Part shown: piece after piece, positions 1 through 64,000 of the stretch
How positions within the stretch are numbered: position 1 is the first letter of the stretch
How the letters are laid out: every line of letters starts with the position of its first letter
Virus record (IMG/VR): IMGVR_UViG_3300027734_000056
Span: 1-64,000 of that record
DNA length: 64,000 bases
Source of the DNA: a virus
Direction: 5' to 3' (one strand)
Made by a program: the position numbers and the translations under genes
The notes under the pieces: model-generated
The model's input: only the letters and a program-made list of their open reading frames with translations
Databases searched by the model: none
What the model was told of the DNA's origin: nothing

Positions 1-84
1 TCGGGGTCTCATTCCATGTACATCTTTGTAAAAATCCCAAATGGTTGATTGCATTTGTTGAATTGTAGTGTGTTCGTTAAACAT
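1..84 (-). CDS. Unknown phage protein, N-terminal fragment cut by window edge
   Basis: An ATG at 84 opens a frame that runs off the left edge. The 28 visible residues start MFNEHTTIQQ and end DFYKDVHGMRPR. The tract FYKDVHGxRPR is one I associate with the N-terminus of small uncharacterised phage proteins, so the start is probably correct. It overlaps the end of the 77-211 gene by 8 bases, which suggests translational coupling, and it is the distal member of the leftward early cluster. The function is not known and most of the protein lies outside the window. Confidence 0.6.
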   Translation of the reverse strand, partial: MFNEHTTIQQMQSTIWDFYKDVHGMRPR

Positions 85-211
85 TTTCATCCTCAGAAAA
101 GAATTGTTCTAATGCACCATTGTATTCCGCAATGGTAGCAAATGTCAAGCCATGACGATCACAAAATCTGTGAAAGCGGTTTAGTTGTGTTTGAGTGTAT
201 TGTGTTTTCAT
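77..211 (-). CDS. Small unknown phage protein (44 aa)
   Basis: A 44-residue frame starting MKTQYTQTQL at 211. I chose this ATG because the in-frame extension upstream runs through very AT-rich DNA and the promoter zone near 296-324. The protein is polar with aromatic residues (FHRFCDRHG near the middle) and an acidic tail ending DENV. No family is recognised. Its stop overlaps the start of the next leftward gene by 8 bases. Leftward transcription could begin from a weak sigma-70-like element (TTGCTG, 17 bases, TATAAT) at 324-296, inside the palindromic promoter zone. Small size and position suggest an early accessory peptide; that is inference. Confidence 0.5.
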   Translation of the reverse strand: MKTQYTQTQLNRFHRFCDRHGLTFATIAEYNGALEQFFSEDENV

Positions 212-280
212 GTTGTCTATTATAGCGAATTTTTTAATGTTGTCAACAAATATTTTAATAACATATTTTTTGTAGGGGTA

Positions 281-310
281 TTGACACGCCCCAATATTAT
301 ATGGTATAAT
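281..310 (+). promoter_or_regulatory. Sigma-70-like promoter reading rightward into a non-coding hairpin region
   Basis: TTGACA at 281-286 and TATAAT at 305-310 are separated by 18 bases, a near-consensus pair with GG before the -10. The predicted start near 317 lies directly before two large hairpins (328-369 and 371-389) and no plus-strand gene follows, because the genes at 392-973 are on the other strand. The same DNA is palindromic around the -10 (ATTATATGGTATAAT), so it could also serve leftward transcription of the 211 gene. Confidence 0.55.
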
Positions 311-327
311 ATTGGCGCCAGCAAAAG

Positions 328-369
328 TAATACTTTTGTTTGCAGAATATTCTGAAAACAAAAGTATTA
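328..369. repeat. Convergent pair of 18-bp TAATACTTTTGTTTKCAG repeats (left pair)
   Basis: The plus-strand copy at 328-345 reads TAATACTTTTGTTTGCAG. The inverted copy at 352-369 reads TAATACTTTTGTTTTCAG on the minus strand. The spacer is 6 bases, so the pair folds into a nearly perfect hairpin of about 18 base pairs. The same element occurs three more times at 1106-1186, beyond the two minus-strand genes. It could be an operator, an origin element or a recombination site; the sequence alone does not decide. Confidence 0.85.
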
Positions 370-370
370 C

Positions 371-389
371 AAAGGGGCTTTGCCCCTTT
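371..389. terminator. GC-rich hairpin after the HTH gene, possible bidirectional terminator
   Basis: AAAGGGGC (371-378) pairs with GCCCCTTT (382-389) around a 3-base loop. It lies directly downstream of the minus-strand HTH gene stop at 392. The T tract is short and broken on both strands, so it may be a weak terminator. It would also end any transcript from the rightward promoter at 281-310. Confidence 0.5.
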
Positions 390-391
390 GC

Positions 392-718
392 TTAAACTGG
401 CTTGCTGTTAGCAAGCGCAGAGAAGATTTTGGTCAAAGCCGTTTTGTTAGCTTTGGTCAGGCTTTCGACCTCGGCTTCAGTCAGCGACAGAACCGCACCG
501 ATAGCATCAGCGACAGAATCTTTTTTAACAACAGGCTCGCCCGTTTTTGTTTTGTATTCTTTAGCCACATAAACTTTCTCACGAGAAAGTTTAGCAACAA
601 CAGAACGAACAGTCTTGCCCAAGTTGAGAGCAATTTGTTCAACAGTTACACCAGATTGGTAGTCAGCAACCATTTTAGTGGTTTGCTCGGGAGTGTAGTT
701 CAAAGTCTTTGCAGTCAT
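392..718 (-). CDS. Helix-turn-helix DNA-binding protein, sigma region 4-like (108 aa)
   Basis: The start at 718 (MTAKTLNYTPEQ) is chosen because AAGGAA sits about 7 bases before it; an alternative ATG is two codons upstream. Residues about 8-45 (YTPEQTTKMV then VEQIALNLGKTVRSVVAKL) look like a helix-turn-helix in which TVRSVVAKL is the recognition helix. A basic stretch KEYKTKTGEP and an acidic helical tail follow. Similar small proteins are widespread in tailed phages of aquatic bacteria and are usually left unnamed. It has its own strong promoter at 753-781. It is a candidate to bind the repeats that frame this cassette; that link is inference. Confidence 0.65.
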   Translation of the reverse strand: MTAKTLNYTPEQTTKMVADYQSGVTVEQIALNLGKTVRSVVAKLSREKVYVAKEYKTKTGEPVVKKDSVADAIGAVLSLTEAEVESLTKANKTALTKIFSALANSKPV

Positions 719-752
719 TTTCATTTCCTTTACAGTTTGCGTTAAAAAATTA

Positions 753-781
753 ATTATAATCCAAAATTCAAAACCTTGCAA
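753..781 (-). promoter_or_regulatory. Promoter of the HTH gene
   Basis: On the minus strand TTGCAA (781-776) and TATAAT (758-753) are 17 bases apart, about 35 bases before the ATG at 718. The sequence after the -35 (GGTTT, then GAATT) matches the promoter at 994-1022, so the two look like duplicates. Confidence 0.75.
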
Positions 782-790
782 GTGCTAGGG

Positions 791-973
791 TTATTCAGCG
801 ATCAAGTAAGAATAGCCAAGCAAGCCAACAGCAAAGGCAACAAAGCCAATAGTCATCAGCATGACAACGTCTTGAAATTTGCTATGTGGTAGCATATTGT
901 CAACAGAGCCAACAACGCCAAGCATCATCAGTAAACTAATCAAAATCATCACAATGCCCAAATCGTTTCGCAT
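791..973 (-). CDS. Small membrane protein with two transmembrane helices (60 aa)
   Basis: The frame starts MRNDLGIVMI at 973 with AAAGGAAATAAA directly before it. Residues about 6-24 (IVMILISLLMMLGVVGSV) and 36-57 (VVMLMTIGFVAFAVGLLGYSYL) are hydrophobic helices joined by a short polar loop around LPHSKFQD, predicting a hairpin in the inner membrane. No family is recognised. It has its own promoter at 994-1022 and is followed within about 10 bases by the promoter of the HTH gene. It could be an early membrane modulator or a superinfection-exclusion peptide, but nothing in the sequence proves either. Confidence 0.6.
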   Translation of the reverse strand: MRNDLGIVMILISLLMMLGVVGSVDNMLPHSKFQDVVMLMTIGFVAFAVGLLGYSYLIAE

Positions 974-993
974 TTTATTTCCTTTAAAATTAA

Positions 994-1022
994 ATTATAA
1001 CTGAGAATTCTAAACCTTGCAA
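994..1022 (-). promoter_or_regulatory. Promoter of the small membrane protein
   Basis: On the minus strand TTGCAA (1022-1017), a 17-base spacer and TATAAT (999-994) lie about 20 bases before the ATG at 973. It is a near copy of the promoter at 753-781. Confidence 0.75.
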
Positions 1023-1040
1023 GACTTATTTTTTGTAAGG
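1015..1040. promoter_or_regulatory. Imperfect inverted repeat over the -35, candidate operator
   Basis: CCTTGCAA (1015-1022) and TTGTAAGG (1033-1040) are inverted halves matching at 7 of 8 positions. The left half overlaps the -35 of the leftward promoter. A dimeric regulator bound here would block that promoter. No second copy was found at the 753-781 promoter, so the support is structural only. Confidence 0.3.
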
Positions 1041-1105
1041 TTATTAATGTACTACTTGTGTATTCAAAAAATTCAAGAAATAAAAGTATTACTAGTATTA
1101 CTGCT

Positions 1106-1186
1106 CTGCAAACAAAAGTATTACAACTACTGGACTAATACTTTTGTTTGCGGGGGCGGTTATTGGACTAATACTTTTGTTTTCAG
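1106..1186. repeat. Three further 18-bp TAATACTTTTGTTTKCRG repeats (right group)
   Basis: The minus-strand copy at 1123-1106 is identical to the copy at 328-345. Plus-strand copies lie at 1136-1153 (one difference) and 1169-1186 (identical to the copy at 369-352). The last two are each preceded by TGGAC. The first two are divergent and form a perfect 16-bp inverted repeat over 1108-1151. The 318-base gap 974-1291 has no gene; it holds the leftward promoter, this repeat group and the rightward terminase promoter. Confidence 0.85.
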
Positions 1187-1255
1187 CCTGTGGCACACAC
1201 GCACGCGGTATTTTTAAAATTTCAACCCATGCATTTAGGTGCTAAAATTTAACTA

Positions 1256-1285
1256 TTGACCCACAGCTTGCCCAAATGTTATAAT
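1256..1285 (+). promoter_or_regulatory. Promoter of the packaging and head operon, near-leaderless
   Basis: TTGACC (1256-1261) and TATAAT (1280-1285) are 18 bases apart. The terminase small-subunit ATG at 1292 begins only 6 bases after the -10, so transcription should start on or next to the start codon. The 16 bases ending at the -35 (AAATTTAACTATTGAC) recur before the tape measure gene at about 12.24 kb. Confidence 0.8.
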
Positions 1286-1291
1286 CCACAC

Positions 1292-1789
1292 ATGACCAAA
1301 AACCTACCCACCCACACGCCTGCCGAGGCATTAGCAATCAGCCCAGAAAATTTGGAAATTGCCAACTGTTATTTACAGCTGCAAAGCTCAGACGCAGTTG
1401 CTGATGAACTAGACATACCCAAAAGCTTAGTCACACAAACGCTAGCACGCAGAGAAGTCAAACAGTACATTGACTCAGTATTCTTTGACGTAGGTTACAA
1501 CAACCGTTTTCAAATGCGCCGTGCCATGGATGCACTAATCAAACGCAAGTTTCAAGAGCTGGAGGAGGCCGAAACAGGCAGCTCAAAAGACATAGCTGAA
1601 CTGTTAATGATGAGCCACAAAATGACTATGGAATTACTAGACAAGCAAATTGAACTGGAAAAACTACAAGCCAGCTCAATAAAAAATCAAGTTAATGTGC
1701 AAATTAACGAAGTTGGTGACGGCACACGTTATGGACAACTTATAAAACAACTGGTAATGCCAGAAAGTCAAAATGCTAACAATAAGTAG
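1292..1789 (+). CDS. Terminase small subunit (165 aa)
   Basis: This is the DNA-recognition subunit of the packaging motor, called from its size, helical content, HTH and position before the large subunit. The start MTKNLPTHTP at 1292 is the first ATG; an in-frame TTG at 1256 would fall within the promoter -35 and is rejected. Residues about 30-60 (CYLQLQSSDAVADELDIPKS) look like an N-terminal helix-turn-helix. A long charged helix (MRRAMDALIKRKFQELEEAE and after) would oligomerise. Its end overlaps the terL start by 17 bases. There is no Shine-Dalgarno sequence because the transcript appears to start at the ATG. Confidence 0.75.
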   Translation: MTKNLPTHTPAEALAISPENLEIANCYLQLQSSDAVADELDIPKSLVTQTLARREVKQYIDSVFFDVGYNNRFQMRRAMDALIKRKFQELEEAETGSSKDIAELLMMSHKMTMELLDKQIELEKLQASSIKNQVNVQINEVGDGTRYGQLIKQLVMPESQNANNK

Positions 1790-3092
1790 ACCAGACATAT
1801 CAGCTGCAGCTATCACTGAGTATCCAGCTGACACACGTTTTATAAAACTGCCTATCACCAACTACTTAAAACTGCTGCCAGCAGTAGATCCTGTAACTGG
1901 TGCCTCAACCACAGCTTGGGATCAAATTAATCGTGCGCAAATAGCACTAATCAACGCAGTTAACTGTCCCAGTTACAGATTCGTCTGCGCAGCACTAGCA
2001 CGCAGATTAGGCAAAACTTACGTGGCCAATGTAATTGGACAGCTGGTTATGTTGGTGCCTGGCTGCAATATTTTAATTATATCGCCTAACTATACACTGA
2101 GCAGCATTAGTTTTGAACTGCAACGCAGACTGATACGCAGCTTCGATCTAGAAGTTGAACGCGACAACGTAAAGGATAAAGTTCTAGAACTTGCCAATGG
2201 TTCTACTATCAGATTGGGCTCGCTGAGCACTGTGGATAGTTGCGTTGGTCGCAGTTATGATTTGATTATTTTTGATGAGGCAGCACTAGGCGATGGTGAG
2301 GCAGCGTTTAACGTAGCCTTACGCCCTACCTTGGATAAGCCTGGAAGCAAAGCAATTTTTATTTCAACACCACGCGGCAAAAACAACTGGTTTAGTAGAT
2401 TTTTTGATCGTGGGTTTTCGGATGCATTCCCAGAGTGGTGTAGCTTAACGGCTGACTATACAGAAAATCCACGCATGTCGGCAGCTGATGTGGCTGAGGC
2501 CAAATCAGTAATGAGTCATAGTGAATTTGCACAAGAATACATGGCTTCGTTTAGTACCTTTGAAGGTCAAATATTTAGTTTTGACAGAACCGCACAAGTT
2601 GCCGAATACGTACGCGAAGACCAAGACGAAATCTTTGCAGGACTGGACCCAGGTTACAAAGATCCCACAGCTTTTGTGGTGTTAGCCTACCGACCCAGTA
2701 CAGAACACTACTATGTCGTAGATGAGTATCAGGATGCACAAGCTACTACTCTGCAACACGTTGAACGAATATCAGAACTGATCACACGTTGGTCAATTGA
2801 CAGCATATTTATTGACTCAGCTGCCGCACAAATGGCAGCTGACTTAGCATATACCTACGACATAGCCACTATAAAAGCCAAAAAAGATGTGCTGCCTGGC
2901 ATTGCTGCAGTGCAAACACTAGCCGATCAAAATCGTATTACCGTAGCACCACACTGCACACATACCTTATACATGTTTGACCAGTATCGCTGGGATAGTC
3001 GTGAAACTGTTAAACGTGAACGTCCTGAGCACGGCTTGGCATCGCACATGGCAGATGCTTTACGCTACGCGGTTTATACTTATACCATTTAG
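1773..3092 (+). CDS. terL: Terminase large subunit, ATPase-nuclease (439 aa)
   Basis: This is the packaging motor that translocates and cuts concatemeric DNA at the portal. The adenine-binding and Walker A region is ARRLGKTYVAN at residues about 75-86, the variant form used in T4 gp17-like terminases. Walker B is DLIIFDEAAL at about 163-172, and the coupling motif ISTPRGKNNW is at about 196-206. The RNase H-fold nuclease carries GLDPGYKDPTAFVVL, IFIDSAAAQMAADL and a C-terminal HMADALRYAVY, supplying the acidic metal ligands. The length is normal for the family. It overlaps the small subunit and is followed by an HNH gene with its own promoter. Confidence 0.95.
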   Translation: MLTISRPDISAAAITEYPADTRFIKLPITNYLKLLPAVDPVTGASTTAWDQINRAQIALINAVNCPSYRFVCAALARRLGKTYVANVIGQLVMLVPGCNILIISPNYTLSSISFELQRRLIRSFDLEVERDNVKDKVLELANGSTIRLGSLSTVDSCVGRSYDLIIFDEAALGDGEAAFNVALRPTLDKPGSKAIFISTPRGKNNWFSRFFDRGFSDAFPEWCSLTADYTENPRMSAADVAEAKSVMSHSEFAQEYMASFSTFEGQIFSFDRTAQVAEYVREDQDEIFAGLDPGYKDPTAFVVLAYRPSTEHYYVVDEYQDAQATTLQHVERISELITRWSIDSIFIDSAAAQMAADLAYTYDIATIKAKKDVLPGIAAVQTLADQNRITVAPHCTHTLYMFDQYRWDSRETVKRERPEHGLASHMADALRYAVYTYTI

Positions 3093-3137
3093 TGCTGGCA
3101 CGAACGCTTTTTTATTAAAGCGAAAAAAATTTACTAC

Positions 3138-3166
3138 TTGACAATTTTGTGTATTGGTGGTACAAT
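3138..3166 (+). promoter_or_regulatory. Promoter upstream of the HNH-portal-capsid genes
   Basis: TTGACA (3138-3143), 17 bases, TACAAT (3161-3166). It lies in the 103-base gap after terL, with an A-rich tract before the -35 like the other rightward promoters. The predicted start is about 23 bases before the HNH ATG at 3196. Confidence 0.7.
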
Positions 3167-3195
3167 ACTACATAAGAAAACTGCATATATAAAAA

Positions 3196-3615
3196 ATGGC
3201 TAAAAATACTTCAATGGCTCGTATTCCTGTTAAGTGGGTCAGAGATAAAGCAAAAGCTGCTTATGAAAAAGCTGACACCTGCTGGATATGTGGCACCACA
3301 CAGGACCTAGAACTACATCACTTTCACTCAGTTACCCTGCTGCTTAATAGTTGGGCCGTGAAAAAAGGTTATGATATCAGCACTGATAGTGGCATTTTAG
3401 CAGTACGTGATGAATTTATTGCCGAACACCACGATGAACTATACAACCAAGTGCGTACACTTTGCAATAAACACCATGTAAAACTGCATGCAACTTTTGG
3501 CAAAGCGCCAGCTGCTGGCAGCGAAGCTCGTCAGGCACGTTGGTGTGATCGTCAGCAAGCTAAAGCTCAGGGTCTAGAAACCACCACAAGCTCATTTTTT
3601 AGCGAATTTACATAA
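3196..3615 (+). CDS. HNH endonuclease (139 aa)
   Basis: A beta-beta-alpha metal nuclease. The zinc knuckle pair is CWIC (residues about 29-32) and LCNKHH near residue 95. The catalytic part is LELHHFH at about 40-46, and the closing KHHVKLH supplies the remaining histidine. HNH proteins encoded next to terminase genes are known to aid terminase cutting in several siphoviruses, and the position between terL and portal fits that role. The alternative is a free-standing homing endonuclease. The N-terminus is basic (KWVRDKAKAA). The ATG at 3196 lacks a clear Shine-Dalgarno sequence (an A-rich leader is present), unlike the portal gene 9 bases downstream. Confidence 0.85.
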   Translation: MAKNTSMARIPVKWVRDKAKAAYEKADTCWICGTTQDLELHHFHSVTLLLNSWAVKKGYDISTDSGILAVRDEFIAEHHDELYNQVRTLCNKHHVKLHATFGKAPAAGSEARQARWCDRQQAKAQGLETTTSSFFSEFT

Positions 3616-3624
3616 GGAATAAAA

Positions 3625-4812
3625 ATGGCTTGGTATGATCGCGTTACTAGTTGGATACAAAAGCTAAATCCAGCCCAAGAAATAATTTATCGTCAAGAAG
3701 GCATCAGAGTTGGTAGTGATGCACCTGCCAACTACAGACAAAGTTTTAAACGCTTAGAAACAGTAAACCGCGGCACTAACTTAATTGTTAGCGGTTGCAG
3801 CAGTTTAGATTTTGATGTTAAAAACAAAGTATTAACTGACGTTAACAGTGGCATGCGTCAAAAAACATTGGTTAACTTACTAAACTACAGACCCAATCCG
3901 TACCAAAGCGTACAAGATTTTCGCGCTAACTGTTTTACAGACTTTATCTTAGAAGGTAATATATTTATCTACTTTGATGGGGTTTACTTATACCACTTGC
4001 CTGCGGCAATGGTACAAATAAATCCCGATGAAAAAACTTTTATTAAAAGCTATACCTACAACAACATGCAAGAATATCGCCCTGAGGAGATTATTCATGT
4101 AAAAGACGTCTGCAGCACCAGCATTTATCGCGGCACCAGCAGATTGGTAAGCGCAAACAGATCAATTGAAATTATGTATAAAATGCATAGTTTCCAAGAA
4201 CAGTTTTTTGATAATGGTGCAGTACCTGGAATGGTATTGACCACAGAAAATACACTCAGTCAAATAGCAAAACAAAAAACAATTCAAAACTGGTCAGCCA
4301 ACTACAGCCCAAAAAATGGTGCTCGCAAGCCTATGATTTTGGACAGCGGCTTAAAACCCAGCAATGTTTTAAACACAAGCTTTCAAGAAATGGATTTTGA
4401 TAACTCAATCAAAACTCATGACGTAAAAATTTTAAAAGCCCTAGGTGTACCAAGCATATTACTAGACGGCGGAAATAATGCAAATATTTCTCCAAATATG
4501 CGATTGTTTTACCTAGAAACCATTATGCCCATAGTTCGTAAATATATTTCTGCAATGGAAAGATATTTCGGATATGATATAGATGCTATTACTTCAAACG
4601 TATCAGCCTTGCAACCTGAGCTTAAAGATATAGCTGCTTATAATGTTAGTTTAGTTAATGGCGGTATTATTACTGCCAATGAAGCTAGAACAGAATTAAG
4701 ATACAACGCTATTAATGGGAATGATACACTGCGAATACCAGCTAATATAGCAGGTTCAGCAGTAGATCCAAGCTTAGGTGGTGCGCCACCCAAGGATTCT
4801 CAGCCAAGTTAA
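3625..4812 (+). CDS. Portal protein, HK97 type (395 aa)
   Basis: Forms the dodecameric ring at the capsid vertex through which DNA is packaged. AAGGAATAAAA precedes the ATG. The N-terminal clip and wing region runs to about residue 150, with NLLNYRPNPYQSVQDFR a typical portal tract. The core includes FDNGAVPGMVLTTE, and KILKALGVPSILLDGGNNAN near residue 275 is a very typical portal segment before the crown. The C-terminus is helical and ends in a Pro- and Gly-rich tail (PSLGGAPPKDSQPS). Length and order (terL, HNH, portal, protease-capsid) are normal for the HK97 lineage. Confidence 0.92.
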   Translation: MAWYDRVTSWIQKLNPAQEIIYRQEGIRVGSDAPANYRQSFKRLETVNRGTNLIVSGCSSLDFDVKNKVLTDVNSGMRQKTLVNLLNYRPNPYQSVQDFRANCFTDFILEGNIFIYFDGVYLYHLPAAMVQINPDEKTFIKSYTYNNMQEYRPEEIIHVKDVCSTSIYRGTSRLVSANRSIEIMYKMHSFQEQFFDNGAVPGMVLTTENTLSQIAKQKTIQNWSANYSPKNGARKPMILDSGLKPSNVLNTSFQEMDFDNSIKTHDVKILKALGVPSILLDGGNNANISPNMRLFYLETIMPIVRKYISAMERYFGYDIDAITSNVSALQPELKDIAAYNVSLVNGGIITANEARTELRYNAINGNDTLRIPANIAGSAVDPSLGGAPPKDSQPS

Positions 4813-4827
4813 AGCATACAAAGGAGT

Positions 4828-6837
4828 ATGATGAATAAAAACAAAGTATTATATGTAAATAGTACTTTTGCTAAACAAATAACCCCAGAGTCAACAGACG
4901 GTATACAAAGTGTTTATATTGAAGGCTACGCAAGTACCACAGATATAGACAGAATGAACGATGTTATACCTAGTGCAGTTTGGGAAAAAGGCATATCCAA
5001 CTACTTAAAAAATCCTATTATATTATCGCAACATGACCATGATGATCCTATTGGCAGAATGGTTGATTATAGAATAGATTCAAAAGGTTTGTGGGTTAAA
5101 GCCAGAATCTCAGCCGCAGCTGATGAGGTTTATGGTTTAGTAAAAGATGGTGTAGTAACCGCATTTAGTGTTGGATTCAGGGTCATAGACGCTGCATACG
5201 ATGCTGCAACAGAGCTGTTTGTAATCAAGGAACTTGAACTAGTAGAAATATCAGTTGTATCAATTCCTGCCAACCAGAATACTCTATTTAGTTTGTCTAA
5301 AGCATTTTCAGATGCTGATGAGTACAAAAAGTTTAAGTCCCAATTTATAACGGCAGATGACTCAGCTAAAAAGCTCGAAAATTTGCCTCCTGTAAATTTA
5401 AAATCATATAAGGAAGTCGAAATGACAGAAGATCAAATCAAACAAATGGTAGCAGACGCTGCCGCTGCTGCAGCCCTAGAAACAACTAAGGCTCTAGAAG
5501 CAAAACAAAAAGCTGAAGCTGATGCAGCTGAACTAGATGCTCGTTTAAAAGCCATCGAAATTCAAACTGCTGAATCAGGTGCAGAACGTCTAATGGCTGA
5601 AATCGAAAAGCGTTTCGCTGATCAAGCAGCCTCAACAAAAAGCATGCTAGATGGCCTACAAGGTGCTATCTCTGAAAAAGCTGCTGAAATTGAAGCTATC
5701 CAAAAGTCAAAAATGACTTTTGTTGACGGTAAACAAGGTGGACCTTCTTACAAAGAAAAAGAAAATGCAGTTTTACTTGCTAACATTTCTCGTAAAGGTT
5801 TAGCAGATACAAAATACGCACAAGATCTAATCCAAAAATACGGTCAACACTTGCCAAGCGCTACTTGGGAACTAGAAGTTAGCCTAAACATGGAAGAAGA
5901 AGTTCGTCGTAAGCTGATTGTTGCTCCACTATTCCGTACAATTGACATGAAAACTAATGTCATGACAATTCCTTTGAATCCAGATGCAGGTTTGGCTTCT
6001 TGGGTACAAAACAGTGACTTTGGTGGTACAAATTCAGTTGGTAGTACTACAGCTACTACAACTGGTACAGTTGGTGCTGGTACTCCACACGCATTAAAAG
6101 AAATTACTCTAAATGCATACAAAGTAGCTACAAGAGAGTACTTATTCTACGAAGAAGAAGAAGATTCTTTAATCGTTTTACTACCTTTCATTCGTGATGC
6201 TATGGTTCGTCGTATTGCTCGCGCACTTGATCGTGCATATATACAAGGTGTAGGCAGCGGTAGTGATCCAGTTAAAGGTCTAACTCGTTACGCCAGTGTC
6301 AACACAGTTACAAGTACTTCAGTAGTAACTGCAGCGGTTGGTACAGCGGTTACAGTTGCTAAACTACGTGCTATGCGCGCTGGTTTAGGTGTTCTAGGTC
6401 TAGATCCAGCAGAAGTTACATTCGTTGTTAACTCAGCTGTTTACTACGATCTATTGGAAGATACAGTATTCCAAACAATGAACCAAGTTGGTCCACAAGC
6501 TACATTGTTAACTGGTCAAATTGGTCAGATCGGTAACTCACCAGTTCTAGTAAGTGGTGAACTACCAGAAAAACCAACTGCAGGTAAAGCAGGTACAACT
6601 GCTGGTACTGGATCTTCAGCGACTACTACATGGGAGTATACAAAAGATGATGTTGTTGGTGCTTTAGCTATTTATACACCAAACTTTGTTGTCGGCAATC
6701 AACGTGGTCTACGTATGGATACACAAGAGTTGGTAGAAACACAACGTCGTGTGATGGTTGCTAGTATGCGTAGTGGCTTCCAGCAAATGTCTAGTGCCTA
6801 CGGCCCAGGTGTTGTAAGCTTACGTTACGCAAGCTAA
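4828..6837 (+). CDS. Fused prohead protease and major capsid protein (669 aa)
   Basis: One uninterrupted frame joins two proteins usually encoded separately. Residues about 15-165 are an HK97 (U35-type) prohead serine protease: the GYASTTDIDRMNDVI opening, the catalytic His in SQHDHDDPIGR (about residue 70), the catalytic Ser in VTAFSVGFRV (about 115), and SVVSIPANQNT. Residues about 199-300 are a charged, Ala/Glu/Lys-rich helical delta or scaffold segment. Residues about 310-669 are an HK97-fold capsid subunit (TWELEVSLNMEEEVRRKLIV; VRRIARALDRAYIQG). Two tandem ATGs (4828, 4831) follow AAGGAG. An in-frame internal start with its own ribosome site lies at 5422, where arginine codon choice also changes. 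Cleavage between the delta domain and shell is expected but not shown. Confidence 0.92.
   Translation: MMNKNKVLYVNSTFAKQITPESTDGIQSVYIEGYASTTDIDRMNDVIPSAVWEKGISNYLKNPIILSQHDHDDPIGRMVDYRIDSKGLWVKARISAAADEVYGLVKDGVVTAFSVGFRVIDAAYDAATELFVIKELELVEISVVSIPANQNTLFSLSKAFSDADEYKKFKSQFITADDSAKKLENLPPVNLKSYKEVEMTEDQIKQMVADAAAAAALETTKALEAKQKAEADAAELDARLKAIEIQTAESGAERLMAEIEKRFADQAASTKSMLDGLQGAISEKAAEIEAIQKSKMTFVDGKQGGPSYKEKENAVLLANISRKGLADTKYAQDLIQKYGQHLPSATWELEVSLNMEEEVRRKLIVAPLFRTIDMKTNVMTIPLNPDAGLASWVQNSDFGGTNSVGSTTATTTGTVGAGTPHALKEITLNAYKVATREYLFYEEEEDSLIVLLPFIRDAMVRRIARALDRAYIQGVGSGSDPVKGLTRYASVNTVTSTSVVTAAVGTAVTVAKLRAMRAGLGVLGLDPAEVTFVVNSAVYYDLLEDTVFQTMNQVGPQATLLTGQIGQIGNSPVLVSGELPEKPTAGKAGTTAGTGSSATTTWEYTKDDVVGALAIYTPNFVVGNQRGLRMDTQELVETQRRVMVASMRSGFQQMSSAYGPGVVSLRYAS
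5411..5424 (+). promoter_or_regulatory. In-frame internal ribosome-binding site and start within the protease-capsid fusion
   Basis: AGGAAG at 5411-5416 is followed after 5 bases by ATG at 5422-5424, codon 199 of the fusion and in the same frame. Initiation here would give a 471-residue delta-plus-capsid protein without the protease. All five arginines upstream use AGA or AGG; nearly all downstream use CGT or CGC. Confidence 0.65.
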
Positions 6838-6843
6838 TCAAGT

Positions 6844-6899
6844 TGGGGGCTTTTTGCCCCCATCTTTTGTATGTGCGGCGTGCTGCACATACAAAAGAT
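6844..6899 (+). terminator. Tandem hairpins after the capsid gene, attenuator or RNA-processing element
   Basis: The first hairpin is TGGGGGC (6844-6850), loop TTTTT, GCCCCCA (6856-6862). The second has a perfect 15-bp stem: 6862-6876 pairs with 6885-6899 around the 8-base loop GGCGTGCT. Neither is followed by a clean T run, so full termination is unlikely. Stabilising the abundant capsid mRNA or reducing read-through to the connector genes is more plausible. Confidence 0.6.
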
Positions 6900-6912
6900 T
6901 ACAGGAGTATTT

Positions 6913-7569
6913 ATGGGATTACCATTAGTTACAAGAGCTGAGTATAAAGCTTATGCTGGTATCACAAGTACTACTAGTGATACCAAATTAGACAGTTTGA
7001 TTCTACAAACCAGCGAACTGGTAAAGTCAATATGCCGCAGAACTTTTGTAGACTGGGTTGACGACACCAAAGTAGAAATTCAAGAAGGTGGCGGTCCACT
7101 AATCATTCTACAAGAGTCGCCAGTTATTAATATCAACAGTGTGGAGCTTAGCACAGACTACGGCAAAACCTACACCACACTTGTAGAATACACAAATTAC
7201 GTGCTAGATTTAAAAACAGGTGCACTACGTCCCATACAAATGACGCAGTATCCACTGGAAGTTTACGGCAGTGCGCCTTATGGTACTATTAATTATGGTT
7301 TTACACCTTACGGCACTACCATAAACCCAATATTTCCAAAAGCCATAAACGGCTATCGTATCAGTTACACTGCAGGTTACGAAGAACTACCTGCAGACTT
7401 AAAGTTAGCAGTATTTGATTTAGTCACTTACTATCAACGCAATGACGGTGCTGTGCATTCTAATAGCGCACCAACTGGCAGTGGTATACAAATTCAGTAT
7501 ATAACAGACACCAGTTTACCTGCACATATTCGCCGCGTGTTAGATTTGTATACTACGAGTTATGATTAA
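6913..7569 (+). CDS. Head-tail connector (adaptor) protein, gp6/gp8-like (218 aa)
   Basis: The start at 6913 (MGLPLVTRAEYKAY) follows AGGAG; an upstream in-frame start would lie inside the hairpin and is rejected. The N-terminal helices (TRAEYKAYAGITSTTSDTKL, then LILQTSELVKSICRRTFVDW) are the usual opening of connectors that dock under the portal. A beta-rich middle (SPVININSVELS) and a C-terminal segment containing YTAGYEELPADLKLAVFDLV complete the family pattern. It is the first gene after the capsid, as in HK97-like phages. It starts a run of four head-tail joining genes. Confidence 0.8.
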   Translation: MGLPLVTRAEYKAYAGITSTTSDTKLDSLILQTSELVKSICRRTFVDWVDDTKVEIQEGGGPLIILQESPVININSVELSTDYGKTYTTLVEYTNYVLDLKTGALRPIQMTQYPLEVYGSAPYGTINYGFTPYGTTINPIFPKAINGYRISYTAGYEELPADLKLAVFDLVTYYQRNDGAVHSNSAPTGSGIQIQYITDTSLPAHIRRVLDLYTTSYD

Positions 7570-7571
7570 TT

Positions 7572-9065
7572 ATGGCAGTCCAACAGTTTACAGCTGCATT
7601 ACAGTCACAAGTTTATAAAAACTGGTTGGCACAGTCTGGTAAAAATGTTATTAATAATACTGTTAAAGAGCTGCGAGCAAGTCAACAGACTAGTCCTAAG
7701 ACTAGTTTTTACTTAACAAAAAGCACTGTTAAAGATTTATTTAAAACCATAGCTAATATAAATTTACCAGACGGTCAAGCACAAGAGTTTTTAAACTTAA
7801 TGCTAACAGGCAGTGCAGATGGATTAGTAGGGCCAGAAGGTTTAGCTAAAGGTGAAAAATTTACTAAAGTTGCAGGCGAAGACGCTATATTTTTTCAAAA
7901 TATTGGTTTTGATACAATAACTGTTAGATTAAATCAAGTTATGCAGCAATACCCCAAACTTCAGGCAGCAATGGAGTTGGCAGAAGAAAATTACTATGCT
8001 GCTGAAGTAGCGGCATTAAATAAGCAAACTGATTTAACTCCCGCAGAAAAACGCGACAGGCTAACCAAAATAGAACAAGCGGCTGCAGAAAAGGCTAGTT
8101 TAGGTTACTACTTTAATAAAGGTCACGTAATAGGTGTTGCAACAAATGTAACAAAACAGTTTAGAGATAAACTGGCAAAAACTGATCAAATAGCAAAAGA
8201 TCAACGAGATATACTAATCAATGTGTTAGATTTATACATTGATAAAATGGTACAAGATGACTTAGCTAGTGCTAACTTACCTAGTGCCGTAACACAAGAA
8301 TTATATGCTAGTTATATTAAATCTAGTGATAAGTACTTGGTAGAACTACAGCACGTTGCCACTAATCAAGGTGCCACAGCTGCTGCTAGTAGAAGTATAA
8401 CACTTGAGCTTAGTAAAATATTTGGTATAGATGCAAAAGACTTACTTAAAACAGTAACAAGCTCACCAACAATTGCTGCAACTTTGCTAGAAACCGAAGG
8501 TTCTCCTAGTTTTAAACATCTTCTTGCAAAACAACTTGCTGACACAATGGCAGGCAGGCCAAAAGATAAAACTGTTTATAACATAAAACCAACACTTGTA
8601 GGTAAGAAAACTACCAAGATCACAAAGCCAAAAAGCCATAAGCAAGATATACAAAAGCTTAAAAAATTAAAGCAAGATCTAGAAAAAGCCAAGCCAGATC
8701 CTGGCAGGATAAAAGTTGTAGTAGATGTACCAGAGTCGTTAAACTTAGTAAACCTACAAAACTTAATAAACAGCGAGCTACAACAAACTATAGCAAAAAA
8801 CATGGGTACTGGTAGTAGCCGTAATGTACTAAACTATCGTACTGGTCGCTTTGCTGGTTCGGCTAAAGTAGAAAATATAAGCAAAAGTCGTCAAGGCATG
8901 CTAACAGCTTTTTATAGCTACATGAAATATCCCTATCAAACTTTTGAACCTGGGTTTCGTCAAGGCACACCAGAGTCTAGAAGCCCCAAGCTGTTGATAA
9001 GTAAATCAATCCGTGAAATTGCAGCAGCTCAAGTAACAAGTCAATTAAGGGCCGTAAGCGTATGA
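7572..9065 (+). CDS. Large virion protein of the head-tail joining region (497 aa)
   Basis: Not a named family. The N-terminal 300 residues are mostly helical with Gln-, Lys- and Ala-rich stretches; residues about 340-385 are strongly basic (KKTTKITKPKSHKQDIQKLK). The last 80 residues (NVLNYRTGRFAGSAKV, YMKYPYQTFEPGFRQG and SPKLLISKSIREIA) resemble a C-terminal module I know from unnamed virion proteins encoded between connector and tail terminator genes. The gene is 2 bases after the connector and overlaps the next gene by an ATGA junction. It may be a head-closure or neck protein with an added helical domain; position is the main support. Confidence 0.5.
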   Translation: MAVQQFTAALQSQVYKNWLAQSGKNVINNTVKELRASQQTSPKTSFYLTKSTVKDLFKTIANINLPDGQAQEFLNLMLTGSADGLVGPEGLAKGEKFTKVAGEDAIFFQNIGFDTITVRLNQVMQQYPKLQAAMELAEENYYAAEVAALNKQTDLTPAEKRDRLTKIEQAAAEKASLGYYFNKGHVIGVATNVTKQFRDKLAKTDQIAKDQRDILINVLDLYIDKMVQDDLASANLPSAVTQELYASYIKSSDKYLVELQHVATNQGATAAASRSITLELSKIFGIDAKDLLKTVTSSPTIAATLLETEGSPSFKHLLAKQLADTMAGRPKDKTVYNIKPTLVGKKTTKITKPKSHKQDIQKLKKLKQDLEKAKPDPGRIKVVVDVPESLNLVNLQNLINSELQQTIAKNMGTGSSRNVLNYRTGRFAGSAKVENISKSRQGMLTAFYSYMKYPYQTFEPGFRQGTPESRSPKLLISKSIREIAAAQVTSQLRAVSV

Positions 9066-9499
9066 GTCGTAGAACCTCAATAGTTAAAGCATTAGTAGAT
9101 AAAATTAATCTAATTAATGGTCAACAGCCTTACCAAATTAACTTATTTTCCAATGCTCATGCCAAGTTAAAATTTTGGGATGAAATAAATCAGTTTCCTG
9201 CTGTGTACGTAACTCCAGGAAGCGAAACACGTGAATATCTTCCTGGTAACTTAACTTGGTGCTATTTAGGTGCCAGTGTAAAAATTTACTGCAAAGGTGA
9301 AACAAGTAAAGATGATTTAGAAAATTTACTTGAAGATATTGAAAAAGTAATCAACAGTAACCGTGTATTAACTTATGATACAGATTTCGGTTATCAAACA
9401 ACAGAAATCTTAGTGATTTCAGTAACAACTGACGAAGGGCTATTAATGCCTTACAGCGTTGGTGAAATAAATTTACAAATTCGCTACCAGTTAGTGTAA
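9062..9499 (+). CDS. Tail terminator / tail completion-like protein (145 aa)
   Basis: The ATGA overlap with the previous gene fixes the start at 9062. The protein is a compact alpha/beta chain: an N-terminal helix (TSIVKALVDKINLING), FPAVYVTPGSETREYLPG, CYLGASVKIYCKGE, helix DDLENLLEDIEKVIN and C-terminal strands (EINLQIRYQLV). This order matches the small tail terminator and completion proteins (gpU/DUF3168-type) that cap the tail tube. Its place directly before the tail tube gene supports the role. Sequence similarity to a particular family is not decisive by eye. Confidence 0.6.
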   Translation: MSRRTSIVKALVDKINLINGQQPYQINLFSNAHAKLKFWDEINQFPAVYVTPGSETREYLPGNLTWCYLGASVKIYCKGETSKDDLENLLEDIEKVINSNRVLTYDTDFGYQTTEILVISVTTDEGLLMPYSVGEINLQIRYQLV

Positions 9500-9570
9500 C
9501 TATACCAAAGTACTCAAGCAGATAAATGTCTAGCAAAAATACTGTGGTATTTTAAAACAAAGGAAATAAA

Positions 9571-11328
9571 ATGGCATTAAATTTAGCACGTAATAGTAGA
9601 GTATTCTTTACTACAAACGTAAACTCAGCAGGTACAATTCAGACAACTGGTTTTAGTCCTGCAAATACCTATGAACTACAAGTTTTGGACGGTTTTACGT
9701 TTTCACAAAACACAACACAAGATACTGTAACACTTTCTGAAGCTGGCGTTAACCCAGTACGTGGTCAGCGAAGCTTTAACACAGCACTAAGCCCAGCTGA
9801 TTTCAGCATGAGCACTTATATTCGCCCATTTAAGGCAGCCAGTTCAATTACTGCCGAAGAGTCAGTATTGTGGAACGCCTTACTAGGTGCACCAGCACTT
9901 TACTCCGAGCTTACTGCAACAGGCACGAATACAGTTGTTAGTGTAACTTCAGTAACCGCAGGTCAAATTACATTCGGTACAGCAGTTAGTTTGGCTGCGG
10001 GTACAGCAATTACTTTCCCGCCAGCATATCCTACACTAGCTGCGAGTGGTGGCGGCTTTCAGCCAAATACAACTTACTATGTTACCACAGCTACTACTAA
10101 TTCAGCTGTTGCAATTCTTAGTGCTACACTGGGCGGAGCTGCATTCACCACTACAACAGCCACTGTTAGTGGAGCACCAGTAGTAGTTGTTTCTTCGGTA
10201 AAAAATAACGTTGTATCAGTTCCAAATACAGCAAGTACACCAACTTATGCACCAACAACTGGAGTAATATCAATTGCAACAAGTGCCACTACAACTAACT
10301 TATCCGTTGGCGACATTGTTGTAATTGGTGGATTAACAGCAAGTACGGATAGTGATACAAAAACTATAAACGCTGCAGCAAAAGTACTTACTAACGATTC
10401 TAGTAGCTTGACCTTAACACTAATCAGTCCAAAATCACCAACCGCGGCAGGTAGTACTATTACTATTAGTGCTCTTACTGTAGTAAATAGCGTTAAACTA
10501 TATAAGTCTGCATGGGCCCCAGTAAAATCAGACATTAGCTATGCTTCAGTAGGTGCCAGTGATTTAAATCAATTGCAAACTTTTGGTATGCTTTTTGCTG
10601 TCGATAATGTGCTTTATACACTAGACAACTGCGCTATGACTCAGGTTAGTATTGATTTTGGTTTGGACGGTATTGCAACAGCCGCTTGGAGTGGTCAAGG
10701 TACTAAGCTAAATGAAAGCTCAATTTCAATTGCTACTCTTGCTGCAGCAGCTACAGCTAAAAACGTTTCAGCACCTTTTATTACCAATAAACTAAGCACT
10801 GTTGACCTAGAACTAGAGAAAGCACTGGGCAGTGTTGCAGCAGGTAGAAAGTATACACTAGCACTAACTGGTGGTAATATTACAATTAATAATAATATTA
10901 ATTATATTACTCCAGCCAACTTAGCTACCGTTAACATTGCTAATACGTACTATACAGGCACACGTGCTATTAGTGGTACACTAAATGCTTACCTAAAAAC
11001 AGGTAATGCTGCTAGTAGCGAAAACACAGGCGAATTGCTAAGAGATATGTTGGCAGCAATTACTTCTAGTAGTCTGTCTAGTACTGCTATTGAGCCAATG
11101 TTCAGCTTAGTACTATCAATTGGTGGTAAGTCAGCAACTGCTCCAGCACGAGTTGAGTTAGAAATGCAGTCTGTTGTTTTAAGTGTTCCAACAGTAGACG
11201 TTCAGCAAGTTATTTCAACAGCTATTAACTTCACTGCTCAAGGATATAAACCAGGCGCTACAGCAGCAGATAATACTTTTGCAGTTGACGTACCAAGTGA
11301 CTTAGCAATTCGTTACTTCGCAACTTAA
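9571..11328 (+). CDS. Major tail tube protein with large inserted domain (585 aa)
   Basis: Probably the hexameric subunit of the tail tube. AAAGGAAATAAA precedes the ATG. The N-terminal 100 residues (SRVFFTTNVNSAG, LQVLDGFTFSQNTTQDTVTL, FSMSTYIRPF) and C-terminal 250 residues (FGLDGIATAAWSGQGTKLNE; PTVDVQQVISTAINFTAQGY) look like the two parts of a tail tube fold. Residues about 115-310 are a Ser/Thr/Ala/Val-rich beta insertion (TTYYVTTATTNSAVAILSA, LSVGDIVVIGGLTAS) that probably projects from the tail surface. At 585 residues it is about twice the size of the simplest tube proteins, which the insertion explains. It is followed by a hairpin terminator and the chaperone genes, the usual order. 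Confidence 0.75.
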   Translation: MALNLARNSRVFFTTNVNSAGTIQTTGFSPANTYELQVLDGFTFSQNTTQDTVTLSEAGVNPVRGQRSFNTALSPADFSMSTYIRPFKAASSITAEESVLWNALLGAPALYSELTATGTNTVVSVTSVTAGQITFGTAVSLAAGTAITFPPAYPTLAASGGGFQPNTTYYVTTATTNSAVAILSATLGGAAFTTTTATVSGAPVVVVSSVKNNVVSVPNTASTPTYAPTTGVISIATSATTTNLSVGDIVVIGGLTASTDSDTKTINAAAKVLTNDSSSLTLTLISPKSPTAAGSTITISALTVVNSVKLYKSAWAPVKSDISYASVGASDLNQLQTFGMLFAVDNVLYTLDNCAMTQVSIDFGLDGIATAAWSGQGTKLNESSISIATLAAAATAKNVSAPFITNKLSTVDLELEKALGSVAAGRKYTLALTGGNITINNNINYITPANLATVNIANTYYTGTRAISGTLNAYLKTGNAASSENTGELLRDMLAAITSSSLSSTAIEPMFSLVLSIGGKSATAPARVELEMQSVVLSVPTVDVQQVISTAINFTAQGYKPGATAADNTFAVDVPSDLAIRYFAT

Positions 11329-11339
11329 TTTTTTTTTAC

Positions 11340-11371
11340 GGCACTGGATTGATCACCAGTGCTACTTTTTC
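11340..11371 (+). terminator. Hairpin terminator after the tail tube gene
   Basis: GCACTGG (11341-11347) pairs with CCAGTGC (11356-11362), followed by a T run near 11366-11370. It probably reduces transcription from the abundant tube gene into the chaperone and tape measure genes. Confidence 0.6.
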
Positions 11372-11405
11372 TCTCCTATTATAACAATCAAAGGACAATT
11401 CCCTC

Positions 11406-11831
11406 ATGACAAACGCAGCAGTAAACCTTAAATCGCTATTAGTTCCTTCTAAAAGTGTAGAAGTAGACTACCCAGGTTTAAATGGTTTTAAAGTTAATGT
11501 TGTTTTCCTAAGCCGTGAAACCTTAGTTGGTATTCGCAAAAAAGCTACAAAAACTACCTTTAAAAATCGTCAACCAGTTGAAGAACTTGACGAAAAGTTA
11601 TTTTTACAACTTTATGTAAATGCTTGTATTAAAGGTTGGTCAGGTCTAAAGCTTCGCTATCTAGAAGAACTAGCACCAGTAGATTTAACTGGTCAAGATC
11701 CAGAAGCAGAACTAGCTTACTCACAAGACGATGCACTATTCTTGATGCAAGCCAGTGCAAACTTTGATGCTTTTATCAGCGAAACAGTAACTGAGCTATC
11801 AAATTTCACGAAGACCAGTACAAGCAAGTAA
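11406..11831 (+). CDS. Tail assembly chaperone, gpG-like (141 aa)
   Basis: The ATG at 11406 follows AAAGGA at a 10-base spacing. The protein is acidic and helical: KVNVVFLSRETLVGIRKKA, EELDEKLFLQLYVNACIKGW and a C-terminal helix (DDALFLMQASANFDAFISET). These are features of G-type chaperones that bind the tape measure during tail assembly. The gene lies between tail tube and tape measure and overlaps a second frame in the -1 register. A slippery heptamer near its end (11801-11807) should let a minority of ribosomes read into that frame and make a longer G-T protein of about 264 residues. Confidence 0.8.
   Translation: MTNAAVNLKSLLVPSKSVEVDYPGLNGFKVNVVFLSRETLVGIRKKATKTTFKNRQPVEELDEKLFLQLYVNACIKGWSGLKLRYLEELAPVDLTGQDPEAELAYSQDDALFLMQASANFDAFISETVTELSNFTKTSTSK
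11801..11807 (+). promoter_or_regulatory. Programmed -1 ribosomal frameshift site (AAATTTC)
   Basis: In the frame of the first chaperone the codons are TCA AAT TTC, so the heptamer has the canonical X XXY YYZ phase. After a -1 shift the tRNAs re-pair on AAA TTT and translation continues CAC GAA GAC in the second frame, which is open from 11795 to the stop at 12199. The gene pair and its position match the conserved lambda G/GT arrangement. Confidence 0.8.
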
Positions 11832-12199
11832 ATCACCAACTTGCCAGCTACTTTCAAAATATGCAAGTTAATGTAACCAAAGACTCATATTTTGAAATAT
11901 GCGAAGCACTAGGCACAGAGCCAGTAGAAGAAGAAATTCCAGTTGACTTTGAAGATTTACACGTGGATGTTCAGGAAGCTTTAGGTATATACTATAAACT
12001 TAAAGATGAGTGGGATACTATGAATGGTAATTATATGGGCAAAAGCTATGCTGGACTGCTTGATATATTTACCATACTAGAAGTACCGGTCCAAGATCAC
12101 CAAACACTGTTTAACTTAATAGGTATTATTGATCATCACAGATCAAAAGCCATAGCAGACAGTAAGCCAGACTCCAGCAGCAAATCAGCCTCTGTATGA
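11807..12199 (+). CDS. Tail assembly chaperone T-like extension, made by -1 frameshift
   Basis: The frame continues the first chaperone after slippage at 11801-11807, giving HEDQYKQVNHQLASYFQNM and then the region from ATG 11861 (MQVNVTKDSYFEICEALG). The internal ATG has no Shine-Dalgarno sequence, so independent translation (112 aa) is unlikely. The T-like part is acidic (PVEEEIPVDFEDLHVDVQEALG) with a Tyr/Trp-containing helical segment (YYKLKDEWDTMNGNYMG). T domains recruit tail tube subunits to the tape measure in lambda. The stop lies inside the terminator hairpin at 12188-12217. Confidence 0.75.
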   Translation, partial: HEDQYKQVNHQLASYFQNMQVNVTKDSYFEICEALGTEPVEEEIPVDFEDLHVDVQEALGIYYKLKDEWDTMNGNYMGKSYAGLLDIFTILEVPVQDHQTLFNLIGIIDHHRSKAIADSKPDSSSKSASV

Positions 12200-12217
12200 A
12201 AATACAGGGGCTTTTTT
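12188..12217 (+). terminator. Rho-independent terminator after the tail chaperones
   Basis: A 10-bp stem (12188-12197 with 12202-12211, one G-T pair), tetraloop GAAA and six T residues (12212-12217). The chaperone stop codon overlaps the stem. Confidence 0.85.
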
Positions 12218-12238
12218 GTACCTGAAAAAATTTAACTA

Positions 12239-12267
12239 TTGACAAAATCGCACCAAAATGATATAAT
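12239..12267 (+). promoter_or_regulatory. Promoter of the tape measure gene
   Basis: TTGACA (12239-12244), 17 bases, TATAAT (12262-12267), shortly after the chaperone terminator. The 16 bases ending in the -35 core (AAATTTAACTATTGAC) are identical to those at the terminase promoter. The leader to the ATG at 12319 is about 45 bases. Confidence 0.85.
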
Positions 12268-12318
12268 TAGGGTTACTACGAGTACCATATTTTGGTAAAA
12301 TGCTTAACTGGAGATGTT

Positions 12319-15300
12319 ATGGCAATTCAAGAAACAATACAAGTTAATGTACAGTCGAACTTAGCAGAAGAAGAAAAACTAGCCAAAAGTATAAATGCTC
12401 AGTTGAGATCAGCTGCAAACGTTAGAATGAGTGCACCCAGTTCCGCAAAAATGGCAGCTGCCAATCCTGACGGTACTGCCAGCCCCACTAACTTATCTCG
12501 CGGCATTGCTGGTCAAACTGGTGCGTCAGGCAGAGATTTTGCTGCACAAGCTCAAGGCTTGGGCGGGCTTGTGCACGTGTATGCTACTTTTGCCGCTAAC
12601 ATATTTGCTGTGTCGGCAGCTTTTACAGCACTAAGTAAAGCAGCGGATACCACAAACTTAATTAAGGGTCTAGACCAGCTTGGCGCAGCCAGCGGTCGTG
12701 CTTTGGGCGGGGTTGCCAAGGCAATGGTTATGGCTTCAGATGGGGCACTAAGCTTACGTGATGCCATGAGTTCAGCAGCGCTTGCTAGTAGCGCGGGTAT
12801 GAACAATGCTAATATGATGCGTATGACTGAAGTAGCTAAAAAAGCTTCACAGGCGCTTGGTCGTGACATGGCTGACAGTATGGATCGTTTAACAAAAGGT
12901 ATTGCAAAAACGCAACCTGAATTGCTAGACGAACTTGGTATTATGGTTCGTGTAATACCTGCACAAGAAGCTTATGCACGTCAAATTGGCAAAACAGTAA
13001 GTAGCCTAACAGATTTGGAAAAAAAGCAAGCTTTTGCTAATGCTGTGTTGGAGGAAGGTGAAAAGAAGTTTTCTGCTATTAAAATTGACGCCAACCCTTA
13101 CAGTCAACTTTCAGCCAGCTTGATTAATGTTTTACAAAGCTCCCTAGAATTTATAAACAAAGGTTTAAGTCCAATAGCTGCGTTTTTAGCAAGTAGCCCA
13201 ACTGCACTAACTGCTGCATTAGCAGTACTAGGTTCAATACTACTAAAACAAGCGCTTCCTGCCCTTGGTCAATTTAAAGAAAGCTTGCAAACAAGTGCAG
13301 ACTTAGCTACGTCTATTTCTAATAAGCGTAGTATAGCAGCAAACGCCTCTAGAAAAGCTGATTTTGAAAACTTAAAACAAGCACTTGATAATGAAGCAGA
13401 AGTAAGAGTTGCTGCAGTTGTTAAAGCTGAAGCAGACGCACGTAAAATAGCAGCTGCAAGCAGTTTCAAACCCAGTAAAGGTGTACAAACAATTTTAGCT
13501 AAAGATTTAGGCGATATAAATGAAAAAGATTTTACAAAAATAGAAAGTGTAGCACTAGCCCAACAAACTCAGGGCAGAACTGCCCTTGCACAAGCTTATA
13601 GAGATTTAAGTGTTGCTATTAAACAAGCGCAAGTAGCAAACGCTAATTTTGATAAAGAAGTTGCTGCAGCTACGATACGGCTGCAAGAGCAACAAAAGGT
13701 TATCACTACAACAGGTCAAGTTCAAGTTATTGCAGACAGAGCAAACCAAGCTGCCAGAACCAGAAGCATTGCTAGTTTAGCTGCGGAAACTGGAGCAACT
13801 AATGGTTTTATGGCTGCTTACAAACAACTGCAACAAGAAATAAAAACAGCTCAATCAGGTCCGATAACAAAAGACATAATGGACGGAACTACAAAGTTAG
13901 GGGAAATAACTGTACCTGCCATGAGTAAGGTGCGTGGAGCATGGACACTATTTTCAGGATCTATTGCTGCTGCTGGCGGTTCAATTAGTACTTTTTTAAA
14001 CTTTGCTGGTCCTTGGCTACAAGCTATTGGTTTGGCAGTTACTGCTTTTACTTTTTTAAGCGAAGCGCTAAGTAAAAATGGTAAAGCTGCTGCTGAAACG
14101 CAGGCAGCTTTTGATCAGCTTGGTGAATCTACAAAAACAACTGTTAATGTTTTTGATCGTTTACAAGGCTTAGACCCTCTTGAACGTTTATCTAGTCAAA
14201 ATATATCAGCAAAAAGCACTGCAGTTACTGAAACCGCTGCTAGCATTGAAAATGCTTTTAAGAAAATAACTAAACAAGCGGAAGACGCCAATTTATTTGA
14301 CAAATTTTTGGATGGAGCAAAAGTAGGTATTGGTTTAGGTTTACTAAAAGAAAGTTCTACCGAACTAGCTAATGCAACTGCTAATAGCTTGCGCTTAGCT
14401 AAAGGCACAGCTGCGGGTGCTAAAGCAGCTGAAGACTTATCAAAAGCTTTAAACATTGATGCCACTGATAAAGATGCTTTAAAAAGGGCTTTAGGCGATA
14501 GCCCAGAAAAGTTTTTTAAACTTGGCCCACAAGTGGTTGACATTATGAAGAAACTGGGTACTGAGCTTACTAAAGCCAGTATGGCTGCACAAAACTTTGA
14601 TGCAGCTATAACAACTGCTAATAAAACATTTGATGATTTATTAATTAGTATGCTGCCAACAGACAGTGTAGCTAAACTTGGTTTTGATCTTATTAATGTG
14701 GGCAAATCAATGGCAGAGGCATTAGCAGAGCCAGAGCAAGCTATACAAAAGCTTGCCGATATTGCCAAAGACAATCAAAAATTAAGACTTTTTAGTCCAG
14801 AGTTTGCTGCTGATATTGTTGCAAATGGCAAAAAGATTCAGGACTTTGCTTTCAGATTAACAGCATATCAACAAGGAATTAAAGATCAACAAGACTATAT
14901 TAAAAAATTAGCTAAAGATCGTGAACTACTTGAACCAGATGTTGGTAGTGACGCGGGGCCGAATACTAAAGCACTTAACGAGAACTCAAAGGCTACCGCA
15001 AAAGCAAAAGAAGATATTAAGCAACTGGAGAGAGAGTCTGCAACACTATCAAAAAATCTAGAACCTTTTGTTGAAAAATTTACTCAAGAACAAGATCAGG
15101 CCTTTGTTAGAGGGGCTAAATATGTTCAGGATAGTATCAGCGATGGGTTTGCCAAAGCAGCTGTTACAGTTAGCAAAGCATATGCCGAAGGTTTAGGTGG
15201 CACAATTGCTGGAATAGAAGAACGTGCTAGACTTGAAAAAGAAAGTCTGCAAATACAACTGCGTCAAATTAATGTTCAACTACAACTTGCTGCTTCAGTG

Positions 15301-18300
15301 GACAAGTTAGCGCTGTTAACAGAAGAACGTTTACTTGTTGAAAGAGAACAGAGCTTAACAGACAAAGTTGAGGGTGGTGATACTTCAAAATTCACTGCCG
15401 ATCAGTTGGCGTTAGTTAAAGCACAACAAAAAGGCCTTGAACTTGCAAAAGCTTCTTTAAACGGAAACGGTAAGACTATTAAAGACGTTACAGAAATGCT
15501 TAACAGCAGTGATCGAGTAATTAAAAGTCAAGGACAGTTTTTGTTGCCATCAACACAAAGAACTGAAGCAGGCAAAGCTCAAGCAGCTGGTGTAAATGCA
15601 CAAATTAAAGCTGCTGATATAGCTGCAGAATTTCAAAAAATGCAACAACTTGCTGCACTTGAAAAAGATCGTTTGGATACTGCGGCAAGTGGCTTAACAC
15701 TAGACAAAGCAAAACTTGATATTCAAGCAAAAAGTGCACTTTACATGGGCACAGATTTGTTAGATAAAGTACAAGCAAATGAAGAACAAATTGCACTTAA
15801 TAAAACAACTCAAGAAAATTTAAGTTATGAACTTGACATATCAAAAGCTTGGAAGGCTTATGCAGGTGCTAAAAAAGACAGCGTAGCTTCACAACAAGCA
15901 CTAAACGCAGTGTCAGAACTGGGGCTTAAGTACGCCAATAAATTAAACCGTGATGAAAACGAAAGACAAAAAAGAGATTTAGCATATATACAGCAACGTC
16001 AGGCAGAAGAAAAAAAGCTATTTGATTTAATGCTGTCAAATCTTACTAAAATTGAAGCAGGTCGTGCTCAAAATGCTGGTGTAGAGCTACAAATACAAGA
16101 TGATATTATAGAAAGACTAACTACACAAGGCACAACTATAAGCGCAACAACCGTGGCTTTAACAGCTCAAAATGCTTTAAGTAAAGAAACTGAACGTACT
16201 ACTGCGGCGCAAAATACTGCGGCACTAACTTACGCAAAAGAAATTAATGACTTAGTAAGCAAAAAGAAAAACCTTAATGATGAAGAAGCTAAAGCTATAG
16301 ACGAGCAAATTGCTTTAACTGCTAAACTCTATCAAGATAGAGTAGCAGGCGAGTCAAGACTTAGTGAATCAAAACTAAAAACACTGGCTGTTCAAAATGC
16401 TATAAAAGCAGCAGAAGCGGAAGCAGCTAATGCTGCGCTATTAGAAAAAGATAGATCAAGCGCAGAACAAAACAGATTGGATATACAAGTAGAATTGTTA
16501 AGTAGACTATCTATAACTAATGCACTTTCTAAAGAAGAATTAGCTCGTAGAACTGGTCAGCTTAATATAGAACGAGAAATAGAAAGAAGTAAAAGTGCTC
16601 AAGCTGCAATTATTGCAGCAAATGCTATTAAAGAAGCAGAACTAAAAGCCAAGCAAAATAGCTTTAAAAATAGCAAAGGTGATATTATAGACGAAGCTAA
16701 GTTCGAAGAAACAGGTGCACAGCTAGCAGATGCTCAAATTAGAGGTGCCACAGCAGTAAAGCAAGAAAAAGATTTAAGTGCGGCTAAGCTAGAAACTATT
16801 GGTGTTCAATCAGCTATGGATCAGCTGCAGGCAAAGCAAGAACAACGTATGCAAACTATGATTGGCCTAACACAAAATTTAACTACTGTGTTTGGTGAAA
16901 TGGGTACTACTCTTGGTAAAAGCGTAGAAGCTTTTGGAGAAATTCTTGCTACTCAAGAAAAGTATGCCTCAGCAAGAGCTGAGTTAATGAAAGAGGAAAA
17001 GAAAAATGCTGATGCAATTAGACAACTAGATGAAAAAAATACAGCTCAACAACTTAGCAATAGCAGTAAACTTGCAAATTCATCTAAAGGGCTTTTCAAA
17101 GAAAAACAAAATGGCTACAAGTTGCTTAGCGCAATTGAAAAAGCTAGTGCATTGGCAAGCTCGGCACTGGCAGCAAAAGCACTTGCAGAACAAGCCATAA
17201 ATGCGGCAAAATCAATAGGTATTGATATTCCAGCAATTTATGCTGAATTTATGGCACAGCTTGGACCATATGGTGCTGCTGCTGCAGGCGTTGCAATTGC
17301 AGCATTTTTAGGTAGTAGTGGTGGTGGCGGCCCTAAAAGCTATACAGGTCCCTCAGCTGAAGACCAGCAAAAAGTGCAAGGCACTGGCATGCAGTATCAA
17401 CAAAAAGGCGACAAGTATGAGCTTGTGGATACTGGTTTTGGTGTGTTGGGTGCGTCAGATCAACTTAGCGATACATTAACCAAAACACAAACACTACTAG
17501 CAGAAAACTCTGTTAAAGGGCTGGAAGTTGATAAAAGCATGCTTAAAGCTATTAACCGTTTGGTTGATGCTATAGGCTCAGCTGTTACAACCATAGCGCT
17601 AGAAGGCAACCTTGGTAAAGGTTTAAACTTTGGCATGTTGCCAGGAACTAACAAAACGCCTGGTGCAGCAGAAGGGCTTGGACAATCACTTGGTTCGCTG
17701 ATACCAATACCTTTAATTGGTCCTATGGTAGGTAATCTTATAGGTAACGTACTTGGTGGTATATTTGGTGGCGGTACTAGTGCAACCTCAAGTATTGCAG
17801 GTGCTGGTATACTATTTAATGGCACTATCAAAGAACTAGCAGATGGCGCGGAAGGAGCACTCTATCAATATAAAGATGTGCTAATACAGTTTCATAAAGA
17901 CGGTGGTTGGTTTGGTAGGGACCGAAACTGGACCGAAATGCGTCAACAGCTACAAGGTGTAACAAAAGAAGTTAGTGGTGCGATTGCTTTAGTATTTATG
18001 GGTGTTCAGGATGTTGCATATGCTGTTGCTAAAAAAGCAGGCGTTGCAGATACCACAGTAGAGGCAGCATTAAAATCTATTCGCATAACCGACAAATTAA
18101 ACCTACAAAATTTATCGATAGAAGATCAAAATAAACTGCTTCAAAGCGTAACTAGTAAAGCTTTGACACAAGTGTTTGAGCAAGTTTTACCCCAGTTTAA
18201 AAAGTTTCAAAAAGCAGGCGAAGATTTAGCTGCCACAGTATTCAGAGTTATAGATGCTCAAGACAAAGTAAACATGTCACTTGATTTAGTGGGTAGCAAG

Positions 18301-20484
18301 TTCACACATAATTTAGGTTATGACTTTACTGAAAAATTAATAGCCGCAGCTGGTGGCTTGGACAAATTTGTGGATCAAGCAAACTTTTTTGCAGAAAAAT
18401 TTAACACAGAAGCTGAAAATATTGCACTTACTCAAGAGCAAGTAACTAAAAGCATGACAGCGTTAGGTTTTGGCACGGTAACAACTCGCGAACAATTTAA
18501 GCAATTGGTAAAAACCATCAGCAAAAATCTAACTCCAGCAAATGCAGGCTTATACCAACAGCTAATGAACTTAGCACCAGCGTTTGATGCAGTAGCAAGT
18601 GCAGCAGAAAAATCGGCAGCAACTACATATGATCTACAAACCAGTTTGTTAAGTGCACAAGGTTTCTCAAGTGCAGTACAAGAGCGCAACAGGCAAAAAA
18701 CAATAGATGCTATAGCTTCTGCAAGTGATAAAACTCTACAACGCCAAATTTATACACAAGAAGATTTAAATAAAACAAACAGTTTAAATATAGAGCTGCT
18801 TAATGCTGAAAATAAAAGCTATGAAGCTTTATTATTAACTAGAGCACAAGAACTTAAAGCCCTAAGTGACACAGATAAAGTTATTAAAAGGAAAATTTAT
18901 GCTGAACAAGACGCCGTAAAAACTCAAAATTTAAATATTCAATTGTTAAACCTTCAAGGAAAAACACAAGAGGCTTTAACTTTAACCAGAGAGCGAGAAT
19001 TGTTAGCACTAAGTGTTAGTGATCAAGCTATACAACGTCAAATTTATGCACTACAAGATCAAGCTACAGCAACTAGCAAATTAAATACAATTAGAAGCAG
19101 CGAAATAACACTTTATAATTTACTAGGTAAGTCAGCAGAAGCACTAGCGCTTCAAAGAGAACAAGACTTAGAAAGTACAGCAGATTACTTAAAAGCAAGT
19201 AAACGTTATCAGTTTGCACTAGAGAACGAAAAGGTTGTAAAAGATAAAATTGCAGCAGCTTACACAAAACAAAAAGATGCACTAAAGTCAACAATATCAG
19301 GCTTAGACGGTTCAATAAAATCATTAAAAGACTTTAGATCAAGTTTATTAACAAGCGCAAATACAGTACTAACACCAAGTCAAATTTATCAACAAAATAA
19401 AAACAGTTTTGATGCACTAGCTGCCACAGCTAGCATGGCTATAACAGATAGTACCAGCGAAGCAGATAAGCAAGCTAGAGACGATGCTTTAAACAAGTTG
19501 CCTCAAGCTGCATCAGCCTTACTGGACAGCTCAAGAACTATGTTTGCAAGCGGTGATCAGTATGCTGCTGACTTTGGTCAAGTATCGGCAATACTAGATA
19601 AAACTGTTGGCTCACTAGAAAATCAAAAATCAACTGCAGAATATCAACTTGTTGCACTAGAAGACAGTGTTAGCTTCTTAAACTTAATTGAAACCAATAC
19701 TGAGACTACTACACAACTATTAGCACAACTAGTAGCACTAGCACCTGCTACAGAGACTGCTAGAGCAGAAGCTGCTGCCAGTGGAAGTATAGCAGCGGGT
19801 CGTACCGTTTCTATATCTCCAATTTTTCCAGAAAAAGTTGTTCCAGATCATATAGTTGCAGCACTAAATAGTTCTACAACCACAAGCTCAACAGCTGTAA
19901 CAACTGCAATACAAACTGCTAGCGAAATTTCTTATAATCTTGCACTTATTACTAATGCCACTTTAGACAGAATAGCCACTCTTCTTAGCAAAGACAGAAC
20001 AATAACAGTAGTAGTTACTCCTAGTATAACAATTGGCCAACTTGCGTCAGAGCCAGCAGCTGTAGAAGCTCCAAAAAAGAAAAAAACGTGGTTTGAGCAA
20101 TTGTTTGGCAAACCTGATGACTCAGAAAATCGAACGTGGCTTGGCTTTCGTAAGTTTGAGTATGCCGAAGGCGGTTTAGCACCAGCAGGCATTAACTTAG
20201 TTGGTGAAAAAGGGCCTGAATTGGTTGACTTCAAAACACCTGGTAGAGTTTACAGCAACAAAGCAAGTAATGACATCTTTAACAGCAAGCAACTAGTAGA
20301 AGAAATTAGATCACTAAGGCAAGAAGTTAGCAGATTACGTAACGATCAAAAAGAACAAACAGGACATTTAATTACTGCAACTTACGATGCAAATGCACAA
20401 AATGCCGAGCAAGTAACAGCAGGTACAGAAGACGCACTACAAGCACAAAACTGGAAACAACGATCACAAATCAAGTTTGCCTAA
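12319..20484 (+). CDS. Tape measure protein (2,721 aa)
   Basis: Sets tail length and is expelled during DNA entry. ATG 12319 follows GGAG at 5 bases; the upstream in-frame start at 12292 lacks a ribosome site. The protein is Ala/Lys/Gln-rich and mostly helical or coiled coil. Hydrophobic segments lie near residues 285-310, 563-580, 1640-1664 and 1794-1818 (SLIPIPLIGPMVGNLIGNVL), as expected for membrane insertion. Three repeats of about 49 residues lie near 2137-2285. The C-terminal YAEGGLAPAGINLVGEKGPE (about 2615-2635) is a motif typical of tape measure C-termini. At roughly 0.15 nm per residue the tail would be near 400 nm, an unusually long estimate. It has its own promoter and terminator. 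Confidence 0.93.
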   Translation: MAIQETIQVNVQSNLAEEEKLAKSINAQLRSAANVRMSAPSSAKMAAANPDGTASPTNLSRGIAGQTGASGRDFAAQAQGLGGLVHVYATFAANIFAVSAAFTALSKAADTTNLIKGLDQLGAASGRALGGVAKAMVMASDGALSLRDAMSSAALASSAGMNNANMMRMTEVAKKASQALGRDMADSMDRLTKGIAKTQPELLDELGIMVRVIPAQEAYARQIGKTVSSLTDLEKKQAFANAVLEEGEKKFSAIKIDANPYSQLSASLINVLQSSLEFINKGLSPIAAFLASSPTALTAALAVLGSILLKQALPALGQFKESLQTSADLATSISNKRSIAANASRKADFENLKQALDNEAEVRVAAVVKAEADARKIAAASSFKPSKGVQTILAKDLGDINEKDFTKIESVALAQQTQGRTALAQAYRDLSVAIKQAQVANANFDKEVAAATIRLQEQQKVITTTGQVQVIADRANQAARTRSIASLAAETGATNGFMAAYKQLQQEIKTAQSGPITKDIMDGTTKLGEITVPAMSKVRGAWTLFSGSIAAAGGSISTFLNFAGPWLQAIGLAVTAFTFLSEALSKNGKAAAETQAAFDQLGESTKTTVNVFDRLQGLDPLERLSSQNISAKSTAVTETAASIENAFKKITKQAEDANLFDKFLDGAKVGIGLGLLKESSTELANATANSLRLAKGTAAGAKAAEDLSKALNIDATDKDALKRALGDSPEKFFKLGPQVVDIMKKLGTELTKASMAAQNFDAAITTANKTFDDLLISMLPTDSVAKLGFDLINVGKSMAEALAEPEQAIQKLADIAKDNQKLRLFSPEFAADIVANGKKIQDFAFRLTAYQQGIKDQQDYIKKLAKDRELLEPDVGSDAGPNTKALNENSKATAKAKEDIKQLERESATLSKNLEPFVEKFTQEQDQAFVRGAKYVQDSISDGFAKAAVTVSKAYAEGLGGTIAGIEERARLEKESLQIQLRQINVQLQLAASVDKLALLTEERLLVEREQSLTDKVEGGDTSKFTADQLALVKAQQKGLELAKASLNGNGKTIKDVTEMLNSSDRVIKSQGQFLLPSTQRTEAGKAQAAGVNAQIKAADIAAEFQKMQQLAALEKDRLDTAASGLTLDKAKLDIQAKSALYMGTDLLDKVQANEEQIALNKTTQENLSYELDISKAWKAYAGAKKDSVASQQALNAVSELGLKYANKLNRDENERQKRDLAYIQQRQAEEKKLFDLMLSNLTKIEAGRAQNAGVELQIQDDIIERLTTQGTTISATTVALTAQNALSKETERTTAAQNTAALTYAKEINDLVSKKKNLNDEEAKAIDEQIALTAKLYQDRVAGESRLSESKLKTLAVQNAIKAAEAEAANAALLEKDRSSAEQNRLDIQVELLSRLSITNALSKEELARRTGQLNIEREIERSKSAQAAIIAANAIKEAELKAKQNSFKNSKGDIIDEAKFEETGAQLADAQIRGATAVKQEKDLSAAKLETIGVQSAMDQLQAKQEQRMQTMIGLTQNLTTVFGEMGTTLGKSVEAFGEILATQEKYASARAELMKEEKKNADAIRQLDEKNTAQQLSNSSKLANSSKGLFKEKQNGYKLLSAIEKASALASSALAAKALAEQAINAAKSIGIDIPAIYAEFMAQLGPYGAAAAGVAIAAFLGSSGGGGPKSYTGPSAEDQQKVQGTGMQYQQKGDKYELVDTGFGVLGASDQLSDTLTKTQTLLAENSVKGLEVDKSMLKAINRLVDAIGSAVTTIALEGNLGKGLNFGMLPGTNKTPGAAEGLGQSLGSLIPIPLIGPMVGNLIGNVLGGIFGGGTSATSSIAGAGILFNGTIKELADGAEGALYQYKDVLIQFHKDGGWFGRDRNWTEMRQQLQGVTKEVSGAIALVFMGVQDVAYAVAKKAGVADTTVEAALKSIRITDKLNLQNLSIEDQNKLLQSVTSKALTQVFEQVLPQFKKFQKAGEDLAATVFRVIDAQDKVNMSLDLVGSKFTHNLGYDFTEKLIAAAGGLDKFVDQANFFAEKFNTEAENIALTQEQVTKSMTALGFGTVTTREQFKQLVKTISKNLTPANAGLYQQLMNLAPAFDAVASAAEKSAATTYDLQTSLLSAQGFSSAVQERNRQKTIDAIASASDKTLQRQIYTQEDLNKTNSLNIELLNAENKSYEALLLTRAQELKALSDTDKVIKRKIYAEQDAVKTQNLNIQLLNLQGKTQEALTLTRERELLALSVSDQAIQRQIYALQDQATATSKLNTIRSSEITLYNLLGKSAEALALQREQDLESTADYLKASKRYQFALENEKVVKDKIAAAYTKQKDALKSTISGLDGSIKSLKDFRSSLLTSANTVLTPSQIYQQNKNSFDALAATASMAITDSTSEADKQARDDALNKLPQAASALLDSSRTMFASGDQYAADFGQVSAILDKTVGSLENQKSTAEYQLVALEDSVSFLNLIETNTETTTQLLAQLVALAPATETARAEAAASGSIAAGRTVSISPIFPEKVVPDHIVAALNSSTTTSSTAVTTAIQTASEISYNLALITNATLDRIATLLSKDRTITVVVTPSITIGQLASEPAAVEAPKKKKTWFEQLFGKPDDSENRTWLGFRKFEYAEGGLAPAGINLVGEKGPELVDFKTPGRVYSNKASNDIFNSKQLVEEIRSLRQEVSRLRNDQKEQTGHLITATYDANAQNAEQVTAGTEDALQAQNWKQRSQIKFA
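18727..19167 (+). repeat. Three tandem 147-bp (49-residue) repeats in the tape measure gene
   Basis: Units start at 18727, 18874 and 19021, exactly 147 bases apart. Each encodes a variant of D-K-x-(L/I)-x-R-(Q/K)-I-Y then LNIxLLNxxxKxxEALxLxR. The third unit is more diverged. Repeat gain or loss would change tail length in fixed steps. Confidence 0.75.
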
Positions 20485-20485
20485 C

Positions 20486-20516
20486 AAAAAAGCCCTGCCA
20501 CAAGCAGGGCTTTTTT
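20486..20516 (+). terminator. Rho-independent terminator after the tape measure gene
   Basis: GCCCTGC (20492-20498), loop CACAA, GCAGGGC (20504-20510), flanked by six A and six T residues, so it can act in both directions. Confidence 0.9.
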
Positions 20517-20536
20517 GTGCCATTTAAAAATTATGC

Positions 20537-20565
20537 TTGACTTGTGGTAGCTAAACAGGTATAAT
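20537..20565 (+). promoter_or_regulatory. Promoter of the tail tip operon
   Basis: TTGACT (20537-20542), 17 bases, TATAAT (20560-20565), directly after the tape measure terminator. It should drive the run of abutting tail genes from 20599 to the terminator at 34072. Confidence 0.85.
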
Positions 20566-20598
20566 TAAGGAAAATATTATTTACAAGGTAATAAAGTT

Positions 20599-22221
20599 AT
20601 GAGTTTAGTTACACAAACCTGGTTAGAAGATACTAACAGCATAAGATGCTTATTAGTCGAATTAAAAGTATTAGACTACTTTAATACATACGGCGGTACT
20701 GTGGGAAACGGCTATACAGGAACTGTTTATCTTGGTACTACAGGCTATAACTTAGGTGATTCTAGTACTAGTTTTTTGCCGTACTTAACCAATAGTTTTC
20801 AAACTAGTGAAAATATGTCACTAGACGGCAGTTTAAGTTTAACATATGGTGATCTAGAAATTCAAAATCCAAACGGTGATTTTGACAACTGGCTGGATAA
20901 TACAAAATACATCTGGGCAAATCAAGCAGTAAAAGTTTATTTTGGCGATCCACGATGGAGCTCAACCTCAATAGATGATGTTCGTTTAAACTTTGAATTA
21001 GTGTTTGATGGTATTATTCAAGAAATAGATAGCAAATCCAGAGAAACTGTAAACTTAAAAATAGCAGATAAACTGCAGAGATTAAACAGCCCACTATCAG
21101 AAGATAAAATTGGTACAACAGGTACATGGGCAGGCGGTCAGCCAAATAGTGACACACTTAAGCCACTTGTGTTCGGCGAAGTGTTTAATATGACCCCCGA
21201 GCTGGTAGACCCTAGTACCTTGCAATATCAATTTAATGCTACCACAACTGAGTTGGTTATTGAAATCAGAGACAACGGTGTGCCTGTATATACAGATAGT
21301 TCAGTTTACAACAGTCAAGGTGTTACAGTTGCATCACCAAGGCCCACAGCTGCCACAATTGATTTAAACACAGGCAAGTTTACATTATCACAGCCACTTG
21401 CTGGCTCAGTAACTTGCAGTGTGCAAGGCGTAAAAAATAGTATAAACTTAAGCTCAGGTGTTTTACAAACTGGTACATATAAAAACAACATTGCCAATTT
21501 AATTGCACTTATTGTCACACATTATGGTAATGCTAATTTGCGATTATCAGTAGCAGATTTAGATTTAACAAATTTGCAGGCTTTTGAAAATGCAAACACA
21601 CAGCCTGTAGGCTACTTAGTCACAGACCGAACAAATGTGCTTGAAGTATGTCAAAGCTTAGCAAATAGTGTGGGTGCACAAATTTACATGGCACGTACAG
21701 GAAAACTGCAAATTTTACGACTGGCAGTACCTGCCGCTGCCACAACAGAAATAACAGACAATGACATTTTACACCACAGTTTAAGCATAAGCACAAAAAC
21801 TGATGTGGTTGCTGGCATCAAAATAGCTTACAGTAAAAACTGGACTACGCAAACTGATTTATTAACAAATATACTGCCTCCACATAAAGAAATATTTGCC
21901 ACAGACTGGTATACAGAAACGGCACTTGATGCCACAGTAAAAAGCACATATAAACTTTACGCAGATCCTGAACAAAAAGAAACTTACTTATTGCAGCAGT
22001 CAGATGCACAAGCAGAAGCAGTAAGACTTCGTGATTATTTTAAAACGCCGCGTATGGTTTATAAGTTTACTGGCACAACTAAACTATTGCTGTTAAACTT
22101 GGGAGATGCTGTACGTTTAACACACAACAGGTTTGGTTTAACTAGTGGCAAACTTGGACAAATAGTTGGTTTAAACCAAAATTGGGTAGCAGGTACAGTT
22201 GATGTGGAGGTACTAATCTAA
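20599..22221 (+). CDS. Tail hub or distal tail protein (540 aa)
   Basis: First gene after the tape measure and so probably part of the tail tip ring. The N-terminus (SLVTQTWLEDTNSIRCLLVE) leads into a beta-rich region with MSLDGSLSLTYGDLEIQN. The tract LVFGEVFNMTPELVDPSTLQ near residue 195 is one I associate with tail proteins of aquatic siphoviruses. The C-terminal 170 residues (LEVCQSLANSVGAQIYMART; YKLYADPEQKETYLLQQSDA) look like a hub domain with a final beta layer (LLLLNLGDAVRLTHNRFG). The stop and the next start share a TAATG. The exact family (distal tail protein or gpL/gpJ-like hub) cannot be settled by eye. Confidence 0.55.
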   Translation: MSLVTQTWLEDTNSIRCLLVELKVLDYFNTYGGTVGNGYTGTVYLGTTGYNLGDSSTSFLPYLTNSFQTSENMSLDGSLSLTYGDLEIQNPNGDFDNWLDNTKYIWANQAVKVYFGDPRWSSTSIDDVRLNFELVFDGIIQEIDSKSRETVNLKIADKLQRLNSPLSEDKIGTTGTWAGGQPNSDTLKPLVFGEVFNMTPELVDPSTLQYQFNATTTELVIEIRDNGVPVYTDSSVYNSQGVTVASPRPTAATIDLNTGKFTLSQPLAGSVTCSVQGVKNSINLSSGVLQTGTYKNNIANLIALIVTHYGNANLRLSVADLDLTNLQAFENANTQPVGYLVTDRTNVLEVCQSLANSVGAQIYMARTGKLQILRLAVPAAATTEITDNDILHHSLSISTKTDVVAGIKIAYSKNWTTQTDLLTNILPPHKEIFATDWYTETALDATVKSTYKLYADPEQKETYLLQQSDAQAEAVRLRDYFKTPRMVYKFTGTTKLLLLNLGDAVRLTHNRFGLTSGKLGQIVGLNQNWVAGTVDVEVLI

Positions 22222-25200
22222 TGGCAACATTAATAAACGCAAGAGATAAAGCCTTACAAACTGCACGATATAGACGTGGTGCTACGCAAGTAACACTAAC
22301 AGCGCCAGCAGGTGCTTTTATAAAGCCTAAAAATGGAGCAGCCATAACTCCTACTAGTATAAAAATTAAAGCCTCAGCTAACTATGTGTTTACTGCAGCA
22401 GCTAGTTACAGCTGGCAGTATGCCTTAAGTACTGCGCCTGATGTTTATACAACATTAACAGACAACGGTACTCCAGTAACAACTGATGAAGTAATTTTAA
22501 ATGGAAGTACAATAGCAGGCTTAATAGGCTCAGCTAGCGAAATTTATTACAAGTGTACAGTTACGGAACCTAAACTGGATACAGCTAGTGCCATATACAA
22601 AATAATTTACAGCAAGGAAAGTGATGATCCTATTACTGTAAATATGACAAAAACCAACGTATCAGTACCCTGCGATCAGTACGGTACACCCTCATCACTT
22701 GCTGGCACAGGCACCACAATCACAGTAGCTCGTGGCAGCACTACACTAGGCTATAATAATCTTGGCGGAGCTTTGGCAAATACTTTTACAGTAACTACCA
22801 ACGCAGATGTAAATCGTACTCTAGGAGGAACTGCAAATAGTACCGCTATCAGCTATGTGTTAGACGATTTAACTGCTATAGAGCAAACAATAGATCAAAC
22901 CAGTACAATTTTTACAGTTACTGTGTATGATGGTAACGGCACAGCCACAAATACCTTTTCAAGAACTCTATCTTATACAAAAGTAAAAAATGGTTTAGTT
23001 GGTCAGGATGCTACAAGATATTTTTTACAATTAAATACTCCAGTTATAGCAAAAAGCAGTAGTAGTGCAGTTGTAGTAGGTGTACATACACCTAGCACTA
23101 TAGTAGCCACGGGCAAAACACAAGTTGGTTCGGGTAGTTTGAGTAATTTTGGGTATGTTACAATTACTCCGAGTGATGGTGTTGAAAGTTCTCCAAGTCA
23201 GTATACGCAAAGTTTGACTATTACAAACTCAAAACAAGCAGCTTTATATACAGTAAAATTATACGCAGACGCACTTAAAGCTACCTTAATAGATAGCCAA
23301 ACTATACCTGTTGTATATTCTGGTAGTAGCGGTACAAGTGGTACAAGTGCTATAAGTTTAGTATTAACAAATGATAATGTTAGTATACCTACAGCAAGTG
23401 ATGGTACTAATCCTGTGTATACTGGATCAGGTACAGATATTATAGTTTATGAAGGTAGCACACAGTTAACTTATGCAGCAACAGGTACTACTCCAGGTAC
23501 TTACAAAATATCTAGCATAGATGCAGTAAATATAACTGCAGGCAGCTATGCAATAAAAACAGGATCAACTACTATAATAACTGCTGCTGCACCAGTGTCT
23601 ATAACAGCAGATACTGCTAGTATTACTTATAATATATCAGGAATAACAGCAGCTGGTACAACTTTTACAATTAGTAAAACTCAGAGTTTAAAGAAATTAA
23701 AAGCTGGTAGCATTGGTATAGACGGAAAAAGATCAATTATAATAAATGCTTACCGATGGCTTTTGACTGCAGTAGTTTCACCAGATCAAGCTTTTACATA
23801 TACTTGGGCTACAGGAGCGGTAAGCAATTATCCTACTGGTTGGACTGCATCTGCAGGTGCAGCACCTGGTGACGGGTATACTCTATATCAACTTAACGTA
23901 ACTATTAGCGAGTTACCTACTGTTGCTATAACTTCAGGTTTAAACTGGAGTGTCGGCACACAAAATATAATTGGTTTTAGAAAAGACGGCACTATAGGCG
24001 AACTTAGTGCTTATACTAAAACAGCTTATATTACCTTAACTACAACAACTCCGCCAAGTACTCCAGCAGCTACCACAGGTGCCAGTAGCTTACCTGCCGC
24101 GGTTGGTACAGTAAGCTGGACAAGTACAAGTCCTGGCACTGTACCAGATGGAAGTTATGTTTATATTAGTACTGGTATTTATGGTGCAACTAGTAATCAA
24201 GTTGTATGGGCAGCCCCTTACTTAAGTTACTTTAAAGTAGGTAGTTTAAGTGCAATTAGCGCTAGTTTAGGTGTAGTAGGAGTATCTACCACAGGTAATA
24301 TACATAGTGGTACAGGTGTTGATTCAAAAACATATGGCGATACTAAATCAGGATTCTTTTTAGGTTATGATAGCGATGCCTATAAAATGGAGGTAGGCAG
24401 CCCAACAAGCTATTTACGTTTTAACGGCACAACACTAAGTGCCACAGGTATGAATATTTATACTGCAGACAATCAAGATATTTTAACAATAGCGGGCGGA
24501 CAAGAATGGACTACTACAGGCACTATTACAAAGTTCAGCGCTGTAAGTTTACAAAAAACAGGGACTGGTAATCTCACAGATGCCTGGGCTTATAGCAATC
24601 AATTTTATACAAGTGGTGCTGCTGTAAGTTTTCAAACTGGCTTGGTAAATAAACAATTTGAAGTTGGACTAGATAATAGTGGTGCAACTCCTGGTGCAGA
24701 TACTACTATTGATTACGGTATACTATTAAGTACAACAGGTTATGTCTATCCGCGCGTGGGTGGAAATACTCAAGCCGCTATAGCTACCAGTCATTCTACT
24801 GCAGATGTATTTTTAATTGCTTATGATAATAAAGCAGTATACTATTATATTAATGGCGTATTAAAATATACCTATACTACTGCAGTAGCTGCTACTCAAA
24901 GTTACGTAGCAAAAATAGTTTTTACAACTAGCTTAGCTAATGCCAAATCAGTTAAATTTATACCTTGGGGCGGTGTTGGTACTAATGGTACTAATGGTAC
25001 AAATGGTACAAATGGTATAAATGGTGATACAGGCCCAGCAGGTACTCGTGCTGCAGTTACTTATATTTTAGCTGGTTATGATACTTTTACTAGTAGTGCA
25101 CAAACTGCTACTGAAAACTGGTTTACTACAAATTATGGTGGACTTATACTAGGAGATAAAGTTACTGTTTATAACACAGCTACAGGTAAAAGTGAAACAC

Positions 25201-25388
25201 GTAGTTGGATAAGCACAAATAACTGGCAAAAAGTAAGTGTTTATATTGATGGTAATCTACTAGTAAGTGGTACTATAACTAGTGATGCTTTGGCTTTAAA
25301 TTTGGTAACTGTAGGCCAACGCATAGTTTCACAAGATGGGTTATTTGTAGTAGATTTACAAAATAAATATATAAGTATAAGTGTTTAA
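22221..25388 (+). CDS. Tail tip or central fibre protein with collagen-like stretch (1,055 aa)
   Basis: A Ser/Thr-rich beta protein. After an N-terminal attachment segment it carries repeated Ig-like or bacterial-adhesin-like modules whose strands start MTKTNVSVPCDQYGTPSSL and LTNDNVSIPTASDGTNPVY (about residues 138 and 390). Residues about 860-905 show FEVGLDNSG and YYINGVLKYTYTT, a concanavalin-like lectin pattern. A short GTN/GPA repeat near 920-940 resembles a collagen-like hinge. The C-terminus (WQKVSVYIDGNLLVSGTITSDAL) resembles the distal part of gpJ-like tip proteins. It is probably at the tail tip and may contact the host surface. The precise role is inferred from position and architecture. 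Confidence 0.6.
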   Translation: MATLINARDKALQTARYRRGATQVTLTAPAGAFIKPKNGAAITPTSIKIKASANYVFTAAASYSWQYALSTAPDVYTTLTDNGTPVTTDEVILNGSTIAGLIGSASEIYYKCTVTEPKLDTASAIYKIIYSKESDDPITVNMTKTNVSVPCDQYGTPSSLAGTGTTITVARGSTTLGYNNLGGALANTFTVTTNADVNRTLGGTANSTAISYVLDDLTAIEQTIDQTSTIFTVTVYDGNGTATNTFSRTLSYTKVKNGLVGQDATRYFLQLNTPVIAKSSSSAVVVGVHTPSTIVATGKTQVGSGSLSNFGYVTITPSDGVESSPSQYTQSLTITNSKQAALYTVKLYADALKATLIDSQTIPVVYSGSSGTSGTSAISLVLTNDNVSIPTASDGTNPVYTGSGTDIIVYEGSTQLTYAATGTTPGTYKISSIDAVNITAGSYAIKTGSTTIITAAAPVSITADTASITYNISGITAAGTTFTISKTQSLKKLKAGSIGIDGKRSIIINAYRWLLTAVVSPDQAFTYTWATGAVSNYPTGWTASAGAAPGDGYTLYQLNVTISELPTVAITSGLNWSVGTQNIIGFRKDGTIGELSAYTKTAYITLTTTTPPSTPAATTGASSLPAAVGTVSWTSTSPGTVPDGSYVYISTGIYGATSNQVVWAAPYLSYFKVGSLSAISASLGVVGVSTTGNIHSGTGVDSKTYGDTKSGFFLGYDSDAYKMEVGSPTSYLRFNGTTLSATGMNIYTADNQDILTIAGGQEWTTTGTITKFSAVSLQKTGTGNLTDAWAYSNQFYTSGAAVSFQTGLVNKQFEVGLDNSGATPGADTTIDYGILLSTTGYVYPRVGGNTQAAIATSHSTADVFLIAYDNKAVYYYINGVLKYTYTTAVAATQSYVAKIVFTTSLANAKSVKFIPWGGVGTNGTNGTNGTNGINGDTGPAGTRAAVTYILAGYDTFTSSAQTATENWFTTNYGGLILGDKVTVYNTATGKSETRSWISTNNWQKVSVYIDGNLLVSGTITSDALALNLVTVGQRIVSQDGLFVVDLQNKYISISV
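24978..25024 (+). repeat. Short GGTACWAAT tandem repeat (collagen-like Gly-Thr-Asn)
   Basis: About five 9-base units coding Gly-Thr-Asn, the last one changed to Gly-Ile-Asn, lead into Gly-Asp-Thr-Gly-Pro-Ala-Gly. Slippage here would vary hinge length. Confidence 0.8.
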
Positions 25389-25389
25389 T

Positions 25390-25914
25390 ATGAATAATTT
25401 ATATACTGAATTTTACAATCAAATAGGTAAGCAAGCAGATATTGTAAATGGTGAAGTAGTACTTTCGAACTCTGGATTTTTAGAAATTTCCGAATTTCCA
25501 AAATTAGGCAGCGTTTATGTAGACAATTTCAATAAAACTGCTCAAATAATACCTTTAAAAAATGATTTTCGTGGTTATGCGTGGGATTTATATGAAAATA
25601 ATTGTGTCATGTGCTGTGCCAGATGGCATGATAACTTTTTTGGCACTAGTTTAACCAAAGATTTTCGTGGATTAACTCATCAAGAACGTTTACAAGTTAT
25701 GCAAACTGGTTATGAAAATCTAATTGAGCAGTTTGGTTTTCAAACTATTGAAATACCAAAACTAGGTTGTATTTTTATTTATGAAGAGTATAACCATCTT
25801 GCCATACTTGTTGATAATGATACCATCTTACATCACCCTGCTAGAAAGTTTTCTGGATTAGATAAACTTGATAGTCAAAAAATAATTAAAATACTATGGT
25901 TTTCCAAGACTTAA
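25390..25914 (+). CDS. NlpC/P60-like tail peptidoglycan hydrolase (174 aa)
   Basis: A papain-like cysteine peptidase of the lambda gpK / NlpC-P60 type, expected to cut the peptidoglycan stem peptide as the tail tip enters. The nucleophile is likely a Cys in YENNCVMCCARWHDNFFG (about residues 70-87). The catalytic His lies in YNHLAILVDNDTILHHPARK (about 135-155), where HLAI and the later LHH fit the family pattern of a second strand ending in His. The position among tail tip genes matches the gpK/gpL order. I use ATG 25390 directly after the upstream stop; a GTG at 25381 is possible. No strong ribosome site is present, so coupling is likely. The two extra adjacent Cys residues are unusual. Confidence 0.7.
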   Translation: MNNLYTEFYNQIGKQADIVNGEVVLSNSGFLEISEFPKLGSVYVDNFNKTAQIIPLKNDFRGYAWDLYENNCVMCCARWHDNFFGTSLTKDFRGLTHQERLQVMQTGYENLIEQFGFQTIEIPKLGCIFIYEEYNHLAILVDNDTILHHPARKFSGLDKLDSQKIIKILWFSKT

Positions 25915-28900
25915 CAGGTACAGTTGTACCAACACCAGGTTTAGTTGGGTATACTTTTATATTTAAAGAGTATCGTTATTATAATTACTGGTATTACCCT
26001 GGCGTAATTTATGTAAGTGGCACAAGACCAGTTATAGGTGAAAAGTTAAATACTAGCAATTATAATACTTATGGTAAAACAATTACCATAACTGCCATTG
26101 AACTTAATACTGTATACGGTGATATATATTATTTAAGCAATAGCTTATATTATTTAAATACTGGTGGACAGATTAGTTATAGTGATACATCTACCCTAAG
26201 CTTTAGTAGATCAGAAAGTTATAGCGCTTTAACAACTGAAAGTTATAACAGTTTACCAGAAAGTAGTTACAGTTTAGGTGCTTACTATAGCCCTAATCAA
26301 CGTTATAGACCTATCAGTAATACTGTATATTATAAACCATCTGGAGCAACTGCTGCTAGTGTTGCTACTTTAAATTTAAACTTATATAATCAGTATACCG
26401 ATTTTCAATTAAATAATGATTTAAGTGGTGTATACATTGGTAATTGCTTACATACTATAGAACAAAGAGGTCCTGCAGTTTGGTATTCTGGTACTGGTTT
26501 AAAATCAGTTGCCGTAATACTAGAAGATGGTGTAGAAACCAAAGTAGCAAGTCAAGAGCCTGTAGGCAACAGCACTATTCCAGTAGCTAATTGGGCTACA
26601 TCAACAGCAGTATCAAATACTGATAATAGTGCTGGCACTGAATCTGCTAAATCTGCATACAGTGTTAGTAGTAACGCTGTGCCTGGAGGTACAGGAATAG
26701 GTGACTATATAGTAAAATTATATAGTAATATTGATACGCAAGATCCTTATAGAGTAAGAGCAGAACATAGATATGCTATAGTAACTAGTACGGCACCACG
26801 AGTAAATGCAACAATTAACACACTAACAATTCCAGTTACCTTAGATGGCTCAATTATTCAACCACCTGCATCAAGTACCAATACAAATAACTTTCAAGAT
26901 AGTTATTTAATTTGTAGAAGCAATAAAACCCCAGCTCTTAGTAGTACATCAACATATAATTGTCCACCAATAACTTTTGCAGGATATAATACTGGTAGTG
27001 GTTTAGAAAGTACAACAAATAAGTTAGATATTACTTTAGGTAGATACCTTTTAGCTGGTAACGAAATTAGTTTAACAAATGGAAGAAATTACTTTACTCT
27101 TTATGTTAGTCAGATGGGACTTGGATATTTAAATCCAGTTACAGGTTATGTAGGCACAGAGTTTATTCCTGCTGCAGGTCAAGCATTAACAATTATAGAT
27201 AGTCAATATTATAAAGTAAATTTTTCAACAACAATTACTAGTGTAGATTTCAACTATAATAATAATAATCCTTATTATGTCATAACTCATACAGGTACCT
27301 TTAGCGGTACTACGGGACTTTACTCTAATACTTTTTTTAGATTTACTAAAACTTATACAAAATATACACTGGATCCAGAAACTTCAGTTTGGCCAGAGGA
27401 CTGGACACGTTCGGGAGGTAGTGGATATGCTCGCCCCAAACTAGGTGATGCTTATAGCTATTGGATTCCAGTAGAAAATAGATGGGTAAGTAGTGGGTTT
27501 TTTACAGTAAGCCCCCAATATACTATAAAAAAATTGGATGGTACATTAATAGGTATATTTAATGATACTAGTTTAATTGAGTCAGTGCTTACATCTACTG
27601 ATACTACAGCAAATAATCAACTATTTAATACATCTCTTAGTTCAATAACAAATAATTATTCTATACAAGGTTTTTCATCGCCAAGTAATATGGTTTGGAA
27701 AAGCTATAATGCAGCTGAAATAGGCGGAATAGGTTGGTTTACAACTGCTACTGCAGCAACTGCACGCTATAACACTCAAACAAACTTTAAATCAGCAAAA
27801 ATACGTAGAGATAAACTAATGGAGTTTTATTATACTTATGGTCCTTGTATAATAGAACTTAAAGCCGATATATTAATCAGAACCATGACTAGTGGGCGTT
27901 CACAGGTCCAAAGACACCCTTATACATATCCTTACGCTTCAGCTACTGGTTCTGTAGCTGAAACTTATACAAGTAGTACTTATAGTGATATTATAAGATT
28001 TAAAATTCAAGAAACAGTTGTACCCATAAATACACCACCATTAAATATAATAAGACCTTCAAGTTTAATTGGATTTAGTACTGCACCAGCAGACTATAAG
28101 ATCAGTTTTAGTGCTGCGCGTTTAACTAATAGGTACAAAGATAGTAAAAAAATCTTAATAGAAAGTATTAATCCTAGTACTAATTTAATTACAATTACAA
28201 ACCATGGATTTAAACAATTTCAATTGGTTCGTTATGTATCAATTGGAACTGTAGCTACTGGTTTAAAAGATAATAATTATTATTATGTAATTTTGAACGG
28301 CTCTGATCCTGATTCCTTTTATTTAGCTAAAGACTATTATTATACTTCTGGTGTATTGCAAGGTAAATTAGATATAAAATCAACGGGCAGTCCTGGCAGT
28401 CAATATATTTGTATAGATTCCAGTAATTATACTTTTAATACAAATCTTAGTAATGTTAATGATACTACTGATACTGTTTATTTTGCCACACAACACGGAT
28501 TAAATACAGGTGATAGGGTACAATATTTAGCGCCACAGTACGCAGTAGCGACTAATGTAACTAATTTAGTACATTACTCTTATTATTATGTTAGTAAAAT
28601 AGATAATAGTAGTATAAAATTACTTGATGTAACAGGTAGTCCAGTAAATATAACTAAAAATTATTCATTTGCTATACCAACATTAACTTTTAGTACACAA
28701 ACATCTAGAACTGGTTGGACAGTTACAAAAAATTATAATAGTAATACAACAACATTAAGTATAAACATACAAGGCAACTATTCACGCGCTACTGTTAGTT
28801 TTGATGTTATTTATAATATTAGTGTATCTACAGCAACTAACTATAGTTGGAGTAGTGTAATTACTGGTAGTACAAGCGGTACATTTTATGGCACACAGTT

Positions 28901-31163
28901 GGGTAGTAGCGGAACAACTCAGCTTTTTGGTAAAACTATAACTACTACATCAGGTATAGCAAATGCCAGTGGTACTGGATCATTGACGGTTGGTACTAGT
29001 ACTTTAAAAGTTAGTTTTATTTCAGGTTATTATGGAGATAGTCAGACAAATAGTTATACTTTTAATATTACATTTTCAAATCCAGTAGCTGGTGCAATAA
29101 GTTTTGTAAAATTTCCAGATGTAATACAAGAAATTTCAGATAAAAATGTTGGCTATATAGGTTTAGGTACTGAGACTAGTTTACTAAACGCAGCACCTAC
29201 AAGAACTTTATCAAGTTTAACTGGTAATAATTTAAATGTAAAATTATATCGTAATAGAATAAAAGGCGGTTTAGTTAATAGTATAAATATACCTGTATTA
29301 ACAAATAAATCTAATAGTAATACAGTAACTATTACTAATAGTACAAGTTTATATGGTTTAACAGAAGTGGCTTTTATGCCAGGTGGCTCTGACATTAAAC
29401 ATTATAGTATGCCGTTAGCTACCACTAATAACTATACTCAATATAATAAAAATTTTGATAAATTAAATAATTCAGCAGCTTATACCACAACTGCGGGGGA
29501 TTTTCTAATTAATAGTCAAGGTAGTATATCAGACTCTACTGGTAGCCCTGCTAATGCTATTTTTGCTACTCATGGATTAACAACTGGGAGTCCCGTACGT
29601 ATTAGTACAGAAAATCAAAATACTATAAATACCACAAACTATAATGCTATTACTAAAGTTAAAATAAGTAGTTTAATTTCTGGTGATATAGGTAGTTTAT
29701 TTGGTACAACATTTGCACATAACTATAAAACTGGTGATATAGTTATGTATCAACAAGGTAAAAGTGTTGGTAAATTTGAAAATTTATTGGACGTACTAAG
29801 ACCAGGACAAAGGTATTATGTTATAGTTATAGATTACTATTGGTTTAAATTAGCAGAAAGTTTACAAAAAGCCCAAGCAAATAAAGGTATTATTTTAAAT
29901 AGTTTTGGTACATTTGCAGGTGAAATAATAAATGGTATAGATACAACAACAGCAACTATATACTTTAAATATCCACAAACATCAGCAGCTAATGCCGTAT
30001 CGTATAATAAACCAAGTTACACTACTAAAGAAAATCCAATTTCAGTAATTTATAACGACAGCAATTATGATAAAACAACAGATGCTTTTGATACTAGTAC
30101 ATTTACATTTAAATATACGGGCTCAGACCCCTACAGTCAACAAATGTATACAACTACAGCTCAAACAACTTTAGCTACCACTGTTTTTAGTAAAATGGTT
30201 GTAGGTTATGTAGATAATTTAAATACAACCCCAAAAAATATAAATTGTTATGATACATATTATGTAATAGTAGTTGATACTACTTCATTTAGACTTGCTA
30301 GTAACTACGCGGATGCCATGGCAGTTGTTCCTGTTTACTTACCAATAGAGCCAGCAGCGTTCCCTGTAAATCTTAATGTTTATGTAGGGCTTACTCCCCC
30401 TAAATTTAATTCAAGCAGAACTTCACTTATAGTAGATCAAATAGCTTTAAATACCGAAAATCCTTTAGGATTATCCCTTGCCTGGGATTATACATTAGGT
30501 ACAACTAGTACTAGTACTAGTAATATTGATGGATTTATAGTTTATGTAGGAGTATCAAACAATGTAGGCAGTGATGTAGTAAATGATTTAACTTATTTAG
30601 TTAGTTATGAAGATTATTACGCTATTGGTAAATATGGTATAGTTATAAATAATTTACCTTCAAATTATTTATATGTAGCAGTTGCTGCTTATAGATATCG
30701 AAATAATTATGATTATAGACACGTTACAGTTATTGGCTCAGATGGACAAGAGTTTCAACGTAGTACTCTATTAAAAAGTAGTACAACTTTTCCTACATAT
30801 AGCAATGCAACTACATTATCAATGCCTGATGCTGCTGGAACTACTAAGTATACTACAGTTAAAAAATATTTTATACCAAACTATAGATTAAATTATAATT
30901 TAAGTCAAGGTTATGATGCTGCCACAAGCACTATGTATATCGATGGCGCCAATGGTACTCTTACTGTTACTAAAAGTGGAAGTATTAAAACAAAACCACA
31001 ATTTACAGTTGAAGGTGTAAATTATGATTATATTCCTTATATTTCAACATCAGGAGATTATAAATATATATCATCAAAAGAAACAATAAATTATACTAGT
31101 AATACTATACTACCTTATCGTACACCAAAAACTTTTAGTAGTTCTTCTACTAATAAAGGATAA
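25896..31163 (+). CDS. Giant tail tip or fibre protein (1,755 aa)
   Basis: The largest fibre-like protein in the window, overlapping the peptidase gene by 19 bases. It is extremely rich in Tyr, Asn, Ser and Thr and low in charge. Residues about 760-950 and 1200-1330 hold at least three copies of a module whose pattern is THGhxtGxxVxY, then YYVIxxDxxxFxLA (for example ITNHGFKQFQLVRY, ATQHGLNTGDRVQYL, ATHGLTTGSPVRIS). This module recurs in phage tail proteins. Residues about 1530-1620 resemble a fibronectin type III domain (GLSLAWDYTLGT; IDGFIVYVGVSNN). Position after the NlpC/P60 gene is where gpJ-type host-specificity proteins lie. Its function is inferred. Confidence 0.6.
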   Translation: MVFQDLTGTVVPTPGLVGYTFIFKEYRYYNYWYYPGVIYVSGTRPVIGEKLNTSNYNTYGKTITITAIELNTVYGDIYYLSNSLYYLNTGGQISYSDTSTLSFSRSESYSALTTESYNSLPESSYSLGAYYSPNQRYRPISNTVYYKPSGATAASVATLNLNLYNQYTDFQLNNDLSGVYIGNCLHTIEQRGPAVWYSGTGLKSVAVILEDGVETKVASQEPVGNSTIPVANWATSTAVSNTDNSAGTESAKSAYSVSSNAVPGGTGIGDYIVKLYSNIDTQDPYRVRAEHRYAIVTSTAPRVNATINTLTIPVTLDGSIIQPPASSTNTNNFQDSYLICRSNKTPALSSTSTYNCPPITFAGYNTGSGLESTTNKLDITLGRYLLAGNEISLTNGRNYFTLYVSQMGLGYLNPVTGYVGTEFIPAAGQALTIIDSQYYKVNFSTTITSVDFNYNNNNPYYVITHTGTFSGTTGLYSNTFFRFTKTYTKYTLDPETSVWPEDWTRSGGSGYARPKLGDAYSYWIPVENRWVSSGFFTVSPQYTIKKLDGTLIGIFNDTSLIESVLTSTDTTANNQLFNTSLSSITNNYSIQGFSSPSNMVWKSYNAAEIGGIGWFTTATAATARYNTQTNFKSAKIRRDKLMEFYYTYGPCIIELKADILIRTMTSGRSQVQRHPYTYPYASATGSVAETYTSSTYSDIIRFKIQETVVPINTPPLNIIRPSSLIGFSTAPADYKISFSAARLTNRYKDSKKILIESINPSTNLITITNHGFKQFQLVRYVSIGTVATGLKDNNYYYVILNGSDPDSFYLAKDYYYTSGVLQGKLDIKSTGSPGSQYICIDSSNYTFNTNLSNVNDTTDTVYFATQHGLNTGDRVQYLAPQYAVATNVTNLVHYSYYYVSKIDNSSIKLLDVTGSPVNITKNYSFAIPTLTFSTQTSRTGWTVTKNYNSNTTTLSINIQGNYSRATVSFDVIYNISVSTATNYSWSSVITGSTSGTFYGTQLGSSGTTQLFGKTITTTSGIANASGTGSLTVGTSTLKVSFISGYYGDSQTNSYTFNITFSNPVAGAISFVKFPDVIQEISDKNVGYIGLGTETSLLNAAPTRTLSSLTGNNLNVKLYRNRIKGGLVNSINIPVLTNKSNSNTVTITNSTSLYGLTEVAFMPGGSDIKHYSMPLATTNNYTQYNKNFDKLNNSAAYTTTAGDFLINSQGSISDSTGSPANAIFATHGLTTGSPVRISTENQNTINTTNYNAITKVKISSLISGDIGSLFGTTFAHNYKTGDIVMYQQGKSVGKFENLLDVLRPGQRYYVIVIDYYWFKLAESLQKAQANKGIILNSFGTFAGEIINGIDTTTATIYFKYPQTSAANAVSYNKPSYTTKENPISVIYNDSNYDKTTDAFDTSTFTFKYTGSDPYSQQMYTTTAQTTLATTVFSKMVVGYVDNLNTTPKNINCYDTYYVIVVDTTSFRLASNYADAMAVVPVYLPIEPAAFPVNLNVYVGLTPPKFNSSRTSLIVDQIALNTENPLGLSLAWDYTLGTTSTSTSNIDGFIVYVGVSNNVGSDVVNDLTYLVSYEDYYAIGKYGIVINNLPSNYLYVAVAAYRYRNNYDYRHVTVIGSDGQEFQRSTLLKSSTTFPTYSNATTLSMPDAAGTTKYTTVKKYFIPNYRLNYNLSQGYDAATSTMYIDGANGTLTVTKSGSIKTKPQFTVEGVNYDYIPYISTSGDYKYISSKETINYTSNTILPYRTPKTFSSSSTNKG

Positions 31164-31168
31164 CAAAA

Positions 31169-31507
31169 TTGGCAAATTATAAATATGATTTTGGAATATC
31201 GCCTATACCTAGTACTGCCAGTAGTACTAGTGGTAATATACTAGATAATAGTATTACAGTACCTGTAATAATATCTACTATTACATTAGATACTATCACC
31301 CCCACGGTGGGTGGTAGTACTGTAATAACTCAAAATATATCTAGTATAGGTCCAGCTATTGTACAAAGTAATGGTGATAGTTTAAGGGTGCTAATACCAG
31401 TAATAGATAGTAGTAATGTAGTATCACTAGCAGAAGTATATTATACTTATGCCAGGGAATTACCAGATATTAAATTTACAGCAGTTTTAAAAGTATTGGG
31501 GATATAG
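31169..31507 (+). CDS. Small unknown tail-operon protein with TTG start (112 aa)
   Basis: Starts at TTG 31169 (read as Met-Ala-Asn-Tyr), supported by AAAGGA about 8 bases before it; no ATG is available near the 5' end. The sequence is beta-prone, rich in Ser, Thr and Ile (STASSTSGNILDNSITVPV), ending in a Tyr-rich strand region (EVYYTYARELPDIKF). It sits between the giant fibre gene and another unknown and ends 1 base before the next start. No family is recognised. A minor tail tip component is the simplest guess. Confidence 0.55.
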   Translation: MANYKYDFGISPIPSTASSTSGNILDNSITVPVIISTITLDTITPTVGGSTVITQNISSIGPAIVQSNGDSLRVLIPVIDSSNVVSLAEVYYTYARELPDIKFTAVLKVLGI

Positions 31508-31508
31508 T

Positions 31509-32258
31509 ATGGCTGTAGAAAGAATAAAAATAACACCTGACTATATAATAGCAAAAAATTCCGATGGTATAATAACTTATAGTGCAGGTACTGTTCCTGC
31601 TACTGGAACTGAATTTCCAAGCTATTTAAGAAGTACAGAAACAAGTGATACTATTAATGTTAATAGTGGTTATGATATATACTATAATCAACTAGCCCCA
31701 ATACCTTATCCCATAAATAATATAAGCGGAATTCCAACTACTCAACCAGGTGGATCAATATTTAGTATAACCCAAATACCTGTAATAACTGCTAATGCAG
31801 ATATATTTAATTTTACATTAACAGAACCTGGAGTTTATACAATTGTACCAACTTTATGGTTTACTGAATCTGGTTCACCTCAAAATTATAAAAATACAAC
31901 TGCATATGCTACTAATACTGGTAATTTGGCATATATTTCAACTACTTTTAATGCTACATTTGGTGGATTTTATTTAGCTAGTTATCAATTTAGTGATGAT
32001 AGTAAGGGCTGGTTTGGTCCATGTGATGGGAACGGTGATTTGATGAGTGTAAGTTTTAATTATGGTATGGATAACCCAGATAGCACAAGTTTAAGTGTTC
32101 CAGCAAGTTATAGTACTACATATACTACTTCACTATTAAAAGCAAGCATTAGTGCAACTGAATTAGCTTCAGCAGGTATTAGCAGTAGCTGGGCAAGAGG
32201 AATTATAAAAGTATTATACTACTCTCGTGGTTATTTAAAATTAAGGTATACAAAATGA
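31509..32258 (+). CDS. Unknown tail-operon protein (249 aa)
   Basis: Starts ATG 31509 (MAVERIKITPDYIIAK) just after the previous stop and ends with an ATGA overlap into the next gene. The first 20 residues (ITPDYIIAKNSDGIITYSAG) have the look of an attachment strand used by proteins assembled on a tail tip. The rest is beta-rich and aromatic, with DSKGWFGPCDGNGDLMSVSF near residue 165 and a C-terminal basic strand (IIKVLYYSRGYLKLRYTK). The family is not recognised. The tight overlaps argue for stoichiometric production with its neighbours. Confidence 0.55.
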   Translation: MAVERIKITPDYIIAKNSDGIITYSAGTVPATGTEFPSYLRSTETSDTINVNSGYDIYYNQLAPIPYPINNISGIPTTQPGGSIFSITQIPVITANADIFNFTLTEPGVYTIVPTLWFTESGSPQNYKNTTAYATNTGNLAYISTTFNATFGGFYLASYQFSDDSKGWFGPCDGNGDLMSVSFNYGMDNPDSTSLSVPASYSTTYTTSLLKASISATELASAGISSSWARGIIKVLYYSRGYLKLRYTK

Positions 32259-32776
32259 TTGATATATCTTCGACAGGTATTCGTGTACAAGCTCAAGGTA
32301 ATACAGTACCAGAATTAACTGGTAATACTCAATTAACAACTTATTTAACAACAGCTAGTGGAAGTTGCACATTTACAGGAAACTCAGGCAGCTATCGTCA
32401 AATCATAAATTTGAGTAATAGTACGGTTAGTATAATAGCAAAAAGCTATAATACTTATCAAAGTAACTTTACTCACTTTTATGTAATTTATATAACGCCT
32501 ACTAATTTACCTACTGGCAGCCCCTTAATGCCTTTATTAAATAAAAAATTTCAATTGTGTATGCCAATACCTTATCAGGTAGCTAATAGTACTACAACTT
32601 ATAGACTAGATAAGTTTGATGTATTAACAGGTAGATTAGTATATGGTAGCCCAAGTTACATAGAATTTCAAGCGTATGATGCTACAAATTTGGATAGCTT
32701 AAATCCAATTGCGCAAAGCTCAATTAGTTTTAATTGGCAGATTCATACTTATTATTATAAAAACTATATTTATTAA
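32255..32776 (+). CDS. Unknown tail-operon protein (173 aa)
   Basis: ATGA overlap with the preceding gene. The N-terminus reads MIDISSTGIRVQAQGNTVPE, a short strand-turn-strand also seen at the start of other small tail proteins. The middle holds a Gly/Ser turn (TASGSCTFTGNSGSYRQI) and a compact hydrophobic core (KKFQLCMPIPYQV). It ends with an aromatic, basic segment (IHTYYYKNYIY). No family is recognised. It is part of a run of four small proteins (31169-32999) between the giant fibre and the 33008 gene, probably minor tail tip parts. Confidence 0.5.
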   Translation: MIDISSTGIRVQAQGNTVPELTGNTQLTTYLTTASGSCTFTGNSGSYRQIINLSNSTVSIIAKSYNTYQSNFTHFYVIYITPTNLPTGSPLMPLLNKKFQLCMPIPYQVANSTTTYRLDKFDVLTGRLVYGSPSYIEFQAYDATNLDSLNPIAQSSISFNWQIHTYYYKNYIY

Positions 32777-32780
32777 AACT

Positions 32781-32999
32781 ATGGATTTATCAAACAAACA
32801 AGTGATAGTTAAGTCGCTAATAAATAATGCAATACCTGAACCCGAAACTGTGGTAACTGTTATTATTTATGAAATTATATCAACAGGTATAAGAAAAAAT
32901 GTAGGCGAATACGATATTACATTACGTAACGTATTATACTATGACCTGCAAGACCCTCAACTGATGCAAGCTGTACTACTACAACTTGCTGAAATCTAG
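32781..32999 (+). CDS. Small unknown tail-operon protein (72 aa)
   Basis: The start is placed at ATG 32781 (MDLSNKQVIVKSLINNAIPE), 4 bases after the previous stop; the longer in-frame extension would overlap the upstream gene and begins with an atypical basic-hydrophobic stretch. The protein is mostly beta with an amphipathic C-terminal helix (DLQDPQLMQAVLLQLAEI). No family is recognised. Its end lies 8 bases before the next gene, which has a good AGGAAC ribosome site. Confidence 0.5.
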   Translation: MDLSNKQVIVKSLINNAIPEPETVVTVIIYEIISTGIRKNVGEYDITLRNVLYYDLQDPQLMQAVLLQLAEI

Positions 33000-33007
33000 G
33001 AACAAAA

Positions 33008-34072
33008 ATGGCGGCAAATAATTTAAAAGTAATTTATGATAATGTAATAGATTACTCAACTACCACACTTTCAGCAGATAGTGTTGCAGGTGCATCTTAT
33101 GCAGCAGCAAATCTTAAAAAAGACGCAAAAAGCCAAACTTGGCGCAGTACGGCAAAAACTGCTACCTTAACAGTTGGCTTTGGCTCAGGCACGTTTAGTG
33201 GATATATTACAGGTACAACGCTTGTAGTTACAACTGCACCTACCATTACACTAGCACCAAATCAAGTTATCACAGGTGGTAGTATTGCAGCAGGTACTTA
33301 CATTACAAGTTTTGGCACAGGTACTGGCGGTACGGGTAATTATGTAGTCAATACCAGTCAAACTGTGGGCAGTAGTGGCTCACCTATTACTGTAACTGCT
33401 GCAAATGCAAGGGTTTTAAGTGGTGTGCTACTGGCATTTACCAATTTAACTAGTACAGCTACAATTACAACCACTGCCATAAATGTAATTGCAGGTGTAA
33501 ACCCCAGCGCATTAGGTGCTGTACTGGCCAGGCCGTGGACAGACACAGCTTGGGACAGTACATTTTTACCTGCCAACAGCAGCAGCTATAGTTATGGTGC
33601 TGGAAGCCATGCCAGAATCTGGTTTAGCAGCGACGTAACTTGTACGGGACTTACTATTTTAATAACTGATACGGCTAATAGTAACAGCTATCTAGAAGCA
33701 AGTAGGCTGATAGTAGGCAAGTCGTGGAGTCCAAAATACAATACAGAATTTGGCATAGAAGTTGGGGTAAAAGATTTAAGCAGTCAATCAAGAACTGAAA
33801 GCGGTGATTTAATTACCACCCGCGGTGTACGTTACAAAACTTTAAATTTCAACTTAAATTGGCTAACATACACTGACCGTACAACTTTTGTAAATTTACT
33901 AAAAACTAGTGGTTTAAGCAGGCCGCTGGCAGTTAGCTTATTTCCAAATAATAGTGACGACTGGGATGCTGAAGGGTTATACCAAATATTTGGAAAATTA
34001 ACAGATACAGCAGCTGTTACACATCCAATGTTTACTGTATACACAAGTTCAGTAAGCATAGAAGAAATATAA
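33008..34072 (+). CDS. Tail tip-associated protein, carbohydrate-binding-like (354 aa)
   Basis: AGGAACAAAA precedes ATG 33008. The N-terminal 60 residues (LKVIYDNVIDYSTTTLSADS, then YAAANLKKDAKSQTWRS) form a pattern I associate with tail proteins that combine a discoidin-like fold with a tail-binding end. Residues about 55-125 are a Gly/Thr-rich beta insertion (SGTFSGYITGTTLVV). The C-terminus (YKTLNFNLNWLTYTDRTTFV; DDWDAEGLYQIFGKLTD) is rich in aromatic residues. It is the last gene of the tail tip operon; its stop lies at the edge of a terminator. Function is inferred from context. Confidence 0.5.
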   Translation: MAANNLKVIYDNVIDYSTTTLSADSVAGASYAAANLKKDAKSQTWRSTAKTATLTVGFGSGTFSGYITGTTLVVTTAPTITLAPNQVITGGSIAAGTYITSFGTGTGGTGNYVVNTSQTVGSSGSPITVTAANARVLSGVLLAFTNLTSTATITTTAINVIAGVNPSALGAVLARPWTDTAWDSTFLPANSSSYSYGAGSHARIWFSSDVTCTGLTILITDTANSNSYLEASRLIVGKSWSPKYNTEFGIEVGVKDLSSQSRTESGDLITTRGVRYKTLNFNLNWLTYTDRTTFVNLLKTSGLSRPLAVSLFPNNSDDWDAEGLYQIFGKLTDTAAVTHPMFTVYTSSVSIEEI

Positions 34073-34102
34073 AAATAGCCTCCATTAGGGGGCTATTTTT
34101 TT
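34072..34102 (+). terminator. Rho-independent terminator of the tail tip operon
   Basis: AAAATAGCCTCC pairs with GGGGGCTATTTT around ATTA (one G-T pair), followed by more T residues. It separates the tail tip operon from the fibre operon. Confidence 0.88.
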
Positions 34103-34105
34103 AAC

Positions 34106-34134
34106 TTGACTGATTTTTGCTAACATGGTATAAT
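34106..34134 (+). promoter_or_regulatory. Promoter of the fibre and lysis operon
   Basis: TTGACT (34106-34111), 17 bases, TATAAT (34129-34134) with GG before the -10. The leader to ATG 34199 is about 58 bases, with AAGGAG at the end. No other strong promoter or terminator was seen before 53.5 kb, so it may serve about 19 kb. Confidence 0.85.
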
Positions 34135-34198
34135 AGTACCAAAAATATGTAATAGATTTTAAATTTAAATACTAAATTGCTGTCAAGGAGTACATCAC

Positions 34199-34540
34199 AT
34201 GGAAATAACAGACCCATCAAATATATCCCAGTGGCTTACGGCAGCTTTTTTGGCTGTAGTTGGACTAGCTATGGGATTGCAAGTAGTAGTTAAAAACTGG
34301 AAAGCAAATAGTACAGAATCAGCTTTATTAAAGATGATGCATGATGAATTAGAACGTATGAGTGCGCAAAACTTAATACTAAGCCAAGAAATTGGCAAAT
34401 TGCAAGCTGAACTAGTAAACTTAAGCAATCAACTTAGTGAATTAACTAGTGAAAATACTAAACTGCGTGTTGAAGTCAGCAACTTAAATACTGAAATTAC
34501 CAGACTACATGGTATTATAAAAACAAAGGCGGTAGTATGA
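34199..34540 (+). CDS. Membrane-anchored coiled-coil protein (113 aa)
   Basis: AAGGAG lies 8 bases before the ATG. Residues about 11-31 (WLTAAFLAVVGLAMGLQVVV) form one transmembrane helix; the rest is a polar leucine-heptad coiled coil (LQAELVNLSNQLSELTSENT) ending in a short basic tail. This topology is shared with i-spanins and some holin-associated or assembly proteins, but a clear Rz gene exists at 51 kb, so spanin is unlikely. It is the first gene of the fibre operon and overlaps the next by ATGA. It may act at the membrane during fibre assembly or infection. Family not recognised. Confidence 0.6.
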   Translation: MEITDPSNISQWLTAAFLAVVGLAMGLQVVVKNWKANSTESALLKMMHDELERMSAQNLILSQEIGKLQAELVNLSNQLSELTSENTKLRVEVSNLNTEITRLHGIIKTKAVV

Positions 34541-35124
34541 CTGATGCAGTAAAAATAAATTATAAAATTATGCAAGGCAATACTTTTTCAGAAACACTGC
34601 GCTGGGAAAGCGGTGAAAAAGTTTATAAGCCTATTACTGCAATAACACAAAGTGCACCACTAACCCTTACTAGTACAGCACATGGTATTCCACCACAATG
34701 GCGTATTAAAATCAGCAACGTGGTAGGCATGACTGACATTAACAGCAGTGATATATATAGACTGGGCGAACCTACTACAGCTAATGTAATAACTATTAAT
34801 GACATTAACAGTGTAGGTTACCGTGCTTATACAAGCGGTGGTATACTAGAATACAATAAACCTGTTGATATGACAGGGTATACTGCAAAAATGCAAATTA
34901 GACCAAATGTAGATAGTAGTACATTAATTTATGAAATGACTACTAGTAATGGCGGTGTTACAATTGATAATACAAATAAAAAGATAACTTTATTTATTCC
35001 TGCAACTGTAACTAGTACATTTAATTTTACAACTGCAGTTTATGCACTTGAAATTTATGCAGGTACCACAAGCTTTGTGTTAATTTATGGCAGCATGGGA
35101 TTAACCAAAGAGGTTGTAAAATGA
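34537..35124 (+). CDS. Baseplate or fibre-attachment protein with FCCH-like domain (195 aa)
   Basis: ATGA overlaps join it to both neighbours. Residues about 28-105 carry the pattern PLTLTSTAHGIPPQWRIKIS, then VVGMTDINSS, then TINDINSVGYRAYTSGG, which matches the phage domain often labelled a ubiquitin-activating E1 FCCH-like domain. The C-terminal part (MTGYTAKMQIRPNVDSSTLI, then TTAVYALEIYAG) resembles BppU-type upper baseplate folds that hold receptor-binding proteins. Directly followed by the large collagen-like fibre, so it probably anchors that fibre. The role is inferred from domain and position. Confidence 0.7.
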   Translation: MTDAVKINYKIMQGNTFSETLRWESGEKVYKPITAITQSAPLTLTSTAHGIPPQWRIKISNVVGMTDINSSDIYRLGEPTTANVITINDINSVGYRAYTSGGILEYNKPVDMTGYTAKMQIRPNVDSSTLIYEMTTSNGGVTIDNTNKKITLFIPATVTSTFNFTTAVYALEIYAGTTSFVLIYGSMGLTKEVVK

Positions 35125-38100
35125 CAGAAATAGTAAAATTTGTTAATACTATAATTGTTGAAAATGCCGTAACCAGCGAAACTATTGTTAGTGGCGTGCA
35201 GGGACCACCAGGTGCAACAGGCCCACAAGGGCCTGCTGGCGTTGCAGGTACTGCAGGTGCACCAGGTCCACAAGGCACTCCAGGTGCTGTATTAGTAAAT
35301 TTAGCCAATAGTGTACAACTGCCAGTAAATTTAACTAGTGGTCAAGCGCTTTATAATTATGCGCTAGGAGCCAGTACGGATTATGGTGACAGACTATTTA
35401 TAGGTGTACCAAGTGGCAGCGGTGTTACTGGTGTGCTTGTTGGCGGAAAGTATTATACTGATTTACTGGATACGGCCACTAGCTTGGCTACTGCTGGTAT
35501 GCTTGTAAAAAGAGATAATACAGGCAAGCTAACAGGTGATATTACTGGTAACAGTGCCACTGCTACAAAATTGTCCACAGCAAGAAGCATAAGTTTAGCT
35601 GGAGATGTGGCTGCTAGTGCAGTAAATTTTGACGGTACTACTAATATACAATTAAGTGCTGCACTTGCAACACAAACTGGTTTAACTACTGGTACTTATG
35701 GTAGTAGTACATTGGTACCTATAATAACTGTTAATAGTAAAGGTGTTATTACAGCTATTAGCACCCAAACTATAACTGGCGGTAGCAGTGGAAGCAGCAC
35801 TTTATTATTGGGTGCAGATAATTCTAGTTATGGATCAGTGGTCAGCGGCAGCAGTTTACAAATATTAGGCGGAACTGGTATTACTACAAGTGCTGGTAAT
35901 AATACTGTAACAATTGGTGTTAATAATAATATTGCCACAACCAGCGGCACCCAAACGCTTACTAATAAAACTATTAGCACTAATAGTACTTGGGCAGGTA
36001 ATACTATTAGTCAAAGCCGCGGCGGTACTGGAAGTACAACTGGTAGCATTGTTACAGATAGTGATTTAACTTTTGGTAGCGGTGGTACGCTTTACTTAAG
36101 TGCACAAACAATAGACGTTGGTGGTAGTAGTTTAACAAATTTAACAACACCACAGCAAGATAGTGATGCAACTACCAAAGCTTACGTGGATGCACTTAAG
36201 CAAGGCTTGGATATAAAGGACTCAGTTAAAGTTGCTACTACAACTAATATTACGCTATATGGGCAACAATCAATTGATGGTGTAAGCGTACTTGCTGGCC
36301 AGCGCGTATTAGTAAAAAATCAAACTAATGCTAGTGAAAATGGTATATGGAACGTAGATTACCAATATTGGTATAGAAGTAGTGATGCTGATACTGATTT
36401 AAAAGTAACGGCAGGATTATTTACATTTGTAGAGCAGGGTACACAAAATGGTGGAAATGCCTTTACATTAATTACAACTGGCACAGTTACACTAGGTGTT
36501 ACTGGTTTAACGTTTACACAGTTTAGTGGTGGCGGCACAGTGTTAGTTGGCAGCGGTTTAACTAAAACTGGCAATACAATATCTGCAAATTTTAGTGGCA
36601 GCTATAATGATTTAATTAACAAACCAACTATACCAGCTGCACAAGTGCAGACTGATTGGAATGCTACTAGTGGATTAGGTGTTATCCTAAACAAACCCGC
36701 ACTATTTGATGGTAATTATAATAGCTTAACCAATAAACCTACACTATTTGATGGTAATTATAATAGCTTAAGTAATAAACCTACCATACCAGCTGCACAA
36801 GTGCAGACTGATTGGAGTGCTACTAGTGGATTAGGTGTTATTCTAAACAAACCCACACTATTTGATGGTAATTATAATAGCTTAACCAATAAACCTACAC
36901 TATTTGATGGTAATTATAATAGCTTAAGTAATAAACCTACCATACCAGCTGCACAAGTACAAAGTGATTGGGCAGCTGTAAGTGGGTTGGGTGTTATCCT
37001 AAACAAACCCACACTATTTGATGGTAATTATAATAGCTTAAGTAATAAACCAACTATACCAGCTGCACAAGTACAAACTGACTGGAATGCAACAACTGGT
37101 TTAGGTGCTATTTTAAATAAACCTAATTTTGTTGCGGTAGCTACTAGTGGCAATTATAATGATTTAACTAATAAACCTACTCTATTCAGTGGCAACTATA
37201 TAGACTTAACTAATAAACCAACAATACCAGATGCATATACACTACCAATAGCAACTACTAGTACACTAGGCGGTGTTAAAGTTGATGGCTCAACAATCAC
37301 TATTAATAACGGAGTTATTAGTAGTTCAGGCGGTGGTGGTGGTGGTAGCGGTACTTCGGGAATTGATCATAAAACATATACAGCTACAGCTGGACAAACT
37401 ACTTTTAATGTAGCATATACTATACCATATGTAAATGTATTTGTCAATGGTATTAGATTATCTCCAGAAGACTATAGTGCAATTAATGGTACTAGCATAG
37501 TATTAACCGCTGCCTGCGCAATCAATGATATAGTTAATTTAGTTGGATTTAGTGCTTTATCAATTACTACAGCCAATACAGCCGTAGCACTAGCAACTCC
37601 GCGAGCTATTAATGGTGTAAATTTTGACGGATCAACCGCAATCACTATAACAGCAGCAGCAAGTACATTAACTGGTACTACGTTGGCTAGCGGTGTAACA
37701 GCCAGCAGCCTTACTTCACTAGGTACTATTGCAACTGGTGTTTGGAATGGTTCAAGTATCAGCACAACTTATACAGATGCCAAAGTTACTAGTGTAAATG
37801 GTAGCACTGGTGCTATAGCTGGATTGGCAACTGAAACTTATGTTACTACGGCATTAAGCGCTAAAGTAAACACTTCTGCACTTGCAACTGTAGCTACCAG
37901 CGGCAGCTACACAGATTTAACAAATAGATTTACTGGCTATGACTATGAAATACACGTTAGTCAAGTAGACGGAAACGATACTACTGGTAATGGTGACTTG
38001 TTAAATCCAGTTGCCACGATTACCAAAGCAATGACTTTAGTAAGTACACAAAGAAGAAAAGTAATTGTTCACTCTGGCGGTTATACTGAAAACTTCACAA

Positions 38101-39590
38101 TAGATTTATCTTATGTAACATTAACTACTGAAGCACAAAAAGGTGACGATGTTGTAATTACTGGAACTATAACTGCAAACAAAGGCTGTACTATTTCAGG
38201 TTTAAAAATGACAAACCTGACGATTACAGCAGCTACAGGAACAGGAAGTGTAAACATACTTGGTTGTGATATTACCGGTACACTTACAAAAAGCGGTGCT
38301 GCCGACTATACTCTTATTCGTTTTTGCGATATTGGCACTACAAACATTACTGGTAGCGGTGGTTTAGTTGCCATATTTGGGGGTAATCCTAACTTCATTA
38401 CAATCAATAATGCTGGAGCAAGGGTAATTGTTAAAAACGCTGTTACTGTTTCTCCAGTTTTAACTGCAGGAAACGCAAACTTTGTAGACAGCATATTACC
38501 AGCCATTGCAGTCCAATGGGTTTCTGGTACAACTTATGCTGTTGGTAATTATGTTTTCAATTCAGGTTTTACTTATCTTCGTATAATTGCTGGTGCTGGT
38601 ACTACTGCTCCTGCTTCTGATACTGCCAATTGGTTAGTTCAGACTCCATTAAATGGTATCGACACTAGAAATGCTATAACTACTGCTCCCGGAACTATTG
38701 TTACCTTAGCTAATAGTCAATTTATTGTACCAACATATAACAATGTTGCCAGAGTTTCATTAAGTGGTTTCTACTCAATTTTCAACTGTGTATATGACAA
38801 GCCAAACTCAACTTTGGCGGCATCGTCAGCAAGTGGCGGGTCAACTAATTCTGTTGATTATTTTCAGTACATTAATGCTGATAGATTGATACTGGCAACA
38901 GGTGGTCAGATTACATTTCCAGACGGCAGTGTTCAAAATACAGCAGTACCTACTTATTCAATAACAACTGCTGCAGCAAGTGCTAGTGGCAGTTTAAGCT
39001 TAACTGGTAATACATTTACATTTACTCCACCTGTAATACCTACAGTACCTACTTATTCAATAACAACTGCTGCAGCAAGTGGCAGTGGCAGTTTAAGTTT
39101 AAGTGGCAGTACATTTACATTTACTCCATATGCTTTAGCTCAAGCAACTACTAGTACACTAGGCGGTGTTAAAGTTGATGGCTCAACAATTACTATTGAT
39201 GCTGCTACTGGTGTTATTAGTAGTTCAAGTGGAGGTGGTAGTGGAACTACTTATTCAATAACAACTGCTGCAGCAAGTGGTAGTGGCAGTTTAAGTTTAA
39301 CTGGCAGTACATTTACATTTACTCCACCTGTAATACCTACAGTACCTACTTATTCAATAACAACTGCTGCAGCAAGTGGCAGTGGCAGTTTAAGTTTAAG
39401 TGGCAATACATTTACATTTACTCCATATGCTTTAGCTCAAGCAACTACTAGTACACTAGGCGGTGTTAAAGTTGATGGCTCAACAATTACTATTAATGCT
39501 GCTACTGGTGTTATTAGTAGTTCAGGTGGAGGTGGTGGTAGTGGAGTTACTACTGGCAAGGCTATTGCAATGGCCATAGTATTTGGATAA
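35121..39590 (+). CDS. Large tail fibre with collagen-like and tandem-repeat regions (1,489 aa)
   Basis: Residues about 1-25 should attach to the baseplate; residues about 28-55 are Gly-X-Y triplets (GPPGATGPQGPAG and on), a collagen-like trimer. A shaft follows with fibre motifs (TGDITGNSATATKLSTARSI; TQTLTNKTISTNSTW), then tandem repeats of YNSLTNKPTLFDGNYNSLSN and IPAAQVQTDW (about 495-700). Later come a beta-helix-like segment near residues 950-1130 (VTLTTEAQKGDDVVITGT), a carbohydrate-binding CBM5/12-like motif (WVSGTTYAVGNYVFNSGFTY, about 1133-1152), and repeated TSTLGGVKVDGSTITI units near the C-terminus. The protein is likely trimeric and receptor-binding. Internal repeats make it prone to recombination. 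Confidence 0.85.
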   Translation: MTEIVKFVNTIIVENAVTSETIVSGVQGPPGATGPQGPAGVAGTAGAPGPQGTPGAVLVNLANSVQLPVNLTSGQALYNYALGASTDYGDRLFIGVPSGSGVTGVLVGGKYYTDLLDTATSLATAGMLVKRDNTGKLTGDITGNSATATKLSTARSISLAGDVAASAVNFDGTTNIQLSAALATQTGLTTGTYGSSTLVPIITVNSKGVITAISTQTITGGSSGSSTLLLGADNSSYGSVVSGSSLQILGGTGITTSAGNNTVTIGVNNNIATTSGTQTLTNKTISTNSTWAGNTISQSRGGTGSTTGSIVTDSDLTFGSGGTLYLSAQTIDVGGSSLTNLTTPQQDSDATTKAYVDALKQGLDIKDSVKVATTTNITLYGQQSIDGVSVLAGQRVLVKNQTNASENGIWNVDYQYWYRSSDADTDLKVTAGLFTFVEQGTQNGGNAFTLITTGTVTLGVTGLTFTQFSGGGTVLVGSGLTKTGNTISANFSGSYNDLINKPTIPAAQVQTDWNATSGLGVILNKPALFDGNYNSLTNKPTLFDGNYNSLSNKPTIPAAQVQTDWSATSGLGVILNKPTLFDGNYNSLTNKPTLFDGNYNSLSNKPTIPAAQVQSDWAAVSGLGVILNKPTLFDGNYNSLSNKPTIPAAQVQTDWNATTGLGAILNKPNFVAVATSGNYNDLTNKPTLFSGNYIDLTNKPTIPDAYTLPIATTSTLGGVKVDGSTITINNGVISSSGGGGGGSGTSGIDHKTYTATAGQTTFNVAYTIPYVNVFVNGIRLSPEDYSAINGTSIVLTAACAINDIVNLVGFSALSITTANTAVALATPRAINGVNFDGSTAITITAAASTLTGTTLASGVTASSLTSLGTIATGVWNGSSISTTYTDAKVTSVNGSTGAIAGLATETYVTTALSAKVNTSALATVATSGSYTDLTNRFTGYDYEIHVSQVDGNDTTGNGDLLNPVATITKAMTLVSTQRRKVIVHSGGYTENFTIDLSYVTLTTEAQKGDDVVITGTITANKGCTISGLKMTNLTITAATGTGSVNILGCDITGTLTKSGAADYTLIRFCDIGTTNITGSGGLVAIFGGNPNFITINNAGARVIVKNAVTVSPVLTAGNANFVDSILPAIAVQWVSGTTYAVGNYVFNSGFTYLRIIAGAGTTAPASDTANWLVQTPLNGIDTRNAITTAPGTIVTLANSQFIVPTYNNVARVSLSGFYSIFNCVYDKPNSTLAASSASGGSTNSVDYFQYINADRLILATGGQITFPDGSVQNTAVPTYSITTAAASASGSLSLTGNTFTFTPPVIPTVPTYSITTAAASGSGSLSLSGSTFTFTPYALAQATTSTLGGVKVDGSTITIDAATGVISSSSGGGSGTTYSITTAAASGSGSLSLTGSTFTFTPPVIPTVPTYSITTAAASGSGSLSLSGNTFTFTPYALAQATTSTLGGVKVDGSTITINAATGVISSSGGGGGSGVTTGKAIAMAIVFG
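36631..37100 (+). repeat. Tandem repeats of 156, 156 and 114 bp in the fibre gene
   Basis: The block beginning TACCAGCTGCACAAGT recurs at 36631, 36787, 36943 and 37057. The last interval is shorter by 42 bases, one 14-residue unit coding SLTNKPTLFDGNYN. Near-identity at DNA level points to recent expansion or gene conversion. Confidence 0.85.
38950..39530 (+). repeat. Direct repeats near the fibre C-terminus
   Basis: A segment coding TYSITTAAASGSGSLSL occurs four times, and one coding TSTLGGVKVDGSTITI occurs twice about 300 bases apart, with long near-identical DNA. The second segment also appears at about 37.26 kb and twice in the separate gene at 44332-44730. Confidence 0.8.
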
Positions 39591-39600
39591 GGAATAAAAA

Positions 39601-39963
39601 ATGGCAAATCCCAACATAGTAAACGTAGCAAATATTTATGGTAAAATAGCAGGTTTGGCAGTTACTACAACTGCTAGTGCTATTGTTTCAAATACCACAG
39701 GCTCAGGCAAAATTTTAAAAATTAACTCTTTAATTATCGCAAATGTAAACGGAACAAGTAGTGCTGACGTTACAGTTGATGTATTTAAAAATCAAACTAC
39801 TAGTTATCGTGTAGCATTTACCATTACTGTGCCTAACGACGCTACTTTAGTAGTAATATCAAAAGATAGTAGTATATATCTAGAAGAAAATGATTCTTTA
39901 AGAATATTAGCAAGCGCTAACTCTTATTTAGAAGCTATATGCAGTTACGAGGAAATTAGCTAA
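39601..39963 (+). CDS. Small beta-sandwich virion protein (120 aa)
   Basis: AAGGAATAAAAA precedes the ATG. The sequence is a compact beta protein: TTTASAIVSNTTGSGKILKI, then SLIIANVNGTSSADVTVDVF, then a strand pair (AFTITVPNDATLVVISKDSS) and ILASANSYLEAICSYEEIS. I know this type of small protein from fibre regions of many aquatic phages, where it is probably a fibre head or decoration; it has no agreed name. It ends in a TAATG junction with the next gene, so the two are probably made together. Confidence 0.6.
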   Translation: MANPNIVNVANIYGKIAGLAVTTTASAIVSNTTGSGKILKINSLIIANVNGTSSADVTVDVFKNQTTSYRVAFTITVPNDATLVVISKDSSIYLEENDSLRILASANSYLEAICSYEEIS

Positions 39964-40391
39964 TGACTTTTAACTACTTTGATAATAAAAGCATACTAGG
40001 TAAAAACACAAAACAAGTTGTTAAAGGAATTAGTAGTTTAAGTTCAGAGCAAGGTGGTGCAATTACGTTTATTAGCAGCTCCAGTCCTTTTACTGATAAC
40101 ATTACTGGCACTAGTCAAGTTACAACACAAGGTTCAGTTAGTATTATTTATGAAGTAGGTGGAATTGTAACGCTTAACTGGAGGCTTGATACAAGCAGCG
40201 AACCCAGCTATGATTTTGGCACGTTAGTATTAAATGGTATTCAGTTGGCTCGTATAAGTGGTAATCCTAATTCTCAAAGTGGATCTATACAAATGCCTTC
40301 AGGAACAAATACGTTAAATCTTATTTACACTAAAGACGATACTGTTGATGTTGGCTCGGATAACACAACAGCGTTTTGGTCGTTTACGTAA
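39963..40391 (+). CDS. Small fibre-associated protein with adhesin-like C-terminal domain (142 aa)
   Basis: The TAATG junction fixes the start. The N-terminal 50 residues (NYFDNKSILGKNTKQVVKGI) may attach to a partner. Residues about 70-142 show the pattern LNWRLDTSSEPSYDFGTLVL, then NSQSGSIQMPSGTNTLNLIY, then KDDTVDVGSDNTTAFWSF. Ordered S-x-x-x-YDF, a Gly or Ser turn, Y-x-KD and G-x-D are features of small beta-sandwich domains in bacterial adhesins. It is probably a surface-exposed receptor-binding or fibre-tip module. Identity of the family is not certain. Confidence 0.55.
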   Translation: MTFNYFDNKSILGKNTKQVVKGISSLSSEQGGAITFISSSSPFTDNITGTSQVTTQGSVSIIYEVGGIVTLNWRLDTSSEPSYDFGTLVLNGIQLARISGNPNSQSGSIQMPSGTNTLNLIYTKDDTVDVGSDNTTAFWSFT

Positions 40392-40407
40392 ACAAACAGG
40401 AAATAAA

Positions 40408-43400
40408 ATGATTAGAAACGGCGGAAAACTTACTAAAATTCGTTATACTACATCAAGCTCTAATACTGCAGGAGCAACGGGTATTTATGACACCTTTGAC
40501 GCTTATAATGCACGTCTTTCTGATCTTTGGCCAGTTCTGCCAACTTTTTCATCTAACGTAACTGCTAGCACTAGTACTATTTATCATAATGGCAATGGTG
40601 TTACAATAACTAATACTAGTAAAAATATTACTGCTAACACTACTTTATACTACACAATAGAAACAGTTAGCGGTCCTTCTGGTAGTTTTACGGGCACTGG
40701 TCCTTATAATAATCAACAGTACGGAACATTTACGCAACCCGCTGGCGTAACTGGTATTGCTAGTTTTTCTATATATCCAGTTGCAGATCAGGAACCTGAC
40801 CCTACCCGTCAACCAGTTCAATTTAAAGTTAATATACGCACTACCAGTATAACTGGGCCTATAGTTGGTAGTAGTCCAGTTATTACTATACCTACGCCTA
40901 TACCTACGCTAAGTTTTGTACCTTATCTTAGTAGTGTAACACAGTTTGACGAAACTCAGTCTGGATGGAATTTAAAGCTTACTTGGGCTAATGTAGGTAC
41001 TGCAAATCCTGTATCACAAATAAATTATAACATAACTTATTCTGGAACTGCAACAACTCAAGATTTACTAACAACAGTTGCAACTATGTCAACTGTTCTA
41101 GACAGTTATAGTTACGATGCAACTAGTGCTTATATTTACGGTAAAAAAGACTACTTAACTGAAGGCACAGAATCTTTAACTATGACTGTAACAAGTCCGT
41201 CGTATGGCTGGACGATAGGCACTATAAGCGCAAATATTATAGATACTAGTATTACACCTGTAACTACAATTACACCTTCAAAAACTGCAGTTGAAAAAGG
41301 TACAACTATACGCTTTGATGTTGCTATTCAAAATGCTCAAGAAACTACTATTTATTATGTTATCACAGGTAGTGCCGCCAGTAAATTTAGCGCTCAAACT
41401 GGCAATTTTTTATTAAGTGCAGGCGGAATTACTTTAACTGTTATAAATAACTTTAACTATAGCGAAGCAGACACCACTTTTCAAGTACAGTTTCGTGCAC
41501 AAAGTACTAGTGGCTACTTATACGGCACATCACAAGTTATTACTGTAACAAGTCCAGCACAACCAAGCGCAACCATTGTACCTATAGCTAGCATGAACGA
41601 AGACACAACAAATAGTTTTGTTGTAAATACCACAAACTATAGTGGAAATCTAGACTGGAAAATACAAGAAATAAAAAGTGGATCAGTTTTAACAACACCA
41701 GTACCAACTGATTTTTTAAACGCTACTAGTGGTACTATAACTGTTGTTAATGGTGGAAGTGATACAATTGCAGTAAAACCGCGTGCTGATACATTTACTG
41801 AAGGCTCAGAAACTTTTAGGTTAACTGTATCAGTACCCAATGGTGGCGGAACTTTAAGCACTTCAGATTTTACAATTAATGACACGTCAACAGGTACTAC
41901 AGAACTGTTAGATTTATATAGTTTTTTAAGTTTTAAATTTCTAAGTGGTGCGGATGACATTAATTATGTTAGTGGAATTACTGCAAATAAAACAGGCGAC
42001 TCATTATCAACACTTCTTAGTAAATATAATACCACAACATATCCTTGGCTAAACAATACCAGTTACTATAATGTAGTTACTGCTGGAATACAATTGTGGA
42101 CTGTTCCTTTTACTGGAGTATACCGCTTTAAAGTAGCGGGTGCTAGAGGTGGCGGATGGTATTATGCTACATTACCTGGTGGCTGGGGTGCAACATTAAA
42201 TGGCGAGGTATTTTTAACCAGAGGCACTGTGTTAAGTATTGTAGTAGGAAAAGCTGGTTCTTCATCTACAACTACAGGTTCTGGTGGCGGTGGTGGCGGT
42301 GGTACTTTTGTTTATACAGGCAGCATTGGCGGTACAGGTTTGTTGTTTGCTGCAGGTGGTGGTGGTGGTTCAGATGATGATGGAGCTACTGCTGGTCAAA
42401 ATGCTCGTGAAGATTTATGTGCTGGATTTAATGCTACTAGTGTAAGAGCTGATCCCACAAATGGACAGGGTGCTGCACTTGCGGGAAGCGGTGGTGGAAG
42501 TGGTACTGGTTGGCTAAGTGACAGCACCGGCACCAGTGCTGGCACTAGATTTCTAGGAGGCGACGCTGTTGCGCCTTGTGGCTGTGGTGGTTTTGGCGGT
42601 GGTGGTGGTGACATAGACGATGGCGCTGGCGGTGGTGGATATACTGGTGGAACTAGTAGTAATCTTCCAGCTGGTGGATGTGGTGGTTCTTATTATAATC
42701 CTCAACGTGTAAACAACTATAGTTGGGGAGGTACAAATCAAGTGGATAGAATTGCCAATGGTTTTGTAGAAATAACTGCAATTACCACAGGAGCTACTGC
42801 GGTAATTACCCCTAGTTCTAGTACTATAACAGAAGGACAGAGTGTAGCTTTTAATATAGTAACTACTGGTTTTGTAACTGGCACGCTTTATTATTATTTG
42901 TTAACTAATACTGGAAGTATAAGTACTACTGAGTTTTCTAATACTACTAATACTCTTGCTGGAAGTGTAACAATAACAGACAGCACTGGACAAGTAACTT
43001 ATACATATAGAAATGATGGCTATACTGAAGGATCAGAAGCTGTTAGTTTATTGGTTTACTATAACACTGGCGGTATTAGGTACACAATGGGTACTTCTAG
43101 TCAAGTAACAATTAGTGATAGTTCTACAGGGGCAGCTACTCAATTTACTAGAAGTGATTTTATACAGCCTATTGTTGGCAATATTTATTATGAAGTTCGA
43201 TCTCCATCAGCATCTGGAGCTACTAATCTAGGGGCTCTGGGTTGGACTATTTTACGTGATACAACTACTGCTACAGCTGATAGTTACTTTTCAGTACCAC
43301 TACCTTTTACATTTAAAATTAATAATACCAATTTTACTGATGTAATTGTTAACGAAAATGGCTGGATAGTTTTTGGTACTACAGGCGAAATTCTTAGTGC

Positions 43401-43833
43401 TGGCTTTATTAGTTCAACAGCTGCAAGTGCTCTTCCTCGAAATAAATTTGTTTTTAGCGGCGGCGGCAATAACAGCATGCAACGGCTGTTTTACAGAGTT
43501 GATGGGCAAAATAGGTTTGTAATTATCAGATATGAAGGTAATGCATCAACTTCAGGAACTCATGGCACTCCAGGAATAATTGCAGAAATTAAACTTTTTA
43601 ATCCACAATTTACAGGTGGAATATCTATGATAGAGTTAAATTTTCAGACTAACAGAGCAACTGGAACCCATCCAATATCAATTTCAAATTCCAGTGCATA
43701 CTTTACTACTAGAGCTTATAGTTCATCTAGTTATCAATTTAGTACAGTTTTTTATGCTGACAATGCTGAAGCAACAAGCTGGTCTGCTCTTGGTATGACA
43801 TACAATGGTGATAATTATGGTGTGATTTTATAG
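40408..43833 (+). CDS. Adhesin with Calx-beta-like repeats and a glycine-rich domain (1,141 aa)
   Basis: The start MIRNGGKLTKIRYTTSS at 40408 follows AGGAAATAAA; the longer frame overlaps the upstream gene and lacks a ribosome site. At least four Calx-beta-like modules are marked by closing motifs LTEGTESLTMTV, FTEGSETFRLTV and YTEGSEAVSLLV and openings such as PSSSTITEGQSVAFNI. Between the third and fourth, residues about 570-775 form a glycine-rich domain with runs of 5-7 Gly, beginning PFTGVYRFKVAGARGGG. The layout resembles ALK-type glycine-rich domains and the polyglycine tips of T2-like gp38 adhesins. The last 230 residues form another beta domain (YFSVPLPFTFKINNTNF, then VNENGWIVFG). 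Probably a receptor-binding fibre. Confidence 0.7.
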   Translation: MIRNGGKLTKIRYTTSSSNTAGATGIYDTFDAYNARLSDLWPVLPTFSSNVTASTSTIYHNGNGVTITNTSKNITANTTLYYTIETVSGPSGSFTGTGPYNNQQYGTFTQPAGVTGIASFSIYPVADQEPDPTRQPVQFKVNIRTTSITGPIVGSSPVITIPTPIPTLSFVPYLSSVTQFDETQSGWNLKLTWANVGTANPVSQINYNITYSGTATTQDLLTTVATMSTVLDSYSYDATSAYIYGKKDYLTEGTESLTMTVTSPSYGWTIGTISANIIDTSITPVTTITPSKTAVEKGTTIRFDVAIQNAQETTIYYVITGSAASKFSAQTGNFLLSAGGITLTVINNFNYSEADTTFQVQFRAQSTSGYLYGTSQVITVTSPAQPSATIVPIASMNEDTTNSFVVNTTNYSGNLDWKIQEIKSGSVLTTPVPTDFLNATSGTITVVNGGSDTIAVKPRADTFTEGSETFRLTVSVPNGGGTLSTSDFTINDTSTGTTELLDLYSFLSFKFLSGADDINYVSGITANKTGDSLSTLLSKYNTTTYPWLNNTSYYNVVTAGIQLWTVPFTGVYRFKVAGARGGGWYYATLPGGWGATLNGEVFLTRGTVLSIVVGKAGSSSTTTGSGGGGGGGTFVYTGSIGGTGLLFAAGGGGGSDDDGATAGQNAREDLCAGFNATSVRADPTNGQGAALAGSGGGSGTGWLSDSTGTSAGTRFLGGDAVAPCGCGGFGGGGGDIDDGAGGGGYTGGTSSNLPAGGCGGSYYNPQRVNNYSWGGTNQVDRIANGFVEITAITTGATAVITPSSSTITEGQSVAFNIVTTGFVTGTLYYYLLTNTGSISTTEFSNTTNTLAGSVTITDSTGQVTYTYRNDGYTEGSEAVSLLVYYNTGGIRYTMGTSSQVTISDSSTGAATQFTRSDFIQPIVGNIYYEVRSPSASGATNLGALGWTILRDTTTATADSYFSVPLPFTFKINNTNFTDVIVNENGWIVFGTTGEILSAGFISSTAASALPRNKFVFSGGGNNSMQRLFYRVDGQNRFVIIRYEGNASTSGTHGTPGIIAEIKLFNPQFTGGISMIELNFQTNRATGTHPISISNSSAYFTTRAYSSSSYQFSTVFYADNAEATSWSALGMTYNGDNYGVIL

Positions 43834-43845
43834 GAAAAATAAATT

Positions 43846-44283
43846 ATGTTATACTCACATAACCAACAAACTCCTGGCCTTTTACCAGACAGAATAAGAT
43901 TGTCAACAGGTTTAACTAAAACTGATAAAAGTACTTTTACTGCACAAGAACTTTTAGATGCAGGGTATATACCTGCAGATGTTCCTCCTGCTTACAACCC
44001 TAATCAACAACATTTAGTCTGGGATAAAACAACTTGGAAATTGATTGATTTTACAGCAGAAGAGCTAGCCGCTAGGATAGAATTAGAATGGAAAGGCGTA
44101 CGTGCTCTTCGGAACAAATTTATACTTGATGTAGAGTGGAAAATATCTCGTGCACTAAGTCAGCAAAGAATGGGTTTGCCTGTTACTGACAATATTGCCG
44201 CTTTAGATAATTATATACAAGCACTGCGAGACATAACCAATCAAAGTGATCCTTATAATGTTATATGGCCCACACTTGAGTAG
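43846..44283 (+). CDS. Putative tail fibre assembly protein (145 aa)
   Basis: AGGA lies about 10 bases before the ATG. The N-terminal half is polar (LYSHNQQTPGLLPDRIRLST). The C-terminal 80 residues have the helical pattern of fibre assembly chaperones: EELAARIELEWKGVRALRNK, a helix around ILDVEWKISRALSQQRM, then LDNYIQALRDITNQSDPYNV and WPTLE. The closing W-P with a preceding LRDIT helix is typical of that group. It lies directly after the glycine-rich adhesin and before a short fibre gene, so it probably helps fold or attach one of them. Confidence 0.65.
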   Translation: MLYSHNQQTPGLLPDRIRLSTGLTKTDKSTFTAQELLDAGYIPADVPPAYNPNQQHLVWDKTTWKLIDFTAEELAARIELEWKGVRALRNKFILDVEWKISRALSQQRMGLPVTDNIAALDNYIQALRDITNQSDPYNVIWPTLE

Positions 44284-44331
44284 CCATATCAAATAAAAAT
44301 TTAAGTTTAAAGGTACAAAGGATGCTTAAAC

Positions 44332-44730
44332 ATGACTACTAATAGAAATTTATCATTACTGGCACCTAATGTAGACGCTTTTGGTATACTTAAAGCTGGC
44401 GGCTATATTTTACCAACAGCAAGTACTAGTGTACTAGGCGGTGTTAAAGTTGATGGCACAACAATTACTATAAATAATGGTGTAATTAGCGGTAGCAATA
44501 GTTATACTTTACCAACAGCAACTACTGGTACACTAGGCGGTGTTAAAGTTGATGGCACAACAATTACTATAAATAATGGTGTGATTAGCGGCAGCACCAG
44601 TTTAACTGCAACTGGTGTAACTGCAGCAACTTACACTAATGCAACGTTAACTGTAAATAGTTACGGACAAGTTACTGCAGCCAATAATGGCATAGATCCA
44701 ATAGCTGCAGCTTTTATTTTTGGTGAATAA
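44332..44730 (+). CDS. Short fibre-like protein sharing repeats with the large fibre (132 aa)
   Basis: AAGGATGC precedes ATG 44332 by about 7 bases. Residues 25-85 hold two copies of TLGGVKVDGTTITINNGVIS (the first with VLGG), the same unit present three times in the 35121 fibre, with very similar DNA. The N-terminus (NRNLSLLAPNVDAFGILKAG) looks like an attachment peptide; the C-terminus (QVTAANNGIDPIAAAFIFGE) resembles the end of the large fibre (AIAMAIVFG). This looks like a minimal duplicate of the large fibre's ends without the shaft. Confidence 0.65.
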   Translation: MTTNRNLSLLAPNVDAFGILKAGGYILPTASTSVLGGVKVDGTTITINNGVISGSNSYTLPTATTGTLGGVKVDGTTITINNGVISGSTSLTATGVTAATYTNATLTVNSYGQVTAANNGIDPIAAAFIFGE

Positions 44731-44731
44731 A

Positions 44732-46105
44732 ATGGCAAATAAATCAATAATTAAATCTGCTAGTGCCATAGGAAATAACACATTATATACTCATACCGAT
44801 AGTACGCCTTTACTAATATCTACTAGTAATTTTAAAGTTAGTATTCCAAGTTATGCAACTTATTCTACAGATTTTGGAGTTTACTGCACTTTATATTTAG
44901 CAAAAAAACAAGCAGACGGTACTTATATTAATATAAAATTAGATCATACTATGTTTGCAGGTCAAAAAATGGTTGGAGCTGATGAATATTCCGCAGGTAC
45001 TAAATATACCATAATAGGCTATAATGAAGCTGCCTATTATGCAGTTTCTACTATTTTTTCTGGTAGTTATCCAGCTTATTCTAATGTTATCCCCAATTAT
45101 TATGTTAGCTGGCTTACTGGGTATACAATTTATGATTATGCAGTTGGCAAAGGTAAATTAACTATAAGTTCTGGAGATTATATCTATTGCACAATTGCTG
45201 GAACTAATGCAGGTGGACTAGTAATTTTTACTGCAATAATTACAGCAACAACTTTACCACAAAACCGTACATATAAAGCAACATTATTTAAAGGTTATTG
45301 GGGTTCTGGCGGCAATTATCAAAAAAATGACACTGTTATTAATGACAGTCATTTATATATGGCTATACAAGCTAATAGTGCTTCAACTATAACTACCGAT
45401 AATTGGGTATTAATTAAAAATAATGCAGCAGTTATAAAAGCTTTAACGCTATCAGATTTAACTACCGCTTCTGGTAAACTAAGTCCACTTGTTAAAGAAA
45501 CTCTTAATGTATCAAGTACCCTATCTAATAAACTTTTTGTTAATGTTTGTGTAACTGACAGTTTTGGCCCCGCCAGCACTAGTACCACTATTTCAATACC
45601 ACCCATATCAACTAATGTTACTTTAGCTCTAGCAACAAATACACAAACATTACGTAATAAATATTTTTATAATAACGGGCTTAGGGATAACACGTGGAGA
45701 AGTAATAATACTTTTAATTTTTCTGGTCAAACTGTAAACCTTAATCCTAACAGCTTTACTAAGCTTTCCAGTTATGTGTTACTTACGCCAGTAACAAAAA
45801 CTTTAACAACTGGTACAAATAATATACTTCTTAACAATACAGGCGGTATTAATTTTGTATGTCAAACCACAACAACAGCTGCAGATAGTTTTTCTATTGT
45901 TTTACCTAGTGCAAGCAGTTACGCTGGATATTTTATAATATTTTTTATAAAAATGTTAGCAGCAAATCAAACTGTAAGTTTTTCTACAGTTAAAACTAGT
46001 AGAAGTTTTAGTGCTAGTACTACAGCTAATCTTACAGACAAGTATCAATTAGTATGTGATGGCTACAATTGGTATTGTATACAAGTAAATAAAGGTATAT
46101 CATAA
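44732..46105 (+). CDS. Fibre-like virion protein with carbohydrate-binding motif (457 aa)
   Basis: I place the start at ATG 44732 (MANKSIIKSASAIGNNTLYT), directly after the previous stop; the longer frame overlaps it. The first 140 residues are a beta domain. Residues about 190-230 (YKATLFKGYWGSGGNYQKND, then HLYMAIQANSASTITTDNWV) fit a CBM5/12-like pattern of spaced aromatics. The C-terminal 150 residues end DGYNWYCIQVNKGIS, matching the end of the next gene's product (DGTYWYLTLLDKGFV). The two proteins are therefore diverged relatives, probably alternative or stacked fibre components. The receptor is unknown. Confidence 0.6.
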   Translation: MANKSIIKSASAIGNNTLYTHTDSTPLLISTSNFKVSIPSYATYSTDFGVYCTLYLAKKQADGTYINIKLDHTMFAGQKMVGADEYSAGTKYTIIGYNEAAYYAVSTIFSGSYPAYSNVIPNYYVSWLTGYTIYDYAVGKGKLTISSGDYIYCTIAGTNAGGLVIFTAIITATTLPQNRTYKATLFKGYWGSGGNYQKNDTVINDSHLYMAIQANSASTITTDNWVLIKNNAAVIKALTLSDLTTASGKLSPLVKETLNVSSTLSNKLFVNVCVTDSFGPASTSTTISIPPISTNVTLALATNTQTLRNKYFYNNGLRDNTWRSNNTFNFSGQTVNLNPNSFTKLSSYVLLTPVTKTLTTGTNNILLNNTGGINFVCQTTTTAADSFSIVLPSASSYAGYFIIFFIKMLAANQTVSFSTVKTSRSFSASTTANLTDKYQLVCDGYNWYCIQVNKGIS

Positions 46106-46107
46106 TT

Positions 46108-47238
46108 ATGGCAATTATTACAAGATCATTTAAAATTACCAGTACTACTTTACAGGATGTATTTACAGCTGATACAGATGTAACAATAATTGGGTTTGTT
46201 AAAAGTAATACAGCAGGAAATATATTCACAAGACTATTTGATAGTACAGGTACTGCGTATGATCTAACAACTGTTAATTCTGGTACTAATACTACAAAAA
46301 TAACACTTTTTTTGCCACAAGGCAGTATAGTTAGATATAGTAGCATTTATGCAACTGTTAGTGCTCCAGATTATCTTAATATAACTTATTATTATGAAGA
46401 TAGTTCAACTGATACAATAAATGCGGTAGGCATATGGAACACTAGTACTACATATGCAAGAAATAGTATAGTTTATAGAGATACTAATAGTACTAGTTAT
46501 ATAGCCAATATTACTAATACAAATAAACCTCCTGAAAGTAGTTTAGGCTATTGGCAAATACTTGCTGGACAAAATGTTGGTTTAAATATTACTTTAACTA
46601 GTGAATTAACTAGTGATACTACGGGATTTTTAACAGGAGCTACTACTGCTCTTGGTATAGCATCAACTTTAACAAATAAAACTTTAGCAGGAATCACACG
46701 TTTTAGTAACGATAGATTTTATGATTCTACAAATACTTACTATTACCAACTACCTACTGGTAATGGTGGTACCCTTGTTGATACAGATAGTGCACAAACC
46801 CTAACCAGTAAAACACTTGAAAATTGTACTATATATAATGCAACTCTTCAGTCTCCTATAAATTTTACCGCTGGCAGTATACTAAGTTTATCCAATAGTT
46901 ATATTCGTGATAGCGTTCAGACATTTGATAGCAGTTATTTTATTAGTAATAATTTTAGTTGGAGTAATCAAATACAAGGTATTACAAAACTTACTACTCC
47001 AGCTACCGCAGGTGCAGTATTATCAATTACTTTACCAGGAGTAAGCCAATATAATTCTGGTGCAAGCGGTTTAATTTTTATTACTATGGGTGCTGCCACT
47101 CAAACAATTAGTTGGCCAAATGTAAAATTAGCTGGCAGCGTAACAGCTAGCCAAACTGCAAATGCCATAGATATATATAGTGTTATCAATGATGGCACTT
47201 ATTGGTACTTAACATTACTAGATAAAGGTTTTGTATGA
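46108..47238 (+). CDS. Fibre-like virion protein, paralogue of the preceding gene (376 aa)
   Basis: ATG 46108 is 2 bases after the previous stop. The N-terminus (ITRSFKITSTTLQDVFTADT) forms a beta domain. Residues about 110-150 (GIWNTSTTYARNSIVYRDTN, then NKPPESSLGYWQIL) are a clear CBM5/12-like motif with Trp, Tyr and a closing YW. TSKTLENCTIYNATLQSPIN near 231-250 is a fibre shaft motif. The C-terminal block ends WYLTLLDKGFV. The gene order N-domain, CBM, shaft, head is shared with the upstream protein. A carbohydrate receptor is inferred. The stop overlaps the next start by ATGA. Confidence 0.6.
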   Translation: MAIITRSFKITSTTLQDVFTADTDVTIIGFVKSNTAGNIFTRLFDSTGTAYDLTTVNSGTNTTKITLFLPQGSIVRYSSIYATVSAPDYLNITYYYEDSSTDTINAVGIWNTSTTYARNSIVYRDTNSTSYIANITNTNKPPESSLGYWQILAGQNVGLNITLTSELTSDTTGFLTGATTALGIASTLTNKTLAGITRFSNDRFYDSTNTYYYQLPTGNGGTLVDTDSAQTLTSKTLENCTIYNATLQSPINFTAGSILSLSNSYIRDSVQTFDSSYFISNNFSWSNQIQGITKLTTPATAGAVLSITLPGVSQYNSGASGLIFITMGAATQTISWPNVKLAGSVTASQTANAIDIYSVINDGTYWYLTLLDKGFV

Positions 47239-49031
47239 GTTTTGCTGTTTTAAAATTTGCAAGGTCTCAATATTTACGAGATAATACTGGTGTTTTTGTA
47301 CCATCAGATGCTTATTGGAGTTATGTAATAGCATTAGTACGAACAAATCCAGAATGTACAAATTTAACGTCTTATTCTGGATCACGCACACTTCTTACTA
47401 GTTCCATAAATGACACTAGCAGCCCAAATTCTGCATATTTAAATGGTTATAGTAGCCAGATGTGGTTTTTATCCCCTAATAGTCCATATACTACTAATTA
47501 TCCAAGTACCGATAGTGTATACTCTTTATCACAAAATGGTTATCACTTATCTACTGGTATTAATAATTATGCAAAAATTGCGTATTCCAATGCTGGTTAT
47601 CCTGAATCACCTGGTAGTGAATTATCACAGTATAATTATAATCTTATTCAACCTACTTATAATCAAATACAGATGGACAGCTATCTTGATATAGGTGTTG
47701 CTATAAAAAATGGTTTTACTCTTGAATGTTGGGTATATGTACCCACAACTGGTATTTCAACTCTTAGTGGTTTTTTACTTGGTGCTCAACACAGTGTGTT
47801 TTTATTTGTAAATAGTAATCTTACTGTAAATGTACAATATTCGCCTTTTTATAATACTACTTCTTCTGTTACTCCTGCTGGCGTTGATGAGTATGGTAGT
47901 TCATACCCAGCCAGTTACAAAACCTCTAACAGCAGTGTAAATTTATGGGATTATACTAGCAGCGCAACTTTAACAGCAGGTAGTTGGAATCATGTAGCTG
48001 TAACTTGTAGTTATACACCTCAAATGGGTGCTAATACTGGCAGCACAAATTTATTTATTAACGGCACTAGGGCAGGGCAACTACTAAATCCCACAGTATC
48101 AACAGGAGTTACGGGTGTACGAACATATTCAATTTCTGCAGACACACTTAAAAATGTAGTAATTATAGGCAGTAAACTTGAAATAACAGGTATAAGATTT
48201 ATAGCAGGAAATTGTTTAAGTATAGATAGTTTTACACGACCAACTTCAAAAGTATCAAGTAATGTAATTGGTTGGAATAATAATACTAGTACTTTTACAC
48301 ATACTGCTTGTTTTGTAACCCATTTTAGTAATAATGGGAAAAATGTACCACTTATTGATTATAGTCCTTATAGACATTATGTTACAGCTAGTACGGGGGC
48401 ATACTATATTGAACAAAGTAGCAGTTTACCTAATATATCTAATGCTACTACAAATTTAAAAAGTATATATTTTAATGGAACTACTACCCCTACCGTTGGG
48501 TTAATGCAAAACCCTCAACAACAACTTTTAAATACAACCAATAGTGTTTTAGGTTTCTTGAATGGTCAAAATTTGACAATAAACCTTTTCTTTTATAGAA
48601 CTGCTTATAGTAATGACTACATATTTGATCACGGCTCAATAGCATTATATGTTACTGGCACTCAACTTAATCTTAGACTTAGCAATAATAGTAGTCTTTA
48701 TATATCTTTAGCCGCAGGTAGTGCAAATACTGGCACTTGGTATTATGTTCAACTTAGCAGAACTAATAACGGTACTAGCAAAACATTCAAATTAACAGCA
48801 ATAGATCAGTATGGAACTGTATATTCGGGTACTGATTATACTCATGCTAGTAGAGGCGGAGATGTAGCTTATGCTCCAACTGTATCACAACTATTTATTG
48901 GCAGTGATTATCTTAGTAGTGCTGCAACTATTTTAAATGGAAACATAGTTGACTACAGGGTTACTGCTGGCATAGTTAGACCTACACCCACTACTTTTCC
49001 AAATTTTCATCCAACAGTGGCACCTACATAA
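47235..49031 (+). CDS. Fibre-region protein with LamG/concanavalin-like lectin domains (598 aa)
   Basis: Two lectin-like domains are visible. The first (residues about 155-275) has FTLECWVYVPTTGISTLSGF, then LTAGSWNHVAVTCSYT, then STNLFINGTRAGQ, which is the LamG/concanavalin A signature. The second (about 430-560) repeats it as NLTINLFFYRTAYSNDYIFD, then NTGTWYYVQLSRTNN, then LFIGSDYLSSAATILNGNIV. The N-terminus (AVLKFARSQYLRDNTGVFVP) probably attaches to a fibre. Such proteins bind or display at surface glycans. Ends 1 base before the next gene. Confidence 0.75.
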   Translation: MSFAVLKFARSQYLRDNTGVFVPSDAYWSYVIALVRTNPECTNLTSYSGSRTLLTSSINDTSSPNSAYLNGYSSQMWFLSPNSPYTTNYPSTDSVYSLSQNGYHLSTGINNYAKIAYSNAGYPESPGSELSQYNYNLIQPTYNQIQMDSYLDIGVAIKNGFTLECWVYVPTTGISTLSGFLLGAQHSVFLFVNSNLTVNVQYSPFYNTTSSVTPAGVDEYGSSYPASYKTSNSSVNLWDYTSSATLTAGSWNHVAVTCSYTPQMGANTGSTNLFINGTRAGQLLNPTVSTGVTGVRTYSISADTLKNVVIIGSKLEITGIRFIAGNCLSIDSFTRPTSKVSSNVIGWNNNTSTFTHTACFVTHFSNNGKNVPLIDYSPYRHYVTASTGAYYIEQSSSLPNISNATTNLKSIYFNGTTTPTVGLMQNPQQQLLNTTNSVLGFLNGQNLTINLFFYRTAYSNDYIFDHGSIALYVTGTQLNLRLSNNSSLYISLAAGSANTGTWYYVQLSRTNNGTSKTFKLTAIDQYGTVYSGTDYTHASRGGDVAYAPTVSQLFIGSDYLSSAATILNGNIVDYRVTAGIVRPTPTTFPNFHPTVAPT

Positions 49032-49032
49032 A

Positions 49033-49302
49033 ATGACAGTTTACGCAAAATTACTACAAAATAGGTTGGTACTTATTACTGACCAAATACAGGTTAATGA
49101 TCCTGATAATCCTCAATGGGTTCAATTTGACTATTCTCAAATGCAGCCACAAATTGGTGATTATTATGATTTTTATACCAATACTTTTTCAAGTGTTAGT
49201 GCTAGTAGAAAAAAATATTCAAGTGCTTTTCAAGCAACTAGCATGGACGATAGTACTTTACAATATCAAACCAGAGTTATAGGCAAACCAAATGGTACAT
49301 AA
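49033..49302 (+). CDS. Small unknown fibre-operon protein (89 aa)
   Basis: ATG 49033 follows the upstream stop by 1 base and the 3' end overlaps the cupin start by 11 bases. The protein is beta-rich and aromatic (WVQFDYSQMQPQIGDYYDFY), with a polar C-terminus (SRKKYSSAFQATSMDDSTLQ). No family is recognised. The segment resembling IGDYYDFYTNTFSSV is similar in style to small proteins that sit after fibre genes and may help fold or cap them. Its tight coupling to the cupin suggests a shared role. Confidence 0.5.
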   Translation: MTVYAKLLQNRLVLITDQIQVNDPDNPQWVQFDYSQMQPQIGDYYDFYTNTFSSVSASRKKYSSAFQATSMDDSTLQYQTRVIGKPNGT

Positions 49303-49675
49303 ACAAATTATATTAGTAAGCAATTTGTGGGTTAAACAAATGCATTTTGAAGAAGTTGGTGATGTTATGACTGGGCACAGTCATAAGTTTGATCACCCCA
49401 CTTTAATTGCCAAAGGCAGTGTGTCTGTAAAAGTAAATGATAAAACTACTACGTTTACTGCGCCACATATAGTTTACATTGCAAAAGATCAACTTCACGA
49501 AATTACTGCTTTAGAAGCAGATACAGTAGCTTATTGTATTCATCCAATACGCGGTGAACGCCAAGAAGATATTTATGATCATTCGCAAGTGCCAGCAGGT
49601 ATAACTGTTCGTGACTGGAATATTTTAAATACTCCAGAGCTTTCCAAAAAGTTTGATGAGGCACAAGATGCCTGA
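49292..49675 (+). CDS. Cupin-fold protein (127 aa)
   Basis: A single-domain cupin: HFEEVGDVMTGHSHKFDHPT (residues about 18-37) gives the HxH of motif 1 followed by HP; GSVSVKVNDKTTTFTAPHIV is the central strand pair; and AKDQLHEITALE supplies the motif 2 His (about residue 66). Metal binding is therefore plausible. Cupins can be sugar epimerases or isomerases, dioxygenases or small-molecule sensors; this one is too short for most enzymes. The ATG overlaps the previous gene. Its place at the end of the fibre cluster suggests action on a glycan or a structural lectin-like role; both are inference. Confidence 0.75.
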   Translation: MVHKQIILVSNLWVKQMHFEEVGDVMTGHSHKFDHPTLIAKGSVSVKVNDKTTTFTAPHIVYIAKDQLHEITALEADTVAYCIHPIRGERQEDIYDHSQVPAGITVRDWNILNTPELSKKFDEAQDA

Positions 49676-49721
49676 TGTATTTAGTATACCCAACTTTATT
49701 GTTTAACATCAAGGAATATAC

Positions 49722-50495
49722 ATGACAGAGTGTCCAGTAGCCACAGTTTACAAATCAGTAAACTTAGCAAATCATTTACAAGCTATAGAACTAGCTAACT
49801 TAGGGCCTGCAGATCCACGCCAACCCAATACACTTTATTGGGGTGACAAAATGGAGTTGTGGAATGTCGCAGAAGGCGTCGCCAGAACACAGCTGTGTTT
49901 AAACTGTGAAAATTACAAAACTGACAGTGATAGCATGCAGTGTATAACTGCTGGAGGCGGTGCCACATTAAAACCAAGTGAATTGCCAGTAACACCAAGT
50001 TGGGCAGATATTACAGACATGCCAGTTGGTTACTGCACTCGTTGGGCAATAACTTGTACAGCACTACGCACTTGTGATGACTGGGAAAGTTGTAGCAGTC
50101 AAGATGATATTCAACTTGAAAATTACTTAGACGAAGACGGTTGGAGCAATTCAACCAAAAGTGCTGAAACCTACAAACCTACCAGCGGCATGGCAACTGA
50201 AGCACAACGTGCATTAGACTGGCATGCCGAAGGTCATCGTGGTGGTACTAGTGTGGGATTGGCACGAGCAAATCAACTGGTTCGTGGTGATAACTTAACT
50301 GAAAGCACAGTTATGCGCATGCATAGTTTTTTCAGTCGTCATGAAGTTGACAAAAAAGCTGAAGGATTTAGTCCAGGTGAAAAAGGTTATCCCAGCCCAG
50401 GTCGTGTAGCTTGGGGACTTTGGGGTGGTGATGCAGGTCAATCATGGGCACGTGACAAAGCTGCACACATACAAGCAGAAAGAGCAAAACAATGA
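49722..50495 (+). CDS. Cys-rich protein with conserved phage GGTxVGxARAxQL domain (257 aa)
   Basis: AAGGAATATAC precedes the ATG. The N-terminal 125 residues hold a cysteine cluster: CLNCENY (residues about 60-66), MQCI, then CTRWAITCTALRTCDDWESC, whose spacing could bind a metal or iron-sulfur cluster and recalls HiPIP-like folds. The C-terminal 90 residues (ALDWHAEGHRGGTSVGLARA, TVMRMHSFFSRHEVDKKAEG, PSPGRVAWGLWGGDAGQSWA) belong to a domain widespread in phage proteins, often fused to head or protease genes and of unknown function. It overlaps the endolysin by ATGA at the start of the lysis cassette. No enzymatic role can be assigned. Confidence 0.65.
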   Translation: MTECPVATVYKSVNLANHLQAIELANLGPADPRQPNTLYWGDKMELWNVAEGVARTQLCLNCENYKTDSDSMQCITAGGGATLKPSELPVTPSWADITDMPVGYCTRWAITCTALRTCDDWESCSSQDDIQLENYLDEDGWSNSTKSAETYKPTSGMATEAQRALDWHAEGHRGGTSVGLARANQLVRGDNLTESTVMRMHSFFSRHEVDKKAEGFSPGEKGYPSPGRVAWGLWGGDAGQSWARDKAAHIQAERAKQ

Positions 50496-51094
50496 TTTCA
50501 GCAGAACAACTAAAACAAATTATTCCACAAAATAAAAATCAAGCAGAGTGGTTAGCGGCACTTAATTTACTATTACCAAAATATGAAATTAACACAAAAA
50601 GCCGAATCACTTGTTTTTTAGCACAGTGCGTTCATGAGTCTGCTGGTTTTACTGCACTAAAAGAAAATTTAAATTACTCAGCAGAAGGTTTGCAGAAAAC
50701 ATTTGCAAAATATTTTACTGCAGAGCAAGCAGCTGACTACGCTCGCAAACCTGAACGTATAGCCAATCGTGTATATGCCAACCGCATGGGTAATGGTTCA
50801 GAAGCATCTGGTGATGGTTATCGTCACTGTGGTCGTGGAGTTATTCAACTAACAGGTAAAGCAAACTACGAAAACTTCAGTAAAGCCATAAATAAAACAG
50901 TTGCAGAAACTGTAGTTTATTTGGGTACTACAGCAGGTGCATTAGAAAGTGCTTGTTGGTTTTGGAAAACCAATAACCTTAATCCGCTAGCTGACAACGA
51001 AGATATGAAAGCAATTACCAAAAAAATTAATGGCGGTTTTATAGGTTTAGAAGATCGTGTAAAACATTTTAATCATATCAAACAGGTGATTTAA
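50492..51094 (+). CDS. Endolysin, glycoside hydrolase family 19 (200 aa)
   Basis: Degrades the glycan backbone of peptidoglycan at lysis. Residues about 45-57 (FLAQCVHESAGFT) hold the catalytic Glu in HES. RIANRVYANRMGNG is followed by the family's central motif GYRHCGRGVIQLTGKANYEN (about 110-129). SACWFWKTNNLN near 152-163 and KAITKKINGGFIGLEDRVKH near 172-191 complete the GH19 pattern. No signal peptide is visible, so it needs the holin encoded downstream. It is joined by overlaps to the gene before it and to Rz after it. Confidence 0.92.
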   Translation: MISAEQLKQIIPQNKNQAEWLAALNLLLPKYEINTKSRITCFLAQCVHESAGFTALKENLNYSAEGLQKTFAKYFTAEQAADYARKPERIANRVYANRMGNGSEASGDGYRHCGRGVIQLTGKANYENFSKAINKTVAETVVYLGTTAGALESACWFWKTNNLNPLADNEDMKAITKKINGGFIGLEDRVKHFNHIKQVI

Positions 51095-51657
51095 TGTGGT
51101 TATTAGAATACATACCCAATTGGATATATTGGACATTACTACTTTTTAGTAGTATCGCTGTTGCTACCAGTTGGAGTCAGCAATGGCGCAACTATAATTT
51201 TTTAATGGTAATTTTTTGTGTGTTTTGTTTGAGCTGGTTTAGTAGCCAAGAGTCTTGGAAGGCTGAACTAGCAGAACTCAAGCAGCAAGCAGCTGTAATT
51301 GAACAACAATCTACACAAGCCAATCAAGAAATTCAGACCAAAACAGTAATCAAAATTAAAAAAGTAAAAGAGATTGAATATGTTAACAGAGACATTTTAC
51401 AACAAGTGGTTGTTAAAGAGCTTGACAGCAGCTGTGTTTTGCCTAAGTCTGCAGTCATGCTCCACGACAGTGCCAGTCAAAATGCCGTGGCCCAAAGTGC
51501 CAGAGACACTACTGGAGCCGCCACCGATGTTAAAGCCAGTGAGCTCCTTGACACAGTAGTAGTTAATTATGCCACTTACTATGAACTAACAGAAAAACTA
51601 AAAGCTTGGCAAGAGTGGTATCGAACTCAAAAACAAATATACGAATCTGCTAAGTAG
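51094..51657 (+). CDS. Rz: Inner-membrane spanin subunit Rz (187 aa)
   Basis: Spans the periplasm to disrupt the outer membrane. Residues about 8-26 (IPNWIYWTLLLFSSIAVATS) and 34-50 (YNFLMVIFCVFCLSWFS) are two hydrophobic helices, where lambda Rz has one. A long charged coiled coil follows (ESWKAELAELKQQAAVIEQQ). The C-terminal TVVVNYATYYELTEKLKAWQ resembles the Rz C-terminal helix. The start overlaps the endolysin stop (TAATG). A complete Rz1 lipoprotein frame is nested in the +1 register at 51380-51559. Confidence 0.85.
   Translation: MWLLEYIPNWIYWTLLLFSSIAVATSWSQQWRNYNFLMVIFCVFCLSWFSSQESWKAELAELKQQAAVIEQQSTQANQEIQTKTVIKIKKVKEIEYVNRDILQQVVVKELDSSCVLPKSAVMLHDSASQNAVAQSARDTTGAATDVKASELLDTVVVNYATYYELTEKLKAWQEWYRTQKQIYESAK
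51380..51559 (+). CDS. Rz1: Outer-membrane lipoprotein spanin Rz1, nested inside Rz (59 aa)
   Basis: The frame lies wholly inside Rz in the +1 register. ATG 51380 (MLTETFYNKW) follows AAAGAGA; a TTG at 51374 is also in frame. Residues about 12-27 (LLKSLTAAVFCLSLQS) form a signal peptide with lipobox LQSC, then a mature region rich in proline (VPVKMPWPKVPETLLEPPPM). A short lipoprotein with a Pro-rich body nested in Rz is the classic o-spanin arrangement of lambda-like phages. It would be lipidated and sorted to the outer membrane to pair with Rz. Confidence 0.85.
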   Translation: MLTETFYNKWLLKSLTAAVFCLSLQSCSTTVPVKMPWPKVPETLLEPPPMLKPVSSLTQ

Positions 51658-51665
51658 GAGTTGCT

Positions 51666-52439
51666 ATGATTGATCCAGTAACACTCTTTGCATTAGCTAA
51701 TGGTGCTGTAAGTGCTGTTAAAGCTGGATGTAAACTTTACAAAGATATAAAAGGTGCGGCTGGTGATGTCAAAGCAGTTTTAAAAGACTTAGAAGATCAA
51801 TTTCATAAAAAACATCCTGCAGATAAACCAGCTAGCGTAGAGCAACGAAATCAATATGTTCAAGAAAAAAATCGCGTTATTGAATTAAATAAGCACGATG
51901 GAGATACCACTAACATCTATCAACAAATTGGTGAACATTTAGGCACCTATTATGATAACTACTATAGATGTATAGCCGTACTTGAAGAACAAGAACGTCG
52001 TAGTCGTACCGAAATTTATACTGGTGATAGTAGTTTAGGCAAACGTGCGCTACAACGTGTGTTAATGAAAAAACAACTAGAAAAAATGGGTAAGGATCTA
52101 CAAGAACTAATGATTTATGAGTGCCCGCCTGAATTGGGTGCACTTTGGACTGAAGTTAACGAAATGATGTTAAAACTTGGCAAAGAACAAAAAAGTTTGG
52201 TTGCCATTCAAATGCAACGTTTTCGTGTAGCAGAAGCTAGGCGGTTGGCAAGAAATCGTAAGTTAACCGAACAAGCCGTAGTTGGAACTATTATTTTATG
52301 GATAATTATACTATTTATGTATTTAATGATGTTGGTAGCTCAGGATAGGCAACAAAGATACCCTGAGTTTGGACAAGACATAATACCTCACAGAGAAATA
52401 AAAAGGAGTGCTAATGGGCATAGAATCGTCAACAATTGA
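51666..52439 (+). CDS. Membrane-anchored phage protein of the lysis region (257 aa)
   Basis: TAGGAG precedes ATG 51666. The N-terminus (DPVTLFALANGAVSAVKAGC) is a hydrophobic or amphipathic helix; residues about 50-200 are charged coiled coil (LEDQFHKKHPADKP; VLEEQERRSRTEIY). One transmembrane helix lies near 207-230 (AVVGTIILWIIILFMYLMML), with a polar C-terminal tail (QRYPEFGQDIIPHREIKR). Proteins of this form are often found between spanin and holin in aquatic siphoviruses but have no name. It overlaps the holin gene by 26 bases. A role in lysis control or head assembly is possible; neither is shown. Confidence 0.6.
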   Translation: MIDPVTLFALANGAVSAVKAGCKLYKDIKGAAGDVKAVLKDLEDQFHKKHPADKPASVEQRNQYVQEKNRVIELNKHDGDTTNIYQQIGEHLGTYYDNYYRCIAVLEEQERRSRTEIYTGDSSLGKRALQRVLMKKQLEKMGKDLQELMIYECPPELGALWTEVNEMMLKLGKEQKSLVAIQMQRFRVAEARRLARNRKLTEQAVVGTIILWIIILFMYLMMLVAQDRQQRYPEFGQDIIPHREIKRSANGHRIVNN

Positions 52440-52722
52440 AGAACAAAAAGAACATTGGATGAATACTAAATGGCGTCCAATGATGGGTTGGAGTTACATG
52501 GCAACTTGTATTGCTGATTTTGTATTATTTCCAATACTTTGGAGTTTACTACAAGCAATAAGTCATGGTAGTGTACAAACACAATGGCAACCAATTACCT
52601 TGCAAGGTGCTGGATTATATCATATTGCAATGGGTGCTGTTCTTGGTATCGCTGCATTTGGTCGTACAAAAGAAAAAATTGCCTCATTAACAGGCAGTGA
52701 TTCTTCTAGTGAAACAAAATAG
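52414..52722 (+). CDS. Holin, three-helix gene-transfer-release type (102 aa)
   Basis: AAGGAG lies 5 bases before ATG 52414, chosen over an in-frame GTG two codons upstream. Residues about 19-45 (KWRPMMGWSYMATCIADFVL, PILWSLLQAI) and 58-79 (WQPITLQGAGLYHIAMGAVL, GIAAFGRT) carry the hydrophobic helices and the QGAGLYHIAMGAVLG pattern of the holin-of-3TMs family. It is expected to permeabilise the inner membrane and release the endolysin. It has a polar C-terminus rich in Ser. It lies between the Cys-rich, endolysin, spanin and membrane genes and PhoH. Confidence 0.85.
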   Translation: MGIESSTIEEQKEHWMNTKWRPMMGWSYMATCIADFVLFPILWSLLQAISHGSVQTQWQPITLQGAGLYHIAMGAVLGIAAFGRTKEKIASLTGSDSSSETK

Positions 52723-52790
52723 GAGAAAAACAGCTGTTAACAAGTAAAAAGAAAAATGGTTTTTCTTTTATTACATTATTGAGGAATTAT

Positions 52791-53495
52791 ATGTCAAGTG
52801 GAAAAAAATCCCGAAAAAATAAAGATAACAGATATGATGAAGTAGAAGGTTTAGTGCCAGATACGCGTTATCAATCTTTTAAAGAAGTAGAGCCTTTAAA
52901 CTTTATACAACAACAGTATTTACAAGCAATACACGAAAATGATATTATTTTTGGTGTTGGCAGTGCAGGTACTGGTAAAACATATATTTCTGCAAGTTAT
53001 GCAGCCAGTCAACTTTATCACCGCAAAGTAAATAAAATCATTTTAACCAGACCAAATGTAGAAGTTGGCAGAGGTTTAGGGTTTTTACCAGGTGGTATAG
53101 ATGAAAAGTATGCCCCTTATTTAATGCCTTTTGACAGTATATTTACAAAATGTCTTGGCAAAGGTTTTTATGAGTATGCACTAAAATCTCAAGATATAGA
53201 ACCTACTCCACTTGGATTTTTACGTGGAGCCACTTTTGAAAACTGCATTGTACTAGTAGATGAAGCTCAAAACTGTACTCGTGAAGAAATGAAAATGATG
53301 CTTTCCAGAATTGGAAAAAATTGTAAAATGATTCTTAGTGGAGACATTGAGCAAGCAGATATTCCTAACTCAGGTTTGTCAGATGCAGTAACAAGACTTG
53401 AAGGTATAAAAGGTATTGAAATTGTTAGATTCTTAGATGAGGACATAGTCAGATCTAAAATGTGTAAACAAATTATTCAAGCATATAGAAATTAA
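52791..53495 (+). CDS. phoH: PhoH-like P-loop ATPase (234 aa)
   Basis: GAGGAATTAT precedes the ATG. Walker A is VGSAGTGKTYISA at residues about 57-69 and Walker B is CIVLVDEAQNC near 152-162. FIQQQYLQAIHENDIIFGVG and MILSGDIEQADIP fit the PhoH family, a P-loop ATPase related to helicase superfamilies. PhoH proteins are common in marine and freshwater phages; their role is unsettled (RNA metabolism or phosphate stress have been proposed). It is the last plus-strand gene before the convergent terminator. Confidence 0.9.
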   Translation: MSSGKKSRKNKDNRYDEVEGLVPDTRYQSFKEVEPLNFIQQQYLQAIHENDIIFGVGSAGTGKTYISASYAASQLYHRKVNKIILTRPNVEVGRGLGFLPGGIDEKYAPYLMPFDSIFTKCLGKGFYEYALKSQDIEPTPLGFLRGATFENCIVLVDEAQNCTREEMKMMLSRIGKNCKMILSGDIEQADIPNSGLSDAVTRLEGIKGIEIVRFLDEDIVRSKMCKQIIQAYRN

Positions 53496-53504
53496 TAAGC
53501 AAAC

Positions 53505-53543
53505 AAAAAAGCCCTGTAAATTTAAATTTACAGGGCTTTTTTT
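53505..53543. terminator. Symmetric bidirectional terminator between converging arms
   Basis: A long inverted repeat: GCCCTGTAAATTT (53511-53523) and AAATTTACAGGGC (53524-53536), flanked by A and T runs, so each strand reads hairpin then T tract. It ends both the lysis/PhoH operon and the leftward replication operon. Confidence 0.93.
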
Positions 53544-53733
53544 ATTCTGCTGTTGTTTCTTCGGAAACTTCAGTAACTTCTGGATTTAATTGACCTTTTG
53601 CTTGCTCATGAATTTTTTGTGTAAGTGGATTACAGATTTTTCCTGGTAGTTCTTGCAAACCAGCAAGTATTTGGTTAATTTCTTCTACTGAAAGATGTAG
53701 AAACAATAAAGTTTCATTAGTTGGTGTTGTCAT
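53542..53733 (-). CDS. Small acidic unknown phage protein (63 aa)
   Basis: Starts ATG 53733 (MTTPTNETLLFLHLSVEEIN). A helical segment LSVEEINQILAGLQELPGK is followed by NPLTQKIHEQAKGQL and an acidic tail (VTEVSEETTAE). Small proteins with the pattern L(S/T)VEExNxhLxxLxELP are common in phages and unnamed. It is 9 bases after nrdJ and ends at the terminator. No Shine-Dalgarno sequence is evident (A-rich leader). Confidence 0.6.
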   Translation of the reverse strand: MTTPTNETLLFLHLSVEEINQILAGLQELPGKICNPLTQKIHEQAKGQLNPEVTEVSEETTAE

Positions 53734-53742
53734 TTTTATTTA

Positions 53743-55707
53743 TTATCTAATTGGGCAAGCGCCCGTTGCACATTCTTCTCCAATAATTTCATCAAAGCTA
53801 TTTGCCTCATCTAAATTTACTGGCTTTAGGGTAACGACATAGTCGTTGTAACTTTGCTCACTTACTACTTCTTGTGGAAGATATAAGTAACCAAGATCTT
53901 TTGCTGTTTTAGTTGGGTCTGTACGATAGATAAAACTAACGCCTACATAACAATCCCAATTAATTAACAACCAATCAATAATTGCAGGTACTTCTGCAGG
54001 ATCATAACTAATTGTTACACTAGTATTTTGTTGATTCCATGATGTTTGCAACAGCTTGTATCGTTCTAGCTGTATTACTGCTGACTCTAGATTAACCTCT
54101 TTGCCAGCGACATTGTCAAAAGGCACACCTTCCCAAGCTACTGGAAAAGTTACTAATACTCCTGAATCATCTACTGGGTGGTTGATTACTCTGTAGTTTG
54201 CTTCGCGTAGTTTTTCTACTACTGGGTCATGCTTACTAAACTGCACATTATTAAAAATATACTTGCCCAGCGGCTTGTGCACACCTTCGGTAGTATCCAT
54301 GATTTTGCTTAGTGTGCCTGAGGGCTTAACACAAGTGATATTTTTTGGACTAGGCAGTCCAAGTTCTTGTGCCATTCCAATAGCAGCACCTGTTGCTGTG
54401 CGTTTTAGGTATTCATAGTCATAGCTGCCCATATCGGGTCGCATTGCAATACCTGTTAAACCAACACCACACAAACGCATAAAGTAATTATTTAAATGCC
54501 AAGCTTCTTGTAAGATTCCGTCTTTGAGGTCCACACAAGTTTGTCTATAGTTTGCTCTAGCTGCCAATCTGATGGCACTGTGCAAACCAGCGGTGTCTCC
54601 TTTAAACTTGGCAATGTCAGTTTCGGTAAGGTTACAGAAACTTTTATTTCCGAGTAAGATTTCAACGCAGGGATTTGCTCCTTTAAACCAAGGGGCACGT
54701 CGTAAGGCTTCAACTTCATTTATAAATCCTGGTTCGCTTCCGCCAGCTTCTTGCATCATTGAAAAAATGCGTTCTAAGTCTGAGCGTAGTGGTTTTTCTT
54801 TAAATACTAAACTGTTGTTTGACTGTGTGCGGTGTGCGTTGTTATGTAGCCACCAGTCTTTTTTAGCTACGGCAAATTCTTCCCACTCTGGTTGTCCGTA
54901 GTCAAAAAGGGCAATTTCAGCACTGCGGCGACTGGATAAAATAGTGCCAAGATGATTAACAATGTCCAGAATATCCATCCTAGACAGTAAACTATCAGCA
55001 CGGCCATTAAGTATATTGGCGATAGCAAGATAAGCAGTACTAATTGCGCTATCGCCCGAAGAAATCCAACCATAACCTTTTAACCTTTCCCCTGCGGGGC
55101 GTAATTGACTAAAATCTAATACCAGCGTATTTGCTGGATATTTACCTGCTAGCAGTTTGCCAATAGATTTGGCCCAAGCTTCTGCACTGTCACCGATTTG
55201 CAGTGTCCAAGTAGCTGTTTCTGCATCCCAAGTTTCTGTGTTGTGCTCGTTTCCGCCTTTATCAACACGCGTACTACGAACTGTTTTGATATTTTTAATT
55301 GGCTTTGAAAAACCGTTAAGTGTACCAACAATTGGTTTAAACCCTACTCCGCAACCTTGTAGCAACAACCATAACACATCCACTACATCATAAACTGTTT
55401 CTACATTTGTAAAACTACAGTTAAATTGTGAAGCTTCACGTGTTTTGGCTACGTTTGTACCACCCAGCCAAAGTGTACGACCACTCATTAGCACTTTGCG
55501 ATCCAGCATAAGCTGCTCAAGGTCGTAAAGCTCTGCATATTCTAAGTCATTTAAATCACGACCAACTGCTCGTTGCCACAACCATTCTTGATGATCAATA
55601 ACTCTGGCTACTGTTTCTTGCCACGTTTCAAACTGTTTACCGTCGTCTGAAACGGGTCTGTTATATGTTCTACGCGTAATAACTTGCGCTCTTGTACTTA
55701 CTGTCAT
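53743..55707 (-). CDS. nrdJ: Adenosylcobalamin-dependent ribonucleoside-triphosphate reductase, class II (654 aa)
   Basis: Converts ribonucleotides to deoxyribonucleotides for phage DNA synthesis using coenzyme B12. AAAGGAAATAG precedes the ATG. SQFNCSFTNVETVYDV near residue 116 holds the first active-site Cys; NPCVEILLGNKSFCNLTE near residue 344 has the catalytic N-C-E triad (NPCVE). The last residues CATGACPIR hold the C-terminal cysteines that re-reduce the active site. LQGCGVGFKPIVG near residue 116-130 also fits the monomeric Lactobacillus-type enzyme. It is shorter than the roughly 740-residue founding enzyme. Class II needs no oxygen-sensitive activase and no small subunit, and none is encoded here. 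It lies 9 bases from dUTPase. Confidence 0.9.
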   Translation of the reverse strand: MTVSTRAQVITRRTYNRPVSDDGKQFETWQETVARVIDHQEWLWQRAVGRDLNDLEYAELYDLEQLMLDRKVLMSGRTLWLGGTNVAKTREASQFNCSFTNVETVYDVVDVLWLLLQGCGVGFKPIVGTLNGFSKPIKNIKTVRSTRVDKGGNEHNTETWDAETATWTLQIGDSAEAWAKSIGKLLAGKYPANTLVLDFSQLRPAGERLKGYGWISSGDSAISTAYLAIANILNGRADSLLSRMDILDIVNHLGTILSSRRSAEIALFDYGQPEWEEFAVAKKDWWLHNNAHRTQSNNSLVFKEKPLRSDLERIFSMMQEAGGSEPGFINEVEALRRAPWFKGANPCVEILLGNKSFCNLTETDIAKFKGDTAGLHSAIRLAARANYRQTCVDLKDGILQEAWHLNNYFMRLCGVGLTGIAMRPDMGSYDYEYLKRTATGAAIGMAQELGLPSPKNITCVKPSGTLSKIMDTTEGVHKPLGKYIFNNVQFSKHDPVVEKLREANYRVINHPVDDSGVLVTFPVAWEGVPFDNVAGKEVNLESAVIQLERYKLLQTSWNQQNTSVTISYDPAEVPAIIDWLLINWDCYVGVSFIYRTDPTKTAKDLGYLYLPQEVVSEQSYNDYVVTLKPVNLDEANSFDEIIGEECATGACPIR

Positions 55708-55716
55708 CTATTTCCT

Positions 55717-56196
55717 TTATGTACCAGTACTGCCAAATCCGCCAGTACCACGTTTTGTATCATTCCATGCATCTACAAAATCAACCAACAAAACTGGCAT
55801 GATTACCAGTTGTGCAATTCTGTCTCCGCGTTTTATTTCATAACGATCTTCGGAAATATTTTTTAAAATTATTTTTATATTTCCACGATAATCACTATCA
55901 ATAACGCCTACTGAGTGAGGGATAGTAATTCCCTTTTTTCCCTGACTGCTTCTGTTAAACACAAAGCCTGCATAGCCTTCTGGAATTTTTACCGCTACCC
56001 CAGTATCAATCATTTTTTGTTCGTTGGGATAAATTTCACAAGTTTCAGTGCTCATTAAATCTGCACCAGCATCTGTGCGATTGGCACGTTGCGGTAAAAA
56101 TTCAGCGCTATCTACTCGGCACTCAACTGTTTGCTTTATGGCTACTCCACGATTGTGATCGTAGTCTCGATTAATATTCATAATAAAATTACTCAT
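55717..56196 (-). CDS. dut: dUTPase (159 aa)
   Basis: Hydrolyses dUTP to dUMP and pyrophosphate, keeping uracil out of phage DNA and feeding dTMP synthesis. All five trimeric dUTPase motifs are visible: DAGADLMS (about residue 41), RSSQGKKGI (about 82), GVIDSDYRGNIKI (about 97), GDRIAQLVI (about 125) and RGTGGFGSTG at the C-terminus. Motif 2 has an RSSQGKKG form instead of the more common RSGLA. The start overlaps the exonuclease stop by 8 bases. Confidence 0.95.
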   Translation of the reverse strand: MSNFIMNINRDYDHNRGVAIKQTVECRVDSAEFLPQRANRTDAGADLMSTETCEIYPNEQKMIDTGVAVKIPEGYAGFVFNRSSQGKKGITIPHSVGVIDSDYRGNIKIILKNISEDRYEIKRGDRIAQLVIMPVLLVDFVDAWNDTKRGTGGFGSTGT

Positions 56197-57043
56197 TTAT
56201 ATACTTTTCTAAAATTTTATCTACTATTTTACAATTTTCTACACCCAGGGCTTCTTCAGAGTGTGTAACCAAATCCATTAATTTATAGTTTAACAATAAG
56301 TTGTCTACACCAAATTCATTTAGTGCGGCAATATATTTATATTTGCTAGCAATAGGCAGCGCTGCAATAATATCGTAAGTGCTACCATACTGTTGTACCA
56401 GCTGCAAAGCACGCTTTGGGCCAACACCAGGAACACCAGGAACGTTATCACCAGTATCGCCTGTTAAACACTTAATTGAAATATATTCATCTTGCGAAAA
56501 GTCATAGTGCTCATTCCAATTGTCGTGTGTTATTTCTTTGCGTGTAACATAGCTAAATCTTGATACTTCAGGCTGTACTAACAAATCCCAGTCTTTATCA
56601 CTGGAAATTAACCAAATTTGTTTTAAATTGTGTTTTTTTCTTTTACTTACTATGTAAGCCGCAATATCATCTGCTTCCACACCTCGAAAACGAATTACAG
56701 GATATTTTTCTTGATTTTCATAATCAGTCAATATAGACTGCACTTCTTCAAAAAATATTTCAAATTCGCGTTTTTCTTGTTCGGTTTGATCTGCGTATTT
56801 ATCTTTGCGATTTTGTTTGTATTCTGGATAAAGAGCCTTGCGGTAACTGCTAGAACCAACGTCACCAGCAATTATTAGTTTGTCTGCTTTGTAAGATTTT
56901 TTAAGACTTTCTACCGTTCTCATGTAGTCTTCTGCAAAATCTACTGCCCCGCTGTGCTTATATCTAAAAGCTAGGTTTAAACTATCCACAATCATTAATG
57001 TGCTGTTATCGGCTGCTGTAATTTCTTGAAATGTTTTAGTCAT
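56189..57043 (-). CDS. 5'-3' exonuclease, FEN/Pol I N-terminal type (284 aa)
   Basis: A flap or 5' exonuclease acting in replication or host DNA degradation. Metal-binding acids lie in LMIVDSLNLAFRYKH (about 17), LIIAGDVGSSSYRKA, FRGVEADDIAAYIVS, LISSDKDWDLLVQ and CLTGDTGDNVPGVPGVG. The last also starts the helix-hairpin-helix (GVPGVGPKRALQLV). KALYPEYKQNRKDK near residue 70 is the family's arch basic tract. It has its own promoter at 57068-57096, within 26 bases of the ATG at 57043, and overlaps dut. Confidence 0.9.
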   Translation of the reverse strand: MTKTFQEITAADNSTLMIVDSLNLAFRYKHSGAVDFAEDYMRTVESLKKSYKADKLIIAGDVGSSSYRKALYPEYKQNRKDKYADQTEQEKREFEIFFEEVQSILTDYENQEKYPVIRFRGVEADDIAAYIVSKRKKHNLKQIWLISSDKDWDLLVQPEVSRFSYVTRKEITHDNWNEHYDFSQDEYISIKCLTGDTGDNVPGVPGVGPKRALQLVQQYGSTYDIIAALPIASKYKYIAALNEFGVDNLLLNYKLMDLVTHSEEALGVENCKIVDKILEKYINE

Positions 57044-57067
57044 GGTGTTTCTCAGTTTTTAATATTT

Positions 57068-57096
57068 ATTATAACACTTTTTTGTTTGTTTTTCAA
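57068..57096 (-). promoter_or_regulatory. Promoter of the exonuclease-dut-nrdJ genes
   Basis: On the minus strand TTGAAA (57096-57091), 17 bases, TATAAT (57073-57068). It lies between the nuclease and exonuclease genes, a 49-base gap, with its -35 overlapping the end of the upstream gene. Confidence 0.8.
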
Positions 57097-57548
57097 GCTA
57101 TAAATTTTGGAGCTTCATGTTGTATAAAATCTTCTAGTAGCGCAACTGAGAACTCGTAGTCTTTTGCACTAATTGTCATAAACCTGTAGCCACCAGCAGG
57201 CAGATCACTGTAAGCACAAAATATCTTAGACCTGTCATGTTTGAAAATTAACAGAGGCTGTTTTTTAACTTGCTTGCCTTGCCTTACTGCTTGTTCCCAC
57301 CAAGTTAATAGTTGCGGATCTTTAGCAGTAAGTATGCTACTTGTTAAGTGATCTTGTTCATAGTGTTTTACTTCAACTGAGTACAAGTTATTTTCATTAG
57401 GCACATACAAATCGCCTTTTAGCCCGTGCTTAGGGTCTAAAGCGCCAGAGCTAGGTACTCGTTCCCACTGTAGTCCAGTTAGTTTTCTTAATAAATCTCT
57501 AACCGTTGTTTCTGCTCTTGCACCTTTTGCTCTGGAGTCTACTGTCAT
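57093..57548 (-). CDS. PD-(D/E)XK nuclease, Holliday-junction-resolvase-like (151 aa)
   Basis: AAGGA lies 7 bases before the ATG, which forms an ATGA overlap with sbcC. The fold signature is visible in order: KGARAETTVRDLLRKL (catalytic Glu near 13), LKGDLYVPNENN (Asp near 45), VEVKHYEQDH (E-x-K near 59-61). The aromatic stretch YRFMTISAKDYEF follows. This pattern fits Hjc-type resolvases and VRR-NUC-like enzymes. Next to SbcCD, SSB and helicase genes it could resolve branched replication intermediates before packaging. Enzyme class is well supported, the exact substrate is not. Confidence 0.8.
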   Translation of the reverse strand: MTVDSRAKGARAETTVRDLLRKLTGLQWERVPSSGALDPKHGLKGDLYVPNENNLYSVEVKHYEQDHLTSSILTAKDPQLLTWWEQAVRQGKQVKKQPLLIFKHDRSKIFCAYSDLPAGGYRFMTISAKDYEFSVALLEDFIQHEAPKFIA

Positions 57549-59353
57549 GCTTCTATCCTTGACATATTTTTTGATTTTGTTACTTGTAGTTTTTCTAGTA
57601 GTGGATGGCTAAAACCATGAGATATTAAAAATGTATTAAGATTTTCTTCTTTTAATAACACTTCAATTAATTTCTCTTTGCCTTCTGCATCTAGATTTTC
57701 TACTGTTTCGTCTAATATCAATAGGTTAGTTCTAGAATTAGATAAAGACTGCATTAGTTTACGTATTGCAAGCAAAGTACATACATTTACTCTTGCTCGT
57801 TCTCCGCTACTTAAAGCAATAATATCTATATCATTGCCATTATCAGTAACTACTACATTTAGTTTATCAGAACTGGTTATTTTAAAACTTATCTGAAACC
57901 TGCCGTCTGCTAGTTCAGCTAAGTATTCGTTAGTTAAACTTTCTAGATCTTTGACTAAGCACTCAATTTTATAAGCAACCAAACCTGTTGTTGAAAAGGC
58001 TTTTACTAAAACTTGCAGGTTAGTTAGTTCACTTACTTTTACTACTAATTCTGCATTCAGCTCTTTAAGATCCTTTTTCATAGAATCCATTTGTTCTGAA
58101 ACTACAGAAATTTTGGAATTATGCTCTGCTATACTTTTATTTGCGTTTCGTGCATTACTAATTCTTGTATTTATATTGTTTATAATTTCTTCTAGATTAT
58201 TTATTTCTTCTATTAGTAAATCTTTATCAGTTAATTTTTCGCTAATATCTGTGTCAATTAAAGCATGATACTTTTCTATTTCTAAAACTTTATCATTATG
58301 GGTTTTCCAGTCTTTGACTCGTGTTTCGGCATCTTCTATGAAAACAGTTAATTTAACTATTTCTTTTTCTAGTTCTGGTCTTCTGTTATTTCTAAAATCT
58401 TCTGCCATTGAGTACATTGTGGTATTATCAATGGTTTGCTTACAAGTAACACAAGTACTAATCGGTTCACTACATTTTGCTGCTAGTTTGCCACCTTCTT
58501 GCAGTTCTTTTTTAAGAACTGCCAAGTCAACTTTTAGCGAATTTATTTTATCACTTGTTGGCGGCTCGCTTGGCGCAGCTCCAATTTTTATTTTGGACAG
58601 CAATTCTTTGTATTTGTTATTGTTTATTACCTTTTTATTGGTAGTTTCAATATTCTTTAATTCGTTTGTTTTTGTGTTAAGCTCTGAAACTAGTTCTGTT
58701 GGGGCTTCAGGCTCTTCAACTGGTTCTTTTGGTGTTAAATCAAAGTTTTGATATTTTTTAATCCAAGACTCTATTGTACCAATTTTTGTTTGTATTGCAT
58801 CAACAGTTTTATTAGCATCACTAGCTAAGTTTTTAAATACATCACTAGCTTTTGTGTAGATGTTTAAATTTAATAAATCTATCAAAAACTTTTTTCGTGC
58901 AGTATCAGTTGCTGTTAAAAACTCAAGCGATCCCACACTGCTTTGATACACAATTTGACTAAAAGTTTTATGGTCATAACCTATAATATACTCAAGAGCT
59001 TTGTAAGTTCCTGTGGCAGTGTGATTGCTAATATCTACGCCATCACGGTAGAGCTTTACAGTTGAGTTTGCACCAGTTCTTGTGGTTTTAACGCAGTACT
59101 CTACTCCATCTTTGTCAAAATCAAGTTCTATTGTATAATTCTTATCTTTAGTGTATCTGTTAAGAATATCTGCTTTTTTAATCTTTTTGCTGTTTTGGTT
59201 GTATAATACTTCTTCTATGATTAAGGCTATGGAACTTTTTCCATGTCCATTTTTACCAACAATTTGTGTTAGCGGACTGCCATTAAGTGTAACTGTATTA
59301 TCTGTGCCATAAGAAAAAGCATTACTCCATCTTAGTTCTTTAAAAGTTATCAT
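57545..59353 (-). CDS. sbcC: SbcC/Rad50/gp46-like recombination ATPase (602 aa)
   Basis: The ATPase partner of the SbcD nuclease. Walker A is QIVGKNGHGKSSIALIIEEV (about residues 31-50). The chain then runs as coiled coil, with the zinc hook CVTC at about 299-302 (ISTCVTCKQTIDNT), and back through coiled coil. ABC signature region is IALSSGERARVNVCTLLAIR near 515-534 and Walker B is NLLILDETVENLD near 550-562. The short coiled coil fits phage gp46-type proteins. ATGA overlaps join it to sbcD and the nuclease gene. Confidence 0.95.
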   Translation of the reverse strand: MITFKELRWSNAFSYGTDNTVTLNGSPLTQIVGKNGHGKSSIALIIEEVLYNQNSKKIKKADILNRYTKDKNYTIELDFDKDGVEYCVKTTRTGANSTVKLYRDGVDISNHTATGTYKALEYIIGYDHKTFSQIVYQSSVGSLEFLTATDTARKKFLIDLLNLNIYTKASDVFKNLASDANKTVDAIQTKIGTIESWIKKYQNFDLTPKEPVEEPEAPTELVSELNTKTNELKNIETTNKKVINNNKYKELLSKIKIGAAPSEPPTSDKINSLKVDLAVLKKELQEGGKLAAKCSEPISTCVTCKQTIDNTTMYSMAEDFRNNRRPELEKEIVKLTVFIEDAETRVKDWKTHNDKVLEIEKYHALIDTDISEKLTDKDLLIEEINNLEEIINNINTRISNARNANKSIAEHNSKISVVSEQMDSMKKDLKELNAELVVKVSELTNLQVLVKAFSTTGLVAYKIECLVKDLESLTNEYLAELADGRFQISFKITSSDKLNVVVTDNGNDIDIIALSSGERARVNVCTLLAIRKLMQSLSNSRTNLLILDETVENLDAEGKEKLIEVLLKEENLNTFLISHGFSHPLLEKLQVTKSKNMSRIEA

Positions 59354-60306
59354 TCTATTGCAATCTTATCTAAGTTATTATTTAGAACTTGTACTATGTC
59401 TTCAACAGTTTTTTCTGGAAGTTGAAGTATGTAAGTTAAATACTCCTGAAGTTCAGCTGCCAGAGTCATGTTAGGGTCTAGTATTAGTGCTGTATCAGAT
59501 TGACGTTTTACAACTTTTTTATCTATTAAACTACTATCGGCTAATGAGCCTAATTCAGCCATATCACCTTCAATTTCATAGATTGTGTGGTCGTATTCAG
59601 TAGCTGGCATAGCATCGCCTGCACGAATAGTTTTACGAATAAGTTGCGGAAGCTCTAGCTTTATCCACTCATGAGCCAGCGTAGTACTATCAAACACGAT
59701 AACGCCTGTATCAACCCTGTTGCGATGAAAACTGGTAGTGACAGGGCTTCCAGGATATAGTATGTTGCGCTGGCAATTATCATAGCTATGCAAATCGCCT
59801 GCAAGGACCACTTGCCAGCGATCAAATAGTGCCAAATCAATTTCAGGTTTAACATGGGGTGGAATCTCGCCACGAACGTGTGTAAAACAAATGTCACCGT
59901 GTGTTAAATGCGGTGCCTTTTCAAATTCTTTTAGTTTATTGTATGGAATAAAATCCATATTTTCTATTTGGTAATAATCATCTATTACTGTTACTAAACT
60001 GTTAAGTCTAGTAGTGCTACGCTTTAAATAACTAAAAAACGTAGTGTCTTTCTTTAAGGCTTCATGATTGCCTGCATAAATAATGCAAGGAATTGTTATT
60101 GAAGCTATTAGATCAAAGTAAACTTCCAGCTCATCCATAGTGGGCATACGATCAAATACGTCACCACCAAGCACTAGTAAATCACAATTTGCTTGAATTT
60201 GTTGCAGCTGTTCTATAAACAGTTTGTAGCGGTTAAGTGCCCAGTCTATTGGCACATTTTTTTGACCTAGTTTTATATGTATATCTGCTGTAAATAGTAT
60301 TTTCAT
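59350..60306 (-). CDS. sbcD: SbcD/Mre11/gp47-like nuclease subunit (318 aa)
   Basis: A two-metal phosphoesterase nuclease. Motifs run in order: MKILFTADIHIKLGQ (D-x-H, residues about 1-15), LVLGGDVFDRMPTM (G-D, about 44-57), IIYAGNHEALK (G-N-H-E, about 75-85), ITHVRGE-type segment (ICFTHVRGEIPPH, near 139) and QVVLAGDLHSYDNC (G-D-x-H, near 164). The C-terminal 100 residues would bind SbcC. With SbcC it would process DNA ends in recombination-dependent replication, as gp46/gp47 do in T4. The start ATG at 60306 follows AAAGA. Confidence 0.95.
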   Translation of the reverse strand: MKILFTADIHIKLGQKNVPIDWALNRYKLFIEQLQQIQANCDLLVLGGDVFDRMPTMDELEVYFDLIASITIPCIIYAGNHEALKKDTTFFSYLKRSTTRLNSLVTVIDDYYQIENMDFIPYNKLKEFEKAPHLTHGDICFTHVRGEIPPHVKPEIDLALFDRWQVVLAGDLHSYDNCQRNILYPGSPVTTSFHRNRVDTGVIVFDSTTLAHEWIKLELPQLIRKTIRAGDAMPATEYDHTIYEIEGDMAELGSLADSSLIDKKVVKRQSDTALILDPNMTLAAELQEYLTYILQLPEKTVEDIVQVLNNNLDKIAIE

Positions 60307-60326
60307 TAATTCTTTCTTTTCAGCGC

Positions 60327-60359
60327 AAAAAGCCCCTTGAACCTAAATCCAAGGGGCTT
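60327..60359 (-). terminator. Terminator after the SSB-like gene
   Basis: Stem AAGCCCCTTG (60330-60339) with CAAGGGGCTT (60350-60359), 10-base loop, T tract at 60330-60327 on the minus strand. It should reduce expression of sbcD and sbcC relative to the upstream SSB-like gene. Confidence 0.8.
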
Positions 60360-60363
60360 GACT

Positions 60364-60999
60364 TTATTGTGTTAAATCACTAACTGATTCAGCGTCAACA
60401 CCACTATCATTACCTTCTTCTGCACCTGCAGACAGTCGATCTAGAGTGGCCTTAACTTCATCAGCAGTAGCACGAGGAAATTTTTCATCAATGGCAACGG
60501 CTTGTTCAACGATTGCTTTTTCTTCTTTGCTTAGTGCGCGCTTTTTACAACGCAAAACTGATAGTGTATATTCAACATTAAATGCAAGCGGCCCAGTTTT
60601 AACTCGTTTGAACACTACATCCCAGCCTGTGTCAAGATCAGTAGGATCACCTAAGTCTTCTGCTGCACTGCAAATTTGCTCAAACAATTTTTTCTTTAAG
60701 TTTAAAACAACTACTTTACCGTCTACTAATGCGTTTACAGAGTAGCTCCAGCTGCATTTTTTATCTGCGTAATAGTCAGGAACATGATCGTATTCAGTGT
60801 TTGTAAACTTTTCTTTTTCACGATCAAAAGCAAGGCACTCAACTGGAATATCTTTGTTGTTTGTACCCTTTAACCAGTAAATATATCTGGGTAAAATGCC
60901 ACCAACTAGTCTAACAGTATTTTCACCGTCTTTGTAAGCGTATGCTTCGTATGAGCTTTTAATTGCTTTGCCTTTTGTTTGTGTAAATGCTAATGCCAT
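60364..60999 (-). CDS. Single-stranded DNA-binding protein-like (211 aa)
   Basis: Begins MALAFTQTKGKAIKSSYEAY with GAGGAAAA before it. The core (TVRLVGGILPRYIYWLKGTN, then IPVECLAFDREKEKF, then DHVPDYYADKKCSWSYSVNA) is aromatic and basic, as needed to stack on single strands. TGWDVVFKRVKTGPLAFNVE forms a further beta layer. The C-terminal 40 residues are acidic (AGAEEGNDSGVDAESVSDLTQ), the partner-recruiting tail seen in SSBs. It resembles the gp32-like or phage-specific SSB proteins of aquatic siphoviruses. A terminator follows, in keeping with high expression. Confidence 0.75.
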   Translation of the reverse strand: MALAFTQTKGKAIKSSYEAYAYKDGENTVRLVGGILPRYIYWLKGTNNKDIPVECLAFDREKEKFTNTEYDHVPDYYADKKCSWSYSVNALVDGKVVVLNLKKKLFEQICSAAEDLGDPTDLDTGWDVVFKRVKTGPLAFNVEYTLSVLRCKKRALSKEEKAIVEQAVAIDEKFPRATADEVKATLDRLSAGAEEGNDSGVDAESVSDLTQ

Positions 61000-61002
61000 T
61001 TT

Positions 61003-61383
61003 TTAGTTTTCCTCGTATTTAAATTTAATTTCTTTTTGTGTTATTGTTAACAACGGATTGTTTTTAATTGCGTCATATTTTATATCTGGAAAATATGAAG
61101 TATCTAGTGCCTTGTATTTGTAAAGTTTATATAAACTGTAATCTCTATATGCTGCCAATTTTATGTATTGTACTTTATATAAAATGTCTGTTGACAAGTC
61201 TTCAAACAAAGGCTTTGGATGTAGAATGTAACTACTTCCTGCCAGTGGTATGCTGCTGGGTTTATACTTTGACTTTTTGTTTGCCAATCTGCCTGTGTAG
61301 TGGTACTCAAGTAAAGTAATAAACTTATCTGCATTTGTACCACATTGAGATTCTAAAACCTTTAAGTTAAAAAATAAAGCCAT
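61003..61383 (-). CDS. Unknown replication-region protein (126 aa)
   Basis: AGAGG lies 5 bases before ATG 61383. The sequence is Tyr/Lys-rich (KLAAYRDYSLYKLYKYKALD; FKYEEN), starting MALFFNLKVLESQCGTNADK and containing GRLANKKSKYKPSSIP. The N-terminal region (ADKFITLLEYHYTGRL) may be helical. No family is recognised. It lies 3 bases upstream of the SSB-like gene and downstream of a promoter at 61404-61432, so it is probably co-transcribed with it. It could be an SSB partner, which is only positional inference. Confidence 0.55.
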   Translation of the reverse strand: MALFFNLKVLESQCGTNADKFITLLEYHYTGRLANKKSKYKPSSIPLAGSSYILHPKPLFEDLSTDILYKVQYIKLAAYRDYSLYKLYKYKALDTSYFPDIKYDAIKNNPLLTITQKEIKFKYEEN

Positions 61384-61403
61384 TGTGCCTCTCTGACATA
61401 AGT

Positions 61404-61432
61404 ATTATAACATAATTTTATAGGTAACACAA
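61404..61432 (-). promoter_or_regulatory. Promoter upstream of the SSB-like gene
   Basis: On the minus strand TTGTGT (61432-61427), 17 bases, TATAAT (61409-61404). The -10 is perfect, the -35 is weak. The leader to ATG 61383 would be about 14 bases. Confidence 0.6.
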
Positions 61433-61440
61433 GTGTAAAT

Positions 61441-62733
61441 TTATGTTCCCACCACTTGCCAACCTTTTCGTGAATAAAAGGCAAGTCGTTCTTTGTTTTG
61501 TTTTTTGTCGCTTGGACCGCTAAAATTCATATCAAGTACAACTGGTTGAAGCTTGTTTTCATGTTGACGCATTATTCGCCCAATTATTTGTTCTAGTAAT
61601 GCGTCATTTGCAATGGGACTTGCCAAGATAACACAGCTGAGTATGTTGATTGAGATGCCTTCTGAGAAGATTTGACGGCTACCAGCAATGCAGCTTTTTT
61701 CTCCGTTTTCCACTTGTTGTTTAAGGGCAGTTCTTTCTTCATACGTTGTGCCCCCAGTAATACACACACAGTCTTTGCCAATTAGTTCTCCCACTTGTTG
61801 TAAAAATTCTACTCTATCTGCAATAATTAATACTTTGTGACCCTTATCTATTTGCAGTTTTGCTACTGTTGCAATAAACTGTTGGTAGTCAGGATCATAC
61901 TGTAAGATATTCATTTTTTTAACCCAAGGCTCACCTTGTGCTAAACTAACACCAGTTTGTACAATTTGTACTATGGGAGTCATTGTGTTTGAGCTTGGTG
62001 GCTGATGCAGTTGAAAACCAAAAAAGTCTTTAAACAAAATATGTTTGCCGTCTTTTCTGCTCATTGTACCACTTAAGCCAATTTTATATCTAGCATGCAT
62101 GCCGTCAATAAAACTAGTAAAAGTACTAGCAGGACAGTGGTGTGCTTCATCAATGATTACTGTGCCGAATTCTTTGCTAATTTGTGGCAAAATTTTAGTT
62201 AGTGTTTGTATATTACCAACTACTAGTGCATGATCTATATCAAAGTGGCCGCTGCCAATTATGCCAATAGGCATATTATAGATCTTTTTAGCTTCTTCAA
62301 TCCACTGATCTCGCAGCATGGTGTTGTGACACACAATAAGTGTTTTTTTGCCTAATTTTCGTACTATATGCAGCGCACAAAACGTTTTTCCCCAACCTAC
62401 CATGGCATTAATAAAACACGTATCTGAAACAGCGTCATAAACTGTTTGCTGATCGGGTCGTAAATTTAATTTTGGCACAGGAAATGGCATTTCTTGATTT
62501 ATGCGTTTGTCAATGATTTCAAAGTTTTTAGGAATTAAATCAGTTCTGCCTATTGGAATAGTAATAACATTTTTGCCTACCAATTTGAAATTTTTAATAA
62601 TTTCAAACTGACTGAAGTGGGTAGCACCTGGAATATTTTTTTTAATTTTGTAAGTTAGGGTACGAATTAGCTGTTGCGTTAGTTCAGGGGTTGTGTCTAG
62701 GTATATTCGGTTTGAAAGTACGGCTTTGGGCAT
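61441..62733 (-). CDS. SF2 DEAD/DEAH-type helicase, UvsW-like (430 aa)
   Basis: Start ATG 62733 (MPKAVLSNRI) in a TAATG overlap with the upstream stop; GGAG lies 9 bases before. A TTG five codons upstream is possible. Motif I is INAMVGWGKTFCALHIVRKL, motif II VIIDEAHHCPAST, motif III GLSGTMSRKDG. The second RecA domain holds HKVLIIADRVEFLQQ, CITGGTTYEERT, AGSRQIFSEGIS and the arginine finger motif LEQIIGRIMRQHEN. This is the UvsW/RecG-like phage helicase type, expected to remodel replication forks and work with SbcCD and a resolvase. Confidence 0.92.
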   Translation of the reverse strand: MPKAVLSNRIYLDTTPELTQQLIRTLTYKIKKNIPGATHFSQFEIIKNFKLVGKNVITIPIGRTDLIPKNFEIIDKRINQEMPFPVPKLNLRPDQQTVYDAVSDTCFINAMVGWGKTFCALHIVRKLGKKTLIVCHNTMLRDQWIEEAKKIYNMPIGIIGSGHFDIDHALVVGNIQTLTKILPQISKEFGTVIIDEAHHCPASTFTSFIDGMHARYKIGLSGTMSRKDGKHILFKDFFGFQLHQPPSSNTMTPIVQIVQTGVSLAQGEPWVKKMNILQYDPDYQQFIATVAKLQIDKGHKVLIIADRVEFLQQVGELIGKDCVCITGGTTYEERTALKQQVENGEKSCIAGSRQIFSEGISINILSCVILASPIANDALLEQIIGRIMRQHENKLQPVVLDMNFSGPSDKKQNKERLAFYSRKGWQVVGT

Positions 62734-63293
62734 TAAATCATTCTCCAAGTGCTGTCATAGTGTTGGTCGTAAAAACCATATAGTATATGATTTTTTTGAA
62801 ATGTTAGTACGCCCACATGAGTTTTGTCTGGCTTTGGCGGATAAAGAGCTTTAAATCTAGTTGTTATATCCACACACTGAACTACGACTCCGCCAGTTGG
62901 TATGGGTATTAAGTTTTCTATTTTGTGAAAAGTTAAACGTGCACGATTTGATTTTTTATAACGAAATATACTGCCTACACTATCAATAAACCAAGTTTTT
63001 CTATCGGCCAGTTTTATTAAATCGCCCAAAAAGTATAAGGCATTGGTTAGCTTGGCTAGTGGAACAGCTTGATTTTTTAGCACCAATCTGCGGCGGCTTA
63101 GGGTATCATGTGGTATGTTTCTGTCATCTAGTATAGTATACTTTATAGTTTTAACAGACTCTGACTTTTCGTGTCGTTCTCTTTCAGCATAGTAATACAC
63201 AAGCCCATTATCTATCTGAGGCTCGTGTATTCCTATTTTAAATACGGGAAAGTGTATTGTCTGTAAGTTGGTAATATTTATCAAATTTTCCAA
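62733..63293 (-). CDS. Unknown replication-region protein (186 aa)
   Basis: The only plausible start is TTG 63293, with AGGA 8 bases before it; it overlaps the polymerase end by 56 bases. N-terminus LINITNLQTIHFPVFKIGIH is followed by QIDNGLVYYYAERERHEKSE, a basic central region (LSRRRLVLKNQAVPLAKLTN, then IFRYKKSNRARLTFHKIENL), and a closing GFYDQHYDSTWRMI. It is a basic, aromatic protein, so nucleic acid binding is plausible. It lies between polymerase and helicase. No family is recognised. Confidence 0.55.
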   Translation of the reverse strand: MENLINITNLQTIHFPVFKIGIHEPQIDNGLVYYYAERERHEKSESVKTIKYTILDDRNIPHDTLSRRRLVLKNQAVPLAKLTNALYFLGDLIKLADRKTWFIDSVGSIFRYKKSNRARLTFHKIENLIPIPTGGVVVQCVDITTRFKALYPPKPDKTHVGVLTFQKNHILYGFYDQHYDSTWRMI

Positions 63294-64000
63294 AACTATA
63301 ATCCTGCCCTATGTCTTGATCTACCCCTATTGGGCAGTTTTTAATAGAACAACCCCTGTCTTTTTGTGTATTTCTTTTTAAGATTTCACAGTACTGTTCA
63401 ACGTCTTCGTCTTTTACTAGTGCCACTATTGAGTCATGCACTAACATAAATATTTTAGCGTCTAGTTTTTTATCGGCAATTTCATTGGCAGTATCTATTG
63501 CTGCAAGTAAATTTACATCACTAGCAATAGATTGGATTTCTGAGTTGATGCCTGACCTAACCTCATGGGCGGCAATACCTTTATCTGAGCTAAACACATT
63601 GACAAGCCTACGCTTGCGCCCAAAAAAACTATAAGTATAACCATTTTGTTCAATAAATTCTTTGCGACTGTTAAGCCAGCTTTTAAGACCACTAAACTTT
63701 GTAAAGTAGGCCTTAATATCATCTTTTGCTCTTTCAACACCATATGTTTCTCCAGTTGACTTAGACACTGTGTCTGATACCTTTTGTGGACCAGACCCGT
63801 ACAAAATACCAAACGAAATAGCTTTAGCACTTTGACGTTTATCAGCAAACAGCTTTTTAACATCTTCTACTTGACAAACTAAATCAAACACCATTTTAGC
63901 AATAGTTGAGTGAAAGTCGCCTTTTGAAATAAAAACTTGTTGTAAGTTACGATCGCCACTTAATACGGCAGCATAATACATTTCTGCAGTTGCCAAGTCT
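63238..64000 (-). CDS. polA: DNA polymerase I-type (family A) polymerase, C-terminal part, cut by window edge
   Basis: The frame runs off the right edge; about 254 residues are visible. The part next to the edge (DLATAEMYYAAVLSGDRNLQ) follows motif A, whose catalytic Asp may lie just beyond. Motif B is RQSAKAISFGILYGSGP (R-x3-K-x7-Y-G), and motif C is MLVHDSIVALV with the catalytic HD. GRKRRLVNVFSS and EIQSIASDVNLLAAIDTANE complete the palm and fingers. This is the replicative polymerase of the module; the exonuclease domain is outside the window. Confidence 0.93.
   Translation of the reverse strand, partial: DLATAEMYYAAVLSGDRNLQQVFISKGDFHSTIAKMVFDLVCQVEDVKKLFADKRQSAKAISFGILYGSGPQKVSDTVSKSTGETYGVERAKDDIKAYFTKFSGLKSWLNSRKEFIEQNGYTYSFFGRKRRLVNVFSSDKGIAAHEVRSGINSEIQSIASDVNLLAAIDTANEIADKKLDAKIFMLVHDSIVALVKDEDVEQYCEILKRNTQKDRGCSIKNCPIGVDQDIGQDYSFGKFDKYYQLTDNTLSRI

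Follow-up and report, generated by a model that had tools for sequence, protein, structure and literature searches.

In PeSL cassettes, the promoter serves the next co-directional gene. According to a citing paper (PMC4503421), such cassettes of T4-like phages pair an early promoter with a stem-loop and recur in the intergenic spaces of a variable gene block. They are the nearest known kind of system to the locus described here. Work in E. coli (PMC4731013) describes how expression of a gene drops when a promoter points at its 3′ end, through collision and antisense RNA. For phage T5, a third account (PMC7472727) states that host polymerase transcribes all gene classes and calls the mechanism of class switching unknown.

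The stretch of DNA analyzed here (the window) covers the opening 64 kb of a 74,060-bp IMG/VR record of a T5-like phage, and its TerL shares up to 48% identity with that of Vibrio T5-like phages. As in the PeSL cassettes, the units compared here repeat a promoter and a stem-loop between the genes of a variable region. Unlike PeSL promoters, as their direction is generally understood, 183 of 200 units here face an opposing ORF and 7 are co-directional (none within 400 nt in 7, edge in 3), a count that left out ORFs overlapping the cassette by >20 nt and is therefore biased toward intergenic readings; the cassette also differs in its dyad over the −10 and its phased pairs of a short word. Compared with the E. 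coli convergent promoters, those seen here are natural, multi-copy, and often carry a terminator ahead of the stop codon that they face, which perhaps points to insulation rather than repression. No description of a head-on, dyad-bearing promoter cassette was found among the listed titles and abstract openings of a literature collection with few subscription papers. The cassette, with its phased word pairs, is recurrent and seems to represent a new way of controlling or insulating transcription.

The original prediction described five copies of an 18-bp repeat (hereafter the word) framing a helix-turn-helix (HTH) gene and a small membrane gene. Its coordinates and strands for all five copies were correct, as were the identities of copies 1 and 3 and of copies 2 and 5, while copy 4 is not the T-variant it was taken for, being a third variant (...TTTGCGG). 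Allowing ≤3 mismatches, the repeat matched five times in 64 kb (0.39 expected; maximum of 3 in 100 shuffles), and a search through the 74,060-bp record at ≤2 mismatches returned the five known copies and no others. The left pair forms a 22-bp inverted repeat with arms 95% complementary. Three features had been overlooked (Table 1): a sigma70 consensus promoter at 281–310 aimed into the left pair, a conserved site upstream of terS that adjoins the right repeat group, and a degenerate word pair at 26-bp spacing, which rests on position and spacing given that its scores lie within the chance range of the window. The framing of the two genes stands as a matter of position, but is misleading as a functional statement.

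Table 1. Features of the cassette, the right repeat group and the adjoining genes, in window coordinates.
Feature	Position	Strand	Basis
Consensus sigma70 promoter: −35 TTGACA 281–286, extended −10 TG 302–303, −10 TATAAT 305–310, conserved GGCGC 314–318	281–318	+	Pattern match, 1 mismatch
Dyad H1 over −10 region, 11-bp arms, 3-bp centre	291–315		Inverted repeat I13; arms covary in relatives
Word 1 (copy 1, frame shifted one base)	327–344	−	24.0 bits
Word 2 (copy 2), 26 bp from word 1	353–370	+	24.1 bits
GC-rich hairpin AAAGGGGC-TTT-GCCCCTTT, between word pair and HTH stop codon	371–389		Sequence, fold
D5-like HTH protein (P0001)	392–718	−	phrog_323, E 1.4e-6
Leftward promoter of HTH gene (TTGCAA-17-TATAAT)	753–781	−	Sequence by eye; repeat D2
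60-aa protein, probably membrane	791–973	−	Translation
Leftward promoter of 60-aa gene (TTGCAA-17-TATAAT)	994–1022	−	Sequence by eye; repeat D2
Degenerate word	1049–1066	−	12.4 bits, weak
Degenerate word, 26 bp from word 1049–1066	1075–1092	+	9.7 bits, weak
Word (copy 3)	1107–1124	+	24.0 bits
Word (copy 4), 28 bp from copy 3	1135–1152	−	20.0 bits
Conserved terminus element GGGGCGGTTATTGGACT	1153–1169	+	T5 homologue at nt 28–44
Word (copy 5), 33 bp from copy 4, overlaps terminus-element end	1168–1185	−	21.9 bits
Predicted physical end of terminal repeat, near 1195	1190–1200		Alignment with T5 genome end, inference
Terminase small subunit terS (P0005)	1292–1789	+	phrog_3802, E 7e-33
Terminase large subunit TerL (P0004)	1773–3092	+	phrog_2, E 5.8e-42

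The rightward promoter at the left pair combines TTGACA and TATAAT with an 18-bp spacer, within the 16–18 bp of sigma70 promoters, and is predicted to be very strong, with a transcript start near 317. The left word pair spans about +10 to +54 of this promoter; together, words 1 and 2 form a hairpin (327–370), and the RNA fold of 317–395 reaches −34.4 kcal/mol (z −6.5). The GC-rich hairpin that follows is a possible bidirectional terminator, although termination is uncertain given the lack of a long T run. Similar DNA in cultured phages was limited to a best match of E 0.01 over 22% of query 240–400 and, for query 1040–1290, a best E of 3 among the matches listed; the promoter pattern matched six stretches of unrelated taxa in a prokaryote genome collection, probably by chance.

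Relatives of this cassette were sought in viral contigs, where the promoter core was located at 77 distinct places in loci and a looser search gave 275 candidates, of which 200 units remained once candidates lacking TTGAC or scoring <7 for the hairpin were removed (a set of 249 units, used for hairpin scores, also required GGCGC at its end). The loci overlap, and duplicates were removed by sequence context. Across 230 distinct promoters, TTGACA was present in 198, TATAAT in 219, the 18-bp spacer in 213 and the extended −10 TG in 192, with the −10 dyad found in 182 and absent from 48. The arms of this dyad covary: pairs 6, 7 and 8 were Watson–Crick in all 41 distinct long-type arms (shuffled maxima 37, 39 and 31), with no excess in the outermost pairs 9 and 10 (25 and 23 of 41; shuffled maxima 25 and 28). 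Promoter, self-complementary −10 and hairpin, often a terminator, recur in the loci compared as one intergenic unit, and this anatomy is well supported. Horwitz and Loeb reportedly described a promoter regulated by cruciform extrusion; the cassette shares a self-complementary −10 region with that promoter, here natural, multi-copy and with covarying arms, and by analogy one might guess that cruciform extrusion controls it. Two loci without the 18-bp words, L208 (record G013) and L209 (record G014), held 12 and 9 pattern matches with hairpins mostly different from one another, so that the structure was kept and the sequence was not.

The hairpin ends a median of 38 nt from the convergent stop codon; the nearest upstream ORF was leftward in 162 of 177 cases, starting a median of 174 nt away, and a leftward promoter-like site lay in the upstream space in 88 of 191 (28 in shuffled sequence, 27 on the other strand). 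In the mapped loci, units sit between leftward operons, which encode HTH, HAD-like, exonuclease-like, metalloprotease-like and membrane proteins (ORFs from a simple in-house script; non-HTH labels by eye). Promoter matches occurred in 22 of 26 records, each on one strand only (three with a single match) and with at most 12 units per record, while four records had none; given that the records were picked for a related TerL, the repeat or the promoter, this fraction is not a prevalence. The cassette strand was that of TerL in the six records with comparable contig orientation, and terS ran in the cassette direction in all 12 mapped loci showing terS.

In the lineage of the window, the word has the consensus TGMAAAC-N4-GTATTMM, a partial self-dyad, and first words were perfect 7-bp dyads in 12 of 55; the 44-nt hairpin of window-type cassettes is composed of two words 26 bp apart. 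Near cassette promoters, 123 of 166 word pairs were 26 bp apart and 25 were 27 bp apart, a spacing partly built in given that the word matrix was made from words in cassettes. Less dependent on the origin of the matrix are the pairs away from promoters (n = 41, including 12 near the terminus element), where 26 bp (17 pairs) and 32 bp (8 pairs) were the commonest distances and several orientations occurred, and the genome-wide confinement of the word. Rather than being scattered and unlinked to these genes, 82 of 91 strong words in eight word-bearing records (most of each examined) lay in the cassette gene block, and six records of other lineages held 0 to 3 words each. The two words of a pair were often not complementary to each other (72 of 123 at 26 bp, under 14 of 18 positions), and where the first word was not a perfect self-dyad (n = 76), 48 of the 26-bp pairs were inverted, 22 direct and 6 otherwise oriented. 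The spacing, the non-complementary pairs and the confinement to one block fit protein-binding sites better than an RNA stem, and the partial dyad and regular helical spacing are as expected of operators. Operators are the best of the three options first offered (HTH-protein operators, the boundaries of a mobile cassette, or a piece of an origin), in the sense of phased binding sites in this lineage, though not with the HTH protein as their reader. Some cassettes carry a separate hairpin followed by a word pair, and other lineages have promoter and hairpin with these words absent, which means that a cassette can exist without them. At L091 12770–12873, the same words occur at 32-bp spacing with no cassette promoter beside them.

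The conserved site upstream of terS has a counterpart in T5, where GTGGCGGTTAGCAGACT at nt 28–44 and 111,559–111,575 aligns with the window element and has alignable flanks; it lies 27 bp from the left physical end and 27 bp inside the right terminal repeat. The element was found in 86 of 103 distinct terS-upstream sequences (3 when shuffled), at a median of 200 bp from terS, these being drawn from 144 loci with a terS match and enough upstream DNA, with approximate terS starts and some upstream stretches resembling the coding sequence of an inserted gene. Words of this lineage lay near it in 20 of the 86. It also occurs beside the 5′-deoxynucleotidase gene in Serratia phage Kamaji (2 mismatches) and in Vibrio phages 234P1 and 70E37.1 (1 mismatch); looser matches elsewhere in the Serratia and Vibrio stretches look like chance. 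Homology to the T5 end sequence thus sits near the terminase genes, as in a T5-type terminus. Since the right group adjoins an element whose T5 homologue is 27 bp from the end, it is probably located at the physical genome end. By alignment, the terminal repeat probably ends near 1195, which would make the leftward block terminal-repeat DNA and place copies 3 to 5 in the last 90 bp or so of it. The element also offers a sequence handle on the ends of uncultured T5-like genomes. A cassette of this form was absent from T5 1–13,000 and 105,000–114,000, the sole match lacking the −35 TTGAC, having three mismatches, and lying inside a gene in both terminal repeats. The inverted arms of the right group also occur in L008.

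Sequence comparison shows the cassette and its convergent placement, how the words are spaced and confined, and the T5-end homology, and the explanation that we favor for them, tentatively and at a little short of even confidence, is that the 26-bp-paired words bind a probably dimeric protein and that the head-on promoter cassette insulates or switches operons. The 18-bp repeat would be the putative site of this protein, with pairs 26 bp apart lying about 2.5 helical turns from one another. The consensus promoter, which meets the end of a leftward operon head-on, would make a short RNA with a 5′ hairpin, and polymerase held at, or firing from, this over-consensus promoter would, along with the hairpin and terminator, stop leftward polymerases. 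Stopping leftward transcription at the operon end would insulate each operon from the next. A pair of dimers bound just downstream of the start would set whether the promoter fires, and the right group would put the same protein on the last roughly 90–150 bp of the terminal repeat.

Counting against this explanation are the lineages whose cassettes lack the words and the limited share of units with terminator-like sites. The operator reading does not explain the 5′ hairpin that is common across lineages, and a somewhat unlikely alternative is that the cassette makes a short stable noncoding RNA of about 25–90 nt, with a 5′ hairpin and a terminator, and that the repeats are RNA stems acting in trans. 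Hairpins begin only a few nt from where the RNA is predicted to start, with a median score of 10 (4.5 in shuffled sequence) and a score ≥7 in 194 of 249 units, 7 being the shuffled 95th percentile. Terminator-like sites within ≤180 nt were found rightward in only 79 of 188 units and leftward in 74 of 188 (3 and 5 when shuffled), and the rightward ends cluster at 21–29 and 57–91 nt (60 of 79 listed), in keeping with RNAs of such length. Both the left hairpin and the right group fold well; the latter has a z of −8.5 on the + strand, and for 1078–1190 the + strand (−45.1 kcal/mol) is ahead of the − strand (−28.6 kcal/mol), an advantage that favors RNA. By eye, spacer changes in some units also keep a hairpin. 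Against this, wobble pairs were not in excess, either in 149 distinct hairpins (G–T 4 and A–C 9 of 1,936 pairs, from a stem finder that scored Watson–Crick pairs only, a bias that should touch both alike) or in the 55-member word-pair family (G–T 37 and A–C 40 of 990), and no Rfam 15 family reached its gathering score in window 1–1800 (best 25.7 bits against 80). The wobble counts and the non-complementary 26-bp pairs disfavor an RNA stem as the sole explanation of the words. On the + strand, 1078–1182 folds as one long nested hairpin relying on G–U pairs.

Recombination of the PeSL kind, in which the promoter and stem-loop sequences mainly provide the homology by which small genes are exchanged among phages, may operate in addition to protein-bound, insulating cassettes, though as the explanation it seems very unlikely. 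The units do separate a variable gene set, and gene order differs between loci (e.g., an E-F pair on either side of C-D), but the shuffling was judged by eye in 25 loci, and the head-on orientation, −10 dyad and 26-bp phasing would be left unexplained.

As for the protein that would bind the words, the original prediction proposed operators for the neighboring HTH protein, a reading that we consider highly improbable. D5-like HTH genes do occur several times per block, and in this lineage beside words. However, 208 of 289 D5-like HTH segments (overlapping loci counted more than once) fit GK[ST]VRS[VI]VAKLSRE, and this presumed recognition helix, assigned from sequence, is near-constant across lineages where the words differ, the hairpins are unrelated or words are absent, making P0001 an unlikely reader. 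A comparison of gene profiles between seven word-bearing and six other records revealed no DNA-binding protein, by eye, among the best 30 families, and a host protein is a possible binder. That the repeats bound a mobile cassette or belong to a replication origin, as inverted and direct repeats flanking two genes and a right group at the predicted genome terminus could suggest, is scarcely credible: no recombinase gene lies between them, word pairs recur at the ends of other operons, and the HTH gene keeps its place next to terS, being one of the final two leftward genes ahead of it in 10 of 12 mapped loci showing both, so that delimitation of a mobile cassette by the five repeats is not supported.

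Under the favored reading of protein-bound words and insulating cassettes, a multi-copy head-on cassette with its own putative operators, in what is probably the first-entering DNA, is a candidate for operon insulation or shut-off. We consider it quite unlikely that its role goes further, with an array of super-consensus, self-complementary promoters directed toward the genome end in first-entering terminal-repeat DNA, each opposed to an early operon and gated in the lineage of the window by a word-binding protein that also sits on the genome end, forming an early shut-off or DNA-entry pacing switch. If true, such a switch could explain the way in which T5-like phages silence their first genes.

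Several further observations concern the genes of this region. The 60-aa protein had no PHROG match and one sub-threshold Pfam match, and the window and a single contig (L008 = L118, 83% identity) were the only places with its gene, apart from a weak match in L091. The regions upstream of the HTH gene (737–782) and the 60-aa gene (978–1023) are 78% alike across 46 nt, and their sigma70-like promoters, read by eye, look like copies of one duplicated unit. In record G001, L214 12144–18063 contains IscU-, IscA- and LpxH-like phosphatase and other genes between terS and terL (by eye). Left of the leftward block, L210 1251–3420 spans ~2.2 kb in which few ORFs are convincing; it may correspond to the T5 injection stop region. 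Finally, TATAAT lies 6–7 nt ahead of the ATG of terS (1280–1294, +) and of a 44-aa leftward gene (211–222, −), which suggests leaderless mRNAs for both, and several leftward genes of relatives show the same short distance.

Follow-up and report, generated by a model that had tools for sequence, protein, structure and literature searches.

A conserved internal start within the protease-capsid fusion gene of an uncultured freshwater phage suggests a protease-free capsid product

Nested in-frame genes for a protease and a scaffold are already known from viral head assembly, as are fusions of a protease to the major capsid protein (MCP). In phage lambda, the protease gene C is said to carry an in-frame nested scaffold gene, Nu3 (reportedly described by Shaw and Murialdo in 1980). 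From this one open reading frame (ORF), an internal start yields a short, protease-free protein next to the long, protease-bearing one, and the co-assembly of both delivers few proteases. The herpesvirus genes UL26/UL26.5 are a nested in-frame pair as well (protease plus scaffold versus scaffold alone), in which the protease-bearing form makes up about 10% of the scaffold (PMC12474303). In HK97, about 60 proteases are found per 415 capsid subunits, and in D3 about 90 per 540 (PMC12749128). Fusions of the protease to the MCP pose a question of stoichiometry, since a shell takes hundreds of capsid subunits and only tens of proteases. Such fusions occur in PAJU2, in the Arthrobacter phages of AM, AU and AN, in Rhodococcus RRH1, in the thaumarchaeal NCAV2-Pro1 and in Gifsy-2, all of them separate by sequence from the one treated here. 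An internal start is not mentioned in the available portions of the papers describing these fusions (PMC5513430, PMC11953736, PMC6563490, PMC8306868), and no report of a conserved nested MCP start inside a protease-capsid fusion was found in the open-access literature.

The DNA analyzed here (the window) is a stretch of 64,000 nucleotides from an uncultured freshwater phage (IMG/VR record IMGVR_UViG_3300027734_000056). Its fused gene and the associated signals are the following:

4820-4826, plus strand: Shine-Dalgarno (SD) sequence AAAGGAG of the long-product start (duplex -8.2 for ATG 4831, -2.8 for ATG 4828)
4828-6837, plus strand: fused ORF of prohead protease, delta domain and MCP, 669 aa, starting at ATG 4828 or 4831
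4906-5292, plus strand: S78 prohead protease domain, residues 27-155 (PF04586 E-value 5.5e-18, TIGR01543 above cut-off)
5347-5421, plus strand: variable linker, residues 174-198, predicted to be disordered (pLDDT below 50 at residues 174-200) and of low conservation
5410-5416, plus strand: internal SD AAGGAAG, with the AAGGA core 7 nt from ATG 5422
5422-5424, plus strand: internal start codon ATG, in frame, codon 199 counted from 4828
5422-6837, plus strand: predicted capsid-only nested product of 471 aa, delta (scaffold) domain plus HK97-fold MCP

The fused ORF is unbroken, and likewise intact in all close relatives. Its N-terminal part belongs to the HK97-family prohead proteases (S78), with 66.1 bits for PF04586 (cut-off 21) and 83 bits for TIGR01543 (cut-off 59). 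The remainder belongs to the HK97-fold MCPs with a delta domain, the C-terminal half scoring above the TIGR01554 cut-off. The NCBIfam model for prohead protease/MCP fusions (NF045541), for which at least 525 bits across the whole protein are required, reached 58.1 bits over residues 65-289 only. In the AlphaFold model of the fused protein (mean pLDDT 70), residues 174-200 are of low confidence, the delta-domain helices span residues 201-294 and the HK97 fold begins at about residue 344. Residue 199 lies at the border of the linker and the delta helices. The best solved-structure matches of the model in the PDB are the capsids of DT57C and T5.

The gene very probably has two starts, yielding a small number of protease-capsid chains and a large number of capsid chains, with the long form co-assembling and its protease acting in the prohead. 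Ribosomes starting at 4828/4831 would produce the long protein (prohead protease, delta domain and capsid domain), and those starting at 5422 a full capsid precursor (delta domain and HK97 fold) without the protease. This short form would be the bulk building block of the shell. The long form would co-assemble via the shared delta and capsid parts, so that a limited number of protease domains would end up inside the prohead. There the proteases would cut away the delta domains, possibly near residue 333, as the alignment to the mature T5 chain suggests. From the sequence we infer translation starting at 5422, an excess of the short form, co-assembly of the long form and protease action after assembly. 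Judged by sequence conservation, the locus shares a trait of the nested in-frame genes of the lambda C/Nu3 type, a conserved internal SD-start predicted to give a protease-free assembly protein. The two differ in that the short product in the window would be the MCP itself, whereas that of lambda is a separate scaffold; moreover, the window protease is of the S78 type and that of lambda C is ClpP-like. The herpesvirus pair resembles the window in its nested in-frame layout, but belongs to a eukaryotic virus and its nested product is a scaffold, not a capsid protein. A conserved nested start would answer the stoichiometry question with a directly testable prediction and would connect fusions of protease and capsid with the nested protease/scaffold pairs of lambda and herpesviruses. 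It would also imply that the most abundant protein is missing from the genome annotations of many of these phages, and it suggests why fusion and fission of protease and capsid genes can recur.

The internal SD forms a duplex of -6.3 kcal/mol. The window genes checked contain 123 other internal ATGs in frame; one of these has an SD duplex at least as strong as -6.0 kcal/mol. Around the internal start the RNA is comparatively open, with more structure in about 96% of the windows along the gene. When the codons were shuffled synonymously, an SD of this kind was obtained with p = 0.20, so it is unsurprising in a single sequence given its amino acids, and it is the relatives that make the case strong. 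The layout proposed in the first-pass annotation (ATG 5422 as codon 199, preceded by AGGAAG and opening a 471-residue capsid-only product) is exact in the sequence. Its description of the protease as weakly made finds no backing in the upstream start: at -8.2 the SD of ATG 4831 surpasses that of the internal start (-6.3), though it is closely spaced, which makes the ratio of long to short product unpredictable from sequence. The long start is preceded by an SD in the relatives too.

A scan of IMG/VR proteins yielded 56 loci, including 43 external ones that cover the junction (24 clusters at 95% identity, 7 at 70%). All 43 are fused and contain an ATG at the aligned codon with AAGGAA upstream; the ATG is invariant in the 45 rows of the alignment. 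In a second scan, for which search patterns within the capsid part and none touching the linker were used, the ATG and an upstream AAGGA were present in 79/79 loci (about 15 of the 79 lie on contigs shared with the first set). In a diverse alignment of nine sequences, Met199 is the sole invariant residue between F170 and A207 (numbering of relative L036, in which Met199 is M194).

A further scan, led by T5-like capsid proteins, returned 43 two-gene loci and 33 more fused loci, the latter with an MCP identity of about 31-45%. A strong junction SD-ATG was found in each of these 33 divergent fused loci, with the SD strings AAGGAA, GAGGAA, CAGGAG, AAGGAG and GGGAGGAA. A set of 55 fused representatives contains 70 strong SD-ATGs, 55 of which fall within codons 175-225. 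Two of the loci counted as two-gene, L190 and L207, contain a stop inside the capsid part. L207 was considered as a split member among fused relatives and rejected, as a single in-frame TAG (2977-2979) in the delta domain accounts for its split look; this may be a real nonsense codon, recoding or possibly a sequencing error.

Codon choice changes at the same place. The arginine codons before codon 199 are AGA (four) and AGG (one), and those after it are CGT (19), CGC (two) and AGA (one), i.e., 5/5 AGR against 21/22 CGY (Fisher p = 7e-5). When all synonymous codons were scanned by likelihood, the single best break fell after codon 195, within four codons of ATG 5422, with a gain of 59.1 (100 permutations: mean 27, maximum 38). 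The protease half uses codons like the other genes of the window genome. Of the genes examined, the capsid half shows the strongest codon bias; it stands apart from the rest of the window genes in this set with ATA as 5% of Ile, GGT as 82% of Gly and TTC as 70% of Phe. A break between codons 155 and 266 recurs in 19/19 full-length representatives tested, and after the start almost all arginines are CGY; in L031 it is marginally above its null. As indirect evidence, the bias fits a far greater production of the capsid part; the break alone could reflect selection other than for extra initiation. The first-pass annotation had read the arginine switch as the mark of an abundant capsid and had called for a codon-usage scan along the gene. 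The switch was borne out, the scan exceeded the permutation maximum, and the biased capsid half speaks for abundance. The conservation, together with the recurrence of the break in relatives, speaks strongly for its proposed internal start of a capsid-only product.

The nearest cultured relatives are the T5-like phages (Demerecviridae), which possess a head protease and a capsid gene (pb8) and share with the window the gene order terminase, nuclease, portal, protease, MCP and head completion. In the cultured T5-like phages, protease and MCP are two ORFs with a stop between them, whereas the window has one, as do the relatives on its side of the tree. The T5-like MCP gene begins 2-17 nt downstream of the protease stop, where the alignment places Met199, and hence the 471-aa product would be a complete capsid precursor (the capsid proteins of T5 and DT57C have 458 aa). 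In the split T5-like phages, the protease and capsid genes mostly show the same difference in codon use.

In a protease plus capsid tree of 71 rows, the fused and split rows are parted by one branch with 100/100 support. The root was left unplaced by a protease tree with distant outgroups; an ancestral fusion may have been split in the T5-like phages, or two genes may have been fused in the uncultured clade. Whichever the direction of change, the fusion is an old one. At the window SD, TAAGGA (5409-5414) is out of frame, and in some T5-like phages (e.g., L058) the TAA of TAAGGA is the in-frame stop of the protease. A small upstream frame change producing fusion or fission would fit; the T is lacking in many relatives. 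The T5-like phages PSTCR5 (L240:2495-4507) and PL1 (L063:1450-3492) come close to a fusion: nothing but a stop codon and 6-12 nt lies between their protease and capsid ORFs, which share one reading frame. One alignment made PSTCR5 appear fused, but its annotation gives two in-frame ORFs, and it was rejected as a cultured fused relative. No cultured fused relative of the uncultured clade was present among the phage-collection matches listed, and a scan of genome contigs for a host genome gave distant relatives only, the two best long matches being split. The window also contains an HNH-like endonuclease gene between terminase and portal (3196-3615); a "nicking endonuclease" is annotated at the same place in the T5-like Vibrio phage 234P1 (L058).

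The same layout can be observed in other protease-capsid fusions. The PAJU2-like prophages form, by sequence, a fusion family independent of the window clade. The junction start layout is present in 69/69 fused members, with the start codon exactly at the aligned junction in 67 and 1-2 codons away in two; the SD is mostly AGGAGGG and weaker in some divergent members. This family also contains ten split members, and a quick tree (with some long branches) gives at least four fused/split changes. A junction SD-ATG is likewise found in Arthrobacter Sourignavong (AN), Rhodococcus RRH1 and Gifsy-2, each represented by a single sequence or close copies; the fused gene of Gifsy-2 carries a ClpP-type protease. 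A more distant relative of Sourignavong, L330, has no clear junction SD-ATG. On their sequences, Gifsy-2, Arthrobacter AN and RRH1 appear to fit a dual-start layout more weakly than the PAJU2-like genes. Among solved capsid structures of the PAJU2-like or AN type, none useful for showing the N-terminus was found. On balance, we favor the broader reading that dual-start genes are the general rule among the protease-MCP fusions of tailed phages, with an invariant capsid start around which the stop is gained or lost. With at least four changes in the PAJU2 family and one in the T5-allied group, "fused" and "split" would be two forms of one expression scheme. If so, many current annotations miss the main product.

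Three other accounts of the conserved junction, and one of how the short product arises, have to be weighed. The 669-aa fusion could be the sole product, with the protease cleaving itself out in the linker and protease and capsid made one to one. The fusion is indeed an intact ORF with a good SD of its own, and a polyprotein has been proposed for PAJU2 (as cited in the available portion of PMC8306868). Such a polyprotein is nevertheless very improbable here, as it leaves unexplained why divergent lineages invariably keep an ATG and SD, why codon use breaks inside a single translated unit and why the site agrees with the start of a separate MCP gene. A slightly smaller chance still is given to conservation at the protein level, where Lys-Glu-x-x-Met would be needed in the protein (e.g., as a cleavage site or helix start) and ATG and AAGGA would be conserved as a consequence. 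Once the residues are taken into account, the SD strength of a gene is no more than mildly unexpected, and each single SD only moderately unlikely. An SD of its own strength would be expected by chance in 16 of 56 genes given their amino acids and was observed in 56, and p = 0.006 is obtained for 13 lineages combined (which are not fully independent). Against this account, the residues encoded at the SD vary by lineage (KE, EE, QEK, REE, KEK) and an SD string is kept; such differing strings and residues argue for the conservation of a ribosome-binding signal, not merely of one peptide. In addition, the codons of Lys-Glu at the SD are AAG GAA in 24/24 representatives, against 20/106 Lys-Glu pairs elsewhere in the same genes, and the separate PAJU2-like fusions show the same layout with unrelated residues.

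The codon break might also be a trace left when two genes of different history were recently fused, as the first-pass annotation had offered in the alternative. The change at the junction is sharp and related phages have two genes; still, we consider this extremely improbable. The fusion is common to the whole divergent uncultured clade, with capsid identities down to about 31-35% and the one supported fused/split change, and this clade-wide age rules out calling it recent. Furthermore, the split phages mostly show the same codon difference between their two genes, and the protease half shares the codon use of the rest of the genome. An old fusion is compatible with the dual-start explanation. 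Finally, the short product could derive from a separate internal transcript instead of internal initiation on the long mRNA. The same SD-ATG would be usable, and herpesvirus UL26.5 works as a nested gene. We regard this as unlikely: six sigma-70-like sites were found in the region against 11 expected, although that consensus may not be the host's. This alternative alters only how the same short product arises.

Directly 3' of the capsid gene (6844-6900), two tandem hairpins are predicted, together -38.4 kcal/mol (z -5.9). The first has a terminator-like GGGGGC/GCCCCC stem and a T-rich tail. The second has a long stem (CTTTTGTATGTGC...GCACATACAAAAG), the 5' arm of which includes the T-rich tail of the first. 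A hairpin with a T tract also follows the capsid gene in T5-like phages, and a second arm lies beyond it in many close fused relatives. The tandem hairpins are possibly a post-capsid attenuator or a protector of the mRNA 3' end. At 6871-6915, the ORF listed for the head completion protein from ATG 6871 begins inside the tandem hairpins; the ATG near 6913, with AGGAG before it, is the likelier start of this protein.
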